From the NCBI RefSeq assembly GCF_016745095.1, contig NZ_CP067087.1:1182501-1246500 (forward strand): DNA of 64,000 bases, written 5' to 3'. This DNA comes from Croceicoccus sp. YJ47 (GTDB lineage: Bacteria > Pseudomonadota > Alphaproteobacteria > Sphingomonadales > Sphingomonadaceae). A program made the position numbers and the translations under genes. Under the pieces are notes generated by a model, which was not told the DNA's origin, searched no databases, and saw only the letters and a program-made list of their open reading frames with translations. Below are positions 1 to 64,000 of the stretch, in pieces; the stretch's first letter is position 1, and every line of letters begins with the position of its first letter.

Positions 1-42
1 GCCCGAACGTTACAAGTTGTGAGCAACAGACAAGGAAATCGT

Positions 43-1395
43 ATGTTTCTGGAGAAAATCAAAACCCCTGGCCTCTCGCACCTTTCCTACATCATCGGCT
101 CGGGCGGACAGGCAGCGGTCATCGATCCGCGCCGGGACTGCGAGATCTATGTCGAAAAGGCCCGGGCCGAAGGACTGGAGATAACGCACATCTTCGAAAC
201 CCATCGCAATGAGGATCTGATCAGCGGCTCGCCGATCCTTGCGGACTTGACTGGTGCGACGGTTCACCACGGTCCCAATCCGGCGGGAAACGTGGTCTTC
301 GCCAACACTACGCGCGAAGGCGATTGTTTCGAGCTGGGTCAATTGAAGATCGAAGTGCTTGAAACACCTGGACACACTGACGATCATCTCGCTTTCGTCA
401 TTCATGACAGCGAATATTGCGAGGGACCGGTCGGCGTCTTTACCGGCGATGCGCTGTTCGTCGGCGATGTCGGGCGCACCGATTTCTATCCCGAGCGCAA
501 GGAAGAAGTCGCGGGCCTTTTGTTCGATTCCCTGCAGAAACTTTGCGGCCTCGGCGATCAGGCGATTATCTACCCGGCGCATGGTGCGGGCTCGGTCTGC
601 GGGTCGGGAATGGCGGACCGGGAATTCTCGACAATCGGCCACGAGCGGCGCAACAACCCGCGCCTGCGCATCTCCGACCGCGATGAGTTCATCGAGGCGA
701 AGGTAGCAGAGCACCACTACCAGCCGCCCTATTTCCGGCTGATGGAGCGGCTTAACCTCGAAGGGGCCGATGCCGCGCCGCGGATTATGCGGCCAAGGCG
801 TCTGGGGCTGGAAGACCTTAGCGAGAGCGGCGCTGATCACCTGGTCGATGTGCGCGAGCCGCTCGCCTACGCTGCTTACCATCTGCCGGGTGCCATGTGC
901 CTTCCGGTTGGAATGATACCGGCCTTTGCCGGATGGTTCCTCGGTGAAGGCGACAGGATCGCCCTCATTGCTTCCGAGGAAGGCCAGCTAGCCCAGGCCA
1001 TGGCCCATCTGGTGCGCATCGGTCTCGATAATGTTGTCGGCGGTTATGTCGGCGTGGTTCCAGCCGCCGCACAGGGCAAAGCGATGCGCAGCATTCCCAT
1101 GATTGGCACCGAGGAAGTCGCGCGCAGGCTCGATCAGGACAGCGGCGAGTGGACCTTGCTCGACGTGCGCGACGCGGACGAACGGCAAGTAGCAAGCATC
1201 GACGGGTCAGAACATATCTATGTCGGTGAGCTCAACACGCGGTGGGATGATCTCGACCGCGACCGCCACTACACGCTGATGTGCGCGAGCGGCATGCGGG
1301 CGAGCGTTGCCGCAGGCTGGCTGGCGAGCCAGGGCTTCAAGCGCCTCGACATCTATCTCGGCTCCATGGGGGCATGGAAGAACGCGCATGGCTGA
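43..1395 (+). CDS. MBL-fold persulfide dioxygenase-like protein with two rhodanese domains
   Basis: The 450-residue protein has a metallo-beta-lactamase domain (about 1-230) followed by two rhodanese domains. The first metal motif reads HRNEDL (residues 54-59) instead of HxHxDH. H54, H111 (PGHTDDH) and D136 (FTGDALF) remain, and these align with the three mononuclear iron ligands known from ETHE1-type persulfide dioxygenases. The first rhodanese domain lacks its active cysteine. The second keeps it at C414 in MCASGMRAS. I infer oxidation or transfer of sulfane sulfur. I chose the ATG at 43 because AAGGA lies 6 nt upstream; an in-frame GTG at 19 is possible. The gene converges on the copper ATPase, 11 bp away, so any link with copper stress is by context only. 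Confidence 0.85.
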   Translation: MFLEKIKTPGLSHLSYIIGSGGQAAVIDPRRDCEIYVEKARAEGLEITHIFETHRNEDLISGSPILADLTGATVHHGPNPAGNVVFANTTREGDCFELGQLKIEVLETPGHTDDHLAFVIHDSEYCEGPVGVFTGDALFVGDVGRTDFYPERKEEVAGLLFDSLQKLCGLGDQAIIYPAHGAGSVCGSGMADREFSTIGHERRNNPRLRISDRDEFIEAKVAEHHYQPPYFRLMERLNLEGADAAPRIMRPRRLGLEDLSESGADHLVDVREPLAYAAYHLPGAMCLPVGMIPAFAGWFLGEGDRIALIASEEGQLAQAMAHLVRIGLDNVVGGYVGVVPAAAQGKAMRSIPMIGTEEVARRLDQDSGEWTLLDVRDADERQVASIDGSEHIYVGELNTRWDDLDRDRHYTLMCASGMRASVAAGWLASQGFKRLDIYLGSMGAWKNAHG

Positions 1396-1406
1396 TGTTT
1401 GGCCTC

Positions 1407-3737
1407 TCAGACTGCAAGGCGCAGACCCCGCAGCCGCAGTGCATTCCCTATCACCGATACCGAAGAGAGGCTCATGGCCGCCGCCGCGATCATCGGGCTG
1501 AGCAGCACTCCGAAGAAAGGATACAGCACGCCTGCCGCGACCGGAATGCCAAGCGTATTGTAAGCGAAGGCGAAAAACAGGTTCTGCCGGATGTTGCGCA
1601 TCGTTCCGCGCGATAGCACGATGGCCTGCACCACTCCCGTCAGGTCCCCGCGAACCAGCGTCACACCGGCGCTTTCGATTGCAACATCGGTGCCGGTGCC
1701 CATGGCAATGCCGACATCGGCGGCGGCCAGTGCAGGCGCATCGTTGATCCCGTCCCCGGCCATGCCGACGCGGCGACCTTGCGCTTTCAGCTCTTCGATC
1801 TTGCGGTGCTTGTCTTCGGGCGAGACATTGGCGTGCACTTCGTCGATTCCCATTTCGCGCGCGACCGCTGCGGCAGTGCCGCGGCTGTCGCCAGTCAGCA
1901 TAACGACCCGGATTCCGCGCTTGTGCAGCGCCGCAATGGCCGCTGCACTGGTAGGCTTGATCGGATCGGCCACCGCAATGAGCCCTGCCGGACGGCCATC
2001 GAACGCCACGAACATCACCGTCTGACCCTGCTTGCGGCCATTTTCGGCCGAGCCGAGCCATGCCTTGTCATCGATCCCAACGCGCCGCATCATCTTCTCA
2101 TTGCCGATCGCAACACGGCGGTCCCGGACGTTGGCTTCAACACCTTCCCCGGTCGTCGAAGCGAGGTCCGTAGCATCGGCGGGGGTGACGCCGCGCGTCC
2201 GTGCACCTTCGACGATTGCGTGGGCCAGCGGATGTTCGCTGCCCATCTCCACGCCTGCCACCGCAGCCAGGAAGTCGCTTTCCTCGATGCCTTCTGCCGG
2301 CGTCACCGCCACCAGATCGGGCTTGCCCATCGTCAACGTGCCGGTCTTGTCGACCACTAGCGTATCGATCTTCTCGAGTGTCTCCAGCGCCTCAGCATTG
2401 CGGATCAGGATGCCGTGCTGGGCACCCTTGCCTGTGCCCGTCATGATCGACATCGGCGTAGCGAGACCAAGCGCGCAGGGGCATGCAATGATCAGGACTG
2501 CAATGGCATTGACCAGCGCATAGGCAAGCGCAGGGGCGGGTCCCCAGATGGCCCAAACCACGAAGGTGGCGATGGCGATCACAACCACCGCAGGCACAAA
2601 CCAGCCAGCCACCTGATCCGCCAGTCGCTGGATCGGTGCGCGGCTGCGCTGCGCCTCGGCCACCATCTGGACGATCTTGGACAGCATCGTGTCCTTGCCC
2701 ACGCCGGTTGCGCGCATGACGAACCCACCAGTCTGGTTGACTGTGCCGCCAATGACTGTGTCGCCAGCCTGTTTGGCGACCGGCAGCGGTTCGCCGCTGA
2801 TCATGGATTCATCGATAGCGCTCGATCCCTCCTCGATTTCGCCATCGACGGGAACTTTGTCGCCCGGTCGAACGCGCAGACGATCGCCTGTGGCCAGCTG
2901 GTCGAGCGGCACCTCGCGCTCGTCGCCGGAGCCGAAGATCTTGACCGCGCTGGGCGGTGCCAATTCGAGCAATGCCCGCAAGGCGCTCGAGGTCGAGCCT
3001 CTTGCCTTGAGCTCGAGGACCTGTCCCAGCAGAACGAGCGTCGTGATGACCGCTGCCGCCTCGAAATAGACTCCGACCCGTCCCGAATGGTCGCGGAACG
3101 CTGCAGGGAACAGATCGGGCGCGACCGTCGCCACCACGCTGAACAGATAGGCGATGGCAACACCAAACCCAATCAGCGTGAACATGTTGAGATTGCGCGT
3201 TTTGAGCGACTGTATGGCCCGAACGAAGAACGGCCAGGCGCCCCATAGAACCACTGGTGTGACAAGGGCGAACTGCGCCCATTGCGCCCAGGCAGGTTCG
3301 ATCAGCCGGTCGAAACTGAGCCCCGGTGCCATGTCGCTCATCGCGTAGACGAACAGAGGCAGCGTAAGCAGTGCGCTCCACCAGAACCTGCGCCGCATAT
3401 CGACCAGCTCGGGGTCGGGGCCATCGCCCAGCGAAACGGTTTCCGGTTCGAGCGCCATGCCGCAAATCGGGCATGAACCCGGCCCGGGCTGGCGAATTTC
3501 AGGGTGCATCGGGCAGGTGTAGATCGTGCCTTCTGGCACATCCTCGACCGCGTCGAGATGCGCACCCGAAAGATAGAGCTCGGGATCGGTGACGAACTTG
3601 TCGTGACAGCGCGGCGAACAGAAATAGTGTTTCGCGCCATCATGCGTCGCGCTATGCTCGGCTCCTTCGATCGCGACGCTCATGCCGCATACCGGGTCGA
3701 TCGCGGTACCCTCGATCACGCTCTGGTCCTTGCTCAT
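1407..3737 (-). CDS. Cu(+)-exporting P1B-type ATPase with YHS and HMBD N-terminal metal domains
   Basis: This inner-membrane ATPase should pump Cu(+)/Ag(+) out of the cytoplasm. The N terminus has a YHS domain (DPVCGM, residues 14-19) and a heavy-metal-binding domain (CPMHP at 75-79, CPICGM at 89-94) in place of classic CxxC HMA domains. The core shows SGEP (314-317), the CPC metal motif in the membrane (419-421), DKTGT (463-467), SEHP, and GDGIND in the hinge. The last two membrane segments carry YN and MSLSS, the P1B-1 signature for monovalent copper. The length, 776 aa, is normal. AGGA precedes the start. It is the last gene of the copper block, 12 bp after the multicopper oxidase. A SilP-like silver role is possible. 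Confidence 0.93.
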
Positions 3738-3749
3738 CGCCTGTCCTTC

Positions 3750-5300
3750 CTAGCTCTTCACGACTACGAACTGCCCCATCATGCCCGCATCCTCATGTTC
3801 GAGAATGTGGCAGTGATACATGTAGGGCAGGTCCGGATCGGTGTGTTCTTCAAAACGCAAGAGAAGGCACACCTGCTCGCGCGGATTGACGATAACGGTA
3901 TCCTTCAAACCGGTTTCCAGTGGTGGGGGCGCTCGGCCATCGCGGTCGATCACACGAAACTGGACGTTATGGATATGAAACGGGTGGGCCATCATCGAAG
4001 CGTTGGCGATCTCCCAGATTTCCCATTGGCCGACCGGCACACGTTCGTTGATCACATTCATGTCCATCGCAGCACCGTTAATGGACATTCCGCCGCCCAT
4101 CATGCCCATGTCGAGAACGAAACGCCGGGTTCGGACGGCTGACGACGGGTCAGGTGGAGCAAGCGATGCCAGCTGTGCCGGCACCCTGACTGGCTGTGCC
4201 GACCTTGCCGGCCTGATATCGAGGATTTGAAACACGTCTCCGGAAGCATCGCCGCTATTGCCGCGACCCATCATGCCTCCGCCCATCATTCCGCGTCCCC
4301 GTCCGCCCATCATGCCCATGGCACTTTCGGGACTGCTGGCAAGAAGGCGAAGCGGGCGTCCTTCCGAGAGATCGATAATTACCTGCGCGCGCTCCCCCGG
4401 GGCGAGCCTGACCGAGCGGACGGTGTGCGGACGATCGAGCAAGCCGCCATCGCTCGCGATCAGTTGCATCGAACGATCACCTTCGAGCGAGAAATCGTAG
4501 AAGCGAGCGTTCGATCCGTTGAGGATGCGCAGCCGCAATTGGCCTGCCTGTGCGTCGAACACAGCGTTTTCAGTGCCGTTGACGAATATCCGGTTCCCGC
4601 GCACGCCCATCATCCGCGTATGCATGCTCAGCGGGTACACCAACCGGCCGGATCCATCGATAACGCGATCCTGAACGATCAGCGGAATATCGTCGACGCC
4701 ATAGTCGCTCGGCAAGTCGAGGCGCTCTTCCTCGTCATCGCGAACATAGATCGGCGCGGCGAGCCCAGCATAGACCTGCGGCCCGGCTTCGCGCTCCAAA
4801 TGCGAATGACACCAGTAGAGCGAGGCCCGCTGGCGAACTTCGAAAGAGGGGCTCCAGCGTTCGCCGGGACGGATCAACTGATGCGGCCCGCCGTCGGCTG
4901 CGGCAGGAAGTTCGAAACCATGCCAATGGACCGTAGCGCCTTCGGCCAGATTGTTGTCGATATGGAACTGCACCCGCTCGCCCCGGCGCATTTCAAGCGT
5001 CGGTCCCAGATAGGGTGCGTCGATGCCGATGGTGGGCGAAGCAACACCGGGGACGAATTCCTTCTGGCCTGGTGTCAAAGACAGGCGGAAAACCCGTGCG
5101 CCGTGCTCAATCTCGCCACGCTGCAAGGGCGGTATAGCGAGCGGATTGGACCCGTCAGTGCTGTCCAGCATCGATGCGTCTTGCGCTTTGCATCCCGCAA
5201 GCGGGAACGCGGCAAAGCCTGCAGCAGCAAAACCAGCGCTTTTGATCAGTGTGCGGCGGTCCACGGGGAATGCCTGGGTGATGCGCGGTATCCGGATCAT
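3750..5300 (-). CDS. Tat-exported multicopper oxidase (CueO/CopA type)
   Basis: A periplasmic multicopper oxidase that probably oxidises Cu(+) to the less toxic Cu(2+). The 516-aa protein begins with a twin-arginine signal (DRRTLIK, 14-20) and a hydrophobic stretch ending in a lipobox-like LAGC (34-37). All four copper motifs are present: HWHG (125-128), CHSH (164-167), HPFHIH, and HCHILEHEDAGMM near the C terminus (496-508). A methionine/glycine-rich insert around residues 345-365 resembles the Met-rich copper-binding loop of CueO. I set the start at 5300 because AGGAGG lies directly upstream; an in-frame ATG at 5351 lacks this. It sits between the CusF-like protein and the ATPase in one minus-strand transcription unit. 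Confidence 0.92.
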   Translation of the reverse strand: MIRIPRITQAFPVDRRTLIKSAGFAAAGFAAFPLAGCKAQDASMLDSTDGSNPLAIPPLQRGEIEHGARVFRLSLTPGQKEFVPGVASPTIGIDAPYLGPTLEMRRGERVQFHIDNNLAEGATVHWHGFELPAAADGGPHQLIRPGERWSPSFEVRQRASLYWCHSHLEREAGPQVYAGLAAPIYVRDDEEERLDLPSDYGVDDIPLIVQDRVIDGSGRLVYPLSMHTRMMGVRGNRIFVNGTENAVFDAQAGQLRLRILNGSNARFYDFSLEGDRSMQLIASDGGLLDRPHTVRSVRLAPGERAQVIIDLSEGRPLRLLASSPESAMGMMGGRGRGMMGGGMMGRGNSGDASGDVFQILDIRPARSAQPVRVPAQLASLAPPDPSSAVRTRRFVLDMGMMGGGMSINGAAMDMNVINERVPVGQWEIWEIANASMMAHPFHIHNVQFRVIDRDGRAPPPLETGLKDTVIVNPREQVCLLLRFEEHTDPDLPYMYHCHILEHEDAGMMGQFVVVKS

Positions 5301-5356
5301 GCTCCTCCTGTTTCGCGATGGGCGGCACCAGATTTGCCTGGCACCACCCAACCGAT

Positions 5357-5740
5357 TTACTCCTTCGTGATCGACGTGATCACACTGCCTTCAGAACCAG
5401 TACGAAATTCAAAGGCAATTCCCTCACCGACGCTTACTTCGCTGCGCAATTGCTCATCGGCTTCGAACGCCATCGTCATCGCCGGCCATTCGATCGCTGG
5501 GACCGGACCGTGGTCGACGGTTATCGTGCCCGCTTCGGCATCGATGGCGGTGATGGTGCCTTGCGCACTCGCGGACTGCATTGCGTTGCCCGTATCCCCC
5601 ATCGGCATATCCTGGCCGTCCATCATCATTGCATCGTCAGCCATCGGCATGTCCTCCATCTCGGCAGTGTCCTGGCTAGAATCGCAGGCTGCCAGCGCCA
5701 GCGGCGCGGCCAATAGGGTTATGAGGGTTGTGTGACGCAT
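5357..5740 (-). CDS. CusF-like periplasmic copper-binding lipoprotein
   Basis: A 127-aa lipoprotein with signal peptide and lipobox LAAC (C19). A Met/Asp-rich linker (about 28-54) leads to a C-terminal CusF fold. The CusF Cu(+)/Ag(+) site is complete: H77, W85, M88 and M90 in the stretch HGPVPAIEWPAMTM. CusF proteins hand copper to the CusCBA pump. The gene follows cusA by 11 bp in the same direction. The same domain is also fused to the C terminus of the neighbouring CusB, with nearly identical motif residues, so this operon carries two CusF modules. Confidence 0.9.
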   Translation of the reverse strand: MRHTTLITLLAAPLALAACDSSQDTAEMEDMPMADDAMMMDGQDMPMGDTGNAMQSASAQGTITAIDAEAGTITVDHGPVPAIEWPAMTMAFEADEQLRSEVSVGEGIAFEFRTGSEGSVITSITKE

Positions 5741-5751
5741 TCTTCTTCTCC

Positions 5752-8700
5752 TTAGGGTTGGGTTGGCCGTTCCGGCTGGGGACGCCGCAGCAACAGATAG
5801 GCTGCGGGAAGCACGAACATGGACAGCAGCGGCGCGGTGATCATCCCGCCGATCATCGGCGCGGCGATGCGGCTCATCACTTCGGAGCCAGCCCCAGTGC
5901 CGATCAGGATCGGAAACAGGCCGGCGAGGATGACCGCGACGGTCATTGCCTTGGGCCGGACGCGCAGCAATGCCCCTTCACGGATGGCGGCTGAGACTTC
6001 CTCCGCATCCGAGTCCTTACCGCGCCGCTCCAGCGCAGCTTTCAGATAGATCAGCATGATGACGCCAAATTCGGCTGACACCCCGGCCAGCGCGATGAAG
6101 CCGACGGCGGTCGCGACCGACTGGTTGTATCCCATCAGGTAAAGCAGCCAGAAGCCGCCCGTCAGCGCGAACGGCAAGGTGCCCATGATGAGCAGCGCCT
6201 CGTCGAACCGGCGGAAGATCAGGTAAAGCAGCAGGAATATGATCGCGAGCGTAGCCGGAACGACGATCTGCAAGCGTTCGTAGGCCCGCGTGAGATATTC
6301 AAACTGCCCGGCATAGGACAGGCTGACGCCCGGAGGCAGATCGACCTCGGCCGCGATAACCTCCTGCAGATCGCCAACCACAGAAGTCAGATCACGCCCG
6401 CGCACATCGATATAGACATAGCTTGTGGGACGGCCCTGTTCGCTCTTGAGCATGGGCGGGCCGCTGGTCACACGCACCTGCGCAACGGTACCAAGCGTGA
6501 TCTGCTGACCAGACGGGGTCAGCACCGGCAGATTGCGCAGCTCGTCGACACTGTCGCGGATCTCGCGCGGATAGCGAACATTGATCGGGTATCTTGCGAG
6601 GCCTTCAACTGTACGAGCGACATTGGCACCGCCAATTGCGCCGGAGACGATCTGCTGCACGTCGGCGATGTTGAGACCGTAGCGGGCCGCTTCCAACCGG
6701 TCGATATCGACATCGACATAGCGGCCTCCCGACAGCCTTTCAGCCAGCGCAGAGCTGACGCCGGGAATGTTCTTTGCCGCCTGTTCAATCTGAAGCGCGA
6801 CGCGTTCCAGCTCGCCGAGATCCTCGCCCGAAACCTTGACCCCGATCGGGCTCTTGATCCCGGTTGCAAGCATGTCGATCCGGTTGCGGATCGGCGGCAC
6901 CCAGACATTGGCAAGGCCAGGCACCTGCACGGCGCGGTCCAGTTCCTCGACCAGCATGTCCGGTGTCATGCCCTCGCGCCACTCATCGCGTGGTTTGAAG
7001 CGGATGGTCGTCTCGAACATTGTGAGAGGGGCCGGATCGGTGGCGGTATCGGCGCGCCCGGCCTTGCCGAACACGGTTTCGACTTCCGGTACAGTCATGA
7101 TCAGCCGGTCGGTGCGCTGTAGCAGCGCTGACGCCTCTCCGGGAGACAATCCAGGCAGGGCGCTGGGCATGTAGAGCAGGTCGCCTTCGTCGAGCGGCGG
7201 CAGGAATTCGCCGCCAAGCCGCGAGAAGGGAACGAGCGTGGTCAGGAAAACCAGCCCGGCGATGACCAGCGCGGTCTTCGGGCGGCGCATTACCCAGTCG
7301 AGACCGGGTCGATAGGCACGAGTCAGCGCGCGATTGACCGGATTACGGTCTTCGGGCGGAATCTTTCCGCGCACCAGCCATCCCATCAGCACCGGAACCA
7401 GAGTGATCGACAGGATCGCAGCAGCCGCCATGGCATAGGTCTTGGTAAAGGCCAGCGGTGCGAACAGCCGTCCCTCCTGCGCCTGCAAGGTGAACACCGG
7501 CAGAAACGACAAGGTGATGATCAGCAGGCTGAAAAACAGCGCCGGGCCGACTTCCTTCGAGGCATCCGCGACGATCCGCCAGCGCTCCTGGACGGACAGA
7601 ACCGTGTCAGGGTTCTCCTCGGCCCAGCGCTCCAGATGCTTGTGGGCGTTCTCGATCATCACCACCGCAGCATCGACCATCGCGCCGACCGCGATGGCGA
7701 TCCCGCCAAGAGACATGATGTTCGCGTTTACGCCCTGAAAGCGCATCACGATGAAGGCCGCGAGCACGCCGAGCGGAAGGGTGACGACCGCGACGAGTGC
7801 CGAGCGCGCGTGCCACAGGAACAGCAGGCACACCAGGGCAACGACAATGAATTCCTCGATGAGCTTGGAGGTCAGGTTTTCGACCGAAGCATCGATCAAT
7901 TGCGAACGGTCGTAGGTGGTGACGATCTCGACCCCTTCGGGCAGGCTTGCCTGCAATTGTTCGAGCTTCGCTTCGACCGCCGCAATTGCGCTGCGCGCAT
8001 CGGCGCCCTGGCGCAGAATGACGATACCGCCGGCAACCTCGCCTTCGCCGTTGAGTTCCGCAATGCCGCGCCGCAGCTCCGGGCCGATCTGGATATTGGC
8101 CACATCGTCCAGCGTTACCGGAGTGCCGCCCGCTTCGGCGCGCAAGGGTATGCTGCGAAAATCCGCCAGCGTGCCGAGATAGCCCGAGGCACGGACCATA
8201 TATTCGGCCTCGCCCATTTCGACGATAGAGCCCCCGGTTTCCTGATTGCCTGCCTGCACCGCGCGGACCACTTGCGCGTGCGTCACGCCCAGCGAAGCCA
8301 TGCGATAGGGGTCGAGCACGATCTGGTACTGCTTGACCATGCCGCCCACGCTGGCGACTTCGGCAATGCCGGGAATGGTTTTCAGCTCGTAGCGCAGGAA
8401 CCAGTCCTGCAGGCTCCTGAGCCCGGCCAGGTCGTGTCCGCCGCTGCGGTCGACCAGCGCATATTCGTAGATCCAGCCCACCCCGGTAGCATCAGGGCCG
8501 AGCGTGCTCTGCACACCTTCGGGCAAGCGGTTCTGGACCTGGTTGAGATATTCCAGAACGCGAGAGCGCGCCCAGTAGAGGTCGGTCCCGTCCTCGAAGA
8601 TGACATAGACGTAGCTGTCGCCGAAAAAGGAATAGCCGCGCACGGTCTTGGCGCCGGGGACCGACAGCATGGTGGTCGCCATCGGATAGGTCACCTGGTC

Positions 8701-8886
8701 CTCGACGATACGGGGCGCCTGACCTGGATAGTTCGAGCGGATCACCACCTGTACATCGGAAAGGTCCGGCAGGGCATCGACGGGCGTTGTCCGTACCGCC
8801 CAGAAACCGGCCAGCGCCAACCCGATCGCTGCCAGCACCACGAAAAAGCGATTGGCGATCGAGCTATCGATAATGCGCGCGATCAT
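5752..8886 (-). CDS. cusA: CusA-type heavy-metal RND efflux permease
   Basis: The inner-membrane pump of a tripartite Cu(+)/Ag(+) efflux system, 1044 aa, the normal length for CusA. The N terminus ([15 protein letters not shown]) is typical. The proton-relay helix reads [19 protein letters not shown], the HME4 (copper/silver) signature rather than the DFGxxVDG of Zn/Co/Cd pumps. The start at 8886 overlaps the cusB stop in ATGA, so translation is coupled. A longer in-frame extension upstream lies inside cusB and is not supported. It shares an operon with cusB and cusC (upstream) and the CusF-like gene (downstream). Confidence 0.95.
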
Positions 8887-10394
8887 TGCCCGGTTTTCCG
8901 GATCGAGACGATGCGCGGCCCGGAAGTGGCTTGCACAAATGTGAAGGAGACCCGGTCGCCGCGTGCGAAACCGCGCAGCTGTTCCGGTCCTTCGCTGGCA
9001 AAGAGCATGGTCATCGCCGGCCATTCGAGCGCAGGCACCGGACCGTGGCGCAAGGTCACGCTGTTGGCGTTTATGCGCTCGATCGTCCCGGTCGCGCGAT
9101 AAGTCTGCGGCTCATCTGCATCATCCGATCCTCGGTCTTCGCTCGCACCGGATGGAGCCTGATCGACGGGACGCACGTCGATGCCGGCAAGGCTGGCTTC
9201 GGAATCGAGCAGGAACTGGCCCGAGGTGACCACTCTCTCTCCTGCAGCCAGGCCGGCAAGGACTTCGGTCCGTCCGTTCGCTTCGCGGCCGATACGGATT
9301 TCGGCGGGCCGATAGCCGCCGCCTTCCTGCGCGATCATCACCAGGTTCCGCTCGCCGGTGCGAATGACAGCTTCCGAAGGGACCAGCAGCGCTTCGCGCC
9401 GTTCAGGGGCGAGCATGACCTGGGCAAACATGCCCGGCTTGAGCCGAAGGCCCGGATTGGGCATCGCTGCCCGCACGGTGATCGTGCGGCTCGCGTCCTG
9501 CGCGCTCGGCAAAATGGCGATGATGCGTCCGGCAAACCGTTCGCCGGGAAAAGCGGTAAGGGTTGCGCTTACCGGCTCTCCGACACGCGCGCTACTCGCC
9601 AGTGCCTCGGGTACCGCCGCCTCGAGCCAGATCGGACTGTACCCGCTGATCTCGGCCAGCGATTGGCCCGCCGCCACGGTCATGCCCGGCCTTACCCCGA
9701 GCGACGTGATCGCGCCCGATTGCGGTGCAGTGACGGTGATGATCGTTTGCGGCCGTCCGCTTCGGGCGACCGAGGCGATCATCGAGTCCGGCATGCCAAG
9801 CAGCCGCAGGCGCTCGCGAGCGGCCCGGGTCAACGCTTCGTCGCCGGTTGCGGCAACAGCAAGATACTCGTTTTGTGCGCCGCCCCATTCGGGCACCAGA
9901 ATGTCGACGATCGGAGCGCCTCTGGCAATCAGGTCCTGCGGTGCATGGCCGTAGGTCCGCTGAACATAGCCGCCGGCGCGCGGCTGAACGATCGCCATCT
10001 CGCTGCCGTTATATACGAGCGTGCCGGTGACGCTGATTTCGGGCTCCAGCACGCCATATTCCGCTTCAGCAGTCCGGATCCCGAAATTCTGGACGAGCGT
10101 CGAATCGATGCTTACGCCCTCGGCGCCCTGCGCGCCTCCGCCCGCGCATTTGGGGACCAGCTGCATGTCCATGAAAGGAGATTTGCCCGGTTCGTCGAAG
10201 CGCTGGTCAGGGACCATCGGATCGTACCAGTAAAGCACGTCCTCGCAGCCGGTATCCGCCGCTGCATCACCGTCGCCGCTCTCGCCGCCAAGTATGGACA
10301 GACCGTAGCCCGCCGCCAGGCTGACAAGGGCGATGCCAAGTCCAGCCGCATACATGCGCTGGCGCGGCGTGAATCGTTCGAGCGCGGAATTCAT
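8883..10394 (-). CDS. cusB: CusB-type periplasmic adaptor fused to a C-terminal CusF domain
   Basis: The membrane-fusion subunit of the copper efflux complex, 503 aa. After an N-terminal membrane segment there is a heavy-metal-binding motif ([25 protein letters not shown]), then the barrel-sandwich and beta-barrel parts. The last 70 residues (about 432-503) form an appended CusF domain with H450, W458, M461 and M463. Such a fusion would tether a copper chaperone to the adaptor. The gene overlaps cusC upstream and cusA downstream by ATGA at each junction. Confidence 0.94.
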
Positions 10395-11626
10395 GGCCTG
10401 CTCTCCCCGTAAGTCAGTCTCAGCCTCACCGCCGCCTCGACAGCTGCCTTTTCGCGCTCGAGTATCTCCAGTTCGAGCAGCGCGAGCGCGGATTTCGCCG
10501 CAATGACATCGACGAGATCGGCACGCCCGGCCGCGAAGCTGGCTGTTTCGAGGTCCGCGCGGTCGCGCGCCAGCGGGAGAAGCTCGTCACGCGCGCGTTC
10601 CCGTTGCCGCACTGTGCTGCGCCAGGTGGCCATATTGGCTTCGAAACCGGCAACCAACGCGCGCCTGCGATCCTCGCGCTCGGCCGATGCGGCGGCGGCT
10701 TCGGATTCGGCTGCGGCAATACGCGGATTCTGCCGCCGGTCAGTAAAGATCGGCAGTGTAATCGACCCCATGACCGACACCGCATCGCCGAAATCGGGGT
10801 TGCGGCGACCATAAGTGACGCTCACGCCGAAATCGGGTCGTTTCTCGGCGCGTGCGAGCGCGACACCGGCTTCGGCCCGGCCTCGTTCGGCATCGGCCAG
10901 CAGGATTTCGGGATTGCTCTCGAGCTCGAACCGCAGCCGCTCCTGATCGAGGACAGCCGATGGCGCGGCACCCAGAGCAACCGGATCTGCGAGCGGTACA
11001 TATCGGGAAATCTGCGCTTGCGCCGTCTCGCGCTCAGCCTCGATAGCGGTAATCGCGTCTTCAATTCCGAGCAGCTCGCGCCGGATGGCCAGACTCTCCG
11101 CCGGGCGGGCCGACCCCGAAGCAACTGCACTGTTGGCCACCGGAACGAATGTCCTGAGTTCATCCAGCGCAGCCTGGGCAAGATCAAGCCGCGCTTGCGC
11201 ATAATGGAGCCGGACCCAGGCCGTTCCAGCATCGGCGAGAAGATCACGCTCGGCCATACCAAGGCGTGCCTCGGCGAGGCGCACTTCGGAACTGGCGACG
11301 CCGAACCTTGCCCGCCGACGGGCGCGGTTGGGTATCTCCTGTTCGAGACCGATGGCGACTTGCGTTGGAAGTTGCCGGTCTGGGTCGAACGCGGCGGGTC
11401 CGGTCACAGGTAGGTTCATGATCCCTGCACGCACACGCGGATCGGGAAGCTCGTCCGCCGCTTCTGCTGCTTCGCGCCGTGATTGCACACGCAGCGCGCC
11501 AGCCTCCAGAACGGGCTGTTCGCCTCGTGCTGCCGCCAGTATTTCCTCGTATCCGACAGACTGCGCTTGTGCAGCCTGCGCGGCGAGCAGGGCCGAAAAC
11601 GGCACCCAGCCAATTCGCCAATCCAT
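10391..11626 (-). CDS. cusC: CusC/TolC-type outer-membrane efflux protein
   Basis: An outer-membrane channel of the TolC family, 411 aa from the ATG at 11626, with a signal peptide ending near AQAQS. It contains the alternating long helices, rich in Ala, Glu and Arg, and the duplicated OEP repeats expected for TolC-like proteins. The first gene of the cusCBA set; the stop overlaps the cusB start (ATGA). An upstream in-frame ATG at 11686 would add 20 arginine-rich residues ahead of the signal peptide and is less likely. The Shine-Dalgarno signal is weak. Confidence 0.9.
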   Translation of the reverse strand: MDWRIGWVPFSALLAAQAAQAQSVGYEEILAAARGEQPVLEAGALRVQSRREAAEAADELPDPRVRAGIMNLPVTGPAAFDPDRQLPTQVAIGLEQEIPNRARRRARFGVASSEVRLAEARLGMAERDLLADAGTAWVRLHYAQARLDLAQAALDELRTFVPVANSAVASGSARPAESLAIRRELLGIEDAITAIEAERETAQAQISRYVPLADPVALGAAPSAVLDQERLRFELESNPEILLADAERGRAEAGVALARAEKRPDFGVSVTYGRRNPDFGDAVSVMGSITLPIFTDRRQNPRIAAAESEAAAASAEREDRRRALVAGFEANMATWRSTVRQRERARDELLPLARDRADLETASFAAGRADLVDVIAAKSALALLELEILEREKAAVEAAVRLRLTYGESRP

Positions 11627-11749
11627 AATTCTCACTCTTTCAAAGCGAGCTGACCGGGAAGGGCCACGGCGCACGCGGTCGATCAACCGGGCGCTGGGCC
11701 TGTTTATCCGTCAAGCTCGCAAGCGGCGCGATGCACCGCCCGGGAAATG

Positions 11750-12151
11750 CTAGATGGTGAGCTGGGGTTGTGGAGGTGGCGATTCCGGCGGTAGCGGCTG
11801 GCTCTCGAGCCTGCTGGCACTCGCGGAAAGGTACTGAGGCGCAACAAAAAGCGGTTCTGTTTGCGCAAGTCCCGCGGCGGTGAGCGCCAGCGGCGGGAGA
11901 CAATTCATGGCAACAAGACAATCGAGTGTCATCTCGCGGCAAGGCCCGTGCTGATCGGTAGTGTCCGTCTCGGCCATCATTTGCTCGGACATCGTGTGCT
12001 CGGGCATTGCTTGCTCTGCCATGTTTTGCGCCATTTCAGCGCAATCAGCCGACCTGGCCAGTTCACTCTGCGGAACAGCCGCCTGTGCAGCTACCTGCAA
12101 AAACAGTCCAAAGCCGAAGCAGATCAGAGTCAGGGCACGAATAAAGGTCAC
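11750..12151 (-). CDS. Small secreted Met/His/Cys-containing protein, unrecognised family
   Basis: I do not recognise this gene. From the GTG at 12151 it would encode about 133 aa: a signal peptide (FIRALTLICFGFGLFLQVAAQA), a Met/Glu-rich part with several possible metal ligands (EHTMSEQMMAE, two Cys), a short hydrophobic segment, and a proline-rich tail. An in-frame ATG at 12280 gives 176 aa, but the extra 43 residues look non-coding. No clear ribosome-binding site marks either start. It lies 123 bp upstream of cusC on the same strand, so a periplasmic copper-binding or sensing role is plausible but is inference. Confidence 0.55.
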   Translation of the reverse strand: MTFIRALTLICFGFGLFLQVAAQAAVPQSELARSADCAEMAQNMAEQAMPEHTMSEQMMAETDTTDQHGPCREMTLDCLVAMNCLPPLALTAAGLAQTEPLFVAPQYLSASASRLESQPLPPESPPPQPQLTI

Positions 12152-12430
12152 TGGCCCGCGATAGTCTGACTGCCCAGTAAGTGCAAGAAAGTCGCATCCC
12201 GCCTTGTTCTTGCGACTCTGATGTGCGCCAATTGACTGATCGTGTTTTCGAAATCGGTTCCCCAATGCCGACAGCGACAACTCAGTCGGGGCCAGTCGTC
12301 ACGCTACTGATGATCTACCAGCACAAAAGCTGCAGACATAAGAGTGGTGAACTATCTATCCTGCCATATCAATTGCGCGAGGGAGCGGAGAGTGTGAGAC
12401 CTTTGGTATCAGGGCCGTGGACCTGGGCTT

Positions 12431-14374
12431 TCATCGCGCTGGCGCCGACTTGGGCGAATGACGACCACTGTGAAATCCGGCAATCAGAGCCAGCAGCGTG
12501 AGCAACTGCGCGACTATTGTCTCGACAGTCGGGAAGAAGCCGAGTTCGGCGAGGCGCGGCAAGCCGGCAATGAAAGTGGCGGTAAGAACTCCGGCCTCCT
12601 GGAAAGCGCCCACGCCCTTGCCCGCGAGAATGACCGCAAGTATCGCAATCAGGATAGCACTGTAGCGGAAGAACTGGGTGATCGGCAGTTTGCGGCTGTA
12701 GCGCAGCATGGCCCATGCAATGAGCGCCAGCAGCGCGACTGCGGACAAGGCACCTGCCAGTATGATGCCACTGCTCTGCGGGTTCCACAGGGCAGCGTAG
12801 AACAGAATAGTTTCGAACGCTTCCCGGTAAACGACCACGAATGCAAGACTGAAGAGAAACCATGCCGATCCGCGCGAGAGCGCCTTGCCCATTTTTTCCT
12901 GGATATAGCGCCGCCATTCCTCGGCCTGGGATTTGCCATGCATCCAGATCCCGACCGATACGAGAATGACAGCCGCAAGCAGCGCGCCGATCCCTTCGGT
13001 CATCTCGCGGCTCGCACCGCTGATGCTGACGAAGTAGGTTGCTACGACCCAGGTGGCGACACCTGCTAGAAGAGCAGCGATCCACCCGCCATGGACATAG
13101 GGCAATACCTCGAAGCGCCGCGACTTTTTCACAAAGGCGATCATGGCGATCACAACCAGAAGTGCTTCGATCCCCTCGCGCAGCAGGATGGTGAACGCCC
13201 CGAGAAAGGTCGAGATTTCGCTGGCCGCCTCAGGAGCCAACGCTCCCTCGGCTCTGGCCAGCAGAGTATCGATGCGAGCCCTCAGTTGCTGTAGTTCGGA
13301 TGGGTCCGCACCGGACTCTATTCCGGCCCGAAATTGCCCGAGCGCCTGTTCTACCTCGCGCATCAAACCGCCATCGCGCGTTGCCAGGAGGGCCTCCAGG
13401 GGTTCGAAACCGTCGAGATAGGCAGACAGGGCGAGCTGCCGCGCTTCCTCTCGGTTGCCTGCCTGATAGGCTGACAGGCTGCGATCGAGCGTATCGCGAA
13501 CGAAGGCGAGCGAACCTGCGTCATTTGCCTGTCCCACCGCATCGGGATTGGCGCGAAGATAGGCCATGACGGCGAGCGCACGGTCCTCGCCGATCTCCTC
13601 GGCCAGACTTTCCGGTGTGAGCGCGGCGAGCGTCTCGAGATCGGGGACAAGCTGGCGTATGCCATCATCTTCACGCCAGATACGCTCGCCTTTGGCCATA
13701 TCTTCTAAAGCAATGCTGCCGGCATAGAATGCAAGCGCCCAGCGATCCTCGTCGGACAGCGATGCGAAGCTGGCCATGGACGTTCCTTCAAGCCCTTGCG
13801 TGATGACCTGGTAAAGCCCGAACGCACTGCGCTGCCGTGCCCGGTCGATATCGGTAAAGTCTATCGGCGGGGGATCGAGCGCCTGCATTGCGGCTGGTGG
13901 CGCACTTCCGGCGGCGCCGTGACACGAGGCGCAGTTCTGCGCGAAGAGAGTGCGGGCGCGGACAAGGTCGGGCGCCTGCGAAGGGGCGAGCGGAACCGGG
14001 TAGGCAGTCAGCAACGAGGCTGCCAGCGCGCGCGCGAAGCGCCCAACTCGCTCGGCGGGTTCCTTGTTGGCGATCAGAGCTCGCAGCTGGTCCGATCGGC
14101 GGATGAGTGCTTGATTGTCTTTAGTGTCCGGAAATGCAGCGATCTGCCGCGCCACGACATCGGAAAACTCCACCATTTCGCGATATTCGAATTCGTCGGC
14201 AACACGTCCCTCGGAAACCGCGGAGGCGTAGTCGACCGCGATATAATCGAGCAGACGCCAGGTGGTTCGCACGTCGGGTTCTTCCGCGTTCGCGGTGACG
14301 GACAGACACAGCGCAAGCGCCAGCAGAATGAGCCGCAGTGCCGGATGGACGGTGGCGGAGACGATGCGATGCAT
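12431..14374 (-). CDS. Cytochrome c-FTR1 fusion, iron permease family
   Basis: A 647-aa membrane protein that joins redox and transport parts. A signal peptide (1-30) is followed by a helical region, a c-type cytochrome (CASCH, 148-152, with M200 as a possible distal ligand), a second helical periplasmic region (about 230-385), and an FTR1/EfeU permease domain with about seven membrane segments. The two REXXE iron motifs are present: REGIE (399-403) and REAFE (517-521). FTR1 permeases import iron after oxidation of Fe(2+). The cytochrome could take up the electron, replacing the EfeB/EfeO partners that are absent here. The gene lies between the CDF/MerR pair and the copper operon. Confidence 0.88.
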   Translation of the reverse strand: MHRIVSATVHPALRLILLALALCLSVTANAEEPDVRTTWRLLDYIAVDYASAVSEGRVADEFEYREMVEFSDVVARQIAAFPDTKDNQALIRRSDQLRALIANKEPAERVGRFARALAASLLTAYPVPLAPSQAPDLVRARTLFAQNCASCHGAAGSAPPAAMQALDPPPIDFTDIDRARQRSAFGLYQVITQGLEGTSMASFASLSDEDRWALAFYAGSIALEDMAKGERIWREDDGIRQLVPDLETLAALTPESLAEEIGEDRALAVMAYLRANPDAVGQANDAGSLAFVRDTLDRSLSAYQAGNREEARQLALSAYLDGFEPLEALLATRDGGLMREVEQALGQFRAGIESGADPSELQQLRARIDTLLARAEGALAPEAASEISTFLGAFTILLREGIEALLVVIAMIAFVKKSRRFEVLPYVHGGWIAALLAGVATWVVATYFVSISGASREMTEGIGALLAAVILVSVGIWMHGKSQAEEWRRYIQEKMGKALSRGSAWFLFSLAFVVVYREAFETILFYAALWNPQSSGIILAGALSAVALLALIAWAMLRYSRKLPITQFFRYSAILIAILAVILAGKGVGAFQEAGVLTATFIAGLPRLAELGFFPTVETIVAQLLTLLALIAGFHSGRHSPKSAPAR

Positions 14375-14470
14375 GAGGGGCCTCTATATCTGTTGCAATT
14401 AATTCGCAATAGCAGGGTATAGACGGAAACGTATTTCCCCCAATCCGCAATCGCGGGCATATTCTGGAGT

Positions 14471-15084
14471 TTAGGTAGAGCGCAGTTCGCCACGCGCCTG
14501 TTTGAAGACTTCGGCACTTCCCCACACCGCCAGTCCTGCCATGATACTCGCCACAACCAGATCGGGCCACGCACGGTGCCGAAAACGCCAATCGCTGCCG
14601 CCAGCACGGCGATATTACCGATCGCGTCGTTGCGCGAACAGATCCACACCGAGCGCATGTTCGCATCGCCCGAGCGATACCGGAACAGCATCGCGGCGAC
14701 GGCGAGATTTACCGCCAGAGCAAGAGAACCGATGGCGCCCATCGTTCCCGGGTCGGGCGACGCCCCGACAAAGAAACCCCAGATGGCCGAGCCGAGCACC
14801 CACAGGCCGAAAGCCAGCATGGTCGCCGCCTTTACGAGAGCCGCACGCGCGCGCCAGACGAGCGCCATCCCCGCTACACCGAGACTGATAGCATAGTTTG
14901 CCGCATCACCGAGAAAGTCGAGCGCGTCGGCCTGCAAGGCGCGCAGATCCGCAGCAATGCCCGCCACGATCTCCACGCCGAACATGATTGCATTAAGGCC
15001 CAGTGCGATCCACAGAATGCGCCGCCATGTCGGATCGTTGTTGCTTGCACCGGCCTCATCGGGACCGCAGCAGGTCTTTCCCAT
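14471..15084 (-). pseudogene. CDF-family cation transporter, frameshifted near the C terminus
   Basis: The reading frame from 15084 (AGGAG 9 nt upstream) encodes an N-terminal cysteine motif (GKTCCGPDE) and a CDF membrane domain (DALDFLGDAANYA; SRNDAIGN). Near 14570 the frame breaks. The family sequence continues in another frame (PDLVVASIMAGLAVWG) and ends in a stop at 14471. One missing base between GTGCG and TGGCCC explains it. Read uncorrected, the frame continues into the start of the cytochrome-FTR1 gene. The gene is divergent from a CadR/PbrR-like MerR regulator and probably exports a divalent metal. It may be an assembly error rather than real inactivation. Confidence 0.8.
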
Positions 15085-15117
15085 TTACTCGACTCCTTGC
15101 GTCGATCCGCCCTATGC

Positions 15118-15138
15118 ACCTTGTAGTAACTACAAGGT
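15118..15138. promoter_or_regulatory. MerR-type operator/promoter palindrome
   Basis: A perfect 10-bp inverted repeat (ACCTTGTAGT and ACTACAAGGT) with one central base lies between the divergent CDF and MerR genes, 21 bp before the regulator start. Size and half-sites match operators of CadR/PbrR/ZntR-type MerR regulators, which lie in a long -35/-10 spacer. It probably controls both genes. Confidence 0.8.
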
Positions 15139-15159
15139 CAAGCGGCAGGAGCCTTTGTC

Positions 15160-15558
15160 ATGAGAATTGGTCAACTTGCCCGGATAACCGGCGTCAAATC
15201 CGAAACAATCCGCTTCTACGAGCGCGAGGGTATCCTCGCTGCCCCTCCGCGCACGAAGGCCAATTATCGCGATTATGGACCTGCAGAGGAAGCGCGCCTT
15301 CACTTCATACGGCGCGCGCGTGATCTCGGCTTCTCGATGGCACGCATCAGGGAATTGCTCGATCTCTCCGATGGTGCCGACCGGTCCTGCGCGGGCATCG
15401 ACGCTCTGGCCAGAAGCCATCTCGGCGAAGTCGAGCGCAAGATCGCGAGCCTGAAGGCGTTGCGGACGGAACTTGGGCGCATGATCGCTGCCTGCGAGCA
15501 AGACACGGTAGGCGATTGCCGCATCATCGATGCACTTGCGGGTACCACCGAGCCTTGA
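15160..15558 (+). CDS. MerR-family metal-responsive regulator, CadR/PbrR-like
   Basis: A 132-aa transcription activator. An N-terminal winged helix-turn-helix (RIGQLARITGVKSETIRFYEREGIL) is followed by the long dimerisation helix. Three cysteines, C77, C112 and C120, sit where Cd/Pb/Zn-sensing MerR proteins place their metal ligands. It is divergent from the CDF transporter and shares a perfect palindrome with it (15118-15138). The exact metal cannot be told from the sequence. Confidence 0.88.
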   Translation: MRIGQLARITGVKSETIRFYEREGILAAPPRTKANYRDYGPAEEARLHFIRRARDLGFSMARIRELLDLSDGADRSCAGIDALARSHLGEVERKIASLKALRTELGRMIAACEQDTVGDCRIIDALAGTTEP

Positions 15559-15691
15559 TGTCCGCGCCTCGTGCGCCAGTTCGGTCAGGCTCGCCGATGC
15601 ACGGCTTTTGTCGCCCATAAGAGACTTAACTTCGGGAAAGGCCGACGAGTGCGAAGCTGCCCGTGTCGCCATCCCGGGTCCGTCGAACGGG

Positions 15692-17082
15692 TTATGATGC
15701 CGCCGCAGGCCAGTTCCAGACGGCCATTTTTTCAATGCTCATATCCGCCATAGTGTAGGCGATCCCGCCGACGCCAAGCCCGGAGCGGCGCAGCCCTGCA
15801 AAAGGCATCCAGTCCACGCGGAATGCCGTATGGTCGTTCACCATCACAGCCGATCCCGCCAGAGACTGTATGCAATGATTGGCGATTGACAGCCGATCGC
15901 TGAATACAGCGGCCTGAAAGGCGTAAGGCAGGGCATTGGCCTGCTCGATAGCCAGGTCGATATCGTCATAGCCATACACGCAGATCACGGGGCCGAAGAT
16001 TTCTTCCTGGGATACCTTGGCACTATCCGGAGGATCGACAATGACGGTCGGGGAGAAAAGAGTGTCACTCAGACGGCTTCCCCCGCACACCAGGGTGCCT
16101 CCTGCTGCGATGGCTTCATCGACCCAGCGTTCGACGCGGTCAACTTCCTCCGTTCGGATCAGGGGTCCGCATTGGGTCTCAGCATCGGCGGGATCGCCCA
16201 CTACCAGCTTTTCGGCAGCTCGCCCTAGGTCATGAGCGAAGTCTTTCAATTCTGCAGCAGGGACGTACACGCGCTGCACGGAAACGCAGACCTGACCCGA
16301 ATGATAGAACCCGCCTTTGAGCAACGAGGCGATCACTGCTGCGCGCTCCACGCCGCTGTCCACGATTACCGGCGCCGCGCCGCCGTGCTCGAGAGCAATG
16401 CGGGTTCCCGGCGACAGCTTCGAGCGAAGCATCCAGCCGATTTTCGCAGAACCGATGAATGAGAAGAACGCCGTGCGCGGATCGGTTACCATTCTTTCGG
16501 CGATATCGTTGCCGCAAGGTGCGAACCGGCACCAGGCCTCAGGCAGGCTTCATGAAGAATGCTCACGAAGCTCTGGCATGACAGAGGCGTTTCCAGCGCA
16601 GGCTTGATGAGAACGGGGCACCCGGCTGCTACCGCCGGTCCAACCTGATGGACGATCAGGTTGAGCGGGTGATTGAATGCCGAGATCGCCACGACAGGAC
16701 CGATCGGCTCGCGGAAGGTATATGCCGTCCTTCCCGCACCCGCTTCTGTCAGGTCCATGGGGATCTCGTGACCGCCGCCATCGCTCAGCGCCTGAACGCA
16801 TAAGTCGACGCTGTTGATCGCGCGACCGGCTTCCACGCGCGCATCGACCAGGGGTTTGCCGCCCTCCCTGACGATCTGGAAAGCCAGATCCTCGGCTCGT
16901 TCGCGCATGATATCCGCAGCCCGCCGGAGAATGGCGACACGCTCGTGCACGGCAAGCCAGCCATGGCGGTCGCGGTGGAGCAGCTGCGCTTCATTCAGCC
17001 ATTCATCGATTTGAGCCCAGTCGACAAGCGGCACTTCTGCAATCGGCGAGCGGTCGAAGGGATTGTGAACGATCGTTTTCAT
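15692..17082 (-). pseudogene. NAD(P)-dependent aldehyde dehydrogenase, frameshifted
   Basis: Two frames together make one aldehyde dehydrogenase. The first part (17082 to about 16545) has the Rossmann/N-terminal region and SAFNHPLNL with the catalytic asparagine. The second (about 16540 to 15692) has LEHGGAAPV and the catalytic cysteine in SGQVCVSVQR, then EEIFGPV. At 16545 a GGCC deletion within an expected GAAGCCGGCCTGCCT would restore the usual HEAGLPEAW sequence. The start at 17082 overlaps the stop of the acetolactate-synthase-like gene (ATGA), so the two form an operon. Substrate unknown. Confidence 0.82.
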
Positions 17083-18719
17083 AGCTCGCACACCTTCGCG
17101 CCGAGTTCGTCGATCAGCACCTTCTTGTTTTCGGAATAGTCGACGGGTAGATCGACAAGGTGCACTCCGCCCGCCTCGAATGCGGCGTTCAGGACCGCCA
17201 CAAGATCTGCGCTCCGCTCGACCCGGTGACCGGTCGCTCCATAGCTTTGTGCGTAGGTGATGAAGTCGGGATTGGAAAAGGTCAGGCCGTAGTCCGGAAA
17301 GCCGAGCTGGTCCTGCTTCCAGCGGATCATGCCGTATGCCGCATCGTTCAGAACGAGAACGACGAGGTTCAGGCCCAGCCTGACGGCCGTTTCCAGCTCC
17401 TGCGAGTTCATCATGAACCCGCCATCACCGCACACCGCGAGAACTCTACGCCCGGGCGATAGCATCGCCGCCATCATGGCGGATGGAAGGCCCGCGCCCA
17501 TCGTCGCCAATGCATTGTCGAGAAGGATGGTGCCGGGCTCGTGGGCGATGTAGTTTCTAGCGAACCAGATCTTGTAGATGCCGTTGTCGAGCGCGACGAT
17601 ATCATCGCGTGCCATTACGCTGCGAACGTCGGCAACGACGCGTTGGGGAACCATCGGGAAACGTTCATCGTCGCTGGTTTCGGAGATGTGCGAAGCAATC
17701 TCGTCATGCAGGGCGGTGTAGTAGCTGCGATCACACTGCAACCTGCCGTCCAAGCGATTTCCCAACCGCTCGACCGATCCGGCGATGTCACCGATGACCT
17801 CGAGCTGCGGGAAATAGACCTGATCGACTTCGGCCGCCTTGTAATTGATATGAATGACAGTCTGACCGTCCGGCTCCATAAAGAACGGCGGCTTTTCAAC
17901 CACGTCGTGACCGATATTCACGATCAGATCGGCCTTCTCGATCGCGCAGTGGACATAATCGCCCGATGATAGCGCCGCGGTGCCCAGATAGAGATCGCTG
18001 TCTTCATCGACCACGCCCTTACCCATCTGCGTGTCAAAAAAGGGAAAGCCGGTATCGGCCACGAATTTGCGCAGCGCCTTCGAAGCGCGGCGGCGGTTCG
18101 CTCCGGCTCCGATTAATAGCAAGGGCCGTTCCGCAGCAAGAATACGCCGGGCTGCTTCATCCAAGGCCGCGTCGCCGGCAACGGCATAACGCCTGTCGTG
18201 TGGCGGTATGACAGGTTCGACCGTTTCCTCTTCAGCGATGTCTTCGGGTAGCTCCAGAAGAATGGCTCCAGGCCTCTCTTCCTGCGCAAGACGAAAGCCT
18301 TCACGAACGAGTGAGGGAATGCGATTGCCGTTCACGATCTGGGTCGAAGCCTTGCATAGCGGGGTGAACAGGGAAACAACGTCGACAATCTGGAACTGGG
18401 CCTGCTTCGATGTCTTTATCGGTTTCTGCCCGGTAATGATGACAAGCGGAAAGGCCCCGAGCGCGGCATAGGCCGCCGGTGTGGTCAGGTTCGTGGCACC
18501 AGGCCCGAGCGTTGCCAGGCACACACCTGCCTTGCCGGTCAGGCGGCCATAGGTTGCCGCCATGAAGCCAGCGCCCTGTTCGTGACGGGCCAGAACCAGC
18601 GTGATGGTGGAAGTTCGCAGCGATTCCAGAAGGTCCAGATTCTCTTCGCCTGGAACGGCGAAAACATATTCGACGCCCTCGGCCTCGAGCGCGGCGACCA
18701 TAAGATCGGAAGCTTTCAT
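17079..18719 (-). CDS. Acetolactate synthase large-subunit-like TPP enzyme
   Basis: A 546-aa thiamine-diphosphate enzyme with the three usual domains. The cofactor-activating glutamate is E47 (RHEQGAGFMA). The TPP/Mg site is GDGGFMMN (431-438) with N459. The family condenses or decarboxylates 2-oxo acids. No small regulatory subunit is adjacent, so this is probably a catabolic, AlsS-like or related 2-oxo-acid enzyme rather than the branched-chain biosynthetic enzyme. It is translationally coupled to an aldehyde dehydrogenase, which suggests that the aldehyde product is oxidised. Its place inside a metal-resistance region is unexplained. Confidence 0.85.
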   Translation of the reverse strand: MKASDLMVAALEAEGVEYVFAVPGEENLDLLESLRTSTITLVLARHEQGAGFMAATYGRLTGKAGVCLATLGPGATNLTTPAAYAALGAFPLVIITGQKPIKTSKQAQFQIVDVVSLFTPLCKASTQIVNGNRIPSLVREGFRLAQEERPGAILLELPEDIAEEETVEPVIPPHDRRYAVAGDAALDEAARRILAAERPLLLIGAGANRRRASKALRKFVADTGFPFFDTQMGKGVVDEDSDLYLGTAALSSGDYVHCAIEKADLIVNIGHDVVEKPPFFMEPDGQTVIHINYKAAEVDQVYFPQLEVIGDIAGSVERLGNRLDGRLQCDRSYYTALHDEIASHISETSDDERFPMVPQRVVADVRSVMARDDIVALDNGIYKIWFARNYIAHEPGTILLDNALATMGAGLPSAMMAAMLSPGRRVLAVCGDGGFMMNSQELETAVRLGLNLVVLVLNDAAYGMIRWKQDQLGFPDYGLTFSNPDFITYAQSYGATGHRVERSADLVAVLNAAFEAGGVHLVDLPVDYSENKKVLIDELGAKVCEL

Positions 18720-18811
18720 TCGTTGGTCCTCATTTTACGAGTTGCAGGGCGGTTCATGTCGTGCGCTGCCAAGCTGCTTACCCACAGCGACCGACCCGAT
18801 CGCCGCGCTTG

Positions 18812-19771
18812 TCAATGGTCGTGGTCATGGTCGTGATGATGGTTCTTCTCGACCTGATGGTCCGGGATCATGTCGGGATCACAGTCTGCAGCGAGACAGG
18901 CTTCGAACGTTGCATGGGCGATGGCGTGCTGCGTCTCGAGCATACCGCGAGCCCGCGCCTTCACATCCTCGAAAGCCTGCAACGAAGATTCGGCAGGAAC
19001 GATATGCGCCTCAAGCGCGCGATAATGCTCGCTGATGCTCCAGACATGGACGTGATGGACGCCGGCCACGCCTTCTGTGTCACGCAGGTCGCTCACAATG
19101 CGATCGAACTCGCTTTCGTCCGGCACCGCGCCCATCAAGAGCCGCACCGTGCGAGGCAACAAAGTGACGCCCTGCCAGATCACATAGGCAGCAATGACCA
19201 CAGTGATGATCAGATCGGCGATATAAAGTTCGTATCGCAGAATGAGTACGCCAGCCACGATCACACCGACCGAAGCCAGCGCATCGGACACATTGTGCAG
19301 AAAGGCGGCTTTCATGTTGAGGGAGTTCTTCGAGCTGGCGTAAACCATCACCGCCGTAACCACGTCGATCACCAGCGCTATCCCGGCGACCCAGATTACG
19401 GTCCACCCCTCAACGGGTTGAGGGTCTGCGAAACGGTTGATCGCCTCGACCAGCAGATAGAAGCCGATGATAAGCAAAGTCGTCAGATTGATGAGAGCTG
19501 CTACGACTTCCGCACGAGCATAGCCGAAGGTCATAAGCTTGTCGGCTGGCCGGCGCCCGATCCGCCTCGCAAACAGAGCCAGTCCAAGCGATGCCGCGTC
19601 GCTGAAGTTGTGCAGCGCATCGGCGATCAGTGCGAGCGAACCCGACAATATCCCCCCGATGATCTGAGCGACAGTCAGCAGGACGTTGAGGGCGACGGCC
19701 AATACAAGGCGGCCGTCGCTCATGTTCTCTTCGCCGTGACTGTGCCCGGCATGACCGCCCGATTGTGCCAC
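18812..19771 (-). CDS. CDF-family zinc/cation exporter with histidine-rich termini
   Basis: A 319-aa six-TM cation diffusion facilitator of the CzcD/ZitB type. Both ends are His-rich (GGHAGHSHGEE at 5-15; NHHHDHDHDH at the C terminus). The transport-site motifs HNFSD (54-58) and HNVSD are present, followed by a cytoplasmic domain. I chose the GTG at 19771 because AGGAGG lies 7 nt upstream; its first base overlaps the stop of the preceding membrane-protein gene. It is the last gene of the czc operon and probably exports Zn(2+), Cd(2+) or Co(2+). Confidence 0.9.
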   Translation of the reverse strand: MAQSGGHAGHSHGEENMSDGRLVLAVALNVLLTVAQIIGGILSGSLALIADALHNFSDAASLGLALFARRIGRRPADKLMTFGYARAEVVAALINLTTLLIIGFYLLVEAINRFADPQPVEGWTVIWVAGIALVIDVVTAVMVYASSKNSLNMKAAFLHNVSDALASVGVIVAGVLILRYELYIADLIITVVIAAYVIWQGVTLLPRTVRLLMGAVPDESEFDRIVSDLRDTEGVAGVHHVHVWSISEHYRALEAHIVPAESSLQAFEDVKARARGMLETQHAIAHATFEACLAADCDPDMIPDHQVEKNHHHDHDHDH

Positions 19772-20640
19772 TACCTGCCTCCTTTTTCTGTTCTCTTGGT
19801 CGTCGTAACGGACTGTGCGGGGGAATGCTGGAACGTGCTGTTCGAGACATCGAGTTCGCGCGACAGTTCTCCAAGCGCCGAGATCGCGAGGCCGAGCAGG
19901 GCGAACCCTCCGACGAATGCCGGGAGCGTAATGTGATTGGCGGCGACCGATCCGGTTCCTGTACGAAGCAGCGCGCGCGCCGATGCAACTATAAGAAAGC
20001 CCGGGATAATAGCCGCTAGCCAACCTCGCCCACTGTGGGCGAGTCCGTGCAGCGCCCAAAAGGTCGAGAGAGCGATGCCGATGAAAAGCAGGGAAAAGAG
20101 GACCAGTAGTGCAACCTGGTCGATCCTGCTCACTTGGGCGGATCGGTAATTATCGATCGCTTGGCGTCCTATTTCCAGGTTCGCAAAAACAAGCGCTGCA
20201 GACACCGCCATTGCTGTCGTCGCGGATGCAGCAGCGGCAGCACCCAAGAGAACGCTGTAAGGAAGGATATCGGACGCAATCGACACCGAGATGCGACGTA
20301 CCAGGGTTGGCCTATCGGAACATCGCTCGGGTCCGTCACCTCTCGGTCTAGGTTTTGCGTATCGGCCAAGCTCGTTGAAAATCAGAAGTAGCAGCCTGCC
20401 CGTCAGCATCAAACCCGTGAGTGCCCAGCGGGTGAGAGGGGATTGTCCCAGCGGAAGAGTTAGTAAGACGGCAAGGGCGGCAAAGGCACCGGAAACGCCG
20501 CCTGGCAGGAGCGGATGCAGGAAGCTCCAACTGTCCTTTGCCAATCTGCCGCCAATCATGACCCCGATGCCTGATAGCATCGCCAGGACAAGGACCCGCG
20601 AAAGGTCCTGCGCGGCAAACAAGGTATCGAATAGCGTCAA
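19771..20640 (-). CDS. Polytopic membrane protein of unknown family in the czc operon
   Basis: I do not recognise this family. From the TTG at 20640 (GAAGAGGAA upstream) it encodes 289 aa with about seven or eight hydrophobic segments (e.g. VLVLAMLSGIGVMIGG, GFALLGLAISALGEL) and an Arg/Pro-rich loop around residues 95-115. It has no obvious metal motif or catalytic signature. The start overlaps the stop of the short CDF gene by 3 bp, and its stop overlaps the next CDF start, so it is translationally coupled on both sides. A role as accessory to metal efflux is inferred from context only. Confidence 0.7.
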   Translation of the reverse strand: MTLFDTLFAAQDLSRVLVLAMLSGIGVMIGGRLAKDSWSFLHPLLPGGVSGAFAALAVLLTLPLGQSPLTRWALTGLMLTGRLLLLIFNELGRYAKPRPRGDGPERCSDRPTLVRRISVSIASDILPYSVLLGAAAAASATTAMAVSAALVFANLEIGRQAIDNYRSAQVSRIDQVALLVLFSLLFIGIALSTFWALHGLAHSGRGWLAAIIPGFLIVASARALLRTGTGSVAANHITLPAFVGGFALLGLAISALGELSRELDVSNSTFQHSPAQSVTTTKRTEKGGR

Positions 20641-21266
20641 TTCCTCTTCTCGCCGTGGACGGTTCCCGCCTCTTCGTGCACATCCATATGCGTATCGCGC
20701 AGGATCTGCACTCCGCCGTAAAGCGCTATGCAGGCGACCGCTATTCCGACCACCAGATCGGGCCAGTTGGCACCGGTAATCAGCACAACGATGCCGGCGA
20801 TGATGATCCCGCCATTGGAGATGAAGTCGTTGAAGCTGAAGGTTGTCGCCGCCCGCATATTGACGTCCTTGTTCTCCATCTTCTGCAACAGGCGCAGGCA
20901 ATAGAGATTCACCAGTCCCGCGACGAACGCCATCGCCATCATCAGCATGCCGCCCGGATCGGAACCTTCCACGAACCGTCGGTAAGCATCGAAAATAACC
21001 CCAGCGGAGAAGACCAGCAGCATGATGCCGGAGAAACGCGCGGCCCCGCGTTTCCAGGTCCGCGAGCGGGTTAGCGCAAGCAGGCTGAGCGCATAAACGA
21101 TTGCATCCGATGAATTATCGAGACCGTTTGCCAGCAGCGCGTTGGAATCGGCAAAATACCCGACCGCGAAGAAGCCGACCGCAATGGCCACGTTGAGCCA
21201 TAGCACCACCCACAGGGTCTTGCGCTTTTCAGGCGACCCGACATCGACCTCATGACCGCCACTCAT
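20637..21266 (-). CDS. Short CDF-family transporter lacking a cytoplasmic domain
   Basis: A 209-aa protein with the CDF transmembrane domain. Transport-site motifs are NGLDNSSDAI and SFNDFISNGG. It ends shortly after the sixth membrane segment (DTHMDVHEEAG), so the usual C-terminal metal-sensing domain is missing. Family members of this size are known, and the gene ends cleanly in an overlap with its neighbour, so truncation by mutation is unlikely. The start overlaps the stop of the SpoIIAA-like gene (ATGA). The substrate is probably a divalent metal. Confidence 0.83.
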   Translation of the reverse strand: MSGGHEVDVGSPEKRKTLWVVLWLNVAIAVGFFAVGYFADSNALLANGLDNSSDAIVYALSLLALTRSRTWKRGAARFSGIMLLVFSAGVIFDAYRRFVEGSDPGGMLMMAMAFVAGLVNLYCLRLLQKMENKDVNMRAATTFSFNDFISNGGIIIAGIVVLITGANWPDLVVGIAVACIALYGGVQILRDTHMDVHEEAGTVHGEKRN

Positions 21267-21634
21267 GCTGTGTCCTCCCCGGTTCGTACCCAGCTTTCCG
21301 CATGACTACGCTGTGATGGCCGGAAGAACTTCATTTCGGCGCGGAAGAGCGACGATGACATCTCCGTGCCCCACTCTTCCCATTTGCTGTCGCCGATTAT
21401 GGCGATCCGGCCGAAACGATCCTTATGCCGGACGTCGAACTTGAGATCGCGCCAGAGACCTCCGAGGTCCCAGCCCGAAAAGTCAGGCGCGAGCTCGATC
21501 ACCATCGGGACGGTGCCGGCCTCGCGCTCCGCGATACGTTCGAATTGGGGAACAAAGCGGTCATAGTCTTCATCCCCCAGCCTGCCTCCGGCGCGTATCC
21601 AGAGCAGTCCGTTCTCTTCCTTCAGTGCCAGCAC
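21263..21634 (-). CDS. SpoIIAA-like (STAS-fold) protein
   Basis: A 123-aa soluble protein resembling the SpoIIAA-like family: a beta-alpha fold with ELAPDFSGWDLGGLW and a C-terminal helix rich in Lys and Arg. Members of this family are small, mostly uncharacterised and not sporulation factors outside Firmicutes. It lies 22 bp downstream of czcA and is coupled by ATGA to the short CDF gene. Its place between transporter genes suggests regulation of transport, which is inference. Confidence 0.75.
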   Translation of the reverse strand: MLALKEENGLLWIRAGGRLGDEDYDRFVPQFERIAEREAGTVPMVIELAPDFSGWDLGGLWRDLKFDVRHKDRFGRIAIIGDSKWEEWGTEMSSSLFRAEMKFFRPSQRSHAESWVRTGEDTA

Positions 21635-21656
21635 TGTATTCTCCTTTCCCGATCGG

Positions 21657-24600
21657 TCATGCGATGTCCTTCAGCTCGGCCTCTTCATCGCTCGTCACAT
21701 TGCGACGCAGACGGTCCCACCACTTCTCGCGCCAGCTCCGCTCGTCGTCGGAACGGTGCAGTACAAGCCGCGCGATCGCGGGTAGGACGAACAGCGTGAG
21801 CGCGGTCGCCGTCATCAGACCGCCAATGACGACCGTAGCCAAAGGACGCTGCACTTCGGCCCCTGTTCCAGTGGCGATCGCCATGGGCACGAAGCCGAGC
21901 GAGGCCACCAGCGCGGTCATCAACACCGGTCGAAGGCGCGCGAGCGCGCCATCGGCAATCGCCTCGTCGAGCGGCATCCCGTTCTCGAGGCGCTGCCGGA
22001 TCGCGGTCATCATGACGAGACCGTTGAGCACCGCCACGCCGGAAAGCGCGATAAAGCCGACCGCTGCCGACACCGAGAATGGCAAGCCTCGCAGCGCCAG
22101 AGCGAACACCCCGCCAGCCAAGGCCATGGGAATGGCACTGAACACGGCAAGCGCTGGAACCCATCCACCCAAAGCCATGAACAGCAAGAGGAGAACCAGA
22201 GCGAAGGCAATCGGGACGACGATGGTGAGCCGCGCCTGCGCTTCCTGCAGGTTCTGATACTGTCCGCCCCATTCGATGAAGGAGGCCGGCGGCATATCGA
22301 CGCCGGTCGAAACCCTTTCCTGCGCTTCCTCAACAAAGGAGCCGAGATCGCGCTCGCGTACGTTGGCCGAGACGATCACAAGCCTTCGGCCCTGCTCTCG
22401 CCGAACCTCGGCAAGGCCATCGACGACCTGAAAATCGGCCAATGTCCGCAAAGGAACGGTGACCCCGTTTTCAAGCACGATCGGGAGCGCGCCGAGCTGG
22501 TCGAAATCGTCGCGCGTAGCATCCTCGAGGCGCACGACAACATCGAAACGGCGATCGCCCTCGAACACCAGTCCTGCTGGCCGCCCGCCGAGCGCGATAG
22601 CAACCGACTGTGCCACTTCCTCGACGGTCAGACCATAGCGCGCGATGGTCGGGCGATCGAAGGCGATGTCCAGCGTAGGAAAGCCGGTCACCTGCTGCAC
22701 CTTCACGTCCGCGGCGCCTTCGACACCTCCAAGCACGCCCGCGACCTCGCCCGCAGCTTCGGTGAGCGCAGTGAGGTCATCGCCGTAGAGCTTGACCGCG
22801 ACATCGCCGCGCACACCGGCGATCAGCTCGTTGAAGCGCAGCTCGATAGGCTGGCTGAACTCGTAGAGATTGCCGATGAGGCCTCCGAGCGCGCTTTCCA
22901 TTTCACCAACAAGCTCATCTTTCGGCAAATCGGGATCGGGCCATTCGTCGCGAGGCTTCAGGATGACATAAGCGTCCGAAGCATTGGGGGGCATTGGATC
23001 GCTGGCGACTTCGGCCGTGCCCGTCCGTGAGAACACAAGATCAACTTGGGGAAACTCTTCGAGCCGGTCTTCGACCCGCCGCTGCATCGCCAGCGAGCGT
23101 TCGAGCGATGTCGAGGGGATGCGCAAGGATTGCACCGCGATGTCGCGTTCATCGAGCTGCGGGGTGAACTCGCTGCCCAGAAAGCCGAACACAAAAACCG
23201 CTACTGTGAAGAGACCAACCCCGGCACCAATCATCGGCCAGGGCCGCGCAATGACCTTGCGCACGGCGGGACCGTAGCGCTCTTTGGCCCAGCGAATGGG
23301 CTTCACCTCCTTTTCGGTCAGCTTCTTGTTGAGCAGGACCGCAATCATCGCTGGCACGAAGGTCAATGAAAGAACGAAGGCCGAAGCCAGCGCGAGCAAC
23401 ATCGTGATCGCCATGGGCGAGAACGTCTTGCCCTCGACCCCGGTAAAGGTCAGCAGCGGCGCGAAGACGAGGAAGATAATCGCCTGACCGTAGACGGTCG
23501 GTTTGATCATTTCCTGCGCTGCGAGACGCGTTTCGGTCAGCCGCTCACCCAAGGTAAGCAAGCGTCCTTCGCGATGTTGCCGGGCCGCAAGCCGGGCGAC
23601 GCTGTTCTCGACAATGATGACCGCACCATCGACGATCAGCCCGAAGTCGAGCGCGCCCAGGCTCATCAGATTACCTGAGACACCAAGCCGGTTCATCCCC
23701 ACCGCTGCCATCAGCATCGAAACGGGAATGACCAGTGCGGTGATTATGGCGGCGCGGATATTGCCGAGCAAGAGGAACAGGACGGCGATCACGAGCAATG
23801 CGCCTTCGAGCAGGTTCTTTTCGACGGTGGAGATCGTCGCATCGACTAGTGAGGAACGATTGTAGACAATCTCAGCGACAACTCCGTCCGGAAGCGATGC
23901 GCGGACCTCTTCAAGTCTCTCGGCAGCACCAGCCGCAACGGTCCGGCTGTTCTCGCCCGCGCGCATCAACACGGTTCCCACCACCGCCTCTTCACCGTTC
24001 AGTGAAGCAGCACCGGTTCGCAGGTCGCCGCCGATCTCCACATCGGCCACATCGCCGATGCGGATGGGCACGCCCTCGCGGGTCGCAATGACGGCTTCTT
24101 CGATGTCGGCAATGCTGCCCAGCCTCGCGTCCACGCGGACAAGCAGGGCTTCGTCGGCACGATCGACGAAATTGGCGCCTGCCGCCAGATTGGCGGCTTC
24201 TAGAGCATCGATGAGTGAGTCGAATGACAGGCCATAGCCGGTGAGACGTGCCGGATCGGGCTGAACAAGGAATTGCTTTTCGAACCCGCCAATCGAGATC
24301 CACGCCGGCCACGCCGTCGATCGAGCGCATCAACGGCGCGACCACCCAATCCTGCACAGTGCGCAGATAGGCCGCCTTAGCCACCTCACTCTCGAGGCGG
24401 TCGCCGCGTTCGGTGATGAAGCTGCCATCGGACTGCCAGCCTGTGCGGCCACCAGTGGTCGCACCCTTGCCACCGGGATGCTCATACTCGATCGTATACA
24501 TCAGCACTTCGCCAAGGCCGGTGGAGATCGGCCCCATGGTAGGCTCCGCTCCTTCGGGCAATGAAGCGCCAATCGGCGCGAGCCGTTCGTTCACCTGCTG

Positions 24601-24987
24601 CCGGGCGAAGTAGAGGTCGGTGCCCTCCTCGAAAATCGCGGTGACCTGGCTGAAGCCGTTGCGCGAAATCGATCGTGTCATCTCCAGGCCTTCGATCCCG
24701 GCAAGTCCGGTTTCGATGGGGAAGGTCACCTGCGTCTCGACCTGCGAAGGTGAGAGCGCGGCAGCGCTGGTGTTGATCTGGACCTGCGTGTTGGTGATGT
24801 CGGGAACCGCGTCGATCGGCAGGCGCACCAGATTGAACGCTCCGTAGATCGCTGCGAACACGGTCAGGACGATGATCGCCCAGCGGAAACGAACGGCGAC
24901 ATCGAGGATGACTCCGATCGGGCCGTGACGGTGGCTACCTTCGTCCGAAGACATGGGAGAAGATGCCGTGGTTTGATCAATGGCCAT
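21657..24987 (-). pseudogene. czcA: CzcA-type heavy-metal RND permease, one frameshift
   Basis: A full-length (about 1109 aa) HME-RND pump interrupted by one extra base near 24297. Upstream, the frame ends in IDGVAGVD; family sequence (IGGFEKQFLVQPDPARL) resumes in the next frame. The proton-relay helix DFGLIVDGAVIIVEN is the Zn/Co/Cd class signature, unlike the copper-class CusA in the same window. All other family regions are intact. The start at 24987 overlaps the end of czcB by 11 bp. If the extra base is an assembly error, this is a normal czcA. Confidence 0.85.
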
Positions 24988-26140
24988 GTTCTGCGCCCTC
25001 CTTTTCGAGCTCGGACTTCAACAGGAAGGCATTGGCAGTCGCGATCCGCTGACCGGGCTCGAGCCCGGAGAGGATCGTCACCATTCCGGCAGACCGGCTG
25101 CCGATCTCGACCTCCCGAGCCTGAAATCCGCGTCGTGTCCGCACGAAGACAACATCGCGTCCTTCGAGCACCTGCACAGCATCTTCGGGTACCGCGATAC
25201 GGCTCTGGTCCAATTCGCCCGAGGGGCGAATACGCGCCTGAAGGAACGATCCGGGCTGCAGACCGGGAACGGCGCGCGTCAAGGTAAGAACCGCTGTCGC
25301 GCTACGGCTCTCGGCATCGAGCGAAGGCGTTACCGACCGGACGCGAGCGCCGATCTCCCTTCCATCGCCGAGGATCAACGCAGCCTCGTCGCCAGGCTGG
25401 ATGCGTGAAGCATCTTCGGAAGGCAGCGCAACCTCGATCTGCAAGCCGCTGGGATTGACCACGCTGTAAAGCTCCTCCCCGGCGTCGACGAACGAGCCGA
25501 GCACGATTGGAGCGGCGGTCACACGGCCCGAAAGCGGACTGGTGACAGCGAGCGAGCGTCCATCGCCGCTCACGCCTGCCGCGGCGACGGCCGCCTGCGA
25601 CCGGTTCAGTTCGGAACGGGCAACGTCAAGATTGGCGCGCGCCGCTTCGAGATCCTGGCGTGCGGTCACGTTGGCTTCGAATAGCCGGCGCTCCCGTTCA
25701 TAGGCCGCCGAAAGCTCGGTTACGCGGGCGCGGGCGGCACTAAGCTGGGAAGCGAGTGCAGCCGCATCGGCGCTTTCGATCCGAGCGACGGTCTCGCCCT
25801 GCCGGACATAATCGCCAAGCGTCTTGCCAACGCTGCGCACGACACCGGAAGCCCGTGCATCGATGCGTGCGCTGGCGGTCGGACTTGCCGCAACCGTTGC
25901 AGGAAATACGAGTTCGACAGCGGCACCCGTTTGCACCGCTGCGACCTCGATCTCGGCGGTGCGGATCTGCTCTTGCTCGATTAGCACGAGCCCCTCGGGC
26001 AGTTCTGTCTCTGCGACCTCTTCGTCCGCGTGGGTGTCGACCTGGCTGTCAGGCCAGAACATCAGCATCAAGGCCGAAACAAGTATGACAATTCCGGCGA
26101 TGATCGCCAGTCTTTTGCGGTTCATTTTGGTATTCCTCAT
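24977..26140 (-). CDS. czcB: CzcB-type periplasmic membrane-fusion protein
   Basis: The 387-aa adaptor of the CzcCBA divalent-metal efflux system. It has an N-terminal membrane anchor (LAIIAGIVILVSALMLMFW), an acidic linker, barrel-sandwich halves around a coiled-coil hairpin (about 120-190, Ala/Arg/Glu-rich), a beta-barrel, and a His-ending tail (EKEGAEHGH). The ATG at 26140 overlaps the czcC stop (ATGA); an ATG at 26125, with GAGGAA upstream, is an equally good start. The 3' end overlaps czcA by 11 bp. Confidence 0.9.
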   Translation of the reverse strand: MRNTKMNRKRLAIIAGIVILVSALMLMFWPDSQVDTHADEEVAETELPEGLVLIEQEQIRTAEIEVAAVQTGAAVELVFPATVAASPTASARIDARASGVVRSVGKTLGDYVRQGETVARIESADAAALASQLSAARARVTELSAAYERERRLFEANVTARQDLEAARANLDVARSELNRSQAAVAAAGVSGDGRSLAVTSPLSGRVTAAPIVLGSFVDAGEELYSVVNPSGLQIEVALPSEDASRIQPGDEAALILGDGREIGARVRSVTPSLDAESRSATAVLTLTRAVPGLQPGSFLQARIRPSGELDQSRIAVPEDAVQVLEGRDVVFVRTRRGFQAREVEIGSRSAGMVTILSGLEPGQRIATANAFLLKSELEKEGAEHGH

Positions 26141-27391
26141 TGTGCGGCCAGCCTGATCAGTTCGGCGGCAGCTTGTCCCCGGTCTTCTTGCGCAGCAATC
26201 AACGCCTCGCGAATGGCATCGCGCGCTTCGGCTGCGCTCAACACTTCGATCAACGGAAAACGGCCATTGCGATAACCGATGCGGACGAGCCGAAGAGCCT
26301 CCTCGGCCTGGGGGAGTGATGTCGTGGAAAGCGTCTCGACGCGCGCTTCGGCAGCAAGATATTGCGATCGTGCGCGCGTCACGGCTTGCTCGAAATCGGC
26401 CAACGCTACAGCCTCGCGAGCATTGGCGGCGCGCAGCCTTGCTTCGGCTGCAGCGATATTGCCCTGATTACGATTCAAGAAGGGAAGCGGGATCGAGACA
26501 CCGAGAAGAAAGGCACTGTCATTGCTTTCCTCGAAGCGTCGAACACCGGCGGAAACGACGGGATCGGGAATGCGCAGGCTGCGCTCACGATCGATCTCGG
26601 CGGCGGCGGCGGTGCTTTCCGCACGCGCCACTCGCAATTGCAGACCGCTTGCTGTCGCCATTACAGCACCGGGCGGTTCGATCCCGGGGAACCTGCTCGG
26701 AACAAGCGGCGGCGCCCCCTGATCGCCCCATAGCGAGGCGAGGGCCGTTCGGGCTGCAAGACTTGTCGCTTCGGCGGCCTGAAGTTCGGCTTGCGCTTCC
26801 GCCAAGGCCGCTTCGGCCCGAAGAGCACGGAGCGGGGGCTCGCGCCCGACTTCTACGAGGAGACCGGCAATGCGGGCGAGCTCTTCGTTTCGCTCAACCA
26901 CATCGAGGGCCAGTTCGACGCGCGAGGCTGCTGCAGCCGCTGCGACATATCGCTCGCGGACGAGGTAGCCCAGCTCGACATCGGACAGGTCGGCGCGAAG
27001 GTTGGCGAGTTGCGCTTGCGCCCGGGCCGCTTCTACCCGGGCCCCTCGCTTGTTGCCGAGTTCGAGGCGCTGCCCCACCGCAAGCGTGTATTCGGTAGCC
27101 CGCAGTCCGGAAAAAGCGCCACTTCCGGCGATATTCTCGACCTCGAGCGAAATTTCGGGATCTGGCTCGGAGGCGTGCCTGCCCGACGAGCGAGCGAGCG
27201 GCATCCGCTTCGGCGCGCGGTCCCACCATACGCGGGTTCGCGGAGATTTCATCGACTTCGCCCGCTACGCCTGAGCGGCTCAGCGCGTCTTCAAGCGTCA
27301 GAAGCTCCTGCTCCTGCGCGGCCACGGACGTGGCTGTTGCGACGAGAAACAACCCTGCAATCAGGGTGTCTCGCCAATAAAAGGCTGACAT
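26137..27391 (-). pseudogene. czcC: CzcC-type outer-membrane efflux protein, one frameshift
   Basis: An outer-membrane factor of the TolC family. The signal peptide (MSAFYWRDTLIAGLFLVATA) and first 70 residues are in one frame (27391 to about 27167). The rest (PDPEISLEVENIAGSG onward) is in the next frame. One extra base near 27167 explains the break. The C-terminal OEP repeats are intact and the stop overlaps czcB by ATGA. As for czcA, this may be an assembly error. Confidence 0.82.
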
Positions 27392-27455
27392 TTTGGAAGA
27401 ATTCCTCTGCTAACAATCGAACAAGCGCTGCACCGGGGCAGCGCAACGACGATTG

Positions 27456-27827
27456 TCAGGCGCGAGGAGGACGTTTCAGTCGGGTGCTGACATCCGAGAC
27501 GGATGCCGCAACACGAGGCGCTGCAAGAATGACCGACGCAAGTGGAACCTGTTCGTTGTGGATTCCGCCAGCAAAACTCGCGCCGTGATGACAATGACCA
27601 TGACCGCAAACGCCGTGTTGATCGGCTGGCACTTCGGGATCGCCCTGATCGCCGTCGACATCTGAGGTTCCCGATCCCTCGTCAGCTGCAATCCAAGCCG
27701 CCGCATCGCCCGGAGCCACTTCCGAGCCGCAGGCAGCTGCATCTGCCGCAGTCGCAAAGATCATCGCGACCAGCATGAGCAGGACGACGAGCGGGTTGAG
27801 GACAAGGCGGCGATAGCTGTAAGTCAT
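27456..27827 (-). CDS. Small secreted His/Cys-rich protein at the head of the czc operon
   Basis: A 123-aa protein with a signal peptide (LNPLVVLLMLVAMIFATAADA), an acidic middle, and a metal-binding-looking cluster CGHGHCHHG. The family is not certain. Small periplasmic proteins of unknown function, such as CzcI, precede czcCBA in other bacteria, and this protein occupies that position, 64 bp upstream of czcC. A periplasmic zinc-binding or sensing role is inferred. Confidence 0.65.
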   Translation of the reverse strand: MTYSYRRLVLNPLVVLLMLVAMIFATAADAAACGSEVAPGDAAAWIAADEGSGTSDVDGDQGDPEVPADQHGVCGHGHCHHGASFAGGIHNEQVPLASVILAAPRVAASVSDVSTRLKRPPRA

Positions 27828-28028
27828 GAATTTGGGCCGCCATTAGCAGAGACAAACCGAGCTGCCTAGTGCAATATTCTGTCAGCTTAGATCCATTATT
27901 GTGACACTATAACACAACACCAGTGCTCTTATATTGTTGAAGGAGGGCCCGGCGGGGGCGTAAAGTCAGGCGAATCTGCATCGGACTACAAGAGGCTCTT
28001 GGCCTACCGCACGAAGCAAGAACCAATT

Positions 28029-28060
28029 AGCGCGCCAGCGACATAATCGTCGCCGGCGCG
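28029..28060 (-). terminator. Hairpin, probable terminator of the DUF2493 gene
   Basis: Arms 28031-28041 and 28048-28058 pair over 11 bp with one G-T pair and a 6-nt loop, 17 bp beyond the DUF2493 stop. There is only a weak T-rich stretch after it, so termination strength is uncertain. The remaining bases 27828-28028 hold the upstream region of the czc operon, with no clear gene. Confidence 0.5.
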
Positions 28061-28075
28061 TAGCAGATTCGACGT

Positions 28076-29017
28076 TTAGTCATATCGTTTTGGGATGCTT
28101 GCACCCAAGCTGCGCCGGTCAACGACGGTAATTCGCCGGGCCTTGGCGTCAATCACTAGACGCTCAAGAACGCCATTGCCGGGAAGCGCGATCACATAGC
28201 GCGGATTCATCTGGAGCATCTGCTCATTGCGCTTGAACCCGGCTCGTGCCCCCAGCCGTCTGTCGAGTGAAAACACCAATTGCTGTATATCGTGCCGTTC
28301 GGCCCAGCTGGCCGCAAGCCGATCAACGCCTTTGGTGTCGCCGCCGTGCACCAGGAACATGTCGGGCACATGATCATGTACCTTGTCGAGCGTTGACCAG
28401 ACCTTGGAGGCGAAAGCCTTGGCGTCTTCCGCGGTGGCAAACGAAGACCGGCCACCGGAAAAGACGATTGGTGTGCCTTGCGGTGTATTGGCATCCTGGC
28501 GACGCTCAGCCCGCGCGCGCAGGAAATCGCGGGCGTCGACAACCGCAGAGGTCACTTTGCGCGAATGGTTCGAACGCGATCCGGTAAATGGCTTCCATGA
28601 CGAACCGGTTTCATCGAGATAGAGCGATGCAGCGACCTCTCGCATCTGTTCAAACGCCATCATGCTGGCCTCGGCTGCCTGAGCGCGTTCGACCTGCTCA
28701 TCGAGATTGCTTGAATGGACTTCAGATCCGTCAGCTGCGGCGAGGAGCGCCCGGACTTCATCGCTTGCCCGGTCGAGTTGATTAGACTTACGCGTGGCAG
28801 CCCGGTGAAACAGATTGACGAAGCCCCAGGCCACGTCTTCGGCGTCCGCTTCGAGCGATGTGCCCGAGAACATGACAAACATGTCGGACCAGATTGCAGC
28901 AAGCGTCTGCTCGACTGCTTCTTCACTTGGAAAATCGGACGGGTCGAAAGGTGCCAGCTTGATGGTCAGACCTGTAAGGTCGAGACCGGCGAGATGATGG
29001 GTAAAACTATCGTACAT
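28076..29017 (-). CDS. DUF2493 (SLOG-fold) mobile-element protein
   Basis: A 313-aa protein. The N-terminal 180 residues are helical and acidic and of unknown role. The C-terminal part matches DUF2493: a Rossmann-like SLOG domain with IVFSGGR, VHGGDTKGVDRLAASWA and YVIALPGNG. SLOG domains bind nucleotides or nucleotide-derived signals, and DUF2493 proteins are common on plasmids and integrative elements. The start is fixed by AGGAGG 7 nt upstream. A structured leader like those of ardC, the ParB-like gene and the helicase gene precedes it. Confidence 0.8.
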   Translation of the reverse strand: MYDSFTHHLAGLDLTGLTIKLAPFDPSDFPSEEAVEQTLAAIWSDMFVMFSGTSLEADAEDVAWGFVNLFHRAATRKSNQLDRASDEVRALLAAADGSEVHSSNLDEQVERAQAAEASMMAFEQMREVAASLYLDETGSSWKPFTGSRSNHSRKVTSAVVDARDFLRARAERRQDANTPQGTPIVFSGGRSSFATAEDAKAFASKVWSTLDKVHDHVPDMFLVHGGDTKGVDRLAASWAERHDIQQLVFSLDRRLGARAGFKRNEQMLQMNPRYVIALPGNGVLERLVIDAKARRITVVDRRSLGASIPKRYD

Positions 29018-29105
29018 GGGTAAACCTCCTGATGTGTTCAGGCGGCAAAGCTTTCGAGAACGGAATGCCTCGCTCCTTGTCCGCCGGAGCCCGATCAGGG
29101 CCGGC
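29018..29105 (-). promoter_or_regulatory. Structured 5' leader of the DUF2493 gene (leader family member A)
   Basis: The ribosome-binding site ATCAGGAGG (plus-strand CTCCTGAT at 29026-29033) has an exact upstream complement, CCTGAT in the mRNA (plus-strand ATCAGG, 29094-29099). GGCGG and CCGCC arms inside can pair as well, and a GAGCGAGGCATTCCG segment resembles the ardC leader. This could hide the ribosome-binding site. Confidence 0.45.
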
Positions 29106-29135
29106 TAGAGTGGGTTGGCGCACCGCGAAGCGGGA

Positions 29136-29187
29136 AACCTGCTAGGCAAGGCTGGCGCGGGCCACACGGGCCGCAGCCTTGCAGGTT
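29136..29187. repeat. Long imperfect inverted repeat between two mobile-element genes
   Basis: AACCTG...GCAAGGCTG...GGGCC pairs with GGGCC...CAGCCTTGC...AGGTT across a short ACAC loop, giving a roughly 52-nt hairpin with small internal bulges. It lies between the stop of the 151-aa gene (29294) and the leader of the DUF2493 gene. There is no T-run. It could be a processing or termination structure, or a single-strand DNA element. Confidence 0.5.
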
Positions 29188-29293
29188 GCGCCAGGCCACG
29201 GCCGGTCCAGGGCCTCTCCCGGCGGTCAGGCACGAGGCAGAGCGCAACTCCTTTGCCTGCAACAGCAGCGGGAATTGCACAAACGACTTGGTG

Positions 29294-29749
29294 TCAGCGA
29301 GCTGCCGCTTTCGAGACTTCTGCGGTGCGCGCCTCGATCCGCTCGAACACGGCTTCGCCATTGGAGAAGCTACCGATCTGGCGTAGCTCGCCAAACATCT
29401 GCGAGAACTTGCCCGAGACTTGCTCGAGCCATCGCTGTGCGCGGCCAGTTCTGGGGCGGCTATAATCTGCTTCCCAGTAGAAGCTGTCATCACGCTCGGC
29501 GAGCCAGATGGCCGCGAGGTCGCAATAGATGGAGATGCCGCAATCGGCATAGGCATTGCGAAGAAGGATCCGGTCTTCGCGCCCACGCCAGCCATCGTGA
29601 GGCACAAGTGAGGGAAAGACTTCGCGCGCGGTGCTGATGATATCCTCGACCTGGCATTCATATTCCCAGTCGAGGTCGCCCTCCTCTTTGTTCTCAATCA
29701 GGCGAAAGGCGACGATGGCCCCTATTGGGTAACTTACAGAACGTCCCAT
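29294..29749 (-). CDS. Conserved-looking hypothetical protein of the mobile module
   Basis: I do not recognise this 151-aa protein. It is soluble, tryptophan-rich and acidic (EEGDLDWEYECQVEDII, WLAERDDSFYWEADYSRP), with a helical C terminus and no membrane segment. The start at 29749 is chosen because GGAGG lies 6 nt upstream; an upstream in-frame ATG at 29815 lies inside ardC. It follows ardC by 13 bp, so the two are co-transcribed. Confidence 0.65.
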   Translation of the reverse strand: MGRSVSYPIGAIVAFRLIENKEEGDLDWEYECQVEDIISTAREVFPSLVPHDGWRGREDRILLRNAYADCGISIYCDLAAIWLAERDDSFYWEADYSRPRTGRAQRWLEQVSGKFSQMFGELRQIGSFSNGEAVFERIEARTAEVSKAAAR

Positions 29750-29762
29750 GATACGCCTCCCT

Positions 29763-30695
29763 TCACGCGGCTTCGGCGAGATCATCGCCGAATTCAGGGT
29801 CGCTGTGTTCGGCATGGCCGCCCAGGCGGAGTAACAGCGATGACGCTTCTTCAGCCTTGGCTGCGGCCGTCAGCATGGCTCTGTCGTCCGATCTCAGGAG
29901 CTTCAGCCAGTGCGAAATGTAGCTGGCATGATTGTCGAGATGGGTAACGGGCAGGCCCAGTTCGGCGCCCAGAATCGCCGATGAAAGCTCGGCTACGAGT
30001 TCTTCAGCTGCATAAGCTTCGCTACCGAAACGGTTCTTGAGATCACGATTGAGCCGGGACGAATGCCCAGTCCAGTGCGACAGCTCATGGGCAAGTGTCG
30101 CATAGTAATGGTCAAATCCCTCGAACAGCGTGGCAGGCGGCATGGTGATCCGGTCGCGGACGGGCTCGTAATAGGCTTCGCTGCCCCTATGACGCAGCTG
30201 CGCTTCGATCCGGGCAAAGAATGTATCGAGCTTATGCTGACGCCCGGCGGGTTCTACCGGCTCCATGAGCAGCGCGGGACTGTATATGGCGGGAAGGTCA
30301 TCGCACTGGTCCGCATTGAAGATTGCGTAAGACTTGAGGACGCGGCGCGTCTCGGTGTCTTCGCCACCATCGGGCGTTTCGACTTCCTTGTCATAGGTCT
30401 TGTAGAAGATGGCGATGCTCGACTTCTCGCCTTTTCGCACCTGTCCGCCGAGTTTTGCGCACTGGCGGTAGGTCATCCAATAGGGCGAGGCGAAGCCTGA
30501 TGCCTCGGCCATCATCCAAAGCCAGAATGTGTTCATGCCCCGGTACGGTGTGCCGCAGCTGCGCAACGGGCGGGATGTCGGAACTGCGCGCCAGGGTTTG
30601 ACCCAGGGTTTGGTGCCCTGCTCGAGCTTTTCAATGATGGCGGCAGTAATGCGACCGGCTGGAGAAACTGAAGCAGTGCGGTGGGACTTGGTCAT
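29763..30695 (-). CDS. ardC: ArdC-like antirestriction protein with zincin metallopeptidase domain
   Basis: A 310-aa protein. The N-terminal single-stranded-DNA-binding domain (about 10-130) contains KPWVKPWRA and YRGMNTFWLW. The C-terminal zinc metallopeptidase-like domain has HELSH (203-207) followed by GHSSRLNRD. ArdC proteins of conjugative plasmids protect incoming DNA from restriction. The start at 30695 is supported by AGGAG 8 nt upstream; the in-frame ATG at 30746 falls in the structured leader. It is co-transcribed with a downstream hypothetical gene. Confidence 0.85.
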   Translation of the reverse strand: MTKSHRTASVSPAGRITAAIIEKLEQGTKPWVKPWRAVPTSRPLRSCGTPYRGMNTFWLWMMAEASGFASPYWMTYRQCAKLGGQVRKGEKSSIAIFYKTYDKEVETPDGGEDTETRRVLKSYAIFNADQCDDLPAIYSPALLMEPVEPAGRQHKLDTFFARIEAQLRHRGSEAYYEPVRDRITMPPATLFEGFDHYYATLAHELSHWTGHSSRLNRDLKNRFGSEAYAAEELVAELSSAILGAELGLPVTHLDNHASYISHWLKLLRSDDRAMLTAAAKAEEASSLLLRLGGHAEHSDPEFGDDLAEAA

Positions 30696-30780
30696 GAGAA
30701 CTCTCCTGATTGCCGGGACGAGCATGCCTCGGCTCAGGAAGAGCAAAGCTCCCTCCTCTCTCCGCCTCTGAGACGGACGA
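30696..30780 (-). promoter_or_regulatory. Structured 5' leader of ardC (leader family member C)
   Basis: In mRNA sense: the purine tract GAGAGAGGAGGGAGC, a hairpin GAGC-TTT-GCTC, then CTTCCTGAGCCGAGGCATGC, then ATCAGGAG 8 nt before the start. TCCTGA (plus-strand TCAGGA, 30734-30739) is complementary to TCAGGA within the ribosome-binding site (plus 30703-30710). Confidence 0.5.
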
Positions 30781-30794
30781 CATTCAGGTAAAAC

Positions 30795-30830
30795 GCGAAA
30801 AGACGGTCCATCCCTGGTGGAATGGACCGC
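30795..30830 (-). terminator. Intrinsic terminator after the ParB-like gene
   Basis: On the minus strand CGGTCCATTCC and GGGATGGACCG pair around an ACCA loop and are followed by TCTTTTCGCGTTTT. It lies about 32 bp past the stop of the ParB-like gene and just before the ardC leader, so ardC needs its own promoter. Confidence 0.75.
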
Positions 30831-30861
30831 CCGCCGAGTGACCTGGACCTGTCAGGAGGGG

Positions 30862-32832
30862 TCAGGCAGCCTGCTCGGCAATTTTGTTCGCGGCCTCGTC
30901 CTCAGCCGGGTCCGCGGCTTCATCCTCGACCGGTTCCTCAGGGGAACCGAAGCGCATGATCTCGGGCACCCAAGCTCCCGCTCGCGTTTTCACATCGGCC
31001 TCGCCAATGAAATTGCCGGAGAAGATGCGCTCGGCTGCGCTCGCCAGTTCTGCCTTCTTCGAGCCTGCATAGCGGCTGACGAGTTCGGGGCCGCCTGCTG
31101 CATCGAGCGCTTCGAGCGTGCGTGCCTTGGCCACACGATCGAAATAGTTCGCCGCCGTCGGCCGCCACCAATGCGCGGTTTCGATCTCGAGCATCGACCC
31201 GAGGATTTCGTGCAGCGGTGCCGAGCGATCGCCTTCGCAGGCAAGGCTCGCGACCAGCGTGCGGGATACGACGTGGCCGAGCCAGGCCGAACGTGCTTCA
31301 TCGCTCAATGCGCGGAAGCGTTCGAACCGCTCGACATCGGTCTCACCGGAGCGCCAGCTTTCGTCGAGCGAAGCGGCGAACTCGGCGAGCGCTGCGCTCG
31401 CTGGGGCGTCCTTCGCCTCGAAGCCGGCCACCGGTCCCGACGCTACCGAGCCGACCAGCGTCGATGCCTTCTTCGCGCGCCAGTCATGCCCATCGGCATC
31501 CGCGAGCGTGAAGACCATGAAGTCGAGCGCAAGCGCGGGATCGTTGGCCAGGTGGATCGCCAGGATATCGCGACGCTGCATCGCGAGCTCGTCGAGCAGA
31601 CGCTGCGAAAGCGCCCCGCTCTTGCGCTTGGTATCAGCGCCAGCATCCACTGGTTCGACTGCTCCGTCATCAGCGTTGACGACTTCAACTTCGGTGTAGA
31701 ATTGCGGCACCAATGCCGGTTCGCCATTCCGTGAAAGCACAAGGAACGCTCCAGCCTCTGCCTTAAGTTCGTCGGCAAGGACCGGCGGACGATCGTTGAG
31801 ATCGCGCATCGCGCGGTCGATCGAGACCAGTTCTTCTTCCGCCTTGGCGATCTCGCCTTCGTCGCTGTCCTCATCCTCGAGGATGGCTGCCGTCCGGTCG
31901 TAGTCGGCTTCCAAGTCGCTGAGCTCGCGGGCCTCCTCTTCGGTCAGCGGAGCCGGTTCGCATGGAAGCCGGTTGAGGCCCTCGACGAGGTCGTGGCTAA
32001 CATAGTTGCCAAGCGTGGGTCGCACCCAGGTAAGTCCGTGTTCTTCCGCGACCTTCTTCGCGGCATCACCCATCGCTTTCTGGGCCAGGTCTTCGAGGAG
32101 CGAGACATCGATCCAGCTTTCGCTGGCTTCGTCGTCGAAGAGTTCGCGTTCGATGCGGCCACCTGCAGCAAGGTAGGCGTCACGCCCGACCAGAACCGCG
32201 CGCGGATCGGAGCCACGAACAGTGGCATCGAGCACCATACGCCGGATTGTGTCAGGCGTGACCTGGTACCAGGCATCCTGCAGTTCGGCAAAGACGTGCG
32301 CTTGGCGATCGATGTCCGAGATTGCCCCATAGGCTTTGGCCATGTCGAGCGTGATTGCGCCTTCGGCGAGCGCCTCGAAAACACAAGGTGCGAGGCCTGC
32401 CAGGCGCAGACGACCCTCGACAAAGCGGACTGTGAGACCGAACCGGCGCGCCACATCTTCGGTACTGGCTCCCGCCTCGATGATCGCAGCGAAAGCCTGT
32501 GCCTCGTCGGCCGGGTTCATGGCGAGGCGCTGGAAGTTCTCGGCGAGGCTCGCTTCGCGCACTTCGCTTTCCTTGCCTTCGATGACAAGACAAGTGACCT
32601 CGTGGTTCTTGGGAAGCGTGCCTTCCTCGGCCAGTGCTTGGAGCTGAGCCAGACGGCGACCACCGGCCTCGACTTCGAACTTGCCGCGCTTGGCTTTTCG
32701 CACGACGAGGTTCTGCAAAAGGCCGCGCGCGGCGATGTCCGCACGCAGTTGCAGGTCGGCAAGGACGTCGCTCGACTTGCGCACATTGCGCGGGCTTTGA
32801 ACGAGCTTCTTCAAGGGAATAGACTGGATCAT
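30862..32832 (-). CDS. Large ParB/Srx-domain protein of mobile elements
   Basis: A 656-aa protein. Residues about 1-110 form a ParB/sulfiredoxin-type domain (PLKKLVQSPRNVRKS, GLLQNLVVRK, AGGRRLAQLQAL, ENFQRLAMNPADEAQAF). A helix-turn-helix follows (STEDVARRFGLTVRFVEGR). The long remainder is acidic and helical, without a recognised domain. Proteins of this architecture are typical accessory genes of alphaproteobacterial plasmids and integrative elements. They are not paired with ParA, and no parA is present here, so a partition role is unlikely. The start at 32832 has AGGAGA 7 nt upstream. Confidence 0.82.
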   Translation of the reverse strand: MIQSIPLKKLVQSPRNVRKSSDVLADLQLRADIAARGLLQNLVVRKAKRGKFEVEAGGRRLAQLQALAEEGTLPKNHEVTCLVIEGKESEVREASLAENFQRLAMNPADEAQAFAAIIEAGASTEDVARRFGLTVRFVEGRLRLAGLAPCVFEALAEGAITLDMAKAYGAISDIDRQAHVFAELQDAWYQVTPDTIRRMVLDATVRGSDPRAVLVGRDAYLAAGGRIERELFDDEASESWIDVSLLEDLAQKAMGDAAKKVAEEHGLTWVRPTLGNYVSHDLVEGLNRLPCEPAPLTEEEARELSDLEADYDRTAAILEDEDSDEGEIAKAEEELVSIDRAMRDLNDRPPVLADELKAEAGAFLVLSRNGEPALVPQFYTEVEVVNADDGAVEPVDAGADTKRKSGALSQRLLDELAMQRRDILAIHLANDPALALDFMVFTLADADGHDWRAKKASTLVGSVASGPVAGFEAKDAPASAALAEFAASLDESWRSGETDVERFERFRALSDEARSAWLGHVVSRTLVASLACEGDRSAPLHEILGSMLEIETAHWWRPTAANYFDRVAKARTLEALDAAGGPELVSRYAGSKKAELASAAERIFSGNFIGEADVKTRAGAWVPEIMRFGSPEEPVEDEAADPAEDEAANKIAEQAA

Positions 32833-32930
32833 GGATTTTCTCCTGATGGGTTGAGGAGCCACGCGAAGGTGCATGGCCCGACAAGCCACCGGCTCCCTCC
32901 CCTCTCTCACGCTTGGTCTTGGATTTGCTC
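32833..32930 (-). promoter_or_regulatory. Structured 5' leader of the ParB-like gene (leader family member D)
   Basis: In mRNA sense: GAGAGAGGGGAGGGAGCC, hairpin AGCC-GGT-GGCT, then GTGGCTCCTCAACCC and ATCAGGAG before the start. CTCCT (plus-strand AGGAG, 32854-32858) can pair with AGGAG of the ribosome-binding site (plus 32840-32844) in a short hairpin. Confidence 0.5.
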
Positions 32931-32931
32931 C

Positions 32932-35900
32932 TCAGGTCGCAATTGCCGGGAGAATGGAGGATGCCTTCGACACGGGGACAAAAAGGCGCGTACGGTAGCG
33001 AATGATCTCGGTGAAACAGCCCTTGGTCTTGTACCACTCGAGTCGTTCAGGCGCATACCCGGTGAGTTCGAGGCGCTGCTCGCCGCCAACCAGGGAGCGC
33101 TTGATGGTCAGTCCGTCATGACTGGTAAACGGCTGGGGCGTTCCGCTTGCCAGGACCAGTTTCCCGAGTTCCGCCGGAGCCGGGCCGGACACACCCTTCA
33201 AGCCGAATGACTCGGCGATCTTGGCAAGGTCGATATCGAGGACTTCACGCCCGATGATCGAGCTGCCGTCCTCGGCGGCAAGCCGCGTGACCCGAACATG
33301 GTCGCCAGGCAGCCGCTTCCAGACCGGAAGCAGCAGCCCCGTCGCCAGATGCACTCGTTCGGTCACCGGCGAGGCAGCTGCGGCGTTTTCTTCCTGTGCC
33401 CAGAGCTGGGAGAACTCGGTCAAGCCGACCTTTTCCCACAAGCTTTCACCAAGCGCCTCGAGCGTCCAGTTGACCGATTGAAGCGGCCGGAGAAGGCGAC
33501 GGCGTTCGATCACCGCGCCATCATCGGCAATGAGGCGCCGAGCCGGAACTGACAGGGCCACCTTGCCCGAGCGCGCATTGCGCAGGGGAATGGCCTGAGG
33601 TGATCCGATCTCGTGCATCCTCACGAGACGTTTGAAGCGAAGCGGACGCAATTGGCGTTTCACTTCGAGCGAAACGAGACGAGTTTCGGCGCCAGAGACA
33701 GGATCGGTGCGGAGCAATTCGTCGGAGAGGGCCGCGAAACTATCGACACGGACCGTCTCCAGACCAAGATCGAGCGTGCCGGCCTCGCGTGCGGCCTCGA
33801 TCCGCGCCTCGACAAGGCCGAGATATTCCTCGAAGATACCGTTTTGCAGCGCAATGGGCAGCGCGAGGATGCGGTTGAGCCAGCGCTGGATGGTGGGCAG
33901 GTTGTCGGTCAGGCCGCCATCGGGGCTCTCGAGCTTGAGGCCGGTTCGCTCGACGAAGTCCCCGAAACCGACGGCTTCGAGCTTTCCGTCGTAAAGCAGG
34001 TGAAACCAGCGCGAGAGCGCGTCCTTGGCATAGTCGCTTTCGAGATTGTCGGCAGGGTCGAACAGGTTCTGTCCTCCGGTCTGACGCTGGCCGCGTGTGA
34101 GAGCGCCCAATGCGTCGAGCCTTCGCGCGATGGTCGAGATGAAGCGGCGTTCGCCCTTCACATCGGTCGTCACCGGGCGGAACAGCGGCGCAGAAGCCTG
34201 ATTGGTGCGATTGGTGCGGCCGAGACCCTGGATCGCATTGTCCGCGCGCCAGCCCGGTTCGAGGAGGAAATGGACACGGCGCTGCTGATTCTGAGCGTCG
34301 AGGTCGGCGTGATAGGACCGTCCCGTACCCCCTGCGTCCGAGAAGACCAGAATACGTTTCGTTCCGTCCATGAAGCACTGTGCTTCGGCGACGTTGGCGC
34401 TTGCGCTTCGGCGTTCAAGCCGCTGCTGACCGTCGCGTCCCAAGACCAACCTGCGCGTGCGGCCTGTGACTTCCGCCACGGCCTCGGTCCCGAAGTGCTC
34501 AATGATGGCATCGAGTGCAGTCGCGATGGGGGGCAATGCGCAAAGCTGCTCGATCAGTGCGTCGCGCGCGGCGATGGCCCGCGAGCAGAGGACAGGATTG
34601 CCGTGCTCGTCGCTCATCGCTTCGGAACGCAGATTGCCCTCCTCGTCAGTAAAGACCTGCATCAGGCGCACGGGGAAGCTCTTCGCGAGATAGTCGATGA
34701 CATATTCGCGCGGCGAGAGATCGATATCGAGCGCTTCTCGCTCCTCGTCCGAGAGATCGGCCAGGCGCCGGTCGAGCATCGCTTCGGCGGTCGAGACCAG
34801 CTGCACGACCACCGAGTGACCATCGCTCAGCGCCTCTTCCATCACCGGGATCAGGCTCGGCAGTTTCATTGAAAGCAGAAGCTGCGCGAAGAAGCGCTGC
34901 TTGGTGCCTTCGAACATCGAGAGCGCTGCAGCCTTGGCGTTGCGATTGAGCGTATCACCGCTGTCCTCGTCGACCACCCTTGTGGCCTCGAGCGCTTCGT
35001 CGAGGTTGTGGTGGATGATCGCCCAGGCCTCGGCGTAGGCATCATAGATCCGCACCTGCGCTTGCGTCAGCTGATGTTCGAGGATGTCGTATTCGACCCC
35101 CGCAAAGGACAACGCGCGAGCAAGGTAGAGCCCTTGTGCCTTGAGATCGCGAGCGACGAGTTCCATCGCCGCAACACCGCCCGCGCGGATTTCGGTCATG
35201 AATGCCTCATGCGTTGGAAACGCGGTTTCGGGACCCCACAGTCCAAGCCGGGCTGTGTAGCCGAGATTGGCAATGTCCGATGCGCCGGTGGCCGACGCGT
35301 AAAGCACACGTGCGCGCGGCAGGTGGTTCTGAAGCCTGAGCCCTGCCATCCCTTGCTCCGATCCTTTGACTTTGCCGCGAGTCGAGGAAGAGCCGAGCGC
35401 ATTGGCCATCGCATGCGCTTCGTCGAAGGCAATCACGCCCTCGAAATCTTCGGCGGCCCAGGCGAGGATCTGATCGAGCCTTGTGTCCTCGGCGCGTCCC
35501 GAACGAAGAGTTGGATAGGTTACGAACAGGATACCCTCGGCCATCGTCACCGGACTTCCGAGCTTCCATCGGGAGAGCGGCTGGATGTCGAGTGGGAGTC
35601 CCCCGAGTGCTTCCCAGTCGCGGCGCGCGTCTTCGAGCAGTGCCTCGTTCTTGGTGATCCATATGTGGCGGCGTTCGCCCGACAGCCAGCGATCCATAAT
35701 GACGCCCGCGATTTGGCGGCCCTTGCCCGCGCCCGTACCATCACCGAGGAAAAAGCCCTGGCGGTAGAAGTGTCCGTCCTCCGCGAGTTCGACCGTCGTT
35801 CCATGTTGGCTCGGTCGAAACTGCCCGGGAAGCTCGCGGGCGAATGCCTCGCAAGCGTAGATCAGTGTTTCGCACTGTGCCGCCGATAGCAGTTTGTCGC

Positions 35901-37167
35901 TCTGCCAGTTCGCAGGAAGCAAGGGACGCGCCTCAGGCACGGGCGCTGCAACCGAGCCCATCGCAACCGATTCTACGAGCGGCGTCGGGTGAACGGGTGC
36001 ATCATGCATGATGACGCGGCTCGGCCGGTAAGGCAGGTAGATGCCCGCCTGCTCGGGAACGGGCGCGGGCTCGTCCAGGGCTTGATAGTCGAGCGCGATT
36101 GCCGCGCTTTTTGGGGCGGCTCTGGTCACGAAAGGAGCGACCGGCTTGCGCGAGGCGGCGCCGCTTACCGAGGTCGCAACCGAACGTACCGGAAAGCGAT
36201 GGATTTTGGCCTGGAAGGGAGCACGAACGGGCAAATGCGCCAGGCAGGAATTCAGTTCGGCGAGATCGGCGAACTCTCCCGAAATCGTAGAATTGTCCTG
36301 AAGAGGCTCCTTGTCGATGACGACCATTCTGACCGCGATTCCGGTTCCGCTTCGTGAGAATGCGCCCGACAACCGGACGTTGAGCAGCAGCGAAGCTTGT
36401 TCCTGGTCTTCGACAAAAGCCACGGCATCAAAGCCGTCCGGGATAATGGCGACGAGGCGACCTCCTGAAGCGCACACCCGAAGCGCGCTGCGCATGTGGC
36501 GCATTGCCGTGCGGCCATCGACGCCGCGCTCGCGGCTTCGGGCGAAGGGAGGGTTCATAAGGATGATGCTGGGGCTTGAGCCATCGACGAGTTCGGCGAT
36601 CAACTCGCCATCATGAGCGGATAGTCTGGCTCGAGAGAAGATATGCGCCAGCGCATGCCGGCGTGCGGGATCGATTTCGTTGAGGCTCAGCGAGCACCCT
36701 CGAACGTCACCCCAGAGCGCAAGAGCGCCATTCCCGGCTGACGGTTCGAGAACGCGAGCGCGCGGGGCAAGGCAAGCGGCTTTGGCCATCAGCCAAGCAA
36801 GGATCGGCGGCGTCGAAAACTGCTGCAGCTCGACCTGGCCCTCGCTGCGCACATGGCGAGGCGGCAAGGCCGCCTCGAGCCAATCGAACCGTGCTGCAGC
36901 CTCGTGGAAACCTGTCTCGAGGTCGATCCGTGAGAACTCGCGAAGCCAGAGCAAGGCTCCGATCTCGACCGCGTTGTTATAGTCGTCGATGGTCCACGCA
37001 CTGCCCCAGTCCTGTACGCCGGTTTGAGAGGCGAAGAACTCGGCAATGTCAGGCCGGGTGAGGTGGCAACCATCCGCAAGTCGCCGGGAAATTTGTTCAC
37101 CGATTGCGAGAGCGAGCGGAATTGTGCTCGATGTCTCGCGGTCTGGAAAAAAGTCTGACTGAAACAT
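32932..37167 (-). CDS. N6-adenine-type methyltransferase/strawberry-notch helicase fusion (DarB-like)
   Basis: A 1411-aa protein combining two enzymes. The N-terminal DNA methyltransferase domain has QQFSTPPILAWLM, the AdoMet motif VLEPSAGNGALA (139-150) and the catalytic NPPF (205-208). The helicase part has Walker A GDGTGAGKG (475-483), DEAH (582-585) and a strawberry-notch C-terminal domain (GWRADNAIQGLGRTNRTNQA). Phage P1 DarB, which shields injected DNA from restriction, has the same combination, and ArdC in the same module fits that role. Whether methylation is active is not known. The start at 37167 is set by AGGAGGAGG upstream; the in-frame ATG at 37194 lies in the leader. Confidence 0.87.
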   Translation of the reverse strand: MFQSDFFPDRETSSTIPLALAIGEQISRRLADGCHLTRPDIAEFFASQTGVQDWGSAWTIDDYNNAVEIGALLWLREFSRIDLETGFHEAAARFDWLEAALPPRHVRSEGQVELQQFSTPPILAWLMAKAACLAPRARVLEPSAGNGALALWGDVRGCSLSLNEIDPARRHALAHIFSRARLSAHDGELIAELVDGSSPSIILMNPPFARSRERGVDGRTAMRHMRSALRVCASGGRLVAIIPDGFDAVAFVEDQEQASLLLNVRLSGAFSRSGTGIAVRMVVIDKEPLQDNSTISGEFADLAELNSCLAHLPVRAPFQAKIHRFPVRSVATSVSGAASRKPVAPFVTRAAPKSAAIALDYQALDEPAPVPEQAGIYLPYRPSRVIMHDAPVHPTPLVESVAMGSVAAPVPEARPLLPANWQSDKLLSAAQCETLIYACEAFARELPGQFRPSQHGTTVELAEDGHFYRQGFFLGDGTGAGKGRQIAGVIMDRWLSGERRHIWITKNEALLEDARRDWEALGGLPLDIQPLSRWKLGSPVTMAEGILFVTYPTLRSGRAEDTRLDQILAWAAEDFEGVIAFDEAHAMANALGSSSTRGKVKGSEQGMAGLRLQNHLPRARVLYASATGASDIANLGYTARLGLWGPETAFPTHEAFMTEIRAGGVAAMELVARDLKAQGLYLARALSFAGVEYDILEHQLTQAQVRIYDAYAEAWAIIHHNLDEALEATRVVDEDSGDTLNRNAKAAALSMFEGTKQRFFAQLLLSMKLPSLIPVMEEALSDGHSVVVQLVSTAEAMLDRRLADLSDEEREALDIDLSPREYVIDYLAKSFPVRLMQVFTDEEGNLRSEAMSDEHGNPVLCSRAIAARDALIEQLCALPPIATALDAIIEHFGTEAVAEVTGRTRRLVLGRDGQQRLERRSASANVAEAQCFMDGTKRILVFSDAGGTGRSYHADLDAQNQQRRVHFLLEPGWRADNAIQGLGRTNRTNQASAPLFRPVTTDVKGERRFISTIARRLDALGALTRGQRQTGGQNLFDPADNLESDYAKDALSRWFHLLYDGKLEAVGFGDFVERTGLKLESPDGGLTDNLPTIQRWLNRILALPIALQNGIFEEYLGLVEARIEAAREAGTLDLGLETVRVDSFAALSDELLRTDPVSGAETRLVSLEVKRQLRPLRFKRLVRMHEIGSPQAIPLRNARSGKVALSVPARRLIADDGAVIERRRLLRPLQSVNWTLEALGESLWEKVGLTEFSQLWAQEENAAAASPVTERVHLATGLLLPVWKRLPGDHVRVTRLAAEDGSSIIGREVLDIDLAKIAESFGLKGVSGPAPAELGKLVLASGTPQPFTSHDGLTIKRSLVGGEQRLELTGYAPERLEWYKTKGCFTEIIRYRTRLFVPVSKASSILPAIAT

Positions 37168-37245
37168 GGATTGTCCTCCTCCTGATTGAGGCATCGGGAC
37201 ACGTGCCCTCTGCCGGGTCAGGAATTCGAGAAGCTCTCTCTCCTC
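37168..37245 (-). promoter_or_regulatory. Structured 5' leader of the methyltransferase-helicase gene (leader family member E)
   Basis: In mRNA sense: AAGAGGAGAGAGAGCTTCTC, then ATTCCTGACCCGGC, a GGGCACGTGTCCC inverted repeat, and ATCAGGAG. TCCTGA (plus-strand TCAGGA, 37218-37223) is complementary to the ribosome-binding site (plus 37179-37186). It shares TTCCTGA-CCG with the ardC leader. Confidence 0.5.
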
Positions 37246-38157
37246 TTAGCGACACGCCTTTCGGCGCAGCCATGACTGGAGCTCGTCGTTCCAGTCGGTA
37301 CCGCGCAACTTAGGCCGTCGAACTTGGATGAGCCGCCCTTCACGGAGATAGGCACCTCGCCCGCGCTCGGCTGCAAGGTCGCCGCCAGAATCGTGATCGA
37401 CGAAGAGATGAAGGTCGCTCACGCTCTCCGGAATGGCAACCAGCCCGAAGCGTTCATTGCCCAGCGTTGCCCACGTCGGGATACCGGTGAGCGCATAGGC
37501 CGACATCGCGCTTTCAATGCCTTCGGCGAGACCGAGCCTTCCCTCGGCAGGTTCGAACAGACGTACCGCCGCCTCGCCGAGCGACCCCAGTGCGCGTTTC
37601 GGCTTGGCAAACGATGCCTGCGTATCGCCGGAATGCGACAGGAAGGTCCGGTGAACGGCAATCGGGCCCTCGTCGAGACTGACCGCAGCGATCATCGCTG
37701 GCAGAAAACGCGCACGGACCTTCGGTCCAAGCGGTGCGCGCGGATGAAACCTCAGCGCATGGGACGTCGCGAGGATGCCGCGCTCTTCGAGATATGCCTT
37801 GGCAGGACTTCGTTGCAGCGGCCGGGCATCGCGCCAGATGCGGAGTGCTGCAGCCGATGGCTTGTTGGAATATCCCGGCTGGATCGGAAATTCGTCAGAG
37901 GAGCCAGAGAATAGCGCTGAGGTCTCGAGCCCCTCTCGAGCGAGGGCGGAAAGCACGCTCGCCTGATCGCAGCCGGCGAAACAATGGAATAGGATGGCCT
38001 TCCGGCCAAGGGTGACACCAAGCGAAGGCGTGCGATCGTCATGCGCAGGACAACGGGCCATGCCCTTGGTGCCAGACCACTTGCCGCCGCGGCTCTCGCA
38101 GAGCCTGCGAGCGGTGATCTCCATTGAAGTGAATCTTGTCGTTTCATGAGTGGACAT
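37246..38157 (-). CDS. CHC2-zinc-finger/Toprim primase-like protein
   Basis: A 303-aa DnaG-like protein of mobile elements. The zinc motif is CPAHDDRTPSL (C36, H39) with FHCFAGC (C59, C63). The Toprim domain near the C terminus has LGLAEGIESAMSA and the metal-binding DHDSGGD, then GTDWNDELQ. It may prime DNA synthesis on transferred or replicating element DNA. The ATG at 38157 is preferred (AGGAAGGA about 14 nt upstream); one at 38124 is possible. It lies upstream of the helicase gene, with only the helicase leader (78 bp) between. Confidence 0.82.
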   Translation of the reverse strand: MSTHETTRFTSMEITARRLCESRGGKWSGTKGMARCPAHDDRTPSLGVTLGRKAILFHCFAGCDQASVLSALAREGLETSALFSGSSDEFPIQPGYSNKPSAAALRIWRDARPLQRSPAKAYLEERGILATSHALRFHPRAPLGPKVRARFLPAMIAAVSLDEGPIAVHRTFLSHSGDTQASFAKPKRALGSLGEAAVRLFEPAEGRLGLAEGIESAMSAYALTGIPTWATLGNERFGLVAIPESVSDLHLFVDHDSGGDLAAERGRGAYLREGRLIQVRRPKLRGTDWNDELQSWLRRKACR

Positions 38158-38432
38158 GGGCTCTGCGATCCTTCCTGGCTCACCATCCGATGCCCCCTCT
38201 GCTCTGGCTGACCTATGCACGAGATAGCAGCTGCCGGAGGCTCGGGCGCTGGATCACAAGACCGGCAAGACGGAGCCTTGAATAGCCCAACGCCAGATGC
38301 TCGTAACAGAGCGCCGCACATTCCACTTGGCGTCTGCTACCAAACCATTGATTCCCGCAGGAAGGCGAGCCGGAGACGGCAGGCCGCCTCCGGCCAAGGG
38401 GCAGGCGTCTACCTTATCCCTTGTCTGTCAGA

Positions 38433-38636
38433 TCACTTGGTTTGTTCGCCTCTCAATTCGCGCCGTGCCTGCGGCAGACGGTCTCGCCAGGTCCGCTCAT
38501 GAGACACGCGAAAGACCTTTCCGGACCTGCTCAACCCGACCAGCGCGGCAACGGGCATATGTCTGGTTGCGCCTTCGCGCTTCGCGCGCGCAAAGATCAC
38601 TTTTGCCCGTTCGATTTCTTCGGCTGTGTAATTCAT
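38433..38636 (-). CDS. Small basic hypothetical protein
   Basis: I do not recognise this 67-aa basic protein (YTAEEIERAKVIFARAKREG). AAAGGAG sits 7 nt before its ATG. A hairpin with a T7 run, a strong intrinsic terminator, lies 40 nt upstream on the same strand, so expression may depend on read-through. It could be a small DNA-binding protein, though no fold is evident. Between its stop and the Toprim gene (38158-38432) I see no other gene. Confidence 0.5.
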   Translation of the reverse strand: MNYTAEEIERAKVIFARAKREGATRHMPVAALVGLSRSGKVFRVSHERTWRDRLPQARRELRGEQTK

Positions 38637-38675
38637 ATCGTGCTCCTTTGGTTAGCCTGCAGGAGCGGTCGCATG

Positions 38676-38706
38676 AAAAAAAGCGAACCCCTCTTACAGG
38701 GTCCGC
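38676..38706 (-). terminator. Intrinsic terminator/attenuator upstream of the small gene
   Basis: On the minus strand GCGGACCCT and AGGGGTTCGC pair around a short loop and are followed by seven T. It lies in the leader of the 67-aa gene, not after any minus-strand gene, so it either attenuates that gene or ends a small RNA. Confidence 0.7.
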
Positions 38707-38781
38707 CGGTTAACCTCCCGATGGAGGACGGGACCTTGGATCATCGATCCAGGGCTGCCGACCAATGCCGGCATGCGTGAC
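38676..38781 (-). ncRNA. Candidate small RNA or attenuator leader
   Basis: From a predicted start near 38781 to the T-run, about 105 nt contain a perfect hairpin (GGATC-GAT-GATCC), a second (CCTCC-ATC-GGGAGG) and the terminator stem. No reading frame with a ribosome-binding site lies within. It may act in trans, or sense a ligand and control read-through into the 67-aa gene. No known riboswitch class is recognised by eye. Confidence 0.45.
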
Positions 38782-38787
38782 GATTTT

Positions 38788-38815
38788 GATATAGGCAGCG
38801 ATAGCGATCATACAA
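38788..38815 (-). promoter_or_regulatory. Predicted sigma-70-type promoter for the small RNA/leader
   Basis: On the minus strand TTGTAT (plus 38810-38815) and TATATC (plus 38788-38793) are 16 nt apart, and a start near 38781 would follow. It lies just upstream of the divergent gene at 38841. Confidence 0.45.
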
Positions 38816-38840
38816 CTTCCAGAGATGCTACTCCCTCTCC

Positions 38841-39467
38841 ATGACCGAGCCTCTCCCCGCAATCGACATCAAGATCTCTGCAGAACCCTCGCTCTTTCTG
38901 GAGAGAATGATCGCGCTCGGCGAGCAATCAGGCCGTTTTACCATCGAGCATGTCGACGACCGTGCCAGTGGAACGCGCCTGGAAGTCGTCAACTTCCGTC
39001 TCCTGAACGAAAGCCCGCATGAAGAACACGGTTTCCAACTTATAGCGCGCCGGGAGAAGCTCGACCGTATCCAGGTCGAGATACGCGCGCAGCGTTGGTC
39101 GCCCGATCCGCCCACGCAGGCTGTCTATGAACAGTCCGCCCGTGATCTCGTCCGGCCGCTTCTGAAAAGCTACAACCGGTCCTTCCAAACGAAGCATCGC
39201 TTGCGCATTGGTGCCCGTGAAGGATCATCGTTCAGAATTTCGGAGCGAACGCAGACCCTGCTCCGCCGCTTCACGACCCTCGCCAATACACGGTCGCTCC
39301 ATCCCTTCGACTGGCACCGGTTCTACCTACTCGTACGCGAGGGCCGACAGGAAATTCCCGATAATATCCTGCGCGCGAAACTCGAACAGGCGGGTTTCAC
39401 AAACGCAATGGCGCGGGAAGTCGCACAGCTCTATGTGCATCTGTGGGAATTTAAGCGGTTGCGCTGA
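38841..39467 (+). CDS. Hypothetical protein, 208 aa, mobile region
   Basis: I do not recognise this family. The protein is soluble and basic in the middle, with alternating strands and helices (FTIEHVDDRASGTRLEVVNFRLL; SYNRSFQTKHRLRIGAREGSSFRI) and a helical C terminus (DWHRFYLLVREG). It has no cysteine motif, membrane segment or catalytic signature. It is divergent from the minus-strand module and stands alone. No strong ribosome-binding site is visible before the ATG; a start nearby on the same frame cannot be excluded. Confidence 0.6.
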   Translation: MTEPLPAIDIKISAEPSLFLERMIALGEQSGRFTIEHVDDRASGTRLEVVNFRLLNESPHEEHGFQLIARREKLDRIQVEIRAQRWSPDPPTQAVYEQSARDLVRPLLKSYNRSFQTKHRLRIGAREGSSFRISERTQTLLRRFTTLANTRSLHPFDWHRFYLLVREGRQEIPDNILRAKLEQAGFTNAMAREVAQLYVHLWEFKRLR

Positions 39468-39605
39468 AGGGATGTAAGGCGACGACATTTAGGCGGCAAG
39501 AAAGAAGTGCCGGTCAAAGGGCACGCTGGCGGCAAAAACCGCAGATCGCGACCAAATTTACGCGCTTAGCACCACAACGGGCTAGTCGTAGCGTAACCGG
39601 TGTAA

Positions 39606-39653
39606 ACATGACATATCATGCTCTATTGCGTTATTTCACATGATATGTCATGT
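39606..39653. promoter_or_regulatory. Paired hipB operator sites
   Basis: Two 15-bp arms, ACATGACATATCATG (39606-39620) and CATGATATGTCATGT (39639-39653), are perfect inverted copies 18 bp apart. Each arm is itself nearly palindromic, so each may bind one HipB dimer, with centres 33 bp (about three helical turns) apart. The right arm ends 7 bp before the hipB ATG. Autorepression by HipB/HipA is the likely role. Confidence 0.8.
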
Positions 39654-39660
39654 ATAGCGT

Positions 39661-40002
39661 ATGCCACGCGCCTCCAGAGCCGCCAGCGGACTGCCGCCAC
39701 AAAGCCAGCGAGCTATAACCCAGCTCGGTAAGGACATCGCGCTTGCCCGCCGCCGCCGCAAGATGCCGCAGCGGTTGATGGCCCAGCGCATGCTGGTGTC
39801 GGTTCAGACCCTTCAGCGGCTCGAGGCTGGTGATCCGACAGTCGGCCTCGCAGTACTTGTCAGCGCACTGCATGTGCTGGGAATGACGCAGCGCCTTGCC
39901 AGCCTGGTTGCGCCAGAGAGCGACCGGGCGGGCATAAGCGAGGACCTCTCGCGCTTGCCGGAAAGAACGCATGCGGCCAGCGATGACGAACTGGATTTCT
40001 GA
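39661..40002 (+). CDS. hipB: HipB-like XRE antitoxin
   Basis: A 113-aa protein with a Cro/C1-type helix-turn-helix (QLGKDIALARRRRKMPQRLMAQ, SVQTLQRLEAGDPTVGLAVL, about residues 21-80) and an acidic tail (DDELDF). It lies 6 bp upstream of hipA, in the usual antitoxin-first order. The start has no ribosome-binding site and is 7 bp after the operator arm, so the mRNA may be nearly leaderless. Confidence 0.85.
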   Translation: MPRASRAASGLPPQSQRAITQLGKDIALARRRRKMPQRLMAQRMLVSVQTLQRLEAGDPTVGLAVLVSALHVLGMTQRLASLVAPESDRAGISEDLSRLPERTHAASDDELDF

Positions 40003-40008
40003 TCGGCC

Positions 40009-41259
40009 ATGACGACCATCCGCTCCTATGTATTCGTCCATCTTCCCGAGGGCCCTGTCCCTGCGGGTCTGCTGACGATGACCGACGAACCGCGCAACCA
40101 GTTCGCGACCTTCGCATATGGCCGCCGGTATCTTGAGCGCTCTGACCGGATTCCCGTCGACCCGGTCGCTCTACCACTGCACGATGCCGGGACCAGCCGA
40201 ACCTTCCGCACCGAGGAAGGGTTTGCCGTCTTTGGCGGCATCCGCGACGCGGCTCCCGACGGCTGGGGCCAGTATTTGATGTACAAGGCTATGGGCGACC
40301 GATTGCCGAGTGAGATCGATCTTATCCTGGCTTCCGGAGAGCATCGCGTAGGCGCGCTCGCATTCGGGCCCACTCCGGAGCGACCGGAGCGCATTACGCC
40401 ATGGGGCGATGGCGCTGCTCCGGGTGAAGAGTTCACTCTCGCTGAACTCGCCGAGGCAGCCGAACGAGCGCAACACGTCGATGAACTGGATGAGAATCTG
40501 CGCGCGCTTCTGGCCGCGGGTTCTTCGCTCGGCGGCGCGCGCCCGAAGGCGGCGACACAGATCGGCGAGCAGCCTTGGATCGCCAAGTTCCAGAAGCGCG
40601 GCGACAGCTTTCCCGAATGCCGCGTGGAGCTGGCAACGATGCGGCTCGCCGCCGAATGCGGTCTCAACGTACCCGCGCTCGATTTTCGGTGCGTGCTAGA
40701 CCGCGACATCTATCTCATAGAACGGTTCGACCGCGTGCCGCATGGCAACTGGATTGAACGGCGACCCTTCGCGTCGGGGCTGACCATGCTGGGGGCCCAT
40801 GAAAGCGAGGTAAGCAGTTACAGCTATGCTGATCTAACCGGCGCGATACGTCAGCACGGTACGCAGGTCCGCGCAGACCTCCATGAGCTTTTCCGCCGAA
40901 TGGTGTTCAACATACTCGTCACCAATGATGACGATCACCTGCGCAATCACGGCTTCCTGTTCGACGGAACTGGCTGGCGCCTGTCTCCGCTCTACGACGT
41001 CGTGCCCAAGCCGCAGGTAGGGCTGGAGAGGCGCCTCGTCCTGGGAGTTGGTCCGGAAGGCCGCAATGCCACGCTCGACAATGCGCTGGCTGGAGCAGCA
41101 GTGTTCGATCTCGGCCCCGATGAGGCTTCGGCGATGACCGAAGAGTTGCGCGTGATGGTTGCAGCGCGCTGGCAGCCGCTGTTCAAGGAGGCAGGTTTGA
41201 GCCCTGCTGATCAGGGCCGCTTCGCAACCTGCTTCCGACTAGCTAGCGAAGATAGCTGA
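40009..41259 (+). CDS. hipA: HipA-family serine/threonine kinase toxin
   Basis: A 416-aa HipA kinase. Visible parts are the N-terminal HipA domain (AFYGRRYLER-like, FGGIRDAAPDGWG), the Ser-containing loop GSSLGGARPK (171-180), the catalytic loop TNDDDHLRNHGF (305-316, catalytic D308 and N313) and the metal motif SPLYDVVP (D330). E. coli HipA phosphorylates glutamyl-tRNA synthetase; targets of other HipA proteins differ. It is 6 bp after hipB and 8 bp before a nuclease gene in the same direction. All catalytic residues are present. Confidence 0.9.
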   Translation: MTTIRSYVFVHLPEGPVPAGLLTMTDEPRNQFATFAYGRRYLERSDRIPVDPVALPLHDAGTSRTFRTEEGFAVFGGIRDAAPDGWGQYLMYKAMGDRLPSEIDLILASGEHRVGALAFGPTPERPERITPWGDGAAPGEEFTLAELAEAAERAQHVDELDENLRALLAAGSSLGGARPKAATQIGEQPWIAKFQKRGDSFPECRVELATMRLAAECGLNVPALDFRCVLDRDIYLIERFDRVPHGNWIERRPFASGLTMLGAHESEVSSYSYADLTGAIRQHGTQVRADLHELFRRMVFNILVTNDDDHLRNHGFLFDGTGWRLSPLYDVVPKPQVGLERRLVLGVGPEGRNATLDNALAGAAVFDLGPDEASAMTEELRVMVAARWQPLFKEAGLSPADQGRFATCFRLASEDS

Positions 41260-41267
41260 AACAAGCT

Positions 41268-42470
41268 GTGCCGCAATGCCATCACCCAGAGCGCGTCTGC
41301 CTTAACCAGCACGAGCTGATCCGCAAATATCGTTGTCCAGATTGCGGCGCGGTGATGATGTGCGCGTGCGACGAAGTATACGGGCGCCGCTTTCTGGCAC
41401 ACCAACTGAATGAAGGCTGCGAACTCGACACCCAAGAGCGGGTGCCGGTGACGCACGGTTTTCAAGAGGGTATCTGCAGTGAATGCCGTGGACTGCCAGC
41501 CGTCCCGGCGCCGGCGGCGGCAAGCCCCGGACGTATCAGCAAGATCAAACGCTATTACTGGCGTGAACTCTTCTTTGCCAAAGAAACGGCACGATACGAT
41601 TGGGACTCACGGCATCCGGACGCGACCGATGAAGAGCGGCACGCGGCGCATTCCGCTGTCGAAAAAGCAGTGCTAGAAGAGATCAAAGAACTGCACGCAA
41701 GCACTCCTAAATACGGCTTCGCTGAGAAGTCTCAGGCGGAAGTGATCGAACAATACTCGGTTGAGATCGAACCTCTGCAAGCGGCATATGCCAAAGACGG
41801 AGGGAAGGGCGCACAGATCGTAGCTGGCGATGAGATAATCAGCGCCGAAGAATTCGCTTCGCGGCACTATTCCAGGCAAGGCTGGCAAGTCCTGCTCCTT
41901 GAAAGCGTTCCGTTACACGCGCTGTTTGGCGTGATGATGTGGATTGTCATCCAGGAACCGATCGACCCGAAGAATCGGATAGTCAGCTTCGGCGACCGGA
42001 CGGCATATGAAGACCGGCGAACCAAGGAGCCAATCTGGACACATTTACCGAGCGATTTCGGCTCCAAAGGCTATGGCGATCGACGCGTCGAGGCGATCAG
42101 CAAGCATTTCGACGAATTGCTTCTCGATGACGATCCTCTCTGGCTGTTCGACTATTGGCTCGAACCAAGCGAGGGGCTGCGTCAATATCTCTGGGCTCAC
42201 CGACCGGAGGACGTTGCACGCGCACGGCGCCTTTTGGAAATCCTTCCGTTCGACACAATCAAGATGATCCTTCGCTATCTCGTCGATGCTTACTGGGATC
42301 GTTATCTCGGCTGGCCGGATCTGCTCCTGTATCGCGAGAACGAATTCAAACTTGTCGAGGTGAAGTCGTCATCCGACAAACTGAGCGAAGACCAGAAGCG
42401 CTGGATCGCTGACAATCATGAGATTCTGAAACTGCCGTTTGCTATCGCTAAAGTGCATCGCCGTGTTTGA
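41268..42470 (+). CDS. FAN1-like VRR-NUC nuclease with N-terminal zinc-ribbon region
   Basis: A 400-aa protein. The N terminus has Cys clusters (YRCPDCGAVMMCAC, 22-34; ICSECRG, 69-75) that could bind zinc. From about 190 it resembles the FAN1 catalytic region: SRHYSRQGWQVLLLES, LHALFGVMMW, then the VRR-NUC motif GWPDLLLY (348-355), EVK (364-366) and LSEDQKRW. FAN1 is a structure-specific nuclease for crosslinked DNA. The protein is shorter than usual FAN1. The start is the GTG at 41268; the ribosome-binding site is weak. It is probably co-transcribed with hipBA, an unusual pairing. Confidence 0.8.
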   Translation: MPQCHHPERVCLNQHELIRKYRCPDCGAVMMCACDEVYGRRFLAHQLNEGCELDTQERVPVTHGFQEGICSECRGLPAVPAPAAASPGRISKIKRYYWRELFFAKETARYDWDSRHPDATDEERHAAHSAVEKAVLEEIKELHASTPKYGFAEKSQAEVIEQYSVEIEPLQAAYAKDGGKGAQIVAGDEIISAEEFASRHYSRQGWQVLLLESVPLHALFGVMMWIVIQEPIDPKNRIVSFGDRTAYEDRRTKEPIWTHLPSDFGSKGYGDRRVEAISKHFDELLLDDDPLWLFDYWLEPSEGLRQYLWAHRPEDVARARRLLEILPFDTIKMILRYLVDAYWDRYLGWPDLLLYRENEFKLVEVKSSSDKLSEDQKRWIADNHEILKLPFAIAKVHRRV

Positions 42471-42771
42471 TCCACGGCGCGCCAATCACTTCAATCTCGA
42501 GAGAGCCCAAGCCAAAAAAGTCGAATAAAAGACGGTGATTGCCCGGTGATTGCTAGACCAAAATTTGGCTGCGAAAAATTCTATAATCTGATAAGAAAAA
42601 CAATATGATACTGATTTAACGCGCTAAAATCTGGTATTTCCGCTATCGCCGCCGGTAGCGTAATTTTCCAAAAGCAAATATTTGCGACCGGCGACCAAAA
42701 TTGCTTCGCACCGCAAATGAAACCCGCGATATTTCCGCCGGCACTATCTCCTGCCTTGGGAATAAACGTCC
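42471..42771. other. AT-rich gap between the accessory and core regions
   Basis: These 301 bp hold no credible gene. The middle part (about 42520-42700) is far richer in A and T than either side (e.g. GAAAAATTCTATAATCTG near 42576). It separates the hipBA-nuclease cassette from the core gene at 42772 and is a candidate insertion boundary. I found no tRNA gene or clear direct repeat in it. Confidence 0.6.
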
Positions 42772-43530
42772 ATGGGTTTCGATTCGTTTGCCGATCTCCT
42801 GCCCTATATCGCGATCGGTTTTGCCGCTCAGCTCGTCGACGGGGCGCTGGGCATGGCGTTCGGGGTCATCACCAACACGCTGCTGGTCGGCGTGCTCGGC
42901 ATGCCGCCCGCGCTGGCGAGTGCGAAGGTGCACCTCGTCGAATGCTTCACCACGGCCAGTTCGGGGATCAGCCATCTCTATCACCGCAATATCGACCGCA
43001 GCCTGTTCCTGCGCCTGCTGATTCCCGGCGTGCTGGGCGGGGTGGCGGGCGCCTATCTGCTCAGCAATATCGACGCATCGGCGATCAAGCCGTTCGTGCT
43101 GCTCTATCTCGCAGGGATCGGCATCTATCTTTTCGTGCGGGGATTGCGCCATCCCGGCGATCCGAAACCGGCGCGGCGTGTGGCGCCGCTCGGCCTGCTG
43201 GGCGGGTTTCTCGACGCGGCGGGCGGCGGCGGATGGGGCCCGGTGGTCACGTCGAACCTGCTGGTGCAGGGGGTGGAACCGCGACGGGTGATCGGGTCGG
43301 TCAGCGCGGCGGAATTCTTCCTCACCGTGGCGGTATCGGTGACGTTCATCGCGCATATCGGGATCGCCGACATGGCGGGACCGACGCTCGGCCTGATAAT
43401 CGGCGGGGTCGCGGCGGCGCCGATCGGGGCCTATGCGGCAAAGCGCGTGCCGGTCAAACCGATGCTCACGCTGGTCGGCGTCGTGCTCACCCTCACCAGC
43501 CTTTACGGCATATGGAAGGCGTGGGGCTGA
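42772..43530 (+). CDS. TSUP/TauE-SafE-family membrane transporter
   Basis: A 252-aa polytopic membrane protein of the sulfite-exporter TauE/SafE family, with about eight hydrophobic segments and two repeated halves, each with a glycine-rich loop (AAQLVDGALGMAFG; GGFLDAAGGGGWGP). The family exports small sulfur-containing or organic anions; the substrate cannot be told here. It is the first gene of the core block. It converges with the DUF465 gene at 43540, 9 bp away. Confidence 0.85.
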   Translation: MGFDSFADLLPYIAIGFAAQLVDGALGMAFGVITNTLLVGVLGMPPALASAKVHLVECFTTASSGISHLYHRNIDRSLFLRLLIPGVLGGVAGAYLLSNIDASAIKPFVLLYLAGIGIYLFVRGLRHPGDPKPARRVAPLGLLGGFLDAAGGGGWGPVVTSNLLVQGVEPRRVIGSVSAAEFFLTVAVSVTFIAHIGIADMAGPTLGLIIGGVAAAPIGAYAAKRVPVKPMLTLVGVVLTLTSLYGIWKAWG

Positions 43531-43539
43531 TCGCCGGGC

Positions 43540-43734
43540 TCAGGCGATGATGTCGGGGATGAGCGCATCCTCGAAAAACATGATCTGATCCTTCAGCCTG
43601 AGCTTGCGCTTCTTCAGCCGGGCGACCTGAAGCGCCGCCGCGGGATTTTCCGCCAGCGTGTCGATCGCCGCGTCGAGATCGCGATGTTCGATTCGCAGTG
43701 TTTCGAGCTGCCGGCGCATCTCGTCTTCGGTCAT
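43540..43734 (-). CDS. DUF465/YdcH-family small protein
   Basis: A 64-aa coiled-coil-like protein of the DUF465 family, with the typical C-terminal LKKRKLRLKDQI. Function is unknown. A second member lies 266 bp away on the opposite strand. Confidence 0.8.
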   Translation of the reverse strand: MTEDEMRRQLETLRIEHRDLDAAIDTLAENPAAALQVARLKKRKLRLKDQIMFFEDALIPDIIA

Positions 43735-44000
43735 CGGCGTTTCAGATCCTGTCGAATGACGCCGGCGACATCATCGGCGCGAATTGCGCCTGTGTCATGC
43801 CACAGCCGGTCCCCGCTTCGCAATCGTTGTATCGGACCGCAAACGGATCGTCGCATCACGGCCCCCGGTTCGTCCGAAACAATAATCGAAACCGCTTTTT
43901 TACATCTTCGAAATATGATTTCATTTCCATGACAGTTAGGTGCCCGTTTCGAGTCGCCAGCCTGTCGAATGGGGGATATCACTCGCAAAGGAGCTTTTCG

Positions 44001-44156
44001 ATGGAATCCACGCATGTCACCGCCCTTGAAACGAAGCATGCCGGTCTGGAGCGGCAGATCCGGGATGAGGAACTGCGCCCCGCACCCGATGCCACGCGGA
44101 TCAAGAATCTGAAACGCAGGAAGCTCAGGATCAAGGAAGAGATCGCCCTGCACTGA
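44001..44156 (+). CDS. DUF465/YdcH-family small protein, second copy
   Basis: A 51-aa protein with LKRRKLRIKEEI. The ATG at 44001 has AGGAG 7 nt upstream; a longer in-frame start at 43698 is not supported. An intrinsic terminator follows at 44179. It may be a paralogue of the gene at 43540. Confidence 0.8.
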   Translation: MESTHVTALETKHAGLERQIRDEELRPAPDATRIKNLKRRKLRIKEEIALH

Positions 44157-44178
44157 TCGCCCCTCCCCTTCATCAACG

Positions 44179-44210
44179 CCCCCAGGCCGCATGCGGTTCG
44201 GGGGGTTTTT
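44179..44210 (+). terminator. Intrinsic terminator after the second DUF465 gene
   Basis: CCCCC (44179-44183) pairs with GGGGG (44201-44205) around an inner CCGC/GCGG stem, followed by TTTTT. Confidence 0.75.
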
Positions 44211-44323
44211 CGTGGACAGGCCGGGCGGACGAACCCCTGTCGTGCGAAGGCGCGCGGCTTTATCGCGGCGAAACGCAGATGGATGTTTTGCGAAACGCGC
44301 GCCATGCGCTACCTCTTTGATCC

Positions 44324-46636
44324 ATGCCAGCCAGCCAGCCACCGAACGCGCCACCCACCGGCCCCTCCCCCGCGATTGCCGCGCGCACGATCCTCACCGG
44401 CCTGCACGAGGTCATGGCATCGCGCCACAATGCGCAGGCGAAGCTCAATCACGTGGTCGAGATCATCGGAGAAAGCCTCGATAGCGAGGTCTGCTCGATC
44501 TATCTCCTGCGCGAAGGGATGCTCGAACTGTTCGCGACGCGCGGCCTCAACGAGGAGGCGGTGCACGTCACCCGGCTCGCCATCGGCGAAGGGCTGGTCG
44601 GCACCATCGCCAAGAATGTCGAGATGCTCAACCTCGCCGAGGCGGCGGCGCATCCCGACTTTCTCTACCGCCCCGAAACGGGCGAGGAACGCTTCCACTC
44701 CTTTGCCGGCGTGCCCATCGTGCGCAAGGAACGCGCGGTCGGCGCGCTCACCGTGCAACATGTCGATCCGCGCCGCTACGAAGAGGTCGAGATCGAGGCG
44801 TTGCAGACCGTCGCCATGGTCCTGTCCGAGCTGATCGCCAATGCCGACCTCATCGACGAGCAGGACGCGTTCCTGACCAATCCGCAGCTCTCGGGACAGC
44901 AGCAGCTCAAGGGTCTGCCGCTGGTCAAGGGGCTGGCGCGCGGCTTCGCCGTGTTTCACCAGCCGCGCATCTCCATCGAACAGGTCGTCGCCGAGGATAC
45001 CGAGGCGGAGCGGCAGCGCGTCTATCTCGCCTTCGACAAGATGCGCGAGCAGATCGAGACGATGACCAACCAGGCCGAATTCGGCGTGGACGGCGAGCAT
45101 GCGGAGGTTTTGAAGACCTACAAGATGTTCGCCTACGACGAAGGCTGGGCGCGGCGCATCAACGAGGCGATCGACAGCGGCCTCACCGCCGAGGCCGCGA
45201 TCGAGCGGGTGCAGCAGCGCACCCGCATGCGCATGCGACAGATCGACGACCCGCTGCTCGCCGACCGGATGCACGATCTCGAAGATCTCGCCAATCGGTT
45301 GCTGCGCATCGTGTCGGGACAGATCGGCACGGCGGCGGCGCTGGGCTTGCGGCAGGACACGATCCTGATCGCCCGCAATCTCGGCCCGGCCGAATTGCTC
45401 GAATACGATCGCCGCCGGCTGAAGGGCGTGGTGATGGAGGAAGGCTCGCTCACCAGCCATGTGGTCATCGTCGCGCGGGCGATGGGCGTGCCGGTGCTGG
45501 GCCGGGTGCATGGCGTGCGCGGCATGATGCGCGAGGGCGACGAAATCCTGCTCGATGCCGACCAGGCCGTCGCCAATGTGCGCCCGACCCCCGTCCTGAC
45601 CGAGGCGTTCGAGGCCCGCTCGCTGCGCAATCGCGAACGGCAGGCCGGCTATGCCGCATTGCGCGACGTCGAACCGTTCAGCCGCGACGGCGAGCGCATC
45701 ACCGTGATGATGAACGCCGGGCTGCGCGACGACATCCCGATGCTCGGCATGACGGGCGCCGACGGCATCGGCCTGTTCCGCACGGAGTTTCAGTTCCTCG
45801 TCTCCGCCGCCCTGCCGCAGCGCGACCGGCAGACGCGCCTGTATCGCGACGTGCTCGACACCGCGGGACAGAAGCCGGTGATTTTCCGCACCGTCGATGT
45901 GGGCGGGGACAAGTCGCTGCCCTATCTGCGCGGGGATGAGAACAGCGGCGATGAGGAGAACCCGGCGATGGGCTGGCGCGCGCTGCGGCTCGCGCTCGCC
46001 CGCGAAGGCTTGATGAAGGCGCAGGCCCGCGCCCTGCTCGAGGCGGCGGGCGGACGCACGTTGAACGTGATGTTCCCGATGGTGTCCGAACCGTGGGAAT
46101 TCGACGCGGCGAAGGCCGTGTTCGAGCAGCAGATCGCGTTCCTGAAAGACCGGCGCAAGACCTTGCCCGAACAGATCCGCTATGGCGCCATGCTGGAGGT
46201 TCCGGCCCTCGCCGAAATGCTCGACGTGCTGGCGCCCAAGCTGTCGTTCCTGTCGATCGGCACCAACGACCTGACGCAGTTCCTCTTCGCCGCCGACCGG
46301 TCGAACCCGCGGCTCGCCGAACGCTACGACTGGCTCAGCCCCGCGATCCTGCGGTTCATGCGCCGGGTGGTGCAATCGCTTGCGCCGTACCGGGTCGACC
46401 TCACCGTGTGCGGCGAGATGGGCGGGCGCCGGCTGGAGGCGCTCGCGCTGATCGGCCTCGGCATCCGGCGTCTTTCGATCACGCCGGCATCGGTCGGCCC
46501 GCTCAAGGAGCTGGTCCGCAAGGTCGACACGCGGGAAATCTCCGCCGCGATGGAGCAATGGCTGGCCGAGCCTGTCACCGACCTTCGCGGCGCGCTGATC
46601 GCGTGGGCGGAGGAACGCGGCATCGACTGGGACTGA
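44324..46636 (+). CDS. ptsP: Phosphoenolpyruvate-protein phosphotransferase PtsP (EI-Ntr)
   Basis: A 770-aa enzyme I of the nitrogen-related phosphotransferase system. An N-terminal GAF domain (about 20-170) is followed by the EI domains. The phosphorylated histidine is H379 in EEGSLTSHVV. The PEP-binding barrel shows TGADGIGLFRTEFQF and FLSIGTNDLTQFLFAADR. It starts the phosphorelay to NPr and EIIA-Ntr, which regulates nitrogen, potassium and stress responses. Length is normal. The gene stands alone on the plus strand; NPr and EIIA are not in this window. Confidence 0.95.
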   Translation: MPASQPPNAPPTGPSPAIAARTILTGLHEVMASRHNAQAKLNHVVEIIGESLDSEVCSIYLLREGMLELFATRGLNEEAVHVTRLAIGEGLVGTIAKNVEMLNLAEAAAHPDFLYRPETGEERFHSFAGVPIVRKERAVGALTVQHVDPRRYEEVEIEALQTVAMVLSELIANADLIDEQDAFLTNPQLSGQQQLKGLPLVKGLARGFAVFHQPRISIEQVVAEDTEAERQRVYLAFDKMREQIETMTNQAEFGVDGEHAEVLKTYKMFAYDEGWARRINEAIDSGLTAEAAIERVQQRTRMRMRQIDDPLLADRMHDLEDLANRLLRIVSGQIGTAAALGLRQDTILIARNLGPAELLEYDRRRLKGVVMEEGSLTSHVVIVARAMGVPVLGRVHGVRGMMREGDEILLDADQAVANVRPTPVLTEAFEARSLRNRERQAGYAALRDVEPFSRDGERITVMMNAGLRDDIPMLGMTGADGIGLFRTEFQFLVSAALPQRDRQTRLYRDVLDTAGQKPVIFRTVDVGGDKSLPYLRGDENSGDEENPAMGWRALRLALAREGLMKAQARALLEAAGGRTLNVMFPMVSEPWEFDAAKAVFEQQIAFLKDRRKTLPEQIRYGAMLEVPALAEMLDVLAPKLSFLSIGTNDLTQFLFAADRSNPRLAERYDWLSPAILRFMRRVVQSLAPYRVDLTVCGEMGGRRLEALALIGLGIRRLSITPASVGPLKELVRKVDTREISAAMEQWLAEPVTDLRGALIAWAEERGIDWD

Positions 46637-46786
46637 CACGGACAGGAACCGGGCCGCCGCCTCGCGCTTTCCTGTTCATAAGCCGCGCGGGGCGGTGACG
46701 GCACGGCTTCGATGCTTGACATGGGTGGCCCGTGCGTATTGCCTGCCGGACAGGTTGAATGTCTTTCGCAAACTGATGGGGCTTTG

Positions 46787-47653
46787 GTGGACGAACACGA
46801 AGAACAGTTCGAGCAGGATGGCGCAGATGCCGGCACCGGCGACGCCGGAACGGGCGTCGGCCAGAGGCTTCTGTCGGAACGCGAGCGGCAGGGCCTCTCC
46901 CGACAGGACATCCGCGACCGCACCAAGATCCCCGAACGCCACCTGATCTCGATCGAGGAAGGCGACCTCGCCTCGCTTCCGGGGCGCACCTATGCCATCG
47001 GCTTCGTACGCAGCTACGCCCGCGAATTGCAGCTCGACGAGGAGGCGATGGTCGAGCAGGCCCGCGCCGAGCTGGGCGCCGCCGCCCCGCCCCCGCCGCC
47101 GCGCAGCGTGCAGCACATGGAACCGGGCGATCCCGCACGCATCCCCTCGGCAAAGCTGGCGTGGGGCGTGCTCGCGCTCCTGCTGGTGATCGCGGTGCTG
47201 GGCTTCTTCTTCTGGCGCAGCTGGTTCCTGCCCGCGGCGGAGCTGCCCCCGCTTACCGACGAAACCCAAAACGCGCCCGCCGCCGCCGGTGCGGCGACGC
47301 CCGGCGGTGCGGCAACCCCCGCGGCGACGCAGGCACCGCGCGGCCCGGTCGTCTTCACCGCCACGATCGACGGGGTGTGGGTCCGCTTTTACGACGGGTC
47401 GGGCGACCGGCTCTACGAATCGCTGATGAACCAGGGTGACAGCTTCACCATTCCCGCCGACGCCGAAAATCCGCAGATCTGGACCGGGCGGCCCGATGCG
47501 CTGTCCATCACCATCGGCGGGCGCGACGTGCCCCCGCTGGCCGAGGAGGACCGCGTGATCCGCGACGTGCCCGTTTCGGCGGGGGCATTGGGCGCGCGCG
47601 GCCCCGGTCCCGGATTGCCGTCCGCGCCCGGATCACAGGACACGACGCGCTGA
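46787..47653 (+). CDS. RodZ-like helix-turn-helix membrane protein
   Basis: An N-terminal XRE-type helix-turn-helix (LSRQDIRDRTKIPERHLISIEEGDLASLPGRTYAIGF-type region, about 37-75), then a Pro-rich linker, one membrane segment (about 127-145) and a periplasmic DUF4115 domain (FTATIDGVWVRFYDGSG). This is the architecture of RodZ, which couples MreB to cell-wall growth. I prefer the GTG at 46787 (288 aa); an ATG at 46712 would add 25 residues that look non-coding. Confidence 0.8.
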   Translation: MDEHEEQFEQDGADAGTGDAGTGVGQRLLSERERQGLSRQDIRDRTKIPERHLISIEEGDLASLPGRTYAIGFVRSYARELQLDEEAMVEQARAELGAAAPPPPPRSVQHMEPGDPARIPSAKLAWGVLALLLVIAVLGFFFWRSWFLPAAELPPLTDETQNAPAAAGAATPGGAATPAATQAPRGPVVFTATIDGVWVRFYDGSGDRLYESLMNQGDSFTIPADAENPQIWTGRPDALSITIGGRDVPPLAEEDRVIRDVPVSAGALGARGPGPGLPSAPGSQDTTR

Positions 47654-47755
47654 ACGCCGCCGCCCCTGCCCGCGTCGTTCAGCGCGGGTTCCGGCGCGGC
47701 GGGCGACATTGCGGTGCTTTGACGAATTGACAGACGAAAAGGTTTCGACACCCTC

Positions 47756-48718
47756 ATGCCCCATTCGAGTATCCGCCTCCCCCGATTGCGCCGCGCCGGA
47801 TGGCTGCTCGGCGCCGCGCTTCTGACCGCGCCGATGATGGCGCCGCCCGCCATCGCGCAATCGACCGAAGATATCCGCATCCGCAAGCTGGAGCAGGAAG
47901 TCCGCGCGTTGCAGCGCAAGGTTTTCCCCGGCGCGGACGGACGCTATTTCGAGCCGGAAGTGACCGCGCCGACCGCTGCGCCGAATGCGGTTCCGGCCAA
48001 CACCGGCGGCCCGGTCACGGATCTGCTCGCGCGGATGGACGCGGTGGAGGCAGCCCTCCAACGCCTCACCGCGCAGACCGAGGTGAATCAGAACGCTCTC
48101 AACCTCCTCAACGCGCGGGTCGAAACGCTGGAAGCGAACCGGACCGCCGCCGCGCAGGAGCCGCGCTATGCCGAAGATCTGGCCGAAACGCCGGCGCCCT
48201 CCGGCAATAATGCGTCGGGCAACAGCAATGCGACTTCTGCCAATATGGACGCGATGACGGGCGGTGCTTCCTCCGGCGGTTCGGGGGCGAACGCGGGCGG
48301 CACGACGGTCGAGAAACCGTCGACCGGCGACGCGGGCGACGACGCCTATGTCTACGGTTTCCGGCTCTGGGATGCGGGGCGTTATGCCGAGGCGCGCAGC
48401 GTGCTCGAAGCAATGGTGAAATCCTATCCCAAGCATCGCCGGGCGAGCTGGGCGCGCAACCTGATCGGGCGCTCCTATCTCGATCAGAAGCAATATCGCC
48501 CCGCGGCCGAAGCATTTCTCGCCAATTACCTCGAAAATCGGGACGGCGAACGCGCGCCCGACAGCCTCGTCTATCTGGCGCAGGCCACCGCCGCGCTCGG
48601 CAATAATGCCAAGGCGTGCGAGGCGCTGGAAGAGTTCCGCCTCGTCTATCCGGGCGAAGCGTCCAATCGCCTGTCCTCCCTGTCACAGCAGGTCGCAACG
48701 CGGGCCAAATGCAATTGA
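47756..48718 (+). CDS. cpoB: CpoB/YbgF-like Tol-Pal-associated periplasmic protein
   Basis: A 320-aa secreted protein. A signal peptide ends near AIAQ (35), followed by a coiled-coil segment (RIRKLEQEVRALQRKVF), a Ser/Ala/Gly-rich linker, and a C-terminal TPR domain (DDAYVYGFRLWDAGRYAEAR, SWARNLIGRSYLDQKQY). CpoB coordinates peptidoglycan synthesis and outer-membrane constriction in cell division. tolQRA-tolB-pal are not in this window. Confidence 0.88.
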   Translation: MPHSSIRLPRLRRAGWLLGAALLTAPMMAPPAIAQSTEDIRIRKLEQEVRALQRKVFPGADGRYFEPEVTAPTAAPNAVPANTGGPVTDLLARMDAVEAALQRLTAQTEVNQNALNLLNARVETLEANRTAAAQEPRYAEDLAETPAPSGNNASGNSNATSANMDAMTGGASSGGSGANAGGTTVEKPSTGDAGDDAYVYGFRLWDAGRYAEARSVLEAMVKSYPKHRRASWARNLIGRSYLDQKQYRPAAEAFLANYLENRDGERAPDSLVYLAQATAALGNNAKACEALEEFRLVYPGEASNRLSSLSQQVATRAKCN

Positions 48719-48740
48719 CGCGCAAGCGACCCCTCTACGC

Positions 48741-49718
48741 CTGAACGCCGCCGCCGACCGCTTCGCCCGCGATTTCGACGCGGTGGCGGAGCGGGCGGGC
48801 CTTTCGGAGCAATCGTGCGTCGGCCTCGCCGTTTCGGGCGGGCCGGACAGCATGGCGCTGCTCGCGCTCGCGGCGCGGGCCTGCCCTTCCCGCATCGCGG
48901 TCGCCAGCGTCGACCATGCGCTTCGGCCCGAGGCGGCGGAGGAATGCGCGCATGTCGCGGCGGTCTGCGCCGCGCTGGGCGTGCGGCACGAAATCCTGCG
49001 CCCGGTGGTCGGCACGCATGGCAATCTTCAGGATAATGCCCGCCGCGCCCGTTATGCTGCGCTGGAGGACTGGGCCGGGCGGAGCGAACTCCACGCGATT
49101 GTCACCGCGCATCATGCCGATGATCAGGCGGAGACGATGCTCATGCGGCTGGCGCGCGGGGCGGGCACGCGCGGCGTCGCCGGGATGCGCGAGATCGCCG
49201 TGGTTCCGGGCGGGACGCTGCCGCTTTTGCGTCCACTGCTGTCGTGGCGGCGCGATACGCTCAGCGAGGTGGTCGCGGATGCCGGACTGTCGCCGGTGCA
49301 GGATCCCTCAAATCACGATCAGTCGTTTCTGCGGGTCCGGGTCCGGGCGTGGTTGAATGCGGCGCCCGCCGACATCGACCCGGTGCGGATGGCACGGTCC
49401 GCCGCGCATCTGGCCGAGGAAGATGATGCGCTGGACTGGGCCGCGCGGCGCGAATGGGACGAACGCGTGGAGCGGGACGGGAACGGGACAACGCTGCGCT
49501 ACGACCCTGCTGCGCCAGCGGCGATCCGGCTGCGCGTGCTGACCCGCATCATGCGCGAATCGGCGCGGGAGGGCACGCCGCGCGGCGACGAGATCGCACG
49601 GCTGCACGAACGGCTTGCCCACGGCGACACCGCGACGCTGGGCGGTGTGCTTTGCACCGGCGGCGAGGATGGGTGGACCTTCCGCCCCGCCCCGCCGCGA
49701 AAGGGCGGCAGGCGGTGA
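48741..49718 (+). CDS. tilS: tRNA(Ile)-lysidine synthase TilS, start unclear
   Basis: TilS modifies C34 of tRNA-Ile(CAU) so that it reads AUA. The PP-loop SGGPDS is present, followed by DHALRPEAAEE, AHHADDQAETMLMRL and the C-terminal substrate domain. Homology starts near 48741, where the codon is CTG. The only standard in-frame start upstream is the ATG at 48606, which would overlap cpoB by 113 bp. A TTG at 48715 overlapping the cpoB stop (TTGA) would serve if one base, for example a C in the CCCC run at 48730-48733, were missing. Given here from the CTG, about 325 aa. Confidence 0.85.
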   Translation: MNAAADRFARDFDAVAERAGLSEQSCVGLAVSGGPDSMALLALAARACPSRIAVASVDHALRPEAAEECAHVAAVCAALGVRHEILRPVVGTHGNLQDNARRARYAALEDWAGRSELHAIVTAHHADDQAETMLMRLARGAGTRGVAGMREIAVVPGGTLPLLRPLLSWRRDTLSEVVADAGLSPVQDPSNHDQSFLRVRVRAWLNAAPADIDPVRMARSAAHLAEEDDALDWAARREWDERVERDGNGTTLRYDPAAPAAIRLRVLTRIMRESAREGTPRGDEIARLHERLAHGDTATLGGVLCTGGEDGWTFRPAPPRKGGRR

Positions 49719-49751
49719 GCTGCACCGGGGTTTGCCCTGTGCGCTGTTTGC

Positions 49752-49779
49752 TTGTCATTCACACGGTTGCGCCTACATT
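49752..49779 (+). promoter_or_regulatory. Predicted promoter of ftsH
   Basis: TTGTCA (49752-49757) and TACATT (49774-49779) are 16 nt apart, ending 31 bp before the ftsH start. Prediction by eye. Confidence 0.4.
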
Positions 49780-49810
49780 ACAGGGGCGAAAGGACGGGAT
49801 TTCCTGAATC

Positions 49811-51772
<1,962 letters not shown>

Positions 51773-51797
51773 TCCCGTCGGCAAAGACTGAAAGACG

Positions 51798-51836
51798 AAC
51801 GCCCCGGCCGCCCTGCGCGCCGGGGCGTTTTCTTTT
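51798..51836 (+). terminator. Intrinsic terminator of ftsH
   Basis: AACGCCCCGGC pairs perfectly over 11 bp with GCCGGGGCGTT, followed by a T-rich tail. Confidence 0.85.
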
Positions 51837-51899
51837 CAAGGGGCACCGCGTGTGCGGAACAAAGAGCGAACCACGCCGTTGGATCCGGTAAAGGAGACC

Positions 51900-52139
51900 A
51901 TGGCCATGACAGCCCCCAATCCCACCGAACACCCCAAGTCCGACCCCGTGTCCAATGCCGAGAAAGACCCCGAAAACTGGGTCACCGGCGATGAGGCGAT
52001 GACCGGCGCGCAGGCCAGCTATCTCAAGACATTGAGCGAAGAGGCCGGCAAGCCCGAAGCCTACGACACCTCGCTCAGCAAGGCCGAGGCGTCGAAACGC
52101 ATCGACGAATTGCAGGGGACCACCGGACGCGGCGCATGA
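51900..52139 (+). CDS. DUF3072 small protein
   Basis: A 79-aa acidic, soluble protein with the DUF3072 core (NWVTGDEAMTGAQASYL, KAEASKRIDELQ). Function is unknown. AAGGAG at 51891 is close to the ATG at 51900, so the second ATG at 51906 (9-nt spacing) may be used. It stands between ftsH and rpoZ. Confidence 0.8.
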   Translation: MAMTAPNPTEHPKSDPVSNAEKDPENWVTGDEAMTGAQASYLKTLSEEAGKPEAYDTSLSKAEASKRIDELQGTTGRGA

Positions 52140-52142
52140 AAA

Positions 52143-52173
52143 AGGCCCGCCCGTCGCAATGACGGGCGGGCCT
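52143..52173. terminator. Shared terminator between the DUF3072 gene and rpoZ
   Basis: AGGCCCGCCCGTC and GACGGGCGGGCCT pair perfectly over 13 bp around a 5-nt loop. The T-run (TTTTTC) follows on the minus strand, so it mainly serves rpoZ; it probably blocks read-through from both sides. Confidence 0.8.
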
Positions 52174-52198
52174 CTTCAAATTCAGGATGACCAGGCGA

Positions 52199-52543
52199 TC
52201 AGCCGTCGTAATCGGACCCGATCGAGGTGTTGCGCGTCGGTGCCGCCGCGGTCAGGCGAAGCGCCTCCGCCGAACGGGACAGCGAACCGATCTCGTCGAT
52301 CTCGTCGTCTTCCTCGACCGCGACCTTCTGCAACCCGGTGATCACCGTTTCCTTCAGGTGCTTCGGCTTCACCGTCTGCTCCGCGATTTCGCGAAGGGCG
52401 ACGACCGGGTTCTTGTCCCGGTCGCGGTCGACGGTGAGTTCCGCACCGCTCGAGATCTCGCGCGCACGCTGAGCGGCCAGCAGGACCAGGTCGAAACGGT
52501 TGGGGATCTTGTCGACGCAATCTTCGACGGTAACGCGCGCCAT
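52199..52543 (-). CDS. rpoZ: RNA polymerase omega subunit
   Basis: The 114-aa omega subunit: [24 protein letters not shown] at the N terminus, then QRAREIS and the [14 protein letters not shown] motif. It helps assemble RNA polymerase and, with beta-prime, binds ppGpp in many proteobacteria. Family length in alphaproteobacteria is similar. No spoT gene follows it here. Confidence 0.95.
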
Positions 52544-52670
52544 GGGGCACTCCGTAATCAGGGTGTCGGGAAAGCGCGGTGCTTACCTATCCACAGGCGC
52601 GGAGTCAACGGGAACCGCCGATCGGCCCGCCCTCTTGCCCTCCCCCGCACAAGCTGCGACAGGCAGGATC

Positions 52671-53883
52671 ATGACCGATACGCCAGATTACGGGAACGGG
52701 CCGGACGATACGACGCTCTCCGATCACGCTGGCGCCTATCGCGATCCGGCGCCCTTCGCATGCGAGGCGCAGGGGCATAGCCTCGCCTTCTACCCTGCGG
52801 GAAAGGACCGTCTCGACGCGCTGCTCGACCTGATTGCGGGGGCGAGCCGCACGCTGCGCCTGTGTTTCTACATCTTTGCCGAGGATGACGTGTCGCACCG
52901 GGTGCGCGATGCGCTCACCGCCGCGGCGCGGCGCGGGGTCGCGGTGCAGCTCCTGCTGGACGGGTTCGGCGCGGACGCCAGCGACGAATTCCTCGCCCCG
53001 TTGACCGAGGCCGGCGGATGGCACGGGCGGTTCGGGACGAAATGGTCGCAACGCTATCTCATCCGCAATCATCAGAAGATGGCGATCGCGGACGATGCCA
53101 TCGCCATGATCGGCGGCTTTAACATATCGGACGATTATTTTGCGCCGCCCGCGATGAACGGGTGGAACGACATGGGCGTGACTGTGCGCGGATCGGCCGT
53201 GGCCTCGCTGATCGACTGGTACGACCGGCTGATCGCGCTCGTCGCGGATAGCGGGACGCGATGGCGCGACGTTCGCCGGGCCGTGCGGCACTGGAATCCG
53301 GGCGACGGGGCGGTGCAATTGCTGATCGGGGGGCCGACGCGGGGCATGTCGTCATGGGCGCACCGCGTCGGGCAGGATTTGCGCAGCGGCGACCGGCTCG
53401 ACATGATGATGGCGTATTTCTCACCCTCGCGGCGGTTGATGAAACGCATCGGCGGCATCGCGGGCAAGGGGGATACGCGGCTGGTGATGGCCGGGAAATC
53501 CGACAATGACGCCACCATCGGGGCGACGCGCTCGCTCTATCACGACCTCCTGAAACGCGGGGCGCGGGTGTGGGAATTCATGCCGTGCAAGATGCACACG
53601 AAGCTGATCGTGCTCGACGATGCGGTCTATTTCGGGAGCGCGAATTTCGACATGCGCAGCCTCTATCTCAATCTCGAGATCATGTTGCGGATCGAGGATT
53701 CCGTCCTTGCCGACCGGATGCGCGAATTCGTCGGCGCGCATCTTGCCGCGTCGCAGGAGATCGACCGCGCCTGGCTGCGCGCGCGTGACGGGCTGTGGAC
53801 GCGGATCCGCTGGAACCTGTCGTGGTTCCTCGTCGCCGTCGCCGATTACACGGTCAGCCGCCGGCTACAACATCGGGCCATAG
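52671..53883 (+). CDS. Phospholipase D/cardiolipin synthase-family protein, frame break at the last codons
   Basis: A membrane-lipid synthase or phospholipase D family protein, about 404 aa. Two HKD sites are complete: HQKMAIADD with GGFN (H134) and HTKLIVLDD with GSANFD (H309). The C terminus has a hydrophobic stretch (WNLSWFLVAVADY). After VSRRL one extra base near 53866 moves the frame; corrected, it would end in NIGP and stop at 53883. Uncorrected, the frame stays open to 56048 through dnaB and metW on the opposite strand, which is not a real protein. The ATG at 52671 has GCAGGA just upstream. Confidence 0.85.
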
Positions 53884-53891
53884 CGCGAGGC

Positions 53892-55403
53892 TCAGTCGTA
53901 GTCGGCGGCGTAGCTGTCCTCGGCCAGATCGGAGAAGCGGGTGATGCGCGGCTCGAACCGCATGCGCACCTTGCCGGTGGAACCGTGGCGCTGCTTCGCC
54001 ACGATCAGCTCGGCAAGGCCATAGACCCGCTCCATTTCCGCGGCCCAGGACGCGTGCGCCTCGTGCACCTTCGTGTCGTCGGTTTCGACGGGGCGCTTGG
54101 GTTCCTTGGCCGCAACGTAGTAATCCTCGCGATAGACGAAGAGCACGATATCGGCGTCCTGCTCGATCGAACCCGATTCGCGAAGGTCGGACAGCATCGG
54201 CTTCTTGTCCTCGCGCTGCTCCACCGCGCGGGACAGCTGCGACAGCGCCATGACCGGGATGTCGAGCTCCTTGGCCAGCGTTTTCAGGCCCCGGCTGATT
54301 TCCGAAATCTCGTTGACGCGATTGTCATTGGCCCGGCCCGACCCTTGCAGCAATTGGAGGTAGTCGACCACGATGAAGCCGATGTCGTGCCGCCGCTTCA
54401 ACCGCCGCGCCCGCGCGCGCAACGCCGCGATGGTCAGCGCCGGCGTATCGTCGATGAACAGGGGCAGTTCGGCCAGCTCCTGGCTCGCGCGGGAGAGTGC
54501 CTGGAAATCCTCGCGGCTGATCTTGCCCATGCGCAGGTTTTCCGAACTGATCCCCGATTGTTCGGCGAGGATACGGGTCGCAAGCTGATCCGCGCTCATT
54601 TCCAAAGAGAAGAACGCGACCGGCGAGCCCACCGATTCCTCGCCCGGAATGCCGTCGGCCAGATCGCGGCGATACCGGTTGGCCGCGTTGAACGCCATGT
54701 TGGTGGCGAGCGAGGTCTTGCCCATGCCCGGACGCCCGGCGAGGATCAGGAGGTCGGAATTCTTGAGACCGCCGATCTTCTCGTTCACGCTGTTGAGGCC
54801 GGTCGTCACGCCCGACACGTGCCCGCCGGAATTGAGCGCCTGCTCGATCAGCTTGATCGACTGGCGCGTGGCGGCGGCGAAATTCTTCGTCTCGTTGCCG
54901 GTCGCGGCCCCCTCGGCCACGCGATAAAGCGCGCTTTCCGCCCGCTCGATCTGTCCCATCGGGTCGACATCGTCCGAGGTATCGAGCGCGTCTGTCACCA
55001 GCGTGCGCCCCACGCTCACCAGCTCGCGCAGGAGGGCCAGCTCGTAGATCTGCTCGGCCAGGACCTGCGGCGCCAGAAGCCCCTGCCCATCCGCCGTCAG
55101 CCGGGCGAGATAGGTGATGCCGCCCATTTCCTTCAGCCCTTCATCGGCCTCGAAATAGGGTTTCAGCGTCACCGGCGTCACCACCGCCTTGCGATCGACG
55201 AGGTTCAGGATCCGCTCGTAAATGCGCGCGTGCAGCGGTTCGAAGAAATGATCCGGGCTGAGCGCCTTGGGCAATTCCTCGATCACGCGATTGTCGATGA
55301 GCACGGCCCCGAGAAAGGCGGCCTCCGCCTCCACATTGCTGGGAAGGGTGCGCGCGTCGCCTTCGCCCTCATCGGGGCGGAGCAGGGTTATCTCTGTTGC
55401 CAT
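53892..55403 (-). CDS. dnaB: Replicative DNA helicase DnaB
   Basis: The hexameric replication-fork helicase, 503 aa. An N-terminal DnaB domain (PSNVEAEAAFLGAVL) and the RecA-like ATPase with Walker A GRPGMGKT (223-230), IVVDYLQLL, and SDLRESGSIEQDADIV. Length and motifs are normal. It converges on the phospholipase D gene, 8 bp away if the frame break is corrected. Confidence 0.96.
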   Translation of the reverse strand: MATEITLLRPDEGEGDARTLPSNVEAEAAFLGAVLIDNRVIEELPKALSPDHFFEPLHARIYERILNLVDRKAVVTPVTLKPYFEADEGLKEMGGITYLARLTADGQGLLAPQVLAEQIYELALLRELVSVGRTLVTDALDTSDDVDPMGQIERAESALYRVAEGAATGNETKNFAAATRQSIKLIEQALNSGGHVSGVTTGLNSVNEKIGGLKNSDLLILAGRPGMGKTSLATNMAFNAANRYRRDLADGIPGEESVGSPVAFFSLEMSADQLATRILAEQSGISSENLRMGKISREDFQALSRASQELAELPLFIDDTPALTIAALRARARRLKRRHDIGFIVVDYLQLLQGSGRANDNRVNEISEISRGLKTLAKELDIPVMALSQLSRAVEQREDKKPMLSDLRESGSIEQDADIVLFVYREDYYVAAKEPKRPVETDDTKVHEAHASWAAEMERVYGLAELIVAKQRHGSTGKVRMRFEPRITRFSDLAEDSYAADYD

Positions 55404-55478
55404 AGCCGCAAAATAGGCGGGTGGCCCCGCGCGCGCCAGCCGGATTATCTCACTAAATTAATCCACAGCCTGTGCATA

Positions 55479-56069
55479 TCATCGCGACAGCAGGAAAACC
55501 GCATATTCCGCGCGCAGATTCGCCGCCGCCGCACCCGTCAGCCGGTCACCGTTCAAAAACCAGCGCCGTTCGATCGTCATCCCCCGGCCCCGCGCCAGCG
55601 CGGCGAAATCGTCGATCGTCACATGGTGGATATTGGGCGTTTCGTACCATGTCACCGGGAGCAGCCGCGTCACCGGCATGCGCCCCCCGAACATGAGCGA
55701 GGCCCGCACCCGCCAATGCGCGAAATTGGGAAAGGACACGAAGGCCCGCCGCCCGATGCGCAGCAATTCGTCGAGGATGAGATCGGGCCGCCGCGTCGTC
55801 TGCAACGTCTGCGACAGGATGGCGTAGTCGAAGCTGCCGTCGCCGTAGAAGCCGAGATCGGCATCGGCATCCCCCTGCACCACCGACAGGCCGCGCGACA
55901 CGCAGGTGGCGACCTTCTCCGCGTCGATCTCCAGCCCGCGCGCATCGACGCCCCGCCGGTCGCGCAGCGCCGCCATGAGGTCGCCATCGCCGCACCCGAT
56001 GTCGAGCACGCGGGAACCGGGCGCCACATGATCGGCAATGACGGCTAGATCGGGGCGCAGGCGCGTCAC
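55479..56069 (-). CDS. metW: Methionine biosynthesis protein MetW
   Basis: A 196-aa class I methyltransferase-fold protein with the AdoMet motif [11 protein letters not shown] (21-31) and the MetW-typical [11 protein letters not shown] and [11 protein letters not shown]. MetW acts with MetX in homoserine acylation. The GTG start overlaps the metX stop (GTGA), so the two are coupled. Confidence 0.94.
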
Positions 56070-57211
56070 AGGAAGCCCCCCACCACCCGGTCGAGCGCGG
56101 GCACGTCGAGGAGGAAGCTGTCATGCCCGAACGGGGCGGACAATTCGACGAAGCTGACCGGCGCGCCCGCGGCATTCAGCGCATGGGCAATCCGCCGCGA
56201 TTCCGATGTCGGGTAAAGCCAGTCGGTGTCGAAGCTGACGAGGCAGAACCGGGTCTTCGTGCCGGCAAAGGCGTCCGACAACCGCCCGCCATGTTCCTCC
56301 GCCAGATCGAAATAATCCATCGCGCGGGTGATGTAGAGATAGCTGTTGGCATCGAACCGGTCGGTGAAGGCCAGCCCCTGATACCGCAGATAGGATTCCA
56401 CCTGGAAATCCGCGTCGAAACCGAAGGTCTTCGCCGCCCGGTCCTGAAGCCGGCGGCCGAATTTCTCGGTCAGCCCCTGCTCCGACAGATAGGTGATGTG
56501 CGCCGCCATGCGCGCCACGGCCAGCCCGCTTTCCGGCCCGACCTTACGGGGATCGGGGCGGGGATCGGCGCCTGGATCGGCACTCGCCTCCGCATAATAA
56601 TCGCCGCCGTTCCATTGCGGATCGGCCATGATCGCCTGCCGCCCCAGTTCGTGAAAGGCGATGTTCTGCGCGCTGTGGCGCGACGTGCTCGCGATGACGA
56701 GCGCGGCCTTCACCCGCTCACCGAAATTCGCGGCCCAGCTCAACGCCTGCATCCCGCCCATCGACCCGCCGACGACGGCATGCAGCGTCTCGATGCCCAG
56801 CGCGTCGAGCAGCGCGACCTGCGCGCGGACCATGTCGCGGATCGTGATGACCGGAAATCGCATCGCATACGGGCGACCCTCCGGCGCGAGCGCGGCGGGC
56901 CCGGACGAGCCCATGCAGCTGCCGATGACGTTGGAGCAGATCACGTGAAACCTGTCCGTGTCGATCGGCTTGCCCGGTCCCACCATGCGCACCCACCACC
57001 CCGGCTTTCCCGTGGCGGGGTGCGGCGATGCGACATGCTGATCCCCGGTGAGCGCATGGCACAGCAGGATGGCGTTATCCTTCGCCGCGTTGAGCGTGCC
57101 ATAGGTGCGATAGGCGATACGCACGCCATCGAGGCTGCGTCCGCTGTCGAGCGGCAGCGGATCGGCAAGGGTCAGCGTCGCGCCGGTATCGTCATGGACA
57201 AGGTCAACCAT
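56066..57211 (-). CDS. metX: Homoserine O-acetyltransferase/succinyltransferase MetX
   Basis: An alpha/beta-hydrolase-fold acyltransferase, 381 aa, making the activated homoserine used for methionine. The catalytic triad is visible: S150 in GGSMGGMQ, D330 in DTDWLYP, H363 in GHDSF. Acetyl versus succinyl donor cannot be decided. The start at 57211 is the only credible one; the frame stays open far upstream inside hisC, but that part is not coding. It forms an operon with metW and is divergent from hisC. Confidence 0.94.
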
Positions 57212-57247
57212 CGGTCCCGGCGATTGGGACGAAGGCGCGATGGTGTC

Positions 57248-57272
57248 AACATGCCATCCGGTTGCACATGTT
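57248..57272. repeat. Inverted repeat between metX and hisC
   Basis: AACATG (57248-57253) and CATGTT (57267-57272) are inverted copies 13 bp apart in the 102-bp divergent region. A hisC-directed TTGACG/TAAGGC promoter (57277-57304) lies beside it. It could be a regulator site; the arms are short. Confidence 0.35.
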
Positions 57273-57313
57273 TCATTTGACGCAAAGCCTGCGCGGATTA
57301 AGGCATCGGGCCC

Positions 57314-58444
57314 ATGACATCCCCCGACGAACAGCCCGCCATTGCCCCGTCCGGGCCGCGACCCAAGCCGTGGATCGAGGGCATCCACGCCTATGTCCCC
57401 GGCCAGTCGAAAAGGGCGGACGGCGCGCCGCTCGTCAAATTGTCGGCCAATGAAAATCCGCTGGGCACCAGCGCGGCTGCACTGGCCGCCCGGACCGACG
57501 CGCCCGCGCCCAACGCCTACCCCGACCCCGATGCAAGCGCATTGCGCGCCGCCATAGGCGCGCGCAACGGCATCGACCCGCAGCGCATCGTGTGCGGCAC
57601 CGGAAGCGATGAATTGCTGAACCTCGCGGCGCAGGGTTTCGCAGGGCCGGGGGACGAGGTGATCTACGTGCGCTACGGCTTTGCCGTGTACGACATCGCC
57701 GCGCGGCGTTGCGGGGCCACCCCTGTCGTCGCGCCGGACCGCGATTACGGCACCGATGTCGATGCGCTGCTCGCCTGCGTCACCGAACGCACGCGGGTGG
57801 TGTTCGTCGCCAATCCGAACAATCCGACGGGCCGCTACATCGGCGCGGAGGAGATGCGGCGCCTGCATGCCGGATTGCCGGGCGACGTGCTGCTCGTCAT
57901 CGACCAGGCCTATGCCGAATATCTGGCGCCGGGTGAGGACGATGGCGGCATGGCGCTCGCCGCGGCGCATGGCAATGTGCTGGTCACGCGCACGTTTTCC
58001 AAGATCTACGGGCTGGCAGGCGACCGGATCGGCTGGGCGACGGGGGCGCCGCCGCTCATCGACGTGCTGAACCGGATTCGCGGGCCGTTCAACGTCACGC
58101 TGGCCGGGCAGGCGGCGGCCATCGCGGCGGTCGAGGACGAGGCATTCGTCACCCGTTCGCGCGACCACAATGCGGCGGAGCGTACCCGGTTCGTCGCGGC
58201 CATCGCGGCGATGGGCAATCACGGCCTGCGCGCGGTGGAAAGCGAGGCGAATTTCGTGCTCGTCCTGTTCGAAGGGGCGCTGTCGGCCGAAACCGCGCTC
58301 CTCGCGATACAGGATGCAGGCTATGCCGTGCGCTGGCTTCCGGGGCAGGGGCTGCCCCATGCGCTGCGCATTACCATCGGCACGGGCGCGCAGATGGACG
58401 CGATTACCGCCGTGCTGCGCCGGCTCACGGATGGCGGGGCATGA
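57314..58444 (+). CDS. hisC: Histidinol-phosphate aminotransferase
   Basis: A 376-aa fold-type I PLP aminotransferase of the HisC family: [10 protein letters not shown] (42-51), ANPNNPTG, and the PLP lysine K230 in [15 protein letters not shown]. In alphaproteobacteria HisC often also transaminates aromatic amino acids, and coupling to tyrC (ATGA overlap) supports that here. The mRNA may be nearly leaderless (predicted -10 ends 9 bp before the ATG). Confidence 0.93.
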
Positions 58445-59421
58445 CCGCGCCCGGTGATGCGGCGGCGCCCTTCGATACGGTCACGATCGTCGGGCTGGGA
58501 TTGATCGGCGGGTCGATCGGGCTGGCGATCCAGCGCTCGCTTCCCGGTGTAAGCGTGCAGGGCTTTGACGCCGACCCGGAGGTGCGGGAAACGGCGCGGC
58601 GCCGCGGGCTGGCACATCGGGTTCCCGACACCGTGGAAGAGGCGGTGGCGGACACGGATCTCGTCATCCTGTGCGTGCCGGTGCGTGCGATGGGCGCGGC
58701 GGCGGCGGACATGGCAGACGCGCTCCCCTCCCATTGCATCATAAGCGACGTAGGGTCGTGCAAGGCGTCGGTCGCCGAAGCGATCGGGGCGGCGCTGCCT
58801 GCGCATACGATCATTCCCGCGCATCCCGTCGCCGGGACGGAGCATTCCGGGCCCGAGGCCGGTTTCGCCAGCCTGTTCGACAATCGCTGGTGCATCCTCA
58901 CCCCGCCGGACGGGGCGGACGAGGAGGCGGTGGCCCGCCTGTCCGCGCTGTGGTCCGCGATGGGCGCCACGGTGGAGCGCATGGACGCGGAACATCACGA
59001 TCTCGTGCTCGCCGTGACCAGCCATGTGCCCCACCTCATCGCCTATACCATCGTCGGCACGGCTTCCGATCTTGAGGAAGTGACGCGCGGCGAGGTCATT
59101 AAATATTCGGCTGGCGGCTTTCGCGATTTCACCCGCATCGCGGCATCGGACCCCACCATGTGGCGCGACGTGTTCCTGTCGAACAAGCAGGCCGTGCTCG
59201 AAATCCTGCAACGCCTGTCGGAGGATCTGAGCGCGATGCAGCGGGCGATCCGGTGGGGTGACGGCGATGCGCTGTTCGAACGGTTTTCGCAGACGCGCGC
59301 CATTCGCCGCTCCATCATCGAGGAAGGGCAGGACGATGCGCGGCCCGATTTCGGGCGCGGGGATCACCTGTCGGGCAGGCCCGGCAATGACGAGGACGAG
59401 GGGGACACCCCGACCCGCTGA
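58441..59421 (+). CDS. tyrC: Prephenate/arogenate dehydrogenase (TyrC/TyrA)
   Basis: A 326-aa NAD(P)-dependent dehydrogenase of tyrosine biosynthesis. The Rossmann motif [11 protein letters not shown] is at the N terminus; [14 protein letters not shown] and SHVPHLIAY are catalytic-region motifs. It overlaps hisC by 4 bp. Its 3' end overlaps the convergent acyltransferase gene by 58 bp. Confidence 0.93.
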
Positions 59422-60107
59422 TCCTGCGGGTTGAGCGCGTTGATCGCGGCGTGGACGCGCGCCTCGACCTCCGCGCGGTCGAGGCCGGGCGGAATGACTT
59501 CGCCAAAGCGATAGGTGATGGTGCCGCTGCGCTTCGGCTTCGTGCGATAGACATGCCCGCTATCGACCGCGACGGGCACCACCGGCAGGTTCATGAGCTT
59601 GTAGATCCCGGCGAACCCGGACCGCAGCGGCGGCGCGGTGCCGACAGGCACGCGCGTGCCTTCGGGAAAGATCGCGAAGTCGCGGCCGGTCTTCTTGTAC
59701 TCGCGCGCGGCCTTCGCCATGGTGCGCAGCGCGGTCGCACCCTGCGTCCGTTCCACGAACACCATGCCATAGGCGCGCGCCGCCCGGCCCCAGAACGGGA
59801 TGCGCGACAATTCCGCCTTCGCAAAGGGGACCGGATTATTGCCCAGCAGGCGCGGCAATTCGATCGCCTCGAAAAAACTTTCATGGCGCAGGGCATAGAT
59901 CACCTGGCCCGCCGGACGTTCCCCTTCGAGCACGACCCGAATACGCAGGATATGCGCCGCGCAGGCCCGGTGAAACGCTGCCCATCCGTAGGCGATGCGC
60001 TGCACCACGCGCTCCGAAAACGGCGCGGCGAGCATGCCCAGGATCGCGAAAATCGCACTTCCGGGATAGAATATCAGCGCGAACAGCGCCGTGCGCACGC
60101 CATTCAT
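59364..60107 (-). CDS. 1-acyl-sn-glycerol-3-phosphate acyltransferase-type protein (PlsC family)
   Basis: A 247-aa membrane acyltransferase of phospholipid synthesis. An N-terminal membrane segment is followed by RHESFFEAIEL, an HX4E variant of the HX4D catalytic motif (the E form occurs in alphaproteobacterial members), and FPEGTR for phosphate binding. The start at 60107 overlaps the YdcF gene stop (ATGA); the in-frame ATG at 60314 would lie inside that gene. The 3' end overlaps tyrC. Confidence 0.88.
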   Translation of the reverse strand: MNGVRTALFALIFYPGSAIFAILGMLAAPFSERVVQRIAYGWAAFHRACAAHILRIRVVLEGERPAGQVIYALRHESFFEAIELPRLLGNNPVPFAKAELSRIPFWGRAARAYGMVFVERTQGATALRTMAKAAREYKKTGRDFAIFPEGTRVPVGTAPPLRSGFAGIYKLMNLPVVPVAVDSGHVYRTKPKRSGTITYRFGEVIPPGLDRAEVEARVHAAINALNPQDQRVGVSPSSSSLPGLPDR

Positions 60108-60637
60108 ATCAGCCCGGTCCATTCGGCCACATGGCGCGCCACGAATTTGTGATATTCGAGGAACAGCATGAACATCGACGGCTCCGTCGGGACCGCATCG
60201 ACGAGCACGGTCATGCCGGGGTCGAGCGTCTGCTTCACATCGAAAAGCGCGCGCCGCATGTGCCAGTCGCTCGTCACGAGGCGCAGCGTGCGATACCCCT
60301 TCGCATCGGCCCACATCGCCGCCTCGTCCGCGTTGCTGCGCGTATCGACCGCATCATAGCCCAGCGCGATGCAGCATTGCAGCAGATCGGCGCGAATGTC
60401 GTATTCGGCGGCCAGCTCCTCCGGCTTCACCTCAGGATCGACGCCGGAGATCAGCATCTGGTCCGCCCATCCGCGTTCAAGCACGTCGAGGCCGCGCTCG
60501 ATCCGCCCGGCCCCGCCGGTCAGCACGACGACGGCATCGGTCCGCGTGTCGCCCGCCGGTTGCGGCAGGACGAGCGCGAACCACGCAAAACCAAGCGCCC
60601 AGGCAAGCAGGAAAAAGGCAAAGATACGGCGAAACAT
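60104..60637 (-). CDS. YdcF/SanA-family (DUF218) envelope protein
   Basis: A 177-aa protein with one N-terminal membrane segment (IFAFFLLAWALGFAWFALV) and a DUF218 domain (DAVVVLTGGAGRIERGL, RLVTSDWHMRRALF). Family members act in envelope or vancomycin-related cell-wall functions but the reaction is unclear. It is coupled to the PlsC-type gene by ATGA. The ATG at 60637 is preferred over one at 60691, which adds no conserved sequence. Confidence 0.87.
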   Translation of the reverse strand: MFRRIFAFFLLAWALGFAWFALVLPQPAGDTRTDAVVVLTGGAGRIERGLDVLERGWADQMLISGVDPEVKPEELAAEYDIRADLLQCCIALGYDAVDTRSNADEAAMWADAKGYRTLRLVTSDWHMRRALFDVKQTLDPGMTVLVDAVPTEPSMFMLFLEYHKFVARHVAEWTGLI

Positions 60638-60888
60638 GTCGTCAGCGGCTTTAGGGTGCCCTGCCCCGCGCCGCAATCGCGTAATCGGCACGCCGCGCTT
60701 TCCCGCCCAACGGATCGCCGCGTTCCGGCAAGGGCGCTACGCGCCGCATGCGCGCTGCGTCAGGGGCGGCGAAGGGTTCGCAATTGCCTGTGCGCGTGGT
60801 ACGCGCATGTGGATAACCGCGCTTTTGCCATTGCATCGGTCGCTCGCCGGCTTGCCCTGAGGCGAATCGCGCTGTTTAAGATAGGCAT

Positions 60889-61641
60889 ATGCTCATCGCC
60901 TGCCCCGCCTGCCAGACGCGATACGATGTGCCTCCGGGCGCGCTCGGCGAGAATGGCCGCACGGTCCGCTGTGCCCAGTGCGGCAATAGCTGGTTCGCGG
61001 CTCCCGATGCCATCGCCGATCCCGCCCCGGTGGCCGCGGACGATGGCGATACCGCCGGGTTGCCGGATGGCGAAGCCGCGGCGGCGCCAGCGCCTGTTGC
61101 GCCGGAAACCGAGGGCGAAAATGTCGGAGCGGACGATTCGGTGCCAGACCCCGTCGACGTGCCATCGCCCGACCACGAATGGGACGAGGAAAGCATGCCC
61201 GCTGCCGCGCGGCCCCGGGCCCGGTGGCAGGTGTGGCTGATCGCGGCATTGGGCGTGGCGGCGATCGCGGCGGCAATCTACGGAACGGCGCGTCTTTACG
61301 GCCTGCCGGACTGGGCACCGGGCGCCAACAGCAGCTTTGCCACAGCGCCCGAAAATCTGGACCTCGATTTCCCCGACAAGGACCAGATCCTGCAGACAAC
61401 GGAGGATGGCGCCCGCTTCTTCACCGCGAGCGGCCGGATCGTGAACACCGGAAGCAGCGCCAGACGCGTCCCGCCGATTCAGGTTATCCTGCGCGATTCG
61501 CAGGAACGGATCGTCTATAGCGTGGAGATGATCGCGCCCAAAAGCGTGCTCGAACCGGGCGAATCGATCGCCCTGCGCGAGGCGATGACCGACATTCCGC
61601 GGTCGGCACGCGTCGTCGAAATCGGCTGGAAATCGTTATAA
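60889..61641 (+). CDS. MJ0042-type zinc-ribbon/DUF3426 membrane protein
   Basis: A 250-aa protein typical of alphaproteobacteria. The N-terminal zinc ribbon has CPAC (C5, C8) and CAQC (C28, C31). An acidic, Ala/Pro-rich linker leads to one membrane segment (about 112-131) and a periplasmic DUF3426 domain. Function is unknown. It stands alone, upstream of tRNA-Leu. Confidence 0.88.
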   Translation: MLIACPACQTRYDVPPGALGENGRTVRCAQCGNSWFAAPDAIADPAPVAADDGDTAGLPDGEAAAAPAPVAPETEGENVGADDSVPDPVDVPSPDHEWDEESMPAAARPRARWQVWLIAALGVAAIAAAIYGTARLYGLPDWAPGANSSFATAPENLDLDFPDKDQILQTTEDGARFFTASGRIVNTGSSARRVPPIQVILRDSQERIVYSVEMIAPKSVLEPGESIALREAMTDIPRSARVVEIGWKSL

Positions 61642-61748
61642 TTGCGATGCGTGTCACGGCAGGGCAAATTGGCGGTTGCGCCGCTCGATCCGTGTTGCTA
61701 ATGGCACCGACCTACCGGACGGGGCCAGCCCCGAACCTTCTCGGATAT

Positions 61749-61835
61749 GCGGCCGTGGCGGAATTGGTAGACGCGCAACGTTGAGGTCGTTGTGGGCGAA
61801 AGCCCGTGGAAGTTCGAGTCTTCTCGGCCGTACCA
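61749..61835 (+). tRNA. tRNA-Leu(GAG)
   Basis: 87 nt including encoded CCA. Acceptor GCGGCCG pairs with CGGCCGT (G-U at the first pair). The anticodon stem CAACG/CGTTG encloses TTGAGGT, anticodon GAG. A long variable arm (GGGCGAAAGCCC) and TTCGAGTC follow, as expected for leucine. Confidence 0.95.
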
Positions 61836-61848
61836 TTCCCCGATCAAA

Positions 61849-61867
61849 GAAGGGCACTTTGCCCTTC
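61849..61867. terminator. Hairpin after tRNA-Leu
   Basis: GAAGGGCA and TGCCCTTC pair over 8 bp around CTT, 14 bp after the tRNA. There is no long T-run on the plus strand, so termination is only probable. Confidence 0.45.
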
Positions 61868-62542
61868 GATTGACGATGCTGCAGCCGCGCTTTGTGCCGG
61901 TGCTTCGCTCCCTTCCGAAATCGCCGACATCGGACCGATGCAGACCGTACCGATGCAGGCACGCGCAATCTGCTGTCCTGCCGTGTTCGCACCGGCGCTC
62001 TGCATGATCGTTTCGCGGAGGTTGGAAGGGCGCGCCTCCCTTCGCGCGGTGTCGATTCCTGGCGTTTCCATTGAGGTGCTTTGCCGCAACGTCGGGCGCC
62101 TCTGCCCACGCGGGCGAAGCCGATGGCCTGCAAAAACCCGATCCGCCACCCCGCCAAAGAAATCCCACCCATGACGTTTTCAGTCAGCAATTCGGAACGA
62201 TCGCACGCCGATGCGCGCAGTACCCGCCCGAATCGCGCGGACAACAAACGAGACCGCTCGCTTTTGCCGGCATCCGGTTTGCCGCGGTAGTCTGGCGCGT
62301 CATTTCGGCGCCACGGTTGCCACGCCGGGCGTCGAGCAAAAGGTATAGTCGCCACCGCGCAGTCCGGCTTGGCGAATTTCCTTTCACTCCGGCCTGATTC
62401 CCGATCGCGGCTTGCGAATGTCGGTCGCCGAAAGCCGGACAAAGGAGCAGAGCACGCCGCGAGTGAGACCCAAACCCAGATCTCAGGGACGCCAAGTCGC
62501 GTGACCCCGCGAACCGCAGGAGTTCAGCATGTCTTGAAAGGA
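61868..62542. other. Region without a supported gene between tRNA-Leu and tRNA-Thr
   Basis: Several open frames exist, but those covering most of this stretch run through the tRNA genes or lack family features and ribosome-binding sites. I see no RNA gene or repeat that I can support here. Confidence 0.5.
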
Positions 62543-62618
62543 TGGTGCCGCTTACAGGACTCGAACCTGTGACCCCCGCATTACGAATGCGATGCTCTAC
62601 CAACTGAGCTAAAGCGGC
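62543..62618 (-). tRNA. tRNA-Thr(CGT)
   Basis: 76 nt with encoded CCA. GCCGCTT pairs with AAGCGGC; D-loop TTTAGCTCAGTTGGTAGAGC; anticodon loop TTCGTAA, anticodon CGT; T-loop GGTTCGAGTCC. Confidence 0.95.
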
Positions 62619-62700
62619 GACGCCATGCGCCTTATCGACGCGTGGCAGATCCGGCAATGCGTTTTTGCGCATCGTCGAATCAAATACCAATGTCCGCAAA

Positions 62701-62774
62701 TGGAGGCCCGAGCCGGAATCGAACCGGCGTGCAAGGATTTGCAGTCCTCTGCGTAACCACTCCGCCATCGGGCC
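62701..62774 (-). tRNA. tRNA-Cys(GCA)
   Basis: 74 nt with encoded CCA. GGCCCGA pairs with TCGGGCC; anticodon loop CTGCAAA, anticodon GCA; T-loop GGTTCGATTCC. Confidence 0.95.
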
Positions 62775-62870
62775 TCGATGAGCGAGCAGCGCAGCTAGCG
62801 CGCCTTGGCGAGAAATGCAATCCGGCAAAATGCGCGGATGCAATTCCCGCCTCTTATGCGCGCCGCGGAT

Positions 62871-64000
62871 CTACCCGCCATTGTGCCCCATCGACTGGAA
62901 CCAGCGCTTCACGTTGCGCGCCGCCTGGCGCAGGCGCTGTTCGTTTTCCACCATGGCGATGCGGACGAAACCCTCGCCCAGCTCGCCATATCCGACGCCC
63001 GGCGCGACGGCGACCTTGGCCTCCGCCAACATGCGCTTGGAAAATTCGAGGCTGCCCATGTGGCTGAACTGCGGGGGGAGCGGCGCCCAGGCGAACATCG
63101 AGGCGGCGGGCGGCGGAATGTCCCAGCGCGGCCGAACGCCTCCACCATGACGTCGCGGCGTTTCTGATACAGTTCGCGGTTGCGCGCGACGATGTCCTGC
63201 GGCCCGTTCAGCGCAGTGCAGGCGGCTGCCTGAATCGGGGTGAAGGCGCCGTAATCGAGATAGCTTTTCACCCGCGTGAGCGCCGCGATCATCGTCGGGT
63301 TGCCCACCGCGAAACCCATGCGCCATCCGGCCATGGAATAGGTTTTCGACAGCGAGGTGAACTCCACCGCGACATCCTTCGCCCCCGGCACCTCGAGAAT
63401 CGAACGCGTCGGCTTGCCGTCGTAATACAGCTCGGAATAGGCGAGGTCGGACAGGACCCACACCTCGTTCTCCTTCGCCCAGGCCACCACCCGTTCGTAA
63501 AAGGCAAGATCGACCGTTTCCGCCGTCGGGTTCGACGGGTAATTCACGATCAATACGGTCGGGCGCGGCACCGAATGGCGCATTGCGGCGTCGAGCGCGC
63601 GAAAATAATTCTCGTCCGGCGTGGTCGGCACCTCGCGAATCGTGGCGCCGGCGATGATGAAGCCGAAGGTGTGAATGGGGTAGGACGGATTGGGCGCGAG
63701 GATGACGTCGCCCGGCGCGCTGATCGCGGTGGCGATGCTGGCCAGCCCTTCCTTCGATCCCATGGTGACGACAACCTCGCGCTCGGGATCGAGATCGACG
63801 TTGAACCGCCGCCCGTAATAATTCGCCTGCGCGCGCCGCAGACCGGGGATGCCGCGCGATTGCGAATAGCCATGGGCATCGGGCTTGCGAGCGACCTCGC
63901 ACAGCTTGTCGATGACATGGTCGGGGGGCGGCAGATCGGGATTGCCCATGCCGAGGTCGATGATGTCCTCACCGCTGTGGCGCGCCGCCGCTCGCATCGC
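62871..64000 (-). pseudogene. Class I/II PLP aminotransferase (AlaC/LL-diaminopimelate-type), frameshifted and cut by the window edge
   Basis: The 5' end lies beyond base 64000. The N-terminal part has DIIDLGMGNPDLPPP, the PLP lysine in TSLSKTYSMAGWRMGF, and YGAFTPIQAA. After MVEAFGRA near 63126 the frame breaks. WDIPPPAASMFAW and the C-terminal part (VAPGVGYGELGEGFVRIAM) are in the next frame, ending at 62871. One or four missing bases would restore the usual GW-DIPPP. The family makes alanine or other amino acids from 2-oxo acids. It may be intact in the organism if this is an assembly error. Confidence 0.85.

Follow-up and report, generated by a model that had tools for sequence, protein, structure and literature searches.

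The targets of CsrA and RsmA have one GA-rich motif in a hairpin loop and another beside the Shine-Dalgarno sequence (SD). In ribosomal-protein leaders, and with T4 RegA, several cistrons are placed under a single RNA-binding repressor and the SD is held in structure. A further type of element is the STAB-SD of Bacillus thuringiensis cry3A, an SD-like purine stretch of the leader that is not itself a start site of translation but is able to base-pair with the 16S rRNA 3' end (PMC4113751). Other plasmids have Frpo in their leading regions, where hairpins ahead of the genes act as promoters at the DNA level (PMC11541004). Finally, the STAXI motif is described (PMC2864571) as a structured element of tandem pseudoknots that lies close to genes for SSB, topoisomerase, antirestriction and integrase.

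The leaders examined here lie in a window of 64,000 nucleotides of Croceicoccus sp. YJ47 DNA and share some features with each of these systems. Like CsrA/RsmA targets, they have GA-rich motifs in a hairpin loop and beside the SD, but their core is AGAGG rather than GGA. CsrA was rejected as the factor because PF02599 has no match in the organism's own genome, whereas the same search yields matches in 3 of 14 control genomes. Like autogenous ribosomal-protein leaders and T4 RegA targets, they combine several cistrons, an SD in structure and one putative RNA-binding regulator, but here the leader is repeated for each gene and is carried by mobile elements. The cry3A STAB-SD is described for a single transcript, close to its 5' end (PMC4113751), whereas here several cistrons are involved, each with a hairpin, and distant members pair poorly with 16S rRNA. 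STAXI is likewise a structured element in a gene neighborhood of this kind, but it is described as tandem pseudoknots; the leaders match no Rfam family. The reading preferred here, held with roughly even confidence, is that these leaders are translational control elements in which a hairpin limits the SD and a purine motif is read by a putative common factor.

The genes concerned are all on the minus strand. They comprise a toprim/DUF7146 gene (37246..38157, with an inferred start; Pfam Toprim_3 and DUF7146 on the ORF 37246-38220), a strawberry-notch helicase gene (32932..37167, ATG 37167; AAA_34 and Helicase_C_4), a ParB-like gene (30862..32832, ATG 32832; ParB_N and HTH_ParB), ardC (29763..30692, ATG 30692; ArdcN and MPTase-PolyVal) and a DUF2493/YspA-type gene (28076..29017; YAcAr). 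Anti-restriction and DNA-processing genes thus share one strand, and the module adjoins SSB in two plasmids.

The leaders of the helicase, ParB-like and ardC genes follow the same plan of purine tract, hairpin, SD and AUG. In the ardC leader, the tract (about 30748..30763) is an exact pattern match and the hairpin spans 30703..30739, where TCCTGA (30734-30739) can pair with ATCAGGAG (30703-30710) around an inner stem of CCGAGGC/GTCCCGG. The ParB-like leader has an exact tract at about 32892..32907 and a hairpin region with SD at 32840..32887, including the SD itself (ATCAGGAG, 32840-32847) and CTCCT (32854-32858). The helicase tract (about 37233..37248, two mismatches) starts at the stop codon of the toprim gene (37246-37248), and its SD hairpin (37179..37223) can pair TCCTGA (37218-37223) with ATCAGGAG (37179-37186) around the inner stem GGCA/TGCC. 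A marginal tract, absent from the list in the preliminary description, also precedes the toprim gene (38192..38206, three mismatches, tract matrix 13.2; start codon inferred at about 38157).

These observations bear out the preliminary description in its account of four leaders that end in ATCAGGAG, of a tract followed by a hairpin in three of them, and of stretches complementary to the SD in all four. ATCAGGAG occurs six times in the window against 2.05 expected, a count reached in 0 of 100 shuffles. The inclusion of the DUF2493 leader in this set is only partly sustained. It ends in ATCAGGAG (29026-29033) and has its own long hairpin (29026..29099), in which CCTGAT (29094-29099) can pair with that sequence, but it has no tract, nor is one found in any of 40 unique DUF2493 leaders. 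The DUF2493 leader is therefore a separate type outside the tract family; its hairpin folds with a z of -2.1 (n=19) versus -0.3 (n=100).

Care must be taken when counting purine tracts, because loose patterns do not exceed chance and only good matches count. With three mismatches allowed there are 10 matches in the window versus 8.5 by chance, and with two mismatches there are 15 in the whole genome versus 22 for the reversed pattern. A tract matrix, which was trained on part of the scanned loci (themselves partly redundant), gives 364 matches in 4.45 million strand-bases versus 45 in one shuffle. An SD plus ORF, with the start 22-105 nt beyond the tract, follows 330 of the 364 matches, compared with 11% of 3000 random positions. 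The toprim tract is common to 26 toprim genes in the loci and is clearer in relatives than in the window; a purine count of 0/32 for toprim arose because the start codon had been placed too far upstream. The idea that the tract begins a small translated upstream ORF was discarded, as no conserved start or frame was seen by eye.

The leaders lie between cistrons, and similarity begins at the tract even when the upstream sequence differs (L052, L054 and L059 compared with L049, by eye). Such an arrangement might be expected of a processing or stability element of a polycistronic message that has little effect on initiation. This explanation is judged improbable, since each leader runs up to the SD of the gene that follows it and the first stem of a distant leader family (see below) includes the SD.

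One RNA-level element, as had been proposed for the window, recurs on module genes in this genome, in relatives and in named plasmids. When the organism's own genome is searched with a covariance model built from 31 ardC leaders, the six top-ranking matches are the leaders of the helicase, ParB-like and ardC genes in two modules; the window's ardC leader is first by construction, its helicase leader third and its ParB-like leader fifth. In 16 loci, all 26 matches up to E 1 fall on leaders of these three types. Eight plasmid records that had no part in the training contain 27 tract matches, at 23 separate sites, on the same strand as the genes and one on the opposite strand. The ParB-like leader has a tract score of at least 9.3 in eight of eight named plasmids, although the pC8-2 leader is identical to one training leader. 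The tract is absent before ardC in seven of these eight plasmids and in distant loci, and no LexA-type box was seen in the eight; both observations lower confidence in the preferred explanation and in its more specific version given below. A comparison with Rfam, also suggested earlier, placed the leaders in no Rfam 15 family. There was no match at the gathering score for leaders in the window or in eight relative loci, and in six distant loci the leaders were unmatched at E up to 0.5, in a search that demonstrably works because it found the S-element and ctRNA_p42d.

Comparative evidence for structure comes mainly from a distant family of alphaproteobacterial leaders, found before ParB-like and ArdC genes. 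From 36 loci, 28 sequences were aligned: L194 and L220 have no SD by pattern, L199 is divergent, and L216, L218, L221, L223 and L228 have no such leader. L093 and L198 (a Pseudomonas plasmid), ParB-like relatives in which the leader is likewise absent, were inspected outside these 36. In the distant ParB-like leaders, stem P1 includes the SD (columns 30-33 pair with 81-84, GGAG) and the apical loop of P2 repeats AGAGG. Across the alignment 91% of cells are paired and 13 of 21 pairs show double changes, with 40 double-change cells versus 14.2 in shuffles (0/500). Fifteen sequences outside the model, in an alignment fitted to it, give 18 versus 3.9 (0/500). The hairpin folds with a z of -4.69 and an SD pairing of 0.87, the latter without a control. 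AGAGG was counted in 17 and 23 of 28 distant tracts, and the apical loop carries AGAGG in 17/28 and AGAGT in 7/28. A covarying stem that contains the SD is thus present in this family.

The distant model matches 27 of 385 genomes. Among 30 loci, 22 have a start codon by pattern, which belongs to a ParB-like gene in 17, ArdC in two (L236 by Pfam, L257 by eye), a DUF932-type gene in two (L246, and L258 by eye, with no Pfam or NCBIfam match) and a ParB-like-type beginning only in one, which did not pass the ParB-like match; the other eight loci are unassigned. One follow-up covered 13 of the 30 loci, and another step drew on 105 of 132 annotated features. A DUF932-type gene on Rhizobium pRlvD lacks the leader. 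The distant model does not match the window's leaders; outside two distant plasmids its best matches are L194 (E 0.0029) and L087 (E 0.23), and 7 of its 18 weakest matches fall on tract leaders, with the three in the window on none. The sphingomonad and distant leaders may nonetheless represent one family.

The homologs also indicate which strand is conserved, and this bears on the proposal in the preliminary description that the hairpins act on incoming single-stranded DNA as promoters for early expression, in the manner of Frpo/ssi. In its favor, anti-restriction and DNA-processing genes share a strand, beside SSB in two plasmids, and Frpo plasmids have hairpins ahead of leading-region genes (PMC11541004). 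The sense strand folds better in 51 of 59 leaders and the antisense in 3, compared with 199 versus 139 of 352 control leaders; antisense folds also beat shuffles, less strongly, with z about -2.3. G-U (G-T in DNA) cells outnumber A-C cells 97:13, 26:2 and 10:1, an excess which points to conservation of the mRNA rather than of the template strand. Furthermore, the hairpin 3' arm holds or adjoins the SD, unlike the DNA-level promoters in that source, and a consensus scan of the window for promoter boxes found 2 sites in 27800-38900 versus 2.0 in shuffles, none of them in a leader. The single-stranded promoter model was therefore rejected, chiefly on strand bias, and we regard it as highly improbable.

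Evidence that the leaders hide the SD is more uneven. Mean SD pairing probabilities are 0.57 for helicase, 0.65 for ParB-like, 0.84 for ardC and 0.58 for DUF2493 leaders, versus 0.60 for 352 control leaders from the same loci. When more sequence is folded and the SD is defined differently they become 0.86, 0.55, 0.76 and 0.74, respectively, without a control, and the window's own ParB-like and ardC copies give 0.43 and 1.0. Only the ardC leaders are clearly above the control, whereas the other three are ordinary by folding energy. SD hiding was thus abandoned as a general energetic property, and it is retained only for the ardC leaders and the distant family. The hairpin of distant sphingomonad ParB leaders stops before AGGAG, which leaves the SD free. 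Folding from tract to start is another matter: mean z against dinucleotide shuffles is -2.84 for ardC (n=21), -2.96 for ParB-like (30) and -2.45 for helicase leaders (8), versus -0.47 for control leaders (n=150). The leaders therefore fold better than shuffled sequence, the opposite of what would have spoken against a structured element. The unusual features are the tract and the tract-to-start folding, not the energy of SD pairing.

Covariation, expected of homologous leaders if the structure is real, is strong in the distant family but weak within the window's clade. The CCTGA/TCAGG stem of the ardC clade is paired in 94.8% of cells but hardly varies, which leaves covariation uninformative at this stem; an alignment of 31 of 42 listed ardC leaders has one double change, equal to shuffles. 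The next clade, represented by eight ParB leaders, shows modest covariation (3 pairs, 14/500 shuffles). Mixed sphingomonad ParB leaders were left out because they align poorly.

The main rival to a factor-read leader is ribosome standby, in which the tract would act as a lengthened SD: paired with the 16S 3' tail, it would keep a 30S subunit waiting ahead of the hairpin, to feed the SD once the hairpin opens; in a variant, the bound 30S would shield the mRNA from 5' decay, with no special factor needed. Sphingomonad tracts pair with CCUCCUUUCU at a mean of -12.9 kcal/mol versus -7.4 for their own SDs, and 9 or 10 of 10 positions pair in 112 of 131 unique tracts versus 38% of permuted ones (mean z -1.5). 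That tail was read from a Sphingomonas rRNA, and the window genome's own 16S tail was not found, which counts against the rival. An upstream stop codon often lies at the tract start (89 of 330 within -5..+4), where a terminating ribosome would leave its 30S subunit. An RNase J-like protein is also encoded, with a score of 356 bits where the family cut-off is 400, but the family matches 13 of 14 control genomes too and its presence says little. The 16S pairing was convincing at first and was then weakened by two observations: tract position 6 is G in 98% of cases though A would pair best (G15 stands at 97%), and distant tracts pair hardly better than permuted ones (z -0.63). Nor does 16S pairing explain the recurrence of AGAGG in a closed apical loop. 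Standby, in either form, is considered rather unlikely.

Control of translation by a trans-acting factor, one of the models proposed earlier, fits these data best, with the factor itself still putative; the earlier account thus holds for an RNA-level element and fails for Frpo/ssi and for DUF2493 membership. A copy of the structured leader stands on each of the helicase, ParB-like and ardC genes, and on toprim and some small genes in relatives, with an AGAGG-type purine tract, a hairpin and an SD inside or directly against the hairpin 3' arm. The hairpin would limit ribosome access at each cistron, a shared factor, most probably a protein that the element encodes, might bind at the purine motif, and the cistrons would be switched together after transcription. 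That the leaders regulate, in which direction, and through which factor is what we infer.

A more specific version, put forward tentatively, is that an element-encoded RNA-binding regulator reads AGAGG and switches translation of an establishment and anti-restriction module, as a layer added to SOS control in the window's clade. The ParB-like protein, encoded by a gene that has the leader in both leader types, may be this reader. Its structure model is moderate (mean pLDDT 73, pTM 0.35) and can be matched to ParB, Noc and KorB across some 200 residues; as evidence on an RNA-binding fold, such a model neither supports nor refutes the idea. KorB regulates plasmid operons, and both the structural matches and the leader on the ParB-like gene itself would suit a double-stranded DNA operator, with the tract bound by a regulator such as the ParB-like protein. 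The tract, however, is non-palindromic, fixed in orientation and in place relative to the SD, often located after upstream stop codons, and accompanied by an RNA hairpin for which the distant family shows covariation, which makes an operator very improbable compared with translational control.

If the version with a dedicated RNA-binding regulator is correct, it would constitute a post-transcriptional entry programme of alphaproteobacterial conjugative elements, for which no description was found in the literature searched. Control of establishment genes is usually sought in DNA, as single-stranded promoters or repressors. Leaders in Sphingomonadales, with a strictly covarying relative on rhizobial and other alphaproteobacterial plasmids, make a post-transcriptional layer directly testable, and would give a way into the study of the ParB-like and helicase proteins, which are poorly understood. 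With the covariance models, there is also a new route to finding such modules in genomes. The module genes that would come under the proposed AGAGG regulator are those for the strawberry-notch helicase, the ParB-like protein, ArdC and toprim.

The module lies on the minus strand of the window (contig positions 1182501-1246500) in a 3.35-Mb, single-contig genome, and Pfam identifies its genes as toprim/DUF7146 (stop at 37246), a strawberry-notch helicase (37167-32932), a ParB-like gene (32832-30862) whose closest named relatives are in Erythrobacteraceae, ardC (30692-29763) and DUF2493/YspA (29017-28076), with a small ORF on the same strand between the last two. The preliminary description held that the helicase, ParB-like, ardC and DUF2493 leaders end in ATCAGGAG, and all four do so where it placed them; the purine-rich tract it assigned to the first three was likewise confirmed in each. 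The DUF2493 leader (29018-29099) is a different, longer conserved hairpin with ATCAGGAG at its end and without the tract. Between the ParB-like gene and ardC (30740-30840), an inverted repeat followed by T runs looks terminator-like by eye and is absent from the scan output. These two genes are several kilobases apart in many relatives.

Homologous leaders were drawn from 149 genomes of the family and 80 named loci. Among unique leaders, an upstream 14-nt stretch with 13 or more purines precedes 32 of 37 helicase, 65 of 72 ParB-like and 47 of 62 ardC genes, compared with 35 of 352 controls, and is found in none of 40 DUF2493 or 43 small ORF leaders. The toprim count was 0 of 32, with the toprim start misplaced, and toprim genes of relatives (for example, at loci L049 and L064) are among the 20 control leaders with 14 purines in 14. 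On a 131-kb plasmid (105 CDS examined, 132 features annotated), six CDS have 13 or 14 purines in 14: the module's ParB-like gene, helicase and one small gene, plus three outside the module, all at 13.

The fitted motif holds 17 bits, with A5, G6, A10, G11 and G15 each present in at least 95%. At a score of at least 13, its matrix gave 364 matches in 4.45 million strand-bases versus 45 in one shuffle, although these counts are not independent, as the loci overlap in part and some trained the matrix. An SD (Shine-Dalgarno sequence) and ORF follow 330 of the 364, versus 11% of random positions, and the genes that follow are ParB-like (119), ardC (75), helicase (30), toprim (26) and, in a few cases, small genes. 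At 54 further helicase matches, among them the window's own helicase leader, ORF calling had first picked up a shorter ORF. Eight plasmid records outside training yielded 27 matches on the gene strand, at 23 separate sites, versus 1 on the other; most genes in these records lie on the gene strand, and the leader of plasmid pC8-2 (L191) has the same sequence as a training leader. The ParB-like leader scores at least 9.3 in all eight records, but a score of 11 for ardC or its zincin counterpart is reached in a single record. In pC8-2 the helicase ORF opens at 1690, directly after a tract leader, and the annotation, with its start at 1813, probably begins the gene too far downstream. Tract leaders also precede the gene after DUF2493 in two relative loci (L071, 13819-13891; L067, 4064-4135), a putative DUF6878 gene by its place in a third (L178).

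Between tract and start, folding exceeds that of dinucleotide shuffles for ardC (mean z -2.84, n=21), ParB-like (-2.96, n=30) and helicase leaders (-2.45, n=8) compared with controls (-0.47, n=150), and DUF2493 leaders reach -2.10 (n=19) versus -0.30 (n=100). Over -90 to +12 the signal is weaker (median z -0.9 to -1.7), and the window's copies give -0.45 (helicase), -0.47 (ParB-like), -1.02 (ardC) and -0.78 (DUF2493). The proposal that leader pairing can hide the SD is supported above controls in the window's clade only for ardC, by its SD pairing probability. Covariation in the ardC clade does not exceed that of shuffles; its SD stem is almost invariant and inner-stem variation is mostly G-U. 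The next ParB clade gave a modest result, with three double-change pairs (altered on both sides) that 14 of 500 shuffles matched. At two loci (L106 and L110), ParB-like proteins are 93-95% identical to the window's and the leaders differ greatly in sequence while sharing the plan, which looks as if leaders are exchanged.

Clearer covariation comes from leaders of ParB-like relatives of about 30% identity in Rhizobium, Agrobacterium, Methylocystis, Mesorhizobium and other alphaproteobacteria. Here a tract AGAGG-N-AGAGG precedes stem P1 (GUGACGGG...CCCGUCAC), which continues into the SD GGAG, and stem P2 with a closing AGAGG loop. In 28 sequences, 91.2% of cells are paired, 13 of 21 pairs change on both sides, and 40 double-change cells stand against 14.2 in shuffles (0 of 500 on each of the five measures); every slid register scores far lower. 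Mean hairpin z is -4.69 (-7.34 to -2.33), and SD pairing is 0.87, a figure that stands without a control. In the class, the model built from these leaders has matches in 27 of 385 genomes; 17 of them carry two to four copies, some a few kilobases apart. Among the genes at the 22 loci with a readable start are ParB-like (17), ArdC (2, one confirmed by ArdcN and MPTase-PolyVal) and DUF932-type (2, one 76% identical to an annotated DUF932 protein). Fifteen matches outside training, in an alignment fitted to the model, have 286 of 307 cells paired and 18 double changes versus 3.9 (0 of 500). Across 27 sources, the model ranks the leaders of the two distant plasmids first and L194 next (E 0.0029), followed by 18 weak matches, seven on tract leaders (L087, L089, L080, L191, L066 and two in L189); three weak matches in the window include none on its tract leaders. 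The leader is absent from seven ParB-like relatives (L093, L198, L216, L218, L221, L223, L228). We infer that both leader types follow one plan, probably of a single origin.

Hairpins acting as Frpo-type promoters on single-stranded DNA had been suggested. Selection on template-strand hairpins should make sense-strand A-C cells frequent, but G-T outnumbers A-C by 97 to 13, 26 to 2 and 10 to 1, and by 36 to 7 in sequences outside the distant model. The sense strand folds better in 51 of 59 leaders and worse in 3 (controls, 199 and 139 of 352). Both results count against the promoter as the reason for the hairpins and support mRNA as the selected strand.

Sphingomonad tracts are highly complementary to the 16S tail (from a Sphingomonas record), which suggests that the tract may dock the 30S subunit. 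However, G at position 6 pairs worse than A would, and distant tracts are barely better than permuted ones. Recurring in the tract and the closed loop, the short motif more closely resembles a protein site. CsrA was rejected as its reader, the gene being absent from the genome. ParB-like autoregulation is the first candidate since that gene has the leader in both types; its predicted fold, with only the ParB/Noc/KorB part seen, is neutral on this point.

A covariance model of 31 ardC leaders, including the window's, ranked six leaders of this module and a second, diverged copy with its own tract leaders (3010452-3034000 of the same contig; L046, L260, L262, L264, L266) highest in the whole genome: ardC 1213196, helicase 3010452, helicase 1219672, ParB-like 3021597, ParB-like 1215333 and ardC 3023751. 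Because E values span 7e-17 to about 1, the evidence lies in the ranking. The same model's 26 matches up to E 1 in 16 loci all fall on known leaders. Within the second copy, a further tract at 3033950 precedes a short ORF resembling the end of an ArdC; a sul1 RNA (RF03058) match (L046, 12848-12903) lies close to this module copy.

Rfam has no match to the window's leaders at gathering score, and none of its families matches leaders in the window, in eight relative loci or in six distant loci. Up to E 10, five sub-threshold matches in the window region include none on tract leaders; one (29132-29190) lies upstream of the DUF2493 hairpin. No description of the leader was recognised among the open-access papers listed. 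SD-sequestering leaders are a known kind, and a tract-bearing SD leader before several genes of one mobile establishment module appears new.

Upstream of toprim, the window's relatives (L046-L177) carry GAAC-N7-GAAC, the alphaproteobacterial LexA box, at 66 of 90 loci (expected, 0.014 per stretch); the module is therefore probably SOS-induced in those loci. The site is absent from the window's copy (38157-38450) and was not seen before toprim in four named plasmids. Elsewhere in the window, an aldehyde dehydrogenase gene (15692-17091) and an RND transporter gene (21657-24987; Pfam run on the longer ORF only) each appear broken into two overlapping ORFs, and copper-resistance-type cargo (1407-9024; P-type ATPase, multicopper oxidase, CusF and RND pump) shares the module's strand.
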